This document shows, piece after piece, positions 1-28,316 of a stretch of DNA of 28,316 nt. The DNA lies in the IMG/VR virus record IMGVR_UViG_3300027851_000101, positions 1 through 28,316 of that record; one strand, given 5' to 3'. This DNA comes from a virus. The notes under the pieces are model-generated. The model worked only from the letters and a program-made list of their open reading frames with translations. It made no database searches and was not told where the DNA came from. Positions within the stretch are counted from its first letter, which is position 1. Every line of letters begins with the position of its first letter. The position numbers and the translations under genes are program-made.

Positions 1-861
1 AAGGCTTCTCAGCTAGAGCGTGGTGCTAAGAAAGTTTGGGGTGGGCTTCCTAAGGATGCAAAGGTAGAGAACCTTGAGGGTGGAGCGCAGGGTCTTGATC
101 TAGCTCTTAAGTACCTAGAACAGCTAAAGCGTGCCATGCACGAACTTACTGGTGTACCTGAGACAGCCCTAGGTCAGATGCAGCCTATTTCTAACACCTC
201 TGGTGTTGCTCTTTCTATCCAGTTCCAGCCCCTAATGAATCGCCATCAGCAGAAGGTTATTCAGTACACTAAGGGCTTGAAGAGGATTAATGAGCTTATC
301 CTTCGTACCTTGGCGGTAAAGGAACCAGAGTCGTTCGTCTACGATCCAGAAACTGACGGTCCACTAAAGGAAGGTCAGTTAGACAAGCTTGATCCTAACG
401 ACCCTATTACGTACATTACTTATCCAACCTTTCCAACTCCTCTGCCTCTTGACCAGCTTGTTCTTCTTAACGAAATTTCTATGAAGATTTCTATGGACCT
501 TGAATCTAAGGAAGGTGCTCTACGTGCCCTTGGAGAAGAGTTCCCAGAAGAGAAGCTACAAGAAATCCGCAAGGAGATGATGGAAGACGCTACTGCTGCT
601 GGTGCTCTTGCTCTTCTTAACGCAACCATTCAGGCAGAAATTGCTGAACTTACTGGGTTTATGCCTGGTCAGGACGGGCAGCCAGGTATGCCAGTTGACG
701 GCGGCGTGGATGATATGGGCAACCCAGTTGCGGCTCCACAGATGCTTGATCCTAACATTCAGGTCGGTGTTCAAGAGCAGCTTGTTACCATGGCTTACGG
801 TACAAAACTACCTTCTAGACAGATTAATTCTGAAGGCGACTCTGCTTCAGAAAAACTTTAA
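1..861 (+). CDS. Portal protein, C-terminal part (5'-truncated by window edge)
   Basis: The frame is open from base 1, so the gene begins upstream and only its last 286 residues are visible. The portal is the dodecameric ring at the capsid vertex through which DNA is packaged and ejected. The stretch AMHELTGVPETALGQ followed by NTSGVALSIQF is typical of the SPP1-gp6-like/DUF935-type portal core, where a helical stem and wing precede the crown. The following acidic helical part (about residues 110-200) would form the crown, and the tail is rich in Gly, Pro and Met. Its position just before scaffold and capsid genes fits. An internal Met at base 136 is not the real start. The family call is from motif recognition only. 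Confidence 0.85.
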   Translation, partial: KASQLERGAKKVWGGLPKDAKVENLEGGAQGLDLALKYLEQLKRAMHELTGVPETALGQMQPISNTSGVALSIQFQPLMNRHQQKVIQYTKGLKRINELILRTLAVKEPESFVYDPETDGPLKEGQLDKLDPNDPITYITYPTFPTPLPLDQLVLLNEISMKISMDLESKEGALRALGEEFPEEKLQEIRKEMMEDATAAGALALLNATIQAEIAELTGFMPGQDGQPGMPVDGGVDDMGNPVAAPQMLDPNIQVGVQEQLVTMAYGTKLPSRQINSEGDSASEKL

Positions 862-972
862 AAGGTTTTTAAGAGTTTAATGAGACGTATAGAAGACAGT
901 ACAGTTTACTTAATAGTACGAGATACGCCCATTCGGGCAAACGGACAACTAACCCTTTGATAGGACAACCGC

Positions 973-1782
973 ATGTCAGTTCCAACATTCGCTCCTATTC
1001 CTCCAACTAATAGCGAGGAATCAGTAGAGCAGTTCGCAACCGGTGTAGTAGAAAGTCAGCCAGTAGGAACTCCCCCCCACGTAACACTCCCAGAAGAGCC
1101 AGCCGCTCCTAAGTTCACAGAGGCTGACCTAGCCAGAGTACGTGAGCAGGAAAAGAATAAGCTTTACCCAGAGATTGAAAGACTTAAGCAGGAAAACAAG
1201 GCGTTTGCAGAGCAGGAAGCCGCAAGACAGCAAGCAGCAGCAAGAGCACAGGCTGAGGCTGAGGCTGAGGCACAGAGACTACGCGAAGCAGAAATGAGCG
1301 CCAAGGAGTTAATCCTTGCTAAGGAACAAGAGTGGGAAAACCGTTTCAATGCTCAGGCTCAGGCAATTGCTGAGGCCGAAGCAGAGCGTAACCGCTCACT
1401 TCAGCTCCTTCAGATGGAGCAGCAGTACCAAGAACTTCAGGCGTATAAGCAGCAGGCACTTGATGCCAATGTGGACGCGATTATGCCTGAGCTACGTGAT
1501 CTAGTAGCGGGCAACTCCCGTGAAGAGATTGACGCTAGCATTCAAAATCTTGTCGAACGATCAAATAGAATCGTTGACAGTGTTGCGCAGGCTACACAGG
1601 CTGCACGACAGCAAATGCCAGGTGCGCGAGTAACGTACCCAGCAAACGGACCTTTGGATAATAATTCGGACAACAAACAGTTTACAGATGAGCAGCTTGC
1701 TGCCATGGATTTGGCCACCTATGCGAAGAATAGACCAAACTTGATCGGAAACGGTCGAAGTAGTCAGGGAATGTTCGGTTAA
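973..1782 (+). CDS. Capsid scaffolding protein
   Basis: This 269-aa protein lies between portal and capsid genes, the usual place for a scaffold. Residues 1-50 are Pro/Thr/Glu-rich and probably disordered. Residues 50-165 are strongly charged and helical, with Ala/Glu/Gln repeats (AQAEAEAEAQRL) expected to form a long coiled coil. The C-terminus is small and basic/polar and ends KNRPNLIGNGRSSQGMFG, suited to binding the capsid protein. Scaffolds of this sort template the procapsid and leave before DNA fills it. No protease domain is visible, so a maturation protease, if any, lies elsewhere. The start has a TAGGA Shine-Dalgarno-like sequence about 9 bases upstream. Confidence 0.82.
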   Translation: MSVPTFAPIPPTNSEESVEQFATGVVESQPVGTPPHVTLPEEPAAPKFTEADLARVREQEKNKLYPEIERLKQENKAFAEQEAARQQAAARAQAEAEAEAQRLREAEMSAKELILAKEQEWENRFNAQAQAIAEAEAERNRSLQLLQMEQQYQELQAYKQQALDANVDAIMPELRDLVAGNSREEIDASIQNLVERSNRIVDSVAQATQAARQQMPGARVTYPANGPLDNNSDNKQFTDEQLAAMDLATYAKNRPNLIGNGRSSQGMFG

Positions 1783-1827
1783 GAAAAAACCCTCTTGTAA
1801 ATCTATGTTCTCGAAAGGAACACTCCT

Positions 1828-2859
1828 ATGCCATCAGCAATTACAGGTACTGGCTCACTAGCCGGTTCCCCAACTGCTTACGCTGGGTCCAACTCACAGC
1901 TTACACAGGCTATCCAGACCATTTGGTCAAAGGAAATTCTGTTCCAGGCTATGCCTATTCTTCGTTACGAGCAGTTTGCTGTAAAGAAGACTGAGCTTGG
2001 TGTTGCACCTGGTTTGACCATCAACTTCATGCGTTACATTAACATGACACCTCCAACAGCACCGCTGACTGAAGGTGTGCGTATGACCACCAAGTCTCTG
2101 ACCGCAGAGCAGATCGTTATTACCGTTGCAGAACACGGTGACGCTCTGGCTGTATCTGAGCTTCTACTTAACGCATCATTTGATGACGTTATGGCTTCTG
2201 CTTCTCGACTACTAGGCCGTAACATGGCTCAGTACCTTGACAACCAGAGCCGCGATACTCTTGGTGGTGCTACCTCTAAGATTTTCGGATACGATCGTTC
2301 AGCTCTTTCCGGAGTTAACGACTGGTACGCATACGGTACTCTTGGTACACAGGGAACTGTTACCACCGCCAATGCTACCTTCTACCTATCAACACATGCT
2401 GTTAAGGATGCTGTAGAGACACTTGCGTCTCGTAACGTTCCTCGCCTTGGTGAGACCTACGTTGCCTTTGTCCACCCTCACCAGAGCCGTCGTCTTCGTG
2501 ACGTTCCTGAGTTCATTGAGGTAACAAAGTACGCTGCTCCTGGTAACTTCATGCTAGGTGAGATCGGTCGTCTATACGACGTAGTGTTCATCGAGACCAC
2601 TCAGGTTCGCCATGGTCAGGCTGACGCTACTAACGATAAGGCTCCTTGGGAGTCAGGCTTCGTTACTGCTAACGGTGCTTCAGTTTATGAGGCTACTGTA
2701 ATCGGTGACAACGCATTTGGTCACGCTATCTCTCTACCCGTAGAGCTACGTGACGGCGGCGTTCTTGACTTCGGTCGTGAGCACGCTATCGCTTACTACG
2801 GTATCTGGGGCCAGGGTATTATTACTGACCAGGCTATCGTTAAGGTTCTAACGAACTAA
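1828..2859 (+). CDS. Major capsid protein, N4-gp56-like family
   Basis: This 343-aa protein should be the HK97-fold shell subunit. The N-terminus runs through TQAIQTIWSKEILFQAMP and LRYEQFAVKKTELGV, then LTEGVRMTTKSLT and the helix around SELLLNASFDDVM. The C-terminal end GREHAIAYYGIWGQGIIT is typical of N4-gp56-family major capsid proteins. Length fits that family. There is no obvious N-terminal delta domain, consistent with a separate scaffold gene immediately upstream. A good ribosome site (AAAGGA, 8 bases before ATG) and a strong hairpin terminator directly after the stop suggest high, separately controlled expression. Its codon use is close to that of the sheath gene, another highly expressed virion gene. 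Confidence 0.9.
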   Translation: MPSAITGTGSLAGSPTAYAGSNSQLTQAIQTIWSKEILFQAMPILRYEQFAVKKTELGVAPGLTINFMRYINMTPPTAPLTEGVRMTTKSLTAEQIVITVAEHGDALAVSELLLNASFDDVMASASRLLGRNMAQYLDNQSRDTLGGATSKIFGYDRSALSGVNDWYAYGTLGTQGTVTTANATFYLSTHAVKDAVETLASRNVPRLGETYVAFVHPHQSRRLRDVPEFIEVTKYAAPGNFMLGEIGRLYDVVFIETTQVRHGQADATNDKAPWESGFVTANGASVYEATVIGDNAFGHAISLPVELRDGGVLDFGREHAIAYYGIWGQGIITDQAIVKVLTN

Positions 2860-2870
2860 CCTGTACCACC

Positions 2871-2910
2871 CAGTGGGGGGCATCATCCAAGGTGCTCCCC
2901 ACTGTTTCTT
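2871..2910 (+). terminator. Rho-independent terminator after the capsid gene
   Basis: Stem CAGTGGGG-G-GCATC (2871-2884) pairs with GGTGC-T-CCCCACTG (2891-2904), a 14-bp stem with one G-T pair inside plus a wobble, around the 6-base loop ATCCAA. It is followed by TTTCTT. It begins 12 bases after the capsid stop codon. Likely to stop or attenuate transcription between the capsid gene and the next gene. Confidence 0.85.
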
Positions 2911-2937
2911 CCGGTCACTAACATTTAGGAAAACAAT

Positions 2938-3366
2938 ATGCCTGCTGCAAAGCCCCGTCCTACAGATGCTACAGGAGTAGCTAGGGCGAGAGAAATTAAG
3001 AAGAACGAGACTCTTGTAAAAGAGCGCGCAGAAGAGATTAGCACTATTGCTGCTAAGGAAGCCTTCGAGAACGAGAACCTTGTGTTTGACCCCTCAGTAC
3101 TAAATGAGGTAGAGGTCGTTGACGAGATTCTTGATCCGTCTGTATTACAGCCTGCTGAAGAGGTTGCGCCTGTTGTTACAGATGAGGTAGTGGTTGACAC
3201 TGAAATCACTCTTGAGGATGACTCGGTTGTAGTTCGCCTACTCGCTGACATTCCTACAATGGTCTATGGTGTAGGTAATGAGTATTCATTCATTGCTGGC
3301 CGTAAGTACCGTGTATCTAAGGAACTTGCTGGTCACCTAGAGAGCATTGGGTACCTTTACCTATAA
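2938..3366 (+). CDS. Small acidic head-region protein, unknown function
   Basis: This 142-aa protein sits alone between two hairpin terminators. Residues 1-35 are basic and helical (RAREIKKNETLVKERAEEI). Residues 50-100 are very acidic, Val-rich and probably disordered. Residues 98-142 look like a small folded domain (VRLLADIPTMVYG, then GRKYRVSKELAGHLESIGYLYL). A compact 'GRKYRVSKELAGHLE..GY' end of this kind is common in small proteins encoded after capsid genes in phages of Gram-positive hosts, where head decoration or completion roles are often suspected. I do not recognise a characterised homologue. The start follows TTTAGGAAAAC and is the only good one. Confidence 0.72.
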   Translation: MPAAKPRPTDATGVARAREIKKNETLVKERAEEISTIAAKEAFENENLVFDPSVLNEVEVVDEILDPSVLQPAEEVAPVVTDEVVVDTEITLEDDSVVVRLLADIPTMVYGVGNEYSFIAGRKYRVSKELAGHLESIGYLYL

Positions 3367-3380
3367 TCTCCATCTCAGCC

Positions 3381-3412
3381 CGACGTAGCCCCTTCGGGGG
3401 CTATTGTCGTTT
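3381..3412 (+). terminator. Hairpin terminator with TTCG tetraloop
   Basis: CGAC-G-TAGCCCC (3381-3392) pairs with GGGGCTA-TT-GTCG (3397-3409) around a TTCG tetraloop, followed by TTTA. The 7-bp GC-rich core closed by a TTCG loop is a very stable structure. It lies 15 bases after the stop of the 142-aa gene and separates it from the neck genes. Confidence 0.75.
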
Positions 3413-3466
3413 ACTGGGACAAATACTAATAGGTACGAGATGATTTAGTTAACCCTGGAGGTACTT

Positions 3467-4516
3467 TTGGCTACTATCACCAGCCTTGTAGACCGTGTTC
3501 GCCTAGAGCTTGGTGACACGGCTAAGACCTTTTCCTGGCCAACCACAGCCGTAGACGGAGTTAACCGTTACCAGATTCCTTGGTCGCCGGTACTTGCTAG
3601 TACAGTAGTTGTGTACGTTGATGGTTCATTAGTAGATGAGGATGATTACCTAGTAGAGGAATCAACAGGCACATTAATTTTTGATTCGGCCCCAACTGAC
3701 GGTGATACTATTCTTGTTACAGGGTCACACTTTAGATTCTTCACTGATACCGAACTAGAGAGTTTAGTAACCGCAGCGGTGGCTGAGCATACGTACTTGA
3801 AGACAGATGCTTTTGGTCGTCAAGTAAATATTACTAACCTGCCAGCAGTTGAAGAATACCCAGTGGCTTTGTGGGCAACGTATAAAGCGCTAATGGTTCT
3901 AGCTACTGACTCTTCATTTGATATCGACATTCAGACTCCAGATGGTGTGTCTATACCACGGTCTGAGCGCTATGGCCAGCTTTACAACATGGCACAGGCT
4001 CGTAAGGTACAATACGACGATCTTTCTAAGGCACTTAATATCGGCCTACAGAAGATTGAGGTATTCACATTTCGTCGTATTTCCCGCACCACAAATCGCT
4101 ACGTTCCTGTTTACATTCCTCAAGAAGTAGATGACCGTAGTCAGCCTCAACGTGCTTACCTCCCTCTTCCTACTTATGGAGCAGAGCCAGTACCGCAGTC
4201 TGCATCTATCTACGACATTGTATTCACTCAGGGTGATGCGTGGGAGGTTGAAATTGACTTCCCTATGGACCTAACAGGCCATACTCTAAAGGCTCAGGCT
4301 CGTCTCTACCCAGAGTCTGCTGCTGTGGTAGCAGAGTTCGCTGTTACAGTTATTTCTGCGGCTACTGGAGTTGTGAAACTATCATTAACCACAGACCAAA
4401 CTGTAAAGTTCCCTATCAAGTCTTACTGGGATTTGCAAGTTACTCCTCCTTCTGGCAAGGAGTACACATATCTAACTGGTGCTGTATTCGCAAAGAGGCA
4501 GATCACCCATGTATAG
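3467..4516 (+). CDS. Head-tail connector-like protein with C-terminal BppU-like domain
   Basis: 349 aa, TTG start chosen because CTGGAGG lies 6-7 bases upstream and the protein then begins ATITSLVDRVRLELGD, a typical head-tail adaptor start. Residues 1-80 contain a beta-rich segment (YVDGSLVDEDDYLVEESTGTL). Residues 90-210 are helical, as in connectors that sit under the portal. Residues 245-349 form a separate beta domain with QGDAWEVEIDFPMDLTGHTL, then SLTTDQTVKF and SYWDLQVT. This resembles the small beta domain seen at the N-terminus of BppU-like baseplate proteins and as stand-alone phage proteins. Fusion of that domain to a connector is unusual. The connector role is inferred from position and the N-terminus. 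Confidence 0.6.
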   Translation: MATITSLVDRVRLELGDTAKTFSWPTTAVDGVNRYQIPWSPVLASTVVVYVDGSLVDEDDYLVEESTGTLIFDSAPTDGDTILVTGSHFRFFTDTELESLVTAAVAEHTYLKTDAFGRQVNITNLPAVEEYPVALWATYKALMVLATDSSFDIDIQTPDGVSIPRSERYGQLYNMAQARKVQYDDLSKALNIGLQKIEVFTFRRISRTTNRYVPVYIPQEVDDRSQPQRAYLPLPTYGAEPVPQSASIYDIVFTQGDAWEVEIDFPMDLTGHTLKAQARLYPESAAVVAEFAVTVISAATGVVKLSLTTDQTVKFPIKSYWDLQVTPPSGKEYTYLTGAVFAKRQITHV

Positions 4517-4525
4517 GAGTAAATA

Positions 4526-4726
4526 ATGGAAGCGGGAACACAGTTTACGGCTGAGTGTCTAGCATGTCCTACGCCTTCACGTCACAAGCTTGAGTACTCT
4601 CATCAAGGTCTCCATGGAGAGGGGCCGATTTTCAAGGCTACTCACAACGATGGAAGCAGTACTTATCATACTTCTGATGCACGTAGGTATGGTCTAGAAG
4701 GCGACAAGGATCACAAGTATGTCTGA
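4526..4726 (+). CDS. Small hypothetical protein
   Basis: 66 aa, preceded by TAGGAG and overlapping the next gene by 8 bases, so translation is probably coupled. It is rich in His, Gly and Ser and has two close cysteines (CLACP) near residue 11. With the histidines further on these could bind metal, but no complete known zinc-site pattern is present. The C-terminus (ARRYGLEGDKDHKYV) is charged. I do not recognise the family. It opens the fibre/decoration island. Confidence 0.6.
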   Translation: MEAGTQFTAECLACPTPSRHKLEYSHQGLHGEGPIFKATHNDGSSTYHTSDARRYGLEGDKDHKYV

Positions 4727-4988
4727 TCAGATAATTATCACCCCACAAGAGCCACAGACTATTGAGATTAGTACTGGAATCAAAGGAGATACAGCGACAA
4801 TAGCTGTAGGCACTGTAACAACAGGAGAGCCTGGAGCAGACGCTGAGGTTACAAACTCTGGTGATACGCACGATGCAGTATTTGATTTCATTTTGCCTCT
4901 AGCTAGCACCAAATACAACATAGACGCAGGTACACCATTCTCAGTTTACGGCGGCATTGAAGAAAATATAGACGGTGGAGGTCCATAA
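4719..4988 (+). CDS. Small fibre-associated protein with GEPGAD-type motif
   Basis: 89 aa. The middle, GEPGADAEVTNSGDTHDAVF followed by DFILP, is a recognisable phage-fibre module, often found at the edge of collagen-like Gly-X-Y segments in tail and head fibres. Residues 1-35 are beta-rich (QIIITPQEPQTIEI). In many phages this module is part of a longer fibre. Here it ends shortly afterwards with a Gly-rich tail and the next gene begins at its stop codon (TAATG), so the pair could be a split fibre. Binding partner unknown. Confidence 0.65.
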   Translation: MSDQIIITPQEPQTIEISTGIKGDTATIAVGTVTTGEPGADAEVTNSGDTHDAVFDFILPLASTKYNIDAGTPFSVYGGIEENIDGGGP

Positions 4989-5545
4989 TGGCAGTACAAA
5001 TTCAGTTCCGTGGCGGAACTGCTGCTGAGTGGGAAGAGGCTAACCCTGTTCTAGCTGAACGTGAAATGGGTATTGAGACAGATACTCTACAGTTGAAGTT
5101 CGGCGATGGGGTGACTGCTTGGAACGATCTTGAGTATGGCGGTATCGCAGGTCCACAAGGTGAACGTGGTCCAGCAGGCAATAACGGAACTAACGGCACC
5201 AATGGGACCAATGGACAAGATGGTGTAGATGGAGATTGGTCTACTGCCCAGACACTAACATCAAGGAACACAGACTTTTCTATTAGCGCTTCAGATGTTG
5301 GCAAGTTCCTAACAGTAGATAGCGACGTGACAGTAACATGCACTATCTCCGATAGTCTTGGAATTCTTAACGGCCAAAGAATTGATATTGGACAGGTAGG
5401 AGAAGGACAGATTAACTTTGTAACAGACGGTACCGTAATTTGGGCTACTCCTACAGCAACTACTAGGGCGCAGTATTCAGTAGCCTCTATTGTGTACATG
5501 GGTATTGAAACCTATTGGATTATGGGCGATTTGGCGGCAGAATAA
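4988..5545 (+). CDS. Collagen-like phage fibre protein
   Basis: 185 aa. Residues 1-53 (VQIQFRGGTAAEWEEANPVL, then FGDGVTAWNDLEY) match the small N-terminal domain found at the virion-attached end of many phage fibres, including the N-terminal domain of the major tropism determinant. Residues 54-80 are collagen-like Gly-X-Y repeats (GPQGERGPAGNNGTNGTNG) that would trimerise. Residues 90-185 are a beta-sandwich-like tip ending YWIMGDLAAE. The tip shares RAQYS-V/L-A and a terminal GDLA with the fibre at 20925. Translation is coupled on both sides. Because it sits among head and neck genes it may be a head or collar fibre rather than a tail fibre. Confidence 0.75.
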   Translation: MAVQIQFRGGTAAEWEEANPVLAEREMGIETDTLQLKFGDGVTAWNDLEYGGIAGPQGERGPAGNNGTNGTNGTNGQDGVDGDWSTAQTLTSRNTDFSISASDVGKFLTVDSDVTVTCTISDSLGILNGQRIDIGQVGEGQINFVTDGTVIWATPTATTRAQYSVASIVYMGIETYWIMGDLAAE

Positions 5546-6294
5546 TGCCAAGCACTTTAGGAATTGTGGCTTCTGGTAAGCCTTCTATTAGTATACCGCC
5601 AGGAGAGCTTGTTTTGAATACCTCTATGCTTATTGTAGACTCAGTGAATCTATCAGGACAGTTGATTCCTAACAGTGGAACAGCAACTGGGTTGCTAACT
5701 GCACAACTAGGTAGTACTAGTGGTGTTGACACCAACGATCCAACTGTTAACCTTGATGGTACATTGAGCTTTACGGGTGCCCAATACCTAGTTGTACATG
5801 ATGATGCTGTCTTAAATGTTGGCTCGTTCACTGTAACTATAATGTACCGCTCCAACACCCCCCCAAGTATTAATTACCCTGCTGTTGTCAGCCGAATTCG
5901 TGCGGACTATGGATACCCAGGATGGGCTATTTTAGAAAAGCCAGCAGGAAACACAGGAATTTCCTGGGCGTACTTTGCCTCTGGTACTTCGTCTGAGAAG
6001 GTAGTATCGGTGCCTTCTCATCATGACTCCCTTTGGTATGTAAGAACGATAGTATTTGACGTGGATGCTGCTAGAATGTACTTCTACGATAATGGAGTCT
6101 CCGTTGGTACTCCTACTAATACGGCATCGGATGCCAACTATAATGCTCCTGGATACGACATTATGGTGCACGGCACAGTTGCTGGAGGCTACGTGGGCGA
6201 CATTGACTTCCGAATGCTCGCCATGAAGGACTACGCCGCCAGTCCAACAGACATTCTTAATGAAGCTACTTATCTATTAACATTGGTGGATTAA
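5545..6294 (+). CDS. LamG/concanavalin-like fibre protein
   Basis: 249 aa from the ATG that overlaps the previous stop (TAATG). A longer reading from 5515 would add ten residues but lacks that coupling. Residues 60-249 have the pattern of a LamG/concanavalin-A-like lectin domain: TLSFTGAQYLVV, then SFTVTIMYRSN, the stretch WYVRTIVFDVDAARMYFYDN and the late strand VGDIDFRMLAMKD before a helical end. This fold binds glycans in many phage adhesins. Likely role is virion surface decoration or host attachment. The same fold recurs in the proteins at 7063 and 22823, so surface glycan binding looks central to this phage. No catalytic residues were identified. Confidence 0.7.
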   Translation: MPSTLGIVASGKPSISIPPGELVLNTSMLIVDSVNLSGQLIPNSGTATGLLTAQLGSTSGVDTNDPTVNLDGTLSFTGAQYLVVHDDAVLNVGSFTVTIMYRSNTPPSINYPAVVSRIRADYGYPGWAILEKPAGNTGISWAYFASGTSSEKVVSVPSHHDSLWYVRTIVFDVDAARMYFYDNGVSVGTPTNTASDANYNAPGYDIMVHGTVAGGYVGDIDFRMLAMKDYAASPTDILNEATYLLTLVD

Positions 6295-6497
6295 TGCTTA
6301 CATCCTCTGTAAACCACAAAGGCCTTGTTATTAATGACATAGTTCTTGGTGACCCTGATATTACACCCAGATCAATACCAGCTATTTGGGGAGGTACACC
6401 AGTAACAGGCCCAATAACATACTTGTGGGATCACCCTGGTCTCCCAAACGGTATTATCACTGCTGACGGAGTACTTATGGAGAGTGAGATACAGTGA
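6294..6497 (+). CDS. Tiny protein of a three-member family (copy A)
   Basis: 67 aa, ATG overlapping the previous stop and stop overlapping the next GTG start. The pattern is NHKGLVINDIVLGDP, then a Trp (YLWDH), then PNGIITADGVLMESEI. Two other tiny proteins here, at 26171 and 26380, share the pattern [H/Y]-x-G, V-x-LG-x-P, a central W, and G-x-I...G-x-[IL]. I do not know the family. All three lie directly downstream of a gene ending in a LamG-like domain, so a partner, capping or folding role for LamG fibres is a possible inference. Confidence 0.62.
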   Translation: MLTSSVNHKGLVINDIVLGDPDITPRSIPAIWGGTPVTGPITYLWDHPGLPNGIITADGVLMESEIQ

Positions 6498-7066
6498 GAG
6501 GAAACAACGCTCTAGGTCGTTTTGATGGGGAGTTTGAGACTCACTCTATTTGGGATGGTATCTCTAGAGACCTTCAGAGGCCTGTAGGACAGCGTGTATT
6601 CTGGTATAGGTATGACCCAACACAAACAGAAGTACACCCAGTGTACGATGTTGGTAGCCCAGATGGTGGTCGTGCGTATAAAGCCCCCGTAGCGCTGCCA
6701 GTCATTAATGCCCTAGTTACTCAAGGTCAACAGTTTGATAACGACCGTGGTTTGTATATGGTCGATGTTTTGCGCCTATTTGTAAACTACGATGACGTAC
6801 AAAGAGAACTTCCTGGGTTGACTACTAACCCAGATATTTATATCAAGGATAGGGTAATCTTCCGAAATGGGGTTTACGCACCTAACCGTATTAACCCTAG
6901 AGGACAGGTAGGATATGACTACATGACTCTTACTGTCGATCTAGTACAGCTTAAGCCAGAAGAACTATACAATGACGAGTGGAATGCTGACGCACCTACC
7001 AATCTTATTGGTACGTCTATTGGTGTACAAGAACTAGGAAACTATGAGGATGGAACAATAGCATGA
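6494..7066 (+). CDS. Putative head-tail stopper-like neck protein
   Basis: 190 aa from a GTG start within GTGA, coupled to the gene upstream. Motifs include RVFWYRYDPTQTEVHPVYD, a long middle beta region (MVDVLRLFVNYDDV) and a C-terminal barrel-like part DRVIFRNGVYAPNRINPRGQ then TLTVDLVQLKPEEL. The 'DRV..rng.y.v.ri.p.G.....y.tv.l..l' pattern resembles small beta-barrel stopper/joining proteins that bind under the connector. Its location among fibre genes is odd for a stopper, but the neck genes here are interleaved with fibres. Alternative: a general virion structural protein. The assignment is inference. Confidence 0.5.
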   Translation: MRGNNALGRFDGEFETHSIWDGISRDLQRPVGQRVFWYRYDPTQTEVHPVYDVGSPDGGRAYKAPVALPVINALVTQGQQFDNDRGLYMVDVLRLFVNYDDVQRELPGLTTNPDIYIKDRVIFRNGVYAPNRINPRGQVGYDYMTLTVDLVQLKPEELYNDEWNADAPTNLIGTSIGVQELGNYEDGTIA

Positions 7067-8769
7067 CATACATTAAGCAGTCTTGGGAGAACTTCCCTTC
7101 AAAGGCTACTCCTATCTCAGCAAGCCGACTTGACCATATTGAAAATGGTATTGAAGCTGCTGCGGCTACTTCTGATTCAGCTACTACGTCCTTGTCTTCT
7201 GGCTTTCCTACTAAGAAGCCTGGAGAGCGTCTCCACGCCTATTATTTTGAACTAGGTGTCGCACACAATGTTTCAGCTTCACCCTCTGGAAGTAAGCCAA
7301 ATGTTTTGTGTGAGGTTTGGGATCAGCCTGGTGTACTAAGGCATATTTGGATGGCCACTAACAATGGTGGAGCAGAATCAGAAGGTTTGGATAACTTCCA
7401 AGAAGGTGGGTCAGTCATCCGTATCTATATTGATGACTCCACTGATCCTTACCTAGAAATGAGCCTTGGGGACTTCTTCTACTACTACCCAATGTGTGAG
7501 CCTTTTAATAACGTCCGAGTGGGACGTACTTCGAGAGCCGAAGAACTTGAGTTTTCTACTGGCGCGTACAAGTACATGTGGGTTCCATTCCAGAGGTATA
7601 TTAGAGTAGAAGTAGAGAACATTTCTCCACAGGCTGAGCCTATTTTTTACGGAGCCGCTACTCTATCATTAGTGGATGATTTTGAAGTTCTAGGAAATGC
7701 ACAACTAAAAGCACAGGTTGCTTCTGGTGGTGACGAGGAATGGCCAGTAAGAACCCCAATTACTATTGTTGATGTAGACGGTGAAGGACAGCTAGAGGCT
7801 GTACACGTTAGATATCAGGGTGACTCCGGTGGCGATGGTGCGCTAGTTGAAGGTAACTTTCTAATCTACGTAGACAATAACCCATATCCTTCTCTGCACA
7901 CTTCTGGTGGAGAGGATATGTTTGACGGCTCTTGGGGAACGGTGCCTCTTGGTGGGTACCCAACAGGAAGGGCTGGTGTTACACATGCTGCTTCTGGACA
8001 TTCCTGGTACCGCTACTTTGACTCTGTACCTATCCACTTTAACACCCACCTAAAGGTAGTCTGGTGGGTTGGACAGCCTAACCAAGGCACAACAACTGAC
8101 ACTGAAGTTGATGCCAAAGGTACTGCTTACTATTGGCTAAATTCTGCCGGTGGTTGGGAATACACAGTTGTTGACCACGACTCCGCTCCTCTTTATCAGC
8201 CCCTAATTCCTATTCCTGGTAGTATCCCGTCATGGACTACTGCCGTGTCCGGCACATGGACTGTAGACACCTCAGGCAGATTTGTGCAGGACAGCACAGA
8301 TGCGGATCAGGTTTTGGCTCTTAACAGTACTGGAATAACAACCGATTGCTGGATTGAGTCAACTGTAAGAGTGACAGGAACCACAAACGATGAAGAGTTA
8401 TTCCTGTGGGGATGTGCGGCAGCTAGTGATGGGTATGTCGGACAGCGCGCTGCTATTGAGCTTAAGCGTGGAGTGAACGATACATCTTGGTTTATCCAAG
8501 CCAGAGACGACTTCGACACTATTGCTTTAGTTGTAGTTGGTGACGGAGGAGATGTTACTGGTGTAGAGTTCGATCTAGCTCTAAAGTTTGAGGGTACTAA
8601 GGTTACGGCCTACTGGAAGTACCACAATGCTCCTATCTGGCAATCCCTGTGTTCCTGGACCTCAGCTAAGGGCCCATTCCGAAAGTTTGGTGTTGGCACC
8701 TGGGGTGGTAAGGGGACTTTCACTCCTCCAGTTATTCGACCACTAAAGACAGAAGTAAATCCTGGTTAA
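7063..8769 (+). CDS. GH172-like (DUF2961) furanosidase/receptor-binding protein with LamG-like tail
   Basis: 568 aa. Residues 1-35 (SWENFPSKATPISASRLDHI) are a common N-terminal module of phage fibres. Residues 50-360 match the DUF2961/GH172 layout: GVLRHIWMATN (90-100), IRIYIDDSTDPYLEMSLGDF (119-138), FYGAATLSLVDD, then VEGNFLIYVDN (262-272) and SLHTSGGEDMFDGSW (277-291). The last corresponds to the family GTGTEDYF-type motif. Glu263 and Glu284 are 21 apart, the same spacing I recall for the nucleophile and acid/base of characterised GH172 enzymes. Known members act on fructofuranosides or D-arabinofuranosides. Residues 388-550 are a LamG-like beta domain. Likely an adhesin that may also cut a cell-surface furanoside. 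Activity is inference. Confidence 0.75.
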   Translation: MTYIKQSWENFPSKATPISASRLDHIENGIEAAAATSDSATTSLSSGFPTKKPGERLHAYYFELGVAHNVSASPSGSKPNVLCEVWDQPGVLRHIWMATNNGGAESEGLDNFQEGGSVIRIYIDDSTDPYLEMSLGDFFYYYPMCEPFNNVRVGRTSRAEELEFSTGAYKYMWVPFQRYIRVEVENISPQAEPIFYGAATLSLVDDFEVLGNAQLKAQVASGGDEEWPVRTPITIVDVDGEGQLEAVHVRYQGDSGGDGALVEGNFLIYVDNNPYPSLHTSGGEDMFDGSWGTVPLGGYPTGRAGVTHAASGHSWYRYFDSVPIHFNTHLKVVWWVGQPNQGTTTDTEVDAKGTAYYWLNSAGGWEYTVVDHDSAPLYQPLIPIPGSIPSWTTAVSGTWTVDTSGRFVQDSTDADQVLALNSTGITTDCWIESTVRVTGTTNDEELFLWGCAAASDGYVGQRAAIELKRGVNDTSWFIQARDDFDTIALVVVGDGGDVTGVEFDLALKFEGTKVTAYWKYHNAPIWQSLCSWTSAKGPFRKFGVGTWGGKGTFTPPVIRPLKTEVNPG

Positions 8770-8806
8770 TACAGACAGGTATATAACTTCAAAGTATTCT
8801 TATTAA

Positions 8807-8827
8807 TGTAGCCCATGCGGGGCTATG
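8807..8827 (+). terminator. Weak hairpin between fibre island and neck genes
   Basis: TAGCCC (8809-8814) pairs with GGGCTA (8820-8825), plus two wobble pairs, around a 5-base loop. The stem core matches the TAGCCCC/GGGGCTA core of the terminator at 3381. There is no T-tract after it, so it may only attenuate or process the transcript. Confidence 0.35.
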
Positions 8828-8861
8828 AATACCTTGCGAGTAGTACCTGCGGAGTGTGTCT

Positions 8862-9179
8862 ATGACAACTATGTCTATGAACGTGCCCGGTACTCCTCTT
8901 TCTAAAAAGGTACGTGCTGCAATAGAAGAAGCATACCCCATCGCTGAGCAATCACTTAGAGTGTCTGCTGTGGAAGCAGGATGGCCGGTAGATGCAGCGA
9001 ATGATATATCTATCTCAGGTACAAAAATTACAGTTGGTGAACAAGCTGCTAACTGGGAATTTGGCCTGCCAGGAAAACCACCTACTCCAATAGCTAGAAA
9101 TAGCGCCACCACAAACAAAGCAGTGGCAGTTATTCTTGATGATGCCTATGCTCGTCTAAAGAAGGCTGGTGTGCTGTGA
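8862..9179 (+). CDS. Putative neck/head-tail joining protein
   Basis: 105 aa. ATG at 8862 is chosen because GGAG lies 7 bases before it. The frame is open from a GTG at 8856 but that lies one base after GGAG. The protein is alpha+beta: an N-terminal helix pair (KVRAAIEEAYPIAEQSLRVS), a short beta part (DISISGTKITVGEQAANWEF), and a C-terminal helix (AVAVILDDAYARLKKAGVL). Size and position, just before the tail-terminator-like and sheath genes, fit a small neck protein like the HK97 gp10/T4 neck class. No specific family is recognised. Translation is coupled to the next gene through GTGA. Confidence 0.5.
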   Translation: MTTMSMNVPGTPLSKKVRAAIEEAYPIAEQSLRVSAVEAGWPVDAANDISISGTKITVGEQAANWEFGLPGKPPTPIARNSATTNKAVAVILDDAYARLKKAGVL

Positions 9180-9853
9180 CATTTATTCTGGCGGAAGATG
9201 AGGCTCTAAAAGCAAAGCTACAAGGAGTAACAGTTGCAGATGCTAGCAACTCAGCCCGTCCTGTTGAGGTTTGGTTTGGGCAGCCAGATATCCAGATTAG
9301 GGAACAGAAGTACCCATATATTACTATCGACTTAGTAGACATTAGTGAGGCCAACGAAAGAGTTATGGTCTCAAATGGTGTTCGTCCGTGGTACTACAAT
9401 GTAGTATTCCCAGACGATCTGGACCAGATACCAGACGACTGGACGATGCCGTATCCTATTCCTATTAATCTTGATTACCAGATTACTTCCTACGCTCGTT
9501 CTCCTATGCACGACCGTCAGATTTTGGCCCAATTAATAGGTCAGAAGATTCCATACAGGTTTGGATCACTGTCAGTAACTGAGTATAAAGAAACTTCTGG
9601 TCCAGATGAGATTCTTCACCAGACCACAAGACGGCTAGACATGCTAGGAAGCTATAAAAGAGACTTAGTAGAGAACAACAAGAAGATGTATATGAACATC
9701 TTTACCGTGCGAGTCTCTAGTGAAATCCCTACCATTGCAGTAGCTAAGTATTTCTACCAGGTTCAGTCAATTAACCTGGAAGAGACCAGCAGTTACCCAG
9801 ATGCCCTATCCAGCCCAGACCTAACAACGACCATAACGATCACTATTCCGTAG
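9176..9853 (+). CDS. Putative tail terminator/completion protein
   Basis: 225 aa from GTG within GTGA. It lies immediately before the sheath gene. The core KYPYITIDLVDI, then IPINLDYQITSYARSPMHDR and AQLIGQKIPYRFG resembles tail-terminator proteins that cap the tube end next to the neck. These have a four-strand sheet with helices, and a conserved 'y.i...ar' strand followed by a helix over the sheet. The C-terminal 80 residues (TVRVSSEIPTIAVAKYFYQV) are extra. It ends 44 bases before the sheath start. The assignment rests on position and this weak pattern. Confidence 0.55.
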   Translation: MTFILAEDEALKAKLQGVTVADASNSARPVEVWFGQPDIQIREQKYPYITIDLVDISEANERVMVSNGVRPWYYNVVFPDDLDQIPDDWTMPYPIPINLDYQITSYARSPMHDRQILAQLIGQKIPYRFGSLSVTEYKETSGPDEILHQTTRRLDMLGSYKRDLVENNKKMYMNIFTVRVSSEIPTIAVAKYFYQVQSINLEETSSYPDALSSPDLTTTITITIP

Positions 9854-9897
9854 CATTAACTCGGTCCCCCTTGTAAACCAATCTAAGAGGAGACAAA

Positions 9898-11388
9898 ATG
9901 CCAACACCTGGCGTGTACGTAACAGAGAGCACCATTCTTGCTCCTGTACAATCTGCTGCTGTTACTGACGCTGCTGGCGTTCTTGCAGCCGAGCTTCCAC
10001 AAGGCCCTTCTACCCTAACTCTAGTTACCAGCTGGTACCAGTTCAGCAGCATCTATGGCGGCCTAAGTACAAACTATGTGGCTTCTTTCGGAGCGCAGAT
10101 GTTCTTCCGTGCTGGAGGAACTGAACTGTATGTACAGAGAATTGTTAAGGATGACGCTGACTCTGCTGCTGGTGTCCTAAAGACTACAGACGCCTCTACC
10201 TGGATTACATTTACTGCTAAGGGTGCAGGAGCGTATGGTAACAACATTCGTGTAAAGCTTGTCAAGAACTCAGCTAACCTGTGGGACCTTACAGTTCTTA
10301 AGGAAGCAGGAGTGGCTGACACCATCGTTTCCGGCCTAGTAACTGCTGGTTCTGGTGACGACCTAGTTCTAGAAAGCTTCACCAACCTTAACCTAAATAC
10401 TTTCGGACACCAGGACGTTGTTAACATTCTGTCACACCGTTCAAACTACGTTTCTGCTGAGTGGGAAGAGGCATCGTCAGCTAAGACTATTGCTTCAGGA
10501 ACTAGTTTCATCATCCCTCTGTCTGGTGGATCAGACGGATCCGGTGACCCAGACTACTCTGGAGTGACAGCCGCTATTGGTGGACTAAACCGCCCTCTAG
10601 TTATTTTCTCTCCTGGACTTACTGACACTGATGTTATTGATGAGTTCTCTACCTTCGCTGCTGCTAATGGAAGCTTCGTAGTAGTAGAGCCCGCAGCAGA
10701 CAGTACTGCCACTGAGGCCGTTACATTCGCAGGATCGCTAACATCAAGCGCCTTCGTTGGAGTGTACGCTCCTTGGGTATGGGTTGCTGACCCAACATCT
10801 TCAGCCAGGGATGCTATCTGCAAGGTACCACCGAGCGGCGCCGTCGCAGGATCAGTACTTGCAACTGACTCTAGCAAGGGAGTATTCAAGACTCCTGCTG
10901 GTCCAGACGTTGCTGTAACTGGAGTTGTAGCCCTAGAGACTGAGTGGACTTCAACTGACCTTAATACTTTGGCCGACGGTTCTCCACCAGTTAATGCTAT
11001 CCGTATCATCCCAGGTGTAGGTCCTGCAATTATGGGTGGCCGCACTACCAAGACCACTGATGCAACCAGGTTCATCAACATTCGTAGGTCGCTTAACCAG
11101 ATCACCTTCGAGCTTCAGAATCGTCTACTGTTCGCAGTTTACCAGAACAACGACGTAACCCTGTGGAACCAGGTGAAGACCGTAGTGGATGCTTACCTAA
11201 CTTCCTTCTGGCAGGCGGGTGGTCTGCGTGGAAACGTAAAGGCCAATGCATTCTACGTAAAGGTAGATGGAGAGAACAACACTGCAACAGATATCGCCAA
11301 TGGTGTTCTGAATGTAGAAGTTGGTGTCGCTCTACAGTACCCAGCAGAGTTTATCCGTATTAACCTAACCCAGCAAACAGGAATCTAA
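9898..11388 (+). CDS. Tail sheath protein
   Basis: 496 aa. The N-terminus PTPGVYVTE is the hallmark of contractile tail sheaths, and the following AGVLAAELPQGP and LVTSWYQFSSIYGG match the family. Residues 100-190 include GAYGNNIRVKLVK, the conserved 'G..gN.i.v.v' strand. The C-terminal half contains NAIRIIPGVGPAIMGGRTT, FINIRRSLNQI, ELQNRLLFAVYQNND and TSFWQAGGLRG, then YVKVDGENNT and VEVGVALQYPAEFIRINLTQ. These give the inter-subunit strand exchange that links sheath rings. The sheath contracts to drive the tube through the envelope. The ribosome site AAGAGGAG is excellent. This gene shows that the phage is a myovirus. Confidence 0.95.
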   Translation: MPTPGVYVTESTILAPVQSAAVTDAAGVLAAELPQGPSTLTLVTSWYQFSSIYGGLSTNYVASFGAQMFFRAGGTELYVQRIVKDDADSAAGVLKTTDASTWITFTAKGAGAYGNNIRVKLVKNSANLWDLTVLKEAGVADTIVSGLVTAGSGDDLVLESFTNLNLNTFGHQDVVNILSHRSNYVSAEWEEASSAKTIASGTSFIIPLSGGSDGSGDPDYSGVTAAIGGLNRPLVIFSPGLTDTDVIDEFSTFAAANGSFVVVEPAADSTATEAVTFAGSLTSSAFVGVYAPWVWVADPTSSARDAICKVPPSGAVAGSVLATDSSKGVFKTPAGPDVAVTGVVALETEWTSTDLNTLADGSPPVNAIRIIPGVGPAIMGGRTTKTTDATRFINIRRSLNQITFELQNRLLFAVYQNNDVTLWNQVKTVVDAYLTSFWQAGGLRGNVKANAFYVKVDGENNTATDIANGVLNVEVGVALQYPAEFIRINLTQQTGI

Positions 11389-11399
11389 GAGAGGTCTAG

Positions 11400-12047
11400 A
11401 TGTCTTCAAGCATTAACAATCGTGGGGCGATCACATCAGACCCGATTCGTAACTTTAGGTTCTTGGTAAAGTTTCTACCATTAACCTCCTACGGCACTGT
11501 CGGATCACAAATCTTCGACAATACCATTGGCTTTACTTCAGTGTCTGGTCTCGCTATCAGCACAGAAAGTATTCCATATCGTGAGGGTGGCTACAACACT
11601 ACTGTTCACCAGATTCCTGGTCAGAGCACATTCTCTCCAGTTACCTTCCAGCGCGGTGTAACCATCCCTGGCTCTGCCGGTGCTCCTAACTGGAACTGGA
11701 TGAAGAGACTCTTCCAGACAGTCAGTGGTGGCTTTACCTCATATAACACTAAGGATTCTTTCCGCGCCGACGTAGAAATTCATGTATTGAACCACCCAGT
11801 TCCTTACAATTCTGGTCAGCCATTCGGAAGTTCTTCTAGTGAGAGTGAAGCTGCTGGAGACGATCTAGTAGTGGCTAAGTTCCGTCTGTACAACGCTTGG
11901 CCAACCACCGTTGCATACTCAGACCTAAACGCTGGTGACAACGCCCTATTCGTAGAGCAGATGACACTAGTGCATGAGGGCATGGATATGCAGTGGGCTT
12001 CTCAGGACTCTAACGGAAATCTAACGGCGGCACCTAACTTTATTTAA
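11400..12047 (+). CDS. Tail tube protein, gp19/contractile-injection-system type
   Basis: 215 aa directly after the sheath. The opening ITSDPIRNFRFLVKF, then SVSGLAISTESIPYREGG, TVHQIPGQSTFSPVTFQRGV and NWNWMKRLF follow the tube pattern shared by T4 gp19, myophages of Gram-positive hosts and extracellular contractile injection systems. It should form the hexameric inner tube of the tail. Residues 140-160 hold a Ser/Glu-rich insertion (GSSSSESEAAGDD), likely a loop. The end AYSDLNAGDNALFVEQMTLV is the conserved last sheet. AGAGAGG precedes the start. Confidence 0.9.
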   Translation: MSSSINNRGAITSDPIRNFRFLVKFLPLTSYGTVGSQIFDNTIGFTSVSGLAISTESIPYREGGYNTTVHQIPGQSTFSPVTFQRGVTIPGSAGAPNWNWMKRLFQTVSGGFTSYNTKDSFRADVEIHVLNHPVPYNSGQPFGSSSSESEAAGDDLVVAKFRLYNAWPTTVAYSDLNAGDNALFVEQMTLVHEGMDMQWASQDSNGNLTAAPNFI

Positions 12048-12069
12048 CAACTAACAAGGACTACTAACT

Positions 12070-12861
12070 GTGGAATCAGTACCAGTAACAAACGAGAATA
12101 TCCAAGCAGCACTAGCGGAAGCACCAGTAGAAGTAGAGAAGCCTTTAGTTACAGCTCCTCCTGCTGACACTGTATTCAACCTTCCTGGTGGCCTTATTCA
12201 ATTTGATAGGGTTATAAAGGAGGTTGAGGTTAAGGAACTAACTGGCGCGGATGAGGAAGCCCTATCTAAGGCTACCTCTGTGGCTAGGCTTCTTAACACA
12301 GCGCTAGTTAGAGGTATTGTAAGGGTTGGGGATGAGAAGCCAGACGAAACTCTGGTTAACTCTCTACTAGTAGGTGACCGTGATTATATACTTCTTAGGG
12401 TATACACAACCACTTTTGGAAAAGACCTAGAAACAATTAGGTACTGCACTTCATGTGGCACCGACGTAAGAGTAAAGATCGACCTACTGAAAGAAACTCC
12501 TGTAAAGGAGATTAGTGTGGAGGATACTCTATTTAATGTAGAGACCTCAAAAGGTACAGCAATAGTAAGTCTACCCACTGGTTACACTCAAATGGAAATG
12601 CTGTCAGAGTCCAATAAAACTCTAGCAGAATTAAAAACCGTTCTACTTGCTAATACAGTCAAGAAGATCGGAAATACGGAACTGATTCTCGACAAGATTG
12701 GGGCAGTACGTAGACTATCCATTAAGGATAGAGCTGCTATTGACCGCGAGCTTGCTGAGCGCAACTTCGGGCCGCAGTTACAAGACCTACATGTAGGGTG
12801 CCCAAACTGTGGAGCTGATATGGAGGTTCCGCTTTCAATAGCGGGGCTGTTTCAGTTCTAA
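12070..12861 (+). CDS. Tail assembly chaperone, zinc-ribbon type (short form)
   Basis: 263 aa from GTG. It lies between tube and tape measure, the standard place for the chaperone that wraps the tape measure before tube assembly. The core VKELTGADEEALSKA, then LLVGDRDYILLRVYTTTFG and RYCTSCGTDVRVKIDL matches the T4-gp26-like/zinc-ribbon chaperone group of myophages. Two CxxC pairs (C126/C129 and C244/C247) form a probable zinc ribbon that brackets a long insertion. The frame ends at TAA 12859-12861, but coding continues in the +1 frame, so this is the short product of a frameshifted pair. Confidence 0.75.
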   Translation: MESVPVTNENIQAALAEAPVEVEKPLVTAPPADTVFNLPGGLIQFDRVIKEVEVKELTGADEEALSKATSVARLLNTALVRGIVRVGDEKPDETLVNSLLVGDRDYILLRVYTTTFGKDLETIRYCTSCGTDVRVKIDLLKETPVKEISVEDTLFNVETSKGTAIVSLPTGYTQMEMLSESNKTLAELKTVLLANTVKKIGNTELILDKIGAVRRLSIKDRAAIDRELAERNFGPQLQDLHVGCPNCGADMEVPLSIAGLFQF

Positions 12862-13018
12862 GTATATTGAGGGTAGAGAAACTACATACCGGTATCTGTA
12901 TGAAGACTTCGAAGCTATCTCGTCAGCCTACCCTGGCTGGTCTTTAGAAGAAGTGAAGAGTCTCTCTATCAGAGAACGAATTAACTGGTTGGAGCTGTAC
13001 TATAAGAAAGGTAGGTGA
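12862..13018 (+). CDS. Tail assembly chaperone, +1-frame extension (long form by frameshift)
   Basis: After the TAA stop, the frame one base ahead (+1) stays open to TGA at 13016-13018 and reads YIEGRETTYRYLYEDFEAIS, then WSLEEVKSLSIRERINWLEL and YYKKGR. This is a typical helical chaperone tail (ERINWLELYYKK). It has no early ATG, GTG or TTG in that frame, so independent initiation is unlikely. A ribosome slipping +1 near the end of the short form (for example at TTT-C, 12850-12853, or at TTC-TAA) would fuse about 55 residues to it. The stop overlaps the GTG of the tape measure. Confidence 0.75.
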
Positions 13019-15825
13019 ATATGAGCACTCTATATGACGTTCAGGCTGTTGGTAAAGAAATTGAGAAGATCGTCAACGGTCTTATCCAGGCTGAAAAGTC
13101 TATTAAGAACTCAGTAAAGAGTGCCAAGTCCCTATCTAGTGGTTCTGTTAATGGTGCCCCTGCTGCCTCCTTCGGGGGTCTAAGCGACCAGACAAAAGCA
13201 GTACTAAATAAGTACTCCGCTGCTGGCGGTGGTGGTACTGGAGTTATGGCTACCTCTCTCGGAGTCATTACTGCTGGTATTGGCGCTATGTGGAACTCAG
13301 TTCCTGGTGTGGATGATGCGTACAAGTACAAGTCTGAAATCTTCAATACTTCTTTTGCTGCCTCAGGCAGATTTAACTCACCCAGTGTATTCGGCTCTGT
13401 AAAGGCTAGCTTTGGTTCTGGGTTTGATGCTACTGGCGTAAACGCTGCATCAATGATGACTAATGCTGGTATCGGACCAGCAAGCTCTCGCTTTGGTTCT
13501 ACTATGAACCAGGCTGGGTTCCTCTCTTCTTTCAGCGGACGCTCTAACGAGTCTACTACTGCTGGTATGATTTCTCTACAGCAGGGATCACAAGGAGTAG
13601 TTGGTAACCTAGCATCCTTCGGAATCTTTGTAACTGACCCCAAGACTGGAAAGTCTGGTGGCCTTCAGTCTATTGTTGATCAGATTTGGCTACGTTGGTA
13701 CGGATCATCTACAGCCAAGGTTGACCCGATTCAGTTTGAAGCTGATCTTATGGGTGGCTGGGTTGGCTCTGACATGTCTACCCTGTTTGGGGGTAACCCA
13801 GAACTTTACCAGAACGTTCTTGACGCTCTAAGAATTAAGGTCAAGGCAGGCGGACGCTCTGTAAGTTACAGTAATAAGGCTAGGGGTAAGAACTCTGCTT
13901 CTGGTGTAGTCTCAGGTGCCGGTGTAAGGACCGAGGACCAGCCGTGGGGGACTCGTCAGAAACTTGAGCAAGGGCGTATGGAGAATATTGCTGACGCCTC
14001 AGACGCCCTTATACAAGGTTTCCAAGACGCTGCTGTAGTTATTGACACCTTTAACAAGAGCATGAATGCCATCATCAACTCCCCCTTTGGGCAGCTTGGT
14101 ATGCGTACTAAGGGAGCAACAGACTCTCTTATGGGATCACAAGAACTTGGTGGACTAGGTGGGTTCCTGGGTGGGTTGGCAGGATCATTTGGTGCCCGAG
14201 TACTGGCCGGTGGAGGAAGCCTCCTAGGAGCTGCTAAAAACATATTCACTCGTAACCCGAAGGTCGTACCTTTTAACAGAAGTGGTAGTACATCTGCTCC
14301 TTCAGCGACAACAGGATTACGTGGAATTAAGGGTGGCATTATTGCAACTGGTGCTGCTGCTATTGCAGGAATGGTTATGCCAGAAGGACCAGTGAAGGAT
14401 CTTATGTTTGGTGCCCCAGTAGGCACTACAACTACAACTTCTGACGGTTCAACAATGACACGCACTGGAGATGGTACATGGATAAGAACCCTTCCTGGGC
14501 ATGGCACTTTTGGTGAGGGCTCTGGTTCTACATTTGGCAGCGGACAGGGAGGAAGTCTTCCTAGAGATACTTCCTCTGCTATGTCTTGGGCGGCTGCATC
14601 ACAGTCAATGACTGGACAGTTCGACGGCTTGTGTGATCGTTACGTTGCTAACGTATACGGACTTGCTCATTCTGGGTATGAAACTGCTCGCGCTCACTGG
14701 CAGGCAATCCCTGATGAGTACAAGTACCCTGGAGATAAGAACCCTCCTGTAGGCGCACTTGTTTTCTGGAACGTAGGTAATTCAGGACACGTTGCAGTAG
14801 TAGTAAGCAGTGGACCTACTGTTAGTACCACTCACGTTGGTGGTACTCCAACTCAGATGTCTCTAGAGGAATGTACTCGCCAGCTTGGTGGCTGGGGAAC
14901 CTACTACGGATGGTCTAAGCCTTACTTTGGTGGTGACTCTGCTGACGTTGGCGGGGCTGCTAGTTCAGAAGCAAGTGCTACCTCTGCTGCTATCAGTAGG
15001 ACTAATTATATTCAGCCCTCAACTGGTGGATCAGATATCCTTGGTAACCCTAACGCTATGACGAGTGGGCTGAGTGCTGGTGGAATTCTTAGTAGCCTAG
15101 GTAACCCAATAATGGGCGGAGATGCAAACAGCACTTCCTCTCCTGGTACTTCTGCTAACCCTACCTCTATCGGTGGGTCTTCTCTTGGCGGAGCTACTAA
15201 GAGTGTGGTTGGTTCTAAGGGGCTAATTGGAGTTCTACAAAAGGCTGGATTTAAGGGGCAGCACCTGAGGGAAGCGTACGCTATTGCTATGCGTGAGTCC
15301 TCAGGACACGCTAACTCCCACAACACAAACAAGGCTACTGGCGACAACTCTTACGGACTGTTCCAAATCAACATGCTTGGGAAGCTTGGCCCAGACAGGG
15401 ATAGCAAATTCAGAAAGCATGTGCCTGGATACAATGGGCCAGAATCACTATTCGATCCAGAGGTCAACGCTAGGGCTGCTGCATATATGTCACAGCGTGG
15501 TAAGAACTGGGGTTCTTGGGTCTCACCTACTTATGGTAGGGCTGCTGAATACTATGCTTCTTACCCTGGTGCTTCTTCTGGAATGATGCTTTCTAGGGAC
15601 CAACTAGTTAACGCACACGCTGGTGAGATGATTGTTCCTGCGTACCAGACTACTCAACTTAAGGAACTTCTTCAGGGTGGAATAAACGGACTAAAGGGTA
15701 CTACTAACGTAACAATCAATGTTAACGTCCCTAGTGTTTCACGAGAAGAAGCTACTAAGTTTGCTAAGTGGGTGAAGCAAGACATGGAAAGTGATTCTGT
15801 TATTGATAGATTGAGGTCACGATGA
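13015..15825 (+). CDS. Tape measure protein with CHAP/NlpC-like and lysozyme-like domains
   Basis: 936 aa from GTG inside GTGA; ATG at 13021 is an alternative (934 aa). Residues 1-130 are helical then Gly/Ser/Ala-rich, and residues 370-460 are apolar and Gly-rich (GLGGFLGGLAGSFGARVLAG), as expected of a tape measure. Residues 520-640 look like a CHAP/NlpC-P60 peptidase: Cys540 in GLCDRYVANVYG and His592 in GHVAVVVSS. Residues 735-850 form a lysozyme-like domain with Glu761 in AMRESSGHANSHN and SYGLFQINM. The C-terminus (HAGEMIVPAYQTTQL, NVTINVNVPSV) is typical of tape measures. It sets tail length and probably opens murein during injection. Confidence 0.88.
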   Translation: MNMSTLYDVQAVGKEIEKIVNGLIQAEKSIKNSVKSAKSLSSGSVNGAPAASFGGLSDQTKAVLNKYSAAGGGGTGVMATSLGVITAGIGAMWNSVPGVDDAYKYKSEIFNTSFAASGRFNSPSVFGSVKASFGSGFDATGVNAASMMTNAGIGPASSRFGSTMNQAGFLSSFSGRSNESTTAGMISLQQGSQGVVGNLASFGIFVTDPKTGKSGGLQSIVDQIWLRWYGSSTAKVDPIQFEADLMGGWVGSDMSTLFGGNPELYQNVLDALRIKVKAGGRSVSYSNKARGKNSASGVVSGAGVRTEDQPWGTRQKLEQGRMENIADASDALIQGFQDAAVVIDTFNKSMNAIINSPFGQLGMRTKGATDSLMGSQELGGLGGFLGGLAGSFGARVLAGGGSLLGAAKNIFTRNPKVVPFNRSGSTSAPSATTGLRGIKGGIIATGAAAIAGMVMPEGPVKDLMFGAPVGTTTTTSDGSTMTRTGDGTWIRTLPGHGTFGEGSGSTFGSGQGGSLPRDTSSAMSWAAASQSMTGQFDGLCDRYVANVYGLAHSGYETARAHWQAIPDEYKYPGDKNPPVGALVFWNVGNSGHVAVVVSSGPTVSTTHVGGTPTQMSLEECTRQLGGWGTYYGWSKPYFGGDSADVGGAASSEASATSAAISRTNYIQPSTGGSDILGNPNAMTSGLSAGGILSSLGNPIMGGDANSTSSPGTSANPTSIGGSSLGGATKSVVGSKGLIGVLQKAGFKGQHLREAYAIAMRESSGHANSHNTNKATGDNSYGLFQINMLGKLGPDRDSKFRKHVPGYNGPESLFDPEVNARAAAYMSQRGKNWGSWVSPTYGRAAEYYASYPGASSGMMLSRDQLVNAHAGEMIVPAYQTTQLKELLQGGINGLKGTTNVTINVNVPSVSREEATKFAKWVKQDMESDSVIDRLRSR

Positions 15826-16019
15826 GATCATCAGACATTGTTGATCCACACACTGATCCTTTGTCTTTGCTAATTTCTGGGGCATATGTACAGAGAAGTG
15901 CAGACGCTCTACAGGCATACTCTGACACTGGTAGTACAGAGAGGCTTACTAGGGCTGATACTACAGTTCATGAATTCATTGGCGACTTGTCTTATCTAAC
16001 ATACTTGGGGAACAACTAA
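15822..16019 (+). CDS. Small hypothetical tail protein
   Basis: 65 aa, starting in the ATGA at the tape measure stop and ending in the TAATG of the next gene, so it is firmly embedded in the tail operon. It appears mostly helical (YVQRSADALQAYSDTGSTER, then VHEFIGDLSYLTYL), with no transmembrane segment or recognisable motif. By position it may help tape-measure or hub assembly, but this is only context. I do not recognise the family. Confidence 0.65.
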   Translation: MRSSDIVDPHTDPLSLLISGAYVQRSADALQAYSDTGSTERLTRADTTVHEFIGDLSYLTYLGNN

Positions 16020-17134
16020 TGGCAAAGCCTGATCCATATAACTACAACAAGGCTGGCAGTAAAACTACCAGCAACCTTATTGAGTTCAACCCGCCTATCA
16101 ATCGTTTTGCTAGTGGGGCATACGCTGACAGTAGAAAGAACGAGCTATCAACCAACCCCAACACGGGACGAAATGATATCTTAGGTCCGGACTCTCTACA
16201 GGTTCGTTCACTAAATAAAGGCGTTATCTACCAGGACTTTGGGACTGCTGTAACAGATAAGGGAGATTCTTCTTGGGGTGTAACAAATCCTCAGTACAAG
16301 AACTTCAAGACTATTGGTGATACTAGGTTTGGGTTTAAGTTTCATTACAACCCGTCTACTATTGACTTTTCTGTCAATGCGGAAAACAAAACTATTGATC
16401 CTGCGCTGATCCTTTCTGGAACCAGTAGGGCTATGCCTATTGCTCCTCCTAGCCTCCCACTAGTTAACTTCTCTTTGATTATCAATCGTATTGAAGATGT
16501 GACCATGCTTAGAAAGGGAAGTTTTGGCAATAAAGACATGAAGTACTTTTATGGCCGAAACTTAAGTGATCAAGAAGTAAAGGGCATAACTACTAGAGGC
16601 AGTGGTTATGATCTGGAGTACCTGTTCAGAACTATGCTTGGTCGTCCTTATGTCACTGATCTTAGGGGAACTACTGCGGATATTGGTGTAGCATTTGGAC
16701 TACCTCTTATTCTTGACTTCTCTCCCAAGACTCTGACAGAGGCTAAAACTAGTAATACTTCTTATGTGTTGTCCGACGGCGTAAATCAGGCTCAGCACGG
16801 ACAGCGTTACTGGGGAAGAATCTCTTCTATATCATACACACATAGAGAGTTCACCCAAGAGATGATACCGATGTTTACCGAGGTCTCTGTTAACTTTGCT
16901 AGATTCCCTGATGCTAAGGGTGAAAGACCCGACTTACAGCAGGACACATCTGACCCAAATAGTGCGGCACAGCTAGCAAATGGAGCAAGACTTACAGGTC
17001 TAGCAAAGGAATACTTTGCAGGACAGCACTATGTTCCTTGGACTGGGCAGGTAGAATCTCAATACAAGTACTACTACCAAGGCGCGGACGGCAGTGTTCA
17101 TTACGGACCTATACCATCAGAGGAACCAGAATGA
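16019..17134 (+). CDS. Tail hub/tube-initiator-like protein
   Basis: 371 aa. The central part has FGFKFHYNPSTIDFSV, then LPLVNFSLIINRIEDVTML, and later YWGRISSISYTHREFTQEMI and PMFTEVSVNFARFPD. 'F.yNP..i..s' and the late strand 'v.is....' are features of the tube-initiator or hub-adaptor proteins (CIS-tube type) that connect the tube to the baseplate hub. The N-terminal 80 residues are polar and probably disordered. It is followed by LysM-like, hub, gp25-like and J-like genes, the same order as in contractile injection systems. Exact position in the baseplate is not provable from sequence alone. Confidence 0.6.
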   Translation: MAKPDPYNYNKAGSKTTSNLIEFNPPINRFASGAYADSRKNELSTNPNTGRNDILGPDSLQVRSLNKGVIYQDFGTAVTDKGDSSWGVTNPQYKNFKTIGDTRFGFKFHYNPSTIDFSVNAENKTIDPALILSGTSRAMPIAPPSLPLVNFSLIINRIEDVTMLRKGSFGNKDMKYFYGRNLSDQEVKGITTRGSGYDLEYLFRTMLGRPYVTDLRGTTADIGVAFGLPLILDFSPKTLTEAKTSNTSYVLSDGVNQAQHGQRYWGRISSISYTHREFTQEMIPMFTEVSVNFARFPDAKGERPDLQQDTSDPNSAAQLANGARLTGLAKEYFAGQHYVPWTGQVESQYKYYYQGADGSVHYGPIPSEEPE

Positions 17135-17400
17135 TTAGATTAAGTAGTAGGTACGCCGATGGCGAAATTCTATTTATCCGAGATCCAAAGACTGGGAATA
17201 CTGTACCTACGGTGCTTAGGACTGTGGTTCCTTCCTCTACCCATTCTATTGTTCACAGATGGAAGGACGGAGATAGAGTAGACATACTAGGAAAAACTGT
17301 AGAGGACAAGGCACATTTGTGGTGGAAGATTTTCGACCAGAATAGTGAGTATATTGATCCTCTTACTGTACCTCACGGAGCAAGTGTGGTGATTAGATGA
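17131..17400 (+). CDS. LysM-like baseplate protein
   Basis: 89 aa from the ATG in ATGA at 17131 (a longer frame from 17038 overlaps the previous gene and lacks coupling). The part SIVHRWKDGDRVDILGKTVE, then LWWKIFDQNSEYIDPL and VPHGASVVI follows the LysM-like fold of T4 gp53-type baseplate proteins: a 'gDr.d.La....d..lWW.I.d.N....p..l..G..v.i' pattern. In myophages and injection systems this protein joins hub and wedge and may not bind murein. It is coupled to the hub gene. Confidence 0.7.
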   Translation: MIRLSSRYADGEILFIRDPKTGNTVPTVLRTVVPSSTHSIVHRWKDGDRVDILGKTVEDKAHLWWKIFDQNSEYIDPLTVPHGASVVIR

Positions 17401-18659
17401 GTTCTCCTGGCTGGTTCTCTGTTACCTTCCCAAAATCTGAGGTGAAGGGAAGAATTATATGGAGATCATTAGAGATTCTACAGGACATAAATAAACACGA
17501 TGTTTGTACGTTCTCTTTCAGTTCTTTCGTTCCGTCATACAGCGACACGCTCGGTCCAGGGACTTCTGTGATTATTAATTATGGAGCCAGAGATGATGAG
17601 GCTGTGTTTATAGGATCAGTAGCTAAGATTAAGCCTGCCCAGACTATTGACAATGCCTTCATACACACTATCACATGTGTTGCTGCCTCTAGACAATTTA
17701 GGGCTACATCAAGGAATACGTGGAGAAATAAGACGGGTCCTGAGGTAGTTCAGTCCATAGGTAAGATGCTTGGATTCAAAGTTATAACCGTTCAACATAC
17801 GCTGCGCAAGAAGACCATAACCCAGACAGGTGGCAGCTATTGGGAACTTATTAATGATCTAGCAAAAATGTGTGGGTATGCCCTACGTGTGGAAGGAACC
17901 ACTATTTACTTCCTACCACTATCTGATATGCTTAAAATTTTCCGTTCTGGGGCCGCTCAGTTTTCCTATGCGTCTTCAGATACAGATACTGCCAGAATTC
18001 TTGAGTTTACTGCCTCTATCGGAGATACATCAGACGACCCAGATGATCTGGCGGATGCTGCGACTGTTACATCTTTTGGTCCCGAAGACACTAATTTTGT
18101 CGATATAAAAGAGTACCCTGTATCTGCTATTCGTATTGGGAAAAAGTACACTGCTCCATTTGAGCGCTCTTACCCAGACGTAATTGCTTACACCAGAGAA
18201 GAGGCTCGATCTATAGCTAGAGGCATGGCTGATAGAGGGCAGATGGCATTTGACGCTAAACTTATAAGTACTGGGGAACCCTTACTGGCACCATACCACC
18301 CTGTATATATAGATACTGGATCGTATGAATCTGCTGGTTGGTGGATAACTAAGCGTGTACAGCACCACATTGAGAGGAATGAATACTACTGTGAAGCCGT
18401 AGTAAGCACCGATGAGGTTAGCCAGCAGTATTCACAGCCTCCTAGGCTTATGCCATTTAGAGATATAACGATTGAGAGTATATACGGGAGTGGGAGTGCT
18501 TCTGCTATGTACGTAGACAGTGTTGGGTGGACTAGTACATCCCCTGGTATGTCATTGACCCCCAACAATGGTTTGCTTACTGGCAACGATGGTCTGGATA
18601 CCACAAGCTACCCAAGTACTGTCTTGTTCCCGGCTACCACTCTTTACCCTTCCGTTTAA
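17397..18659 (+). CDS. Baseplate hub protein, gp27/gpD-like
   Basis: 420 aa, coupled through ATGA. The layout is that of hub proteins (T4 gp27/P2 gpD/Mu gp44 type): a first beta barrel (KGRIIWRSLEILQDINKHDV), a second barrel (VIINYGARDDEAVFIGSVAK), a helical part with TGPEVVQSIGKMLGF, a conserved 'SYWELINDLAKMCGYALRVE' stretch, and a later domain with EEARSIARGMADRGQMAFDA. The hub is the trimer at the tail tip that carries the spike and passes DNA. The last 60 residues are Ser/Thr/Gly-rich and not conserved-looking. Confidence 0.8.
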   Translation: MSSPGWFSVTFPKSEVKGRIIWRSLEILQDINKHDVCTFSFSSFVPSYSDTLGPGTSVIINYGARDDEAVFIGSVAKIKPAQTIDNAFIHTITCVAASRQFRATSRNTWRNKTGPEVVQSIGKMLGFKVITVQHTLRKKTITQTGGSYWELINDLAKMCGYALRVEGTTIYFLPLSDMLKIFRSGAAQFSYASSDTDTARILEFTASIGDTSDDPDDLADAATVTSFGPEDTNFVDIKEYPVSAIRIGKKYTAPFERSYPDVIAYTREEARSIARGMADRGQMAFDAKLISTGEPLLAPYHPVYIDTGSYESAGWWITKRVQHHIERNEYYCEAVVSTDEVSQQYSQPPRLMPFRDITIESIYGSGSASAMYVDSVGWTSTSPGMSLTPNNGLLTGNDGLDTTSYPSTVLFPATTLYPSV

Positions 18660-18683
18660 ACGAAAGTAGTAGATACTATAGCT

Positions 18684-19046
18684 ATGAAATCTATTAGTCT
18701 TCCATTCAGAATAGACGGGTACGGCAAGGTAATAACTACCACCGACCCTCAAAAAGTATGGGCTGATCGTACTAAAGCAGCAGTCACTACCCCTCTAGGG
18801 ACTAGAATTATGCGCCCATCTTATGGCTGTGCGACTCCACTTCAGCTATTCGGCAACACTGAAGATGCTGCTATCACCTTTGACTCCGATGTAACTTCTA
18901 CCTTTAGTCAGTGGTTGCCTGATCTTAAGTACCTAGGTGTGGACATAATGCAAGACCCAGTATCGGCTGAAGTTTCTGTATCTGTAAACTACTCGACCCC
19001 AGTCGCTTTAGAGAGCGACCAAGTAACTATTGTTGTGGAGTTCTAA
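18684..19046 (+). CDS. Baseplate wedge protein, gp25-like
   Basis: 120 aa. SISLPFRIDGYGKV, then AAVTTPLGTRIMRPSYGCAT and PLQLFGN follow the T4 gp25/P2 gpW family, whose conserved core is 'll.T..GeR...P.yG..l'. This protein starts sheath assembly on the baseplate. Despite the family's old lysozyme name it is structural. The only gap in this part of the operon (24 bases) lies before it, with weak AGTAGTAG upstream. Its stop overlaps the next start. Confidence 0.85.
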   Translation: MKSISLPFRIDGYGKVITTTDPQKVWADRTKAAVTTPLGTRIMRPSYGCATPLQLFGNTEDAAITFDSDVTSTFSQWLPDLKYLGVDIMQDPVSAEVSVSVNYSTPVALESDQVTIVVEF

Positions 19047-20581
19047 TGGCTGATCCAATCCCACCACAGATTGACTATACTTCTAGGGACTACGCTTCTA
19101 TTAGGTCCGACCTTCTTACAAGGGTTGGTATATTTGTACCTGAGTGGGACGGCACTGATCCTAACGATTTTGGTGTAATCCTGGTTGAGGCTTTTGCCCA
19201 CCTTGGGGACCTTCAATCTTACTACATTGACCGTGCGGCAAACGAGTCTGCACTTGCTACCGCCTCACGTCGTTCGTCTGTTTTAGCACTTTCACGTGAC
19301 CTTGGGTATGAACCAGCAGGATGGATTCCGGCTAGAGGTATAGTGACGTTCTCCAATACTGATGTTACGGATAAATCATTACCAGCAGGGACTGTAGTAG
19401 TAGCCTCTGTAAATAAGGACGGATTCATAATTGAAGTTCCTTTTGAAACAGTTTCTTCAGTAACTGTGGAGGATGGAGATGTAGCAACCGTAGAGGTGGT
19501 GCAGGGTGAGACACTGCCAGCCACAGGAAATGGCACAGTAATAGGCGTTTCCTCAGGATCAGCTAACGCTCTGTTTAGAGTACCCACCACAAACATTATT
19601 AAGGACAGTGTACAAGTAACTGTATATGACGGCGTAAACTACCTGCCATGGACACAGGTCCAGCGTCTACAGGATTACTCAGGCACAGACAAGGTATTCT
19701 CTGTACGTGATGATGGGTACGGAAGCACCTACATTCAGTTTGGTGATGGTATTGGTGGGCAAATCCCCAGCAATGGTCACACGGTTTATGTTAGATACAG
19801 GTCATGTCTAGGGACAAATGGTAACCTAGCGTCTAATACAATAACAGAGATTAGTGTAGTTCCAGGCCTTACTTCTGGAGAGGTAGCTATTCTTATCGGA
19901 ACTATGAGTGTAACCAATGTTAGCAACACCACTGGTGGAGCCGATCCGGAAGACCTGGCATCCATTAGAACAAATGCTTCTCAGGCCTATAGAGCTAACA
20001 ACCGTGCGGTTACCCTTGAGGATTACCAGTCTCTTGCTATTCAGGTACCTGGATGCGGTAAGGCAAGTGCACAGTCTTCCACTCCTAGTTCTGTTTCTCT
20101 AGCTATCGCCCCTTCTCGTAATTTTGGTGGAGCTGAAGAGAGACCTGGGTATAGTTACAATGGATCTGCTTGGGTTACGACCACTGAGTATGAATCCCTT
20201 AAGGACTCAGTGTATGATTTTGTTTCCCAAAAAGTTCTCGCTGGAACTACCCTTTATATAGCCGATGTATCATACGAATATGTAGTAGCCACTATAGATG
20301 TGGTAGCACTGCCTTCCCTAAACAATGATGCAGTAGAGTCTACTATTAAAAATGCGCTTCTTGAGCGCCTAGATTATTCTCTGATTGGGTTCGGAGCCAC
20401 TATTTCTCCATCTGGTATACAGGCTCTTGTATCTTCTCTTGGTATCACTACTAGTGTTACTGTTTCTGTTCTAAAGAGGTTCGGTGATGCAGACGCAGTA
20501 ACTACTCTAGTTTCTGATCCTGATACAGTGTTTCTAACACTAGACCCTAATATTACTATTAACTCTACAGGTGGCATCTGA
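19046..20581 (+). CDS. Baseplate wedge protein, J-like (gp6/gpJ family)
   Basis: 511 aa. The start DYTSRDYASIRSDLLTRVGI, then DPNDFGVILVEAFAHLGDLQ and YYIDRAANESALATASRRSS matches the J-like baseplate assembly family. Next come a beta part (GTVTFSNTDVT-like and YIQFGDGIGGQIPSNG), a Gly-rich stretch (NTTGGADPEDLASIRTNASQ) and LEDYQSLAIQVPGCGKA, all characteristic. The protein forms the inner wedge ring that locks the baseplate and triggers contraction. Length fits the longer family members. Confidence 0.88.
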   Translation: MADPIPPQIDYTSRDYASIRSDLLTRVGIFVPEWDGTDPNDFGVILVEAFAHLGDLQSYYIDRAANESALATASRRSSVLALSRDLGYEPAGWIPARGIVTFSNTDVTDKSLPAGTVVVASVNKDGFIIEVPFETVSSVTVEDGDVATVEVVQGETLPATGNGTVIGVSSGSANALFRVPTTNIIKDSVQVTVYDGVNYLPWTQVQRLQDYSGTDKVFSVRDDGYGSTYIQFGDGIGGQIPSNGHTVYVRYRSCLGTNGNLASNTITEISVVPGLTSGEVAILIGTMSVTNVSNTTGGADPEDLASIRTNASQAYRANNRAVTLEDYQSLAIQVPGCGKASAQSSTPSSVSLAIAPSRNFGGAEERPGYSYNGSAWVTTTEYESLKDSVYDFVSQKVLAGTTLYIADVSYEYVVATIDVVALPSLNNDAVESTIKNALLERLDYSLIGFGATISPSGIQALVSSLGITTSVTVSVLKRFGDADAVTTLVSDPDTVFLTLDPNITINSTGGI

Positions 20582-20901
20582 TGAAGTTTGCTGGCGCATA
20601 CCGAGGAATGGTAGTAGATACTAGAGACCCCGCTAATAGAGGCAGCATCAAGGCTAAGATTCCAGTAATTACTGGAGACTCTACTAGTGAGTGGATACCT
20701 CCTTTAGTGTCGGGTGGGTACGTGGTAACGCCACCACTAGGTAGTCAGGTATGGATTGTTTTTGAGGCTGGGGACGTAAACTTCCCTTTGTGGATTGGTT
20801 CTACCAAGACTGATCCAGAATACAATCGTCTGATAAACAGGATTAAAACCTTAGAGACCCAGATGGCGGCAGTTCAGGCATATATAGAGACCCATCCATA
20901 A
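20581..20901 (+). CDS. OB-fold hub/spike-base protein, gp5-N/gpV-like
   Basis: 106 aa, coupled through TGATG. YRGMVVDTRDPANRGSIKAK, then PLVSGGYVVTPPLGSQVWIV and FEAGDVNFPLWIGST are typical of the OB-fold N-terminal domain of T4 gp5, P2 gpV and VgrG proteins. Instead of a long beta-helix spike the protein ends in a short helix (LINRIKTLETQMAAVQAYIE) that may trimerise. No PAAR tip gene was recognised. It presumably closes the hub trimer. Confidence 0.8.
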   Translation: MKFAGAYRGMVVDTRDPANRGSIKAKIPVITGDSTSEWIPPLVSGGYVVTPPLGSQVWIVFEAGDVNFPLWIGSTKTDPEYNRLINRIKTLETQMAAVQAYIETHP

Positions 20902-20924
20902 TAGACTTTAATTCGAGGTGACCA

Positions 20925-22016
20925 ATGGCTGCTGTATTCCCTACAGGTATCAAGACATTCACAACTAAGATCGACTTAGTGGATACTGTTCTTGCTGCCC
21001 ATGTAAATGACGTTCAGACTGAAGTAAACTCTATCGAGGCTACCCTAGGTACCGGTACGTTGGTGTCAACATGGAGTGGTTCTTTTACTACCCCAGGTAG
21101 CCATACCACTGTCACAGCACGATTCTTAAATATCGAGGCCGGACTGGTTGAGCACAATTCAACCCTAGCAACAAAGGCCAATGTGGCCTCTCCTACATTC
21201 ACTGGTACGCCTTCTGGCCCGACTGCCTCTGGTGGCACCAACACTACTCAGCTAGCTACCACCGCTTTTGTAACCAGTGCTGTCTCTACACACGCAACGC
21301 TAACCGCAAGCCACGGTGTTTCTGGAGCTATAGTAGGAACCACTGATTCACAGACCCTAACTAACAAAACGATTAACGGCGGGTCTAATACTATTAGTGC
21401 CGTACCACAGTCTGCTATTAGCAACCTAATTTCTGACTTGGCAGCTAAATCCCCTTTGGCTTCCCCAACTTTTACGGGTACCCCCGCAGCCCCCACTGCC
21501 TCTGGGGGTACAAACACCACTCAGATTGCCACTACTGCATTTGTTAATGTCGAAGTAGCTACTCATGCTGCTCTTACTAGCAGCCATGGTGCTACAGGTG
21601 GAATTGTAGGAGCCACCAAAACACAGACTCTAACTAATAAGACTATGGATGGAGGCTCTAACACCTTCACCAATATCCCATGGTCAGCAATTAATGGAGG
21701 ACCTTCTGGTGATTTAACATTCCAGTCCAAGACTGCCTCATTTACGCCAGCACTAGTAGACGTACACAAAGTGCATACAGCTAGCCATGCTACGGTTGCA
21801 ATCGTGGTTACCCTTCCTCAAGACACGGACATTGCCTTCCCAGTAGGCTCTACTGTGCCTGTAGTACGATCAGGAGCAGCAGCCGTATCATTTGCAGCAG
21901 GAACTGGAGCCACTGTTAACTCTACACCTGGTCTTGGTCTACGCGCTCAGTACTCTCTGGCTACCGCTGTGAAGACTGCTGCCAACACTTGGCTAGTAAC
22001 TGGAGACCTTGCATAA
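20925..22016 (+). CDS. Tail fibre with tandem repeat units
   Basis: 363 aa, with GAGGTG before the start. Residues 1-85 form a helical/beta attachment region (AAHVNDVQTEVNSIEATL). Two 77-residue repeat units at 89-165 and 180-256 each run SPTFTGTP, TASGGTNTTQ, IATTAFV, THA-LT-SHG, QTLTNKT and SAI. 'SPTFTGTP...T.QIATTAFV' is a frequent motif of phage tail fibre shafts. Residues 270-363 form a globular beta tip ending TWLVTGDLA, similar to the end of the fibre at 4988. Probably a trimeric receptor-binding fibre attached to the baseplate. Confidence 0.85.
   Translation: MAAVFPTGIKTFTTKIDLVDTVLAAHVNDVQTEVNSIEATLGTGTLVSTWSGSFTTPGSHTTVTARFLNIEAGLVEHNSTLATKANVASPTFTGTPSGPTASGGTNTTQLATTAFVTSAVSTHATLTASHGVSGAIVGTTDSQTLTNKTINGGSNTISAVPQSAISNLISDLAAKSPLASPTFTGTPAAPTASGGTNTTQIATTAFVNVEVATHAALTSSHGATGGIVGATKTQTLTNKTMDGGSNTFTNIPWSAINGGPSGDLTFQSKTASFTPALVDVHKVHTASHATVAIVVTLPQDTDIAFPVGSTVPVVRSGAAAVSFAAGTGATVNSTPGLGLRAQYSLATAVKTAANTWLVTGDLA
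21189..21419 (+). repeat. Fibre-shaft repeat, unit 1
   Basis: Encodes residues 89-165 of the fibre. It matches unit 2, 273 bases (91 residues) downstream, at both DNA and protein level. The clearest shared blocks are ACTGCCTCTGG.GG around TASGGTNTTQ and the segment for QTLTNKT. Confidence 0.75.
21462..21692 (+). repeat. Fibre-shaft repeat, unit 2
   Basis: Encodes residues 180-256, the second copy of the shaft unit. The proteins agree through SPTFTGTP, TASGGTNTTQ, ATTAFV, HA-LT-SHG, QTLTNKT, GGSNT and SAI. Silent-site differences show that the duplication is not very recent. Recombination between units could lengthen or shorten the fibre. Confidence 0.75.
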
Positions 22017-22543
22017 TGGCTATAAGTCCTGTACTTCTTGGTCGTGTAGCAAAACCAGCAGCACCTATTCTTACTTACAGTCCATCCAATCCTGGGCATT
22101 TTACAATTAGTAACTGGGCCTCAAACATTACATATACCGTAAGTGGTGGTACACAGACAGGCTCTGACTTTGCTGTTACGTCTGTTGGAACTCCAGCGAC
22201 CATTACAGCCAAATTTGCTGGTGGTCTACAAAGCACAGCTTCTACAGCCCTTACTCTTGCTCATCAGTGGTACGCCACGGGGGTTGCTTCTACTATTCCT
22301 GAAGATGAAGGATGTGGTCCAAGAGGAGACACTTGCTGTCCTTCTGGGTACTTGAATGTTAGCACTGGTCAAACTTGTGGCGTAGGACCAGGAACTCAAC
22401 AACCTTCTCTGTGTGGTGGAGGATGTCCAGATGATTGCTACTACCGTGGAGCTATTGATTGCTATAACAGAGCCTTGACCGATTACAGCGGGTCAGGCTA
22501 CACCTTGACTGGTAGTGTTTGGGGTAAGGCGGTTAATGCGTGA
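22016..22543 (+). CDS. Cysteine-rich fibre-region protein
   Basis: 175 aa from the ATG coupled to the fibre stop (TAATG); the frame is open from 21989 but that start lies inside the fibre gene. Residues 15-85 form an Ig-like beta module (APILTYSPSNPGHFTISNW, then FAVTSVGTPATITAKFAGG). Residues 98-150 carry eight cysteines (100, 107, 108, 121, 133, 137, 141, 149) in a Gly/Pro-rich loop-like region such as GPRGDTCCPSG and CGGGCPDDCYY. There is no signal peptide. The cysteines could form disulfides in the virion or bind metal. I do not recognise the family. By position it is a fibre or tip component. Confidence 0.65.
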   Translation: MAISPVLLGRVAKPAAPILTYSPSNPGHFTISNWASNITYTVSGGTQTGSDFAVTSVGTPATITAKFAGGLQSTASTALTLAHQWYATGVASTIPEDEGCGPRGDTCCPSGYLNVSTGQTCGVGPGTQQPSLCGGGCPDDCYYRGAIDCYNRALTDYSGSGYTLTGSVWGKAVNA

Positions 22544-22830
22544 CTCTAGAAGAAGAATTAGCCCTGCACGAAAAGCTTTTGGCTGAACAGAATGCCTTTG
22601 AAAAACCGGTAGAGGCTAAAAAAGTAACACCAATAGATTTATTAAAAAGGAATAACAGAGTAAATAATGAAACTCAGCAAGCGCGAATGGCTATCTGTCT
22701 AGAGTGTCCACAATTAAGACCGATTATTCATCAGTGTAAAGAATGCAATTGTTTGATGAATACTAAAACTACTTTAGCAATGGCAGAGTGCCCTTTAGGT
22801 AAATGGAAAGCGGTAGAAGTTAATGGCTAG
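22540..22830 (+). CDS. Small Cys-cluster protein (DUF6171-like)
   Basis: 96 aa, GTG start overlapping the previous stop. Residues 1-50 are a charged helix. Residues 48-89 hold AICLECP, HQCKECNCLMNTKT and MAECPLGKWK, with cysteines at 53, 56, 66, 69, 71 and 84. The 'C..CP......C..C.C.m..K......CP.gkW' pattern is a short zinc-binding module seen as stand-alone proteins in many phages, often next to tail genes. Function unknown. It overlaps the long gpI-like gene by 8 bases, so the two are translated together. Confidence 0.7.
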   Translation: MTLEEELALHEKLLAEQNAFEKPVEAKKVTPIDLLKRNNRVNNETQQARMAICLECPQLRPIIHQCKECNCLMNTKTTLAMAECPLGKWKAVEVNG

Positions 22831-25800
22831 ATATGGTACATTCTCTTATGATACTGCCTTATATGGTGCTGCAGGTAACCTTTCCTCATCTGGTCTCCTT
22901 GCCAGAGTTACTGACTATGACGAGACCACTGTACGTGTAGTAGTACCAGACAGAGTTGGTAAGGATTACCTTCTTGTTCGATCTTACAATGGAGCTGCCG
23001 AATACCCAAATGAAGGGTATGTAATTTCTAGTGGAAACATAAGTAACTCAGAGTTTGAGTACACAGATAACGCAACAAACAGTGGTGCCCACCTAACACC
23101 TGGATGGTGTTACTACACATTGTTCGTTCTGGATGACCTTGCTTGGGTTAAGGATGCAGCAACTTCGGTTCTTATACCTCTAGATCGTGGAACGCATAAG
23201 TATCTACTTGAAAATCTACCTTCAATTTTCACTAGTGAAAATTTCAACCCTCTTGAGCCGGTAGATTATGATGGTACCCTAGCCAGGTTTCTGAAGGGGT
23301 TCGCACTTACATTTGATGAATGGGCTGGACATATTGATTCCCTACTACCAGATAGCCGTAACAATGAAGTTGTAAGACGACTAGACCCAACCAGAGCTGC
23401 CAGCATTGGTATGCCCAATGAGTACACAATTGGCACTGCCGCTGCACATAGACTATTTAAGCAGGCTGGGTATATTTACCAGAATAAGGGGTCTATTGAG
23501 GGCATTTCTTCATATGTTAAGGCACTAACTGGTTGGGATACTAGTGTTTATGAAGGCTTCAATTTAATACTGAACCTAGACGATGCTTCATTCGAAACTG
23601 GTATTGGGTCTTGGGAGATTGATGGTGGGACTCTAACTAGCACTCCTGTGAATGGCACTACCGTTATAGAGTGCGATCTATATGACTCACAAACTGGTCC
23701 TCTTTATGATTTTAAAAGAGAAGGTGTTGGAAGAGTAGTACTATCCGGCGTGAGTGCTGAAATACTTTTACCACTAGATAATGTTCTACTATCAATACCT
23801 GTACCTCACGGTTCCGAGGTTGGAGACTCCTTCACTTTTGTGGTTCCTGTTAAAGCAATATCAGGAACTCCTGACGTAACTGTAGGTATTAGGTATCTAG
23901 ATGGTGAAGGTGCTTTAGTAGATAGCCTGAACGGGGACACAATAACCACCTCTTCTTCTTGGGCAGAAGTAACATCTACGTTCGAGGTCGTGGATGGGGC
24001 TAAGTATGTGCAGCTATACATCTTTGTAGAAGGAAGTGCTACTAACTCTATCGACATAGATATGCTTTACTTCGGAGAGACTCAGTCCACATTTTACTAC
24101 TGGGACGCTAGAAGTGTAGATATTGTGTGTAATCCTGTACTTGTTAACCAGATTATGGACCCTTCTATAGATGATACCACTATTACCTATTACCAAGCAC
24201 ATACAGGCACTGTATCTATTGCCACTGATGAACACCTAAGTGGTACCAAGAGCTTAAAACTTGTTGGGAGTTCTAGCTTTTTAGCTTACCACCTACCTAC
24301 TACAGTTAAGACATCGGAGTACTACACACTACGTATCGCAGCAAAAGGAAGCGGCACTCTGTCATCCTACATTGAATGGTACGACGAAGATTTTACTCTT
24401 ATCAGCACCTCGGATGATACTAGTTTTAGCGCTCCGTCTGATTGGACTACCAACCAACTTACTATTCTATCACCTGAAGACTCTGTCTACGGGGTAGTGT
24501 CTTTCTCTGGTACGGGTACCATTTACATAGATACTTTAGTATTTGCCAACGCTTCACACGTAGAAATGTTTTTTTCTGGCGCACTTGGAGACACAGAAGG
24601 AGCAGATACGAATTGGTATGAAAACCCATCCGCAAGTATCTCTACTCTCTACCCAAGTAAGCCAACAAAACTTTCTAGACTATCAGACACTATTGAATAC
24701 TATTTGCCTCTTGGGGTTAGTTGGAGAGTTCTTCTTTGGGGAGATTCCCCAGTAATTAACAATGCTGTAGATTTTATTCCTAGTACAGAGACTATGGATG
24801 AATTGATTTCTCGCCTAGCCGTACTATTTTTGGATGCTGATTACTCAACCTCTTCTCAAACTGTAACTAACCGAGGTACCGGAGGATCATCTCTAAATGC
24901 TACACTAGGCTCTAGTGGGTCTTCTGACTCCAACGATCCTAAGTGGCTGGAGTATGAAGGAACTCCATACGTCTACTTCCCTGGCGCGGCGAGCAATTCC
25001 TGTTCGGTTCCCAACGCCTCGAACCTGCAGTTCACGGGCGATTGCACTCTGATTGTGAAGGTGAATCTTGATTCGGTAGCACCTGCTGGCTCTTCGAGTC
25101 GCCTTGCGGGAAAGCGGCAGGGTACTGAGGCCTACGAGTTCTCACTGAAGAATTCCGGAGTGCTGGAATTCCAATGGCGCGACTCAGGAACTGGATCGTT
25201 CCGCTCCCTCAACTCGCAGGATTCTCTGGCGACGGCAGGGGTCGTGGCAGGCGCTGACATATGGCTCGCAGTCACCTTCGATGCAGATAATGGAGCCTCT
25301 GGTTGCAGCGCGCGCTTCTGGAAGTCGACCGATGGCATTTCATGGACACAGATTGGCACGACTCACACCATCTCAACGGTCGCGGCGATCCTGACCGGCA
25401 CTGGCCTGTTCGAGATTGGCGCGCGCAACGCTACGAATGACCCCCTGGCGGGCCGCGTATATCGTGTCATCGCTCAATCCGGTTTTGGTGCGGGTGGTAA
25501 CCCAGGCAGCGTAGGCGCGACGACGGTGCTCGATGTGGATATGGCCGTTGTCACTGGCTCCTCAACCTCGTTCATCGCGACCACGGGGCAGACCGTTACG
25601 ATCAACCGTGCCACGTCTGGCCGCAAGACCGCGTGCGTCACGGAGTCCAAGTGGCTGTTTGGCACGGACGACTACATGGAGGTGCCCGATTCGCCTCTAC
25701 TGGACTTCGGGGCCAGTGATGACTTCACAGTGCTGGCGGTCGTGAGGCAGTGGGCGACACCTACAAACTATCAGTCATGGATCAATAAGCGCGACGTGGT

Positions 25801-26167
25801 GGGTGGAGTAGCAGCCGGGTGGGGGTTCAACTCAGTAGGGACTACGAATGCGTCACAAGCATATTTGGGTGACGGCTCCACACTGAAGAACACTGCCGGT
25901 ACAGGCGCGACTACGACCTCAGGCGCGTTCGCCGTGATGGGCTTCCGAGTGGATAGAACAGCACAGACCCTCGGTGAGTTCATCAACGGGACTCTCGGCT
26001 CGACGGTAAGCCTCTCTGGTTTCGGCTCGATGGCTAACTCTCGAAACGTGTACATCGGAGCGGGCAACTACGCAGACGGCGAGTTGGTTGCTGCTGCTGT
26101 GTTCCGTACCGCATTGCCTCTGACTTTAATTACTATGATTACAGACTACTACAACAAGCGAGCGTAA
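22823..26167 (+). CDS. gpI-like baseplate protein with glycan-binding modules
   Basis: 1114 aa. Residues 1-115 are beta-rich. Residues 125-245 resemble the P2 gpI-type wedge domain (HKYLLENLPSIFTSENF, FLKGFALTFDEWAGHIDSLL, and YIYQNKGSIEGISSYVKALTG), which anchors fibres to the J-like ring. Residues 250-410 and 440-590 look like two carbohydrate-binding-like jelly-rolls (NLDDASFETGIGSWEI and the segment before TKSLKLVGSSS). Residues 670-895 and 902-1114 are LamG-like modules. The DNA for residues about 722-1097 is much richer in G+C than the rest. Probable role: baseplate-bound adhesin. It is far longer than a normal gpI, so it is a wedge-fibre fusion. Confidence 0.8.
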   Translation: MARYGTFSYDTALYGAAGNLSSSGLLARVTDYDETTVRVVVPDRVGKDYLLVRSYNGAAEYPNEGYVISSGNISNSEFEYTDNATNSGAHLTPGWCYYTLFVLDDLAWVKDAATSVLIPLDRGTHKYLLENLPSIFTSENFNPLEPVDYDGTLARFLKGFALTFDEWAGHIDSLLPDSRNNEVVRRLDPTRAASIGMPNEYTIGTAAAHRLFKQAGYIYQNKGSIEGISSYVKALTGWDTSVYEGFNLILNLDDASFETGIGSWEIDGGTLTSTPVNGTTVIECDLYDSQTGPLYDFKREGVGRVVLSGVSAEILLPLDNVLLSIPVPHGSEVGDSFTFVVPVKAISGTPDVTVGIRYLDGEGALVDSLNGDTITTSSSWAEVTSTFEVVDGAKYVQLYIFVEGSATNSIDIDMLYFGETQSTFYYWDARSVDIVCNPVLVNQIMDPSIDDTTITYYQAHTGTVSIATDEHLSGTKSLKLVGSSSFLAYHLPTTVKTSEYYTLRIAAKGSGTLSSYIEWYDEDFTLISTSDDTSFSAPSDWTTNQLTILSPEDSVYGVVSFSGTGTIYIDTLVFANASHVEMFFSGALGDTEGADTNWYENPSASISTLYPSKPTKLSRLSDTIEYYLPLGVSWRVLLWGDSPVINNAVDFIPSTETMDELISRLAVLFLDADYSTSSQTVTNRGTGGSSLNATLGSSGSSDSNDPKWLEYEGTPYVYFPGAASNSCSVPNASNLQFTGDCTLIVKVNLDSVAPAGSSSRLAGKRQGTEAYEFSLKNSGVLEFQWRDSGTGSFRSLNSQDSLATAGVVAGADIWLAVTFDADNGASGCSARFWKSTDGISWTQIGTTHTISTVAAILTGTGLFEIGARNATNDPLAGRVYRVIAQSGFGAGGNPGSVGATTVLDVDMAVVTGSSTSFIATTGQTVTINRATSGRKTACVTESKWLFGTDDYMEVPDSPLLDFGASDDFTVLAVVRQWATPTNYQSWINKRDVVGGVAAGWGFNSVGTTNASQAYLGDGSTLKNTAGTGATTTSGAFAVMGFRVDRTAQTLGEFINGTLGSTVSLSGFGSMANSRNVYIGAGNYADGELVAAAVFRTALPLTLITMITDYYNKRA
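24985..26110 (+). other. High-GC segment inside the gpI-like gene (likely recent acquisition)
   Basis: G+C is visibly higher and codon choice changes (GCG, CGC, TCG, GGC become frequent). For example, 25381-25440 has 39 G or C of 60, while 24121-24180 has 22 of 60. The change begins inside the first LamG module and ends about 16 residues before the end of the second. The reading frame is intact at both joins. Confidence 0.8.
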
Positions 26168-26170
26168 AAT

Positions 26171-26383
26171 ATGGGATTACTTAGAAGCAAGACAGACCAC
26201 ACAGGTATGTCTGTAAGTGGTGTTACTTTAGGTGCACCTTTGGCACCTGTTAGAGTAGATGGCAGTCCAATGCAACCAGGAGACTCTTTAGTTGACCTGT
26301 ATATATGCTGGGACGACTCTGCATTCCCATACGGCGAAATTGATGAACTTGGTAATATAGAGATTGATGAGGTATCATTATGA
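26171..26383 (+). CDS. Tiny protein of a three-member family (copy B)
   Basis: 70 aa, starting 4 bases after the gpI-like stop. DHTGMSVSGVTLGAP is followed by a Trp (YICWDDS) and FPYGEIDELGNIEIDEV. It shares its pattern with the proteins at 6294 and 26380. The acidic C-terminus is the most regular of the three. Unknown function. Its stop overlaps the ATG of copy C (ATGA). Confidence 0.65.
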   Translation: MGLLRSKTDHTGMSVSGVTLGAPLAPVRVDGSPMQPGDSLVDLYICWDDSAFPYGEIDELGNIEIDEVSL

Positions 26384-26538
26384 ATGCAATAGTCTCAGAA
26401 TATGACTACACCGGAACAGTAATTGATGGATATGTTTTGGGTAACCCATATATACGTGAAGGTAAGTATGTATGGAGTGCTCCGTTTGATGGCTTCATCA
26501 ATGAATTTGGACAGATTGAAGTAACCTCTACATGGTAG
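26380..26538 (+). CDS. Tiny protein of a three-member family (copy C)
   Basis: 52 aa, a short gene found by reading from the ATGA overlap at 26380. It reads YDYTGTVIDGYVLGNP, then KYVWSAPFDGFINEFG and QIEVTSTW. Its end overlaps the start of the membrane protein (ATGGTAG). The alignment with copy B is clear: [DN]-x-TG, V-x-G-x-x-LG-x-P, W, G-x-I-[DN]-E-x-G-x-IE. The tight coupling on both sides and the shared pattern make it a real gene despite its size. Confidence 0.62.
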   Translation: MNAIVSEYDYTGTVIDGYVLGNPYIREGKYVWSAPFDGFINEFGQIEVTSTW

Positions 26539-26780
26539 AACCTCTTATAGTGTCTTCCCTAGTATTAGGGTTTGCTCTAGCTATGCTGGAGTATGTTCCA
26601 GTTAATACTAAAGTGGTGTATAAACTTTTTAACACTCCGCTATTTACATTATTGTTCTCACTTTCTGTATCTGTACTAGTTCTATTTTTACTAGGACTAA
26701 GTGGAACACCATTAATACTTGTAGCACTAGGAAGTACTTTCTTGGGCAACTTACTTTTTGGACTCACCAAAAAGCTATGA
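26532..26780 (+). CDS. Holin-like small membrane protein
   Basis: 82 aa with three apolar segments: LIVSSLVLGFALAMLEYV (5-22), LFTLLFSLSVSVLVLFLLGL (37-56) and PLILVALGSTFLGNLLFGL (60-78). It ends in a basic TKKL. Size, number of segments and location at the end of the structural genes fit a holin, the protein that forms lethal membrane holes at lysis. No endolysin gene is recognised next to it, so it could also be another small membrane protein. Classification is inference from topology. Confidence 0.55.
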   Translation: MVEPLIVSSLVLGFALAMLEYVPVNTKVVYKLFNTPLFTLLFSLSVSVLVLFLLGLSGTPLILVALGSTFLGNLLFGLTKKL

Positions 26781-26781
26781 T

Positions 26782-26810
26782 TTGACATATTGACCGGTTA
26801 GGTGGATGAT
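26782..26810 (+). promoter_or_regulatory. Sigma-70-like promoter for the replication module
   Basis: A perfect TTGACA (26782-26787) is followed 17 bases later by GATGAT (26805-26810), 4 of 6 matches to TATAAT. It lies just after the last structural-side gene and 27 bases upstream of the next start codon. It marks the change from structural to replication genes. Confidence 0.6.
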
Positions 26811-26823
26811 CGAAACCTAACCG
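26795..26823 (+). promoter_or_regulatory. Perfect 9-bp inverted repeat over the promoter (operator or hairpin)
   Basis: CGGTTAGGT (26795-26803) and ACCTAACCG (26815-26823) are exact reverse complements separated by 11 bases. The repeat overlaps the spacer and -10 box of the promoter. It is not followed by a T-run, so it is more likely an operator or an RNA element in the 5' leader than a terminator. Confidence 0.65.
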
Positions 26824-26836
26824 AAGACGGGAACAC

Positions 26837-27643
26837 ATGAATCTGTTCGATCTATCGCCGAATGAGTATATGGCGTATCATTACATTCAATCTAGAGTAG
26901 TAGACTCTACCTCATATACCAGAACTGCTGATTTAGCCAGGGTTCTGAATTGCAGTATGGCTACTGCACGCCGTGTGGTCAACTCCCTCATTGATCTAAA
27001 TTTGATCAAGCGTGTCATGAGGTCAGTGTACTCTGTTGAGCCTTTAGTGATCTCTGATGAGCGTTTAGCGCTCATTCCTCGCGTAAGTAGTAAAGCTAAT
27101 AAGCTAATAGATAACTCTAATCCCTCTAACGAGGTCTTAGAGGGTGGAAAAATCCACCAAGAGAGTGCAGGAGTACTTGAAGTGAGGTATTACGACGATT
27201 CTGATGATGTAGCAGGAATCGGAAAGTTTGATCCGCCACAAACAAAAAGTTCTCATAAGTACCACAGAACTAGGCCCAGATCAGAGTGGAGCATGACCGA
27301 CGTAGGCAGAGAGTTCAAGTTACGTCTTGCTCAGCACAATGCAGCCAATCTAACCGCTGCTTGGAAAGCCCCAGTTATCGGTGTTGGTGTTCAGGCTAAG
27401 GAACTAGCAGCTGGCTTAGTTGGGTACAAGAAGCGAGATGGTGTTACACCACAGGAGGCAGCTCAGTTACTAGACGAGTTCTTTGATTCCGATTACAGCA
27501 AAAAGATTGGAAATGAAGTTCCCGCCCACAAGATGTTTCTACACTACATCAAGGTCAATATTGACAACCTACGTGCTAGGACTGTAACGTCTTCAGCGGA
27601 AGCAGAAATCGAGGGACAGGATTTATCAGCATGGTCAATGTAG
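26837..27643 (+). CDS. Winged-helix replication/regulatory protein
   Basis: 268 aa. Residues 5-65 form a probable winged helix-turn-helix: LSPNEYMAYHYIQSRVV, TRTADLARVLNCSMATARRV, VNSLIDLNLIKRV. This is the usual DNA-binding part of phage replication initiators and of regulators. A polar linker follows (about 75-140). Residues 140-255 are helical with SMTDVGREFKLRLAQH and VTPQEAAQLLDEFFDSDYSK. The next gene encodes a DnaC-like protein, so a DnaD/DnaB-like initiator or primosome role is plausible. The inverted repeat in its own promoter could be its binding site. These roles are inference. Confidence 0.65.
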   Translation: MNLFDLSPNEYMAYHYIQSRVVDSTSYTRTADLARVLNCSMATARRVVNSLIDLNLIKRVMRSVYSVEPLVISDERLALIPRVSSKANKLIDNSNPSNEVLEGGKIHQESAGVLEVRYYDDSDDVAGIGKFDPPQTKSSHKYHRTRPRSEWSMTDVGREFKLRLAQHNAANLTAAWKAPVIGVGVQAKELAAGLVGYKKRDGVTPQEAAQLLDEFFDSDYSKKIGNEVPAHKMFLHYIKVNIDNLRARTVTSSAEAEIEGQDLSAWSM

Positions 27644-28161
27644 GTACACTAGCAGCTATCAAGGCTTCTGGTATCCCACTTCATTTACAAAAGATTGCCC
27701 AGGAAGAGCTAAATAAAGTCATCGACAGATCAGCCCCTGAAGGTGCAGTAGGAAAATATGCTCATGCCTTCCGCAATGATAGGATTCTGAAAGCATCTGA
27801 ATCTACACTATGCGGTAAAGGTTTGTGGTTAGTGGGAAAGGGAAGTACGTTGGTAGCATCAGCACTAGTACAGTCCATTGTAGGTGAGGGCTTTGCTAAG
27901 TCTGCCACCTGGGTACATATTGATGACATCTTAGAAGAAGGTACATTTGATACTACTATTGATAAGTTCTCAGATTTGATGGTCATACAAGGAATTGGAG
28001 AGCATCACAAGTCAGCGAGCGGATTTGCAGATACTATGGTGTCAGGACTACTGACAAGGCGGTTCAATAAAGGGCTGCCAACATTGGTCCCAACGTCTGT
28101 ACCGCTATCTCATACTGGTCTAGACGTTGCCGAAATGTTCATGCAGGTGATGTTCAGGTGA
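27631..28161 (+). CDS. DnaC-like AAA+ helicase-loader-like protein with eroded ATP motifs
   Basis: 176 aa, overlapping the gene before by 13 bases. The layout follows DnaC/IstB-type loaders: an N-terminal helical part, then GLWLVGKGSTLVASALVQSI (64-83) at the Walker A position, WVHIDDILEE (94-103), FSDLMVIQGIG (113-123) at the Walker B position, TMVSGLLTRRFNKGLPTLVP (135-154) with the usual helix plus sensor-1 strand, and a helical end. Key residues depart from consensus: Walker A lacks the GTGKT pattern (VGKGST instead) and Walker B lacks the acidic pair (VIQG). It could load the replicative helicase in a nucleotide-independent way, or be a structural relic. The assignment is inference from fold pattern. 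Confidence 0.55.
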   Translation: MVNVGTLAAIKASGIPLHLQKIAQEELNKVIDRSAPEGAVGKYAHAFRNDRILKASESTLCGKGLWLVGKGSTLVASALVQSIVGEGFAKSATWVHIDDILEEGTFDTTIDKFSDLMVIQGIGEHHKSASGFADTMVSGLLTRRFNKGLPTLVPTSVPLSHTGLDVAEMFMQVMFR

Positions 28162-28169
28162 GGACTATT

Positions 28170-28316
28170 ATGACCTCTGAATGGCGAGTACTACAGTTGT
28201 TCCTGCCGCCGCAGGATAGTCCGCTAGCTATCTATGAAGTTGAGATGGAAGTTGCCACTCGTCGTGTTAGGTGCAACTGCGGTACATATCTTGTTCAGTC
28301 AACATGTAAGCATGAG
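28170..28316 (+). CDS. SWIM-type zinc-finger protein, N-terminal part (3'-truncated by window edge)
   Basis: Starts at ATG 28170 behind AGGTGAGG (a GTG at 28158 in the same frame overlaps the previous stop and is an alternative). The visible 49 residues read EWRVLQLFLPPQDSPL, then YEVEMEVATRRVRCNCGTYL and VQSTCKHE. The end, C-x-C-x8-C-x-H, is the pattern of a SWIM-type zinc finger (CxCxnCxH). The gene continues beyond the window. As part of the replication block it might bind DNA or protein, but nothing more can be said. Confidence 0.6.
   Translation, partial: MTSEWRVLQLFLPPQDSPLAIYEVEMEVATRRVRCNCGTYLVQSTCKHE

Follow-up and report, generated by a model that had tools for sequence, protein, structure and literature searches.

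The gene at positions 7063 to 8769 (plus strand) of the window, that is, of the whole 28,316-nucleotide stretch of viral DNA analysed here (IMG/VR record IMGVR_UViG_3300027851_000101), raises the question of what a protein of the GH172/DUF2961 type could be doing among the structural genes of a phage. GH172 is a small enzyme family, defined only recently, that has its fold in common with double jelly-roll virus capsids; the papers found on GH172 and DUF2961 concern cellular organisms, a bacterial predator included.

Examination of the gene revealed an ORF for a spike-like protein of 568 amino acids, designated P0001, which begins with ATG, overlaps the upstream gene by 4 bases and has a GC3 resembling that of the adjacent phage genes. 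Residues 118-357 match the Pfam family DUF2961 (PF11175) with 93.4 bits against a curated cut-off of 27 (E=2e-26), and a phmmer search of the PDB returned 7v1v (alphaFFase1, 4e-7) and 4kq7 (BACUNI_00161, 7e-6). The motifs RHIWMATN (residues 93-100), RIYIDDSTDPYLEMSLGDF (120-138) and SGGEDMF (281-287) had led the preliminary description to propose this family, an identification borne out by these matches and by the predicted fold. An AlphaFold model built from a 67-sequence alignment, whose quality is good for the GH172 core and poor for the rest, places a GH172-type double jelly-roll domain at residues ~41-383 (positions 7183 to 8211, plus strand). The comparison with GH172 structures that had been proposed as a check favoured the family, since all four solved proteins were matched: ExoMA1 (8IC8) with Z 31.9 and an rmsd of 3.0 over 328 residues, BACUNI_00161 (4KQ7) with Z 29.9, alphaFFase1 (7V1V) with 29.6 and DgGH172c (8AH3) with 29.4. 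A search of BFVD with the same fold yielded one similar viral model, UPI001E6B8B39. By family and fold alone, the assignment of P0001 to GH172/DUF2961 is nearly certain.

P0001 shares with the four solved proteins the double jelly-roll, both catalytic glutamates, the following aspartate and the equivalents of W298 and Y187' of alphaFFase1, but differs from them by its identity of only ~23-24%, by two replacements in the pocket, by an additional N-terminal anchor and C-terminal sandwich, and by its location in a phage structural operon. In a maximum-likelihood tree it forms the outermost, isolated branch, with ~5.8 changes per site, a length at which the exact placement is unsure. No close homologue that would allow selection to be gauged was found. 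By its sequence, P0001 is a very diverged GH172 member with its catalytic residues intact.

The two glutamates are E263 (positions 7849 to 7851, plus strand) and E284, the latter followed by D285, which corresponds to D292 of alphaFFase1 (positions 7912 to 7917 for both, plus strand). The phmmer alignment pairs E263 and E284 with E270 and E291 of alphaFFase1, and multiple alignments concur. They lie 21 residues apart, the spacing also found in both published catalytic pairs, E270/E291 in alphaFFase1 and E233/E254 in DgGH172c. The pair and its spacing had been correctly recognised in the preliminary description, but the two roles had been given in the wrong order: as alphaFFase1 uses E270 as acid/base and E291 as nucleophile, E263 is the predicted acid/base of P0001 and E284 its predicted nucleophile.

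The surroundings of this pair are partly preserved and partly remodelled. The remaining -1 subsite residues of alphaFFase1, W298 and Y187', the latter supplied by the neighbouring subunit, align with W291 and Y196 of P0001 and are thus kept. A tryptophan of the -1/+1 subsites (W267) is replaced by Ala260 and the threonine preceding the nucleophile (T290, in GTGTED) by Gly283, whereas both residues are common to the four solved members; T288 has become S281. The position of Met286 is occupied by Leu in DgGH172c and by Phe in BACUNI_00161. Neither W267 nor the GTGTED threonine is universal, as they are also absent from other, uncharacterised family members; FLEG-type motifs without the tryptophan occur in one cellular GH172/DUF2961 branch, and TGGED occurs in L160. 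Among the calcium-site residues of alphaFFase1 (N31', D33' and N272), N272 corresponds to N265, the N-terminal part of P0001 being too diverged for a sure alignment. Because P0001 keeps 33 of 57 strongly conserved columns (those conserved in >=92% of 66 relatives) and has changed the other 24, the retained catalytic trio is on its own weak evidence of activity. The predicted active site is plausibly functional.

On either side of the GH172 domain, P0001 carries additional regions. Residues 1-39 (positions 7063 to 7179, plus strand) form a presumed virion anchor matching the phage minor tail family phrog_2012 (E=1.6e-10) and, more weakly, the head fibre family phrog_5711 (E=1.7e-5); mycobacteriophage minor tail proteins share 71-74% identity with residues 1-31. 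Such a short module points to attachment to the virion, and not to a particular host, and the head-fibre match would also allow a head or neck location. The C-terminal ~190 residues (~385-568; positions 8215 to 8766, plus strand) were predicted as a beta-sandwich resembling ConA-like sandwiches such as CBM66, in a low-confidence model obtained from the single sequence; this domain had no sequence match in Pfam or the PDB, and searches with it yielded no relatives. The LamG-like domain formerly attributed to P0001 finds no Pfam support there even at E<=10, and a Pfam Laminin_G_3 domain sits in a separate ORF at positions 5515-6294. That ORF follows a gene for a Mtd_N and collagen-like protein at 4988-5545, and a 1225-amino acid protein of the relative L100 (L100:14760-18437) begins with the same Mtd_N start.

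The capsid, sheath and baseplate J proteins of the window find their best annotated-phage matches in the Streptomyces myophages GiJojo, pSt2308, LuckySocke, Alone3 and BRock, with a capsid identity of 66-67%; closer capsids occur in many metagenomic contigs. The order of the scaffold, tube and other structural genes is common to the window and these phages. Judging from these genes, the window is a contractile-tailed, actinomycete-type myophage related to Streptomyces phages. Its protein in tape-measure position (13015-15825) bears CHAP and SLT/lysozyme-like domains.

Comparison with these relatives delimits a variable slot, bordered on the left by a conserved structural gene for 190 amino acids (positions 6494 to 7066, plus strand), which has homologues likewise placed in GiJojo and BRock and in many contigs, and on the right by a tail-terminator homologue (9176 to 9853, plus strand) matching GiJojo gene 79. 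The GH172-type gene of the window lies in this interval, and thus in the spike position of the structural operon, as do the tailspikes of its kin. In GiJojo the slot holds a tailspike with pectate-lyase and K1-lyase_C domains (gp76) and in BRock a K1-lyase_C protein; these proteins share with P0001 the slot and its homologous flanking genes, but have other domains and another N-terminal anchor. A 603-amino acid GDSL esterase occupies it in L140 (L140:6467-8278), so that one phage slot houses several unrelated enzyme folds. An IS605 OrfB/TnpB-like transposase with a Cas12f1-like TNB domain is found there in L141 (IMGVR_UViG_3300027319_000002, 17082-18275), and a large insert is absent from L107, L110, L114, L120, L145, L155 and L156.

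Our preferred reading, to which we give a probability of about 0.5 when taken whole and with activity included, is that P0001 is a spike-like, virion-anchored protein, in which a GH172 fold recruited long ago into an interchangeable receptor/depolymerase slot trims a host glycan. The first ~40 residues, by their homology to minor-tail N-termini, would anchor it at the neck or the tail, and P0001 is presumably present in the virion. The GH172 domain would trimerise like its cellular relatives, with active sites forming at the subunit interfaces, where E263 would serve as acid/base and E284 as nucleophile. The C-terminal sandwich might bind glycan, and during adsorption P0001 would bind a host surface glycan at its terminal furanosyl-type residues and trim these. 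The retention of the catalytic residues on so long a branch (~5.8 changes per site) was counted in favour of an enzyme. In broader terms, P0001 is on balance predicted to be a virion-anchored, enzymatically active module targeting a surface glycan. The finding of a diverged GH172 protein with intact catalytic residues at the place of a tailspike suggests that this phage probably engages its host surface by means of an unusual enzyme.

The same features could be explained by a spike that only binds, in which catalysis was lost and the GH172 domain serves as a trimeric, lectin-like scaffold for receptor recognition. The loss of the pocket Trp and Thr, the extreme divergence and the 24 altered columns all agree with this possibility, which we hold to be real yet distinctly the less probable, as both catalytic glutamates, D285, W291 and Y196 are retained and the cellular branch with FLEG motifs also lacks the tryptophan, whose loss therefore need not equal inactivity. 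A purely structural role, with the double jelly-roll as a decoration of head, neck or tail without any part in glycan recognition, is suggested by published work that relates DUF2961, as a cellular homologue, to double jelly-roll capsid proteins, by the capsid proteins of STIV and PRD1 as the next-best structural matches of the model (Z 11-12) and by the match of the N-terminus to a head-fibre family. This role seems improbable to us given Z values of 29-32 to GH172 proteins against ~12 to capsid proteins, the retained catalytic residues and the glycan- or ester-active proteins carried in the slots of related phages.

The proposal of the preliminary description, that P0001 is an arabinan-cutting, receptor-binding depolymerase from a phage of mycolic-acid bacteria, has in its favour that D-arabinan is a substrate of characterised GH172 enzymes, that the first 31 residues show similarity to mycobacteriophage minor tail proteins and that a GH183 endo-arabinanase is known from a phage. 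We nevertheless regard it as the least probable of the alternatives, and very unlikely. The best capsid, sheath and baseplate matches are to Streptomyces phages, and the 31-residue anchor is the sole link to mycobacteriophages. The subsite residues of P0001, with two pocket positions changed, are unlike those of the arabinofuranosidases, and at position 292 it has the Gly of the fructofuranosidase alphaFFase1 instead of the Asn of ExoMA1, though Gly is common across the family. Since its site is unlike that of every characterised enzyme, it would be unsafe to carry a substrate over to P0001 from characterised GH172 proteins. The label of depolymerase is itself doubtful: the characterised D-arabinan-active GH172 enzymes are exo-acting and remove terminal residues, so that P0001, if it acts as in our preferred reading, would be better named a trimming, receptor-engaging enzyme. 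The GH183 (DUF4185) endo-D-arabinanase of Gordonia phage GMA6 does provide a precedent for a phage-borne furanosidase, but belongs to another family, is endo-acting and was reported from actinobacteriophage lysis cassettes.

What P0001 represents is an enzyme fold already known, taken up into the spike slot of a phage. No description of a phage GH172 was found in the open-licence literature on GH172 or DUF2961. We would put forward only tentatively, and with some doubt, that the virion contains an active enzyme of GH172 fold whose remodelled -1/+1 subsite reflects a new substrate specificity; none of the papers searched reports such an enzyme from a phage spike. A GH172 protein at this receptor/depolymerase position would bring a further catalytic fold to the known spikes of tailed phages, and would mean that a single slot exchanges enzymes of unrelated fold, from pectate lyase and GDSL esterase to GH172. 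Such an enzyme, whose specificity for furanosides may be new, would also be a probe for actinobacterial surface glycans.

Searches with P0001 and a typical cellular GH172 protein revealed no true phage carrier of DUF2961 among 50,697 annotated phage records; the domain was likewise found in 0 of 34 capsid-related records and in none of 14 control genomes, the same search detecting the window's own gene. Viral contigs searched with P0001 alone yielded no relatives, and no close cellular donor was found in ~690 genomes of three phyla (best E-value ~1e-10). Three records labelled 'Bacteriophage sp.' and carrying DUF2961 (L006, L007 and L008; MT836379, MT838830 and MT835583) were set aside, as they resemble fragments of bacterial chromosomes, with polysaccharide-utilisation genes in L006 and L008 and other cellular genes in L007. 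In the viral contig L011 the gene is truncated and lies amid non-phage genes, and the enzyme encoded by L013, which matches residues 1-429 of P0001, is of the ordinary cellular kind, its gene lying among metabolic genes.

Scans of 2.9 million viral contigs with short conserved patterns, which diverged copies could escape, identified one true phage lineage with DUF2961 (L009/L010). As in the window, its gene lies within a phage tail operon, flanked by Dit-like and Tal-like genes as read from the ORFs. Unlike P0001, the protein has 342 amino acids, lacks an anchor and is separated by branches of 0.05-0.2 from copies of Bacilli and gut metagenomes, and it appears to be a recent host-type acquisition. 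In L009 (IMGVR_UViG_3300031760_000911, 1-10351), a tape-measure gene and a Dit-like gene form a pair that is present in two copies; a nitroreductase-like ORF separates these and DUF2961 follows the second, an arrangement due either to tandem duplication or to an artefact of assembly.
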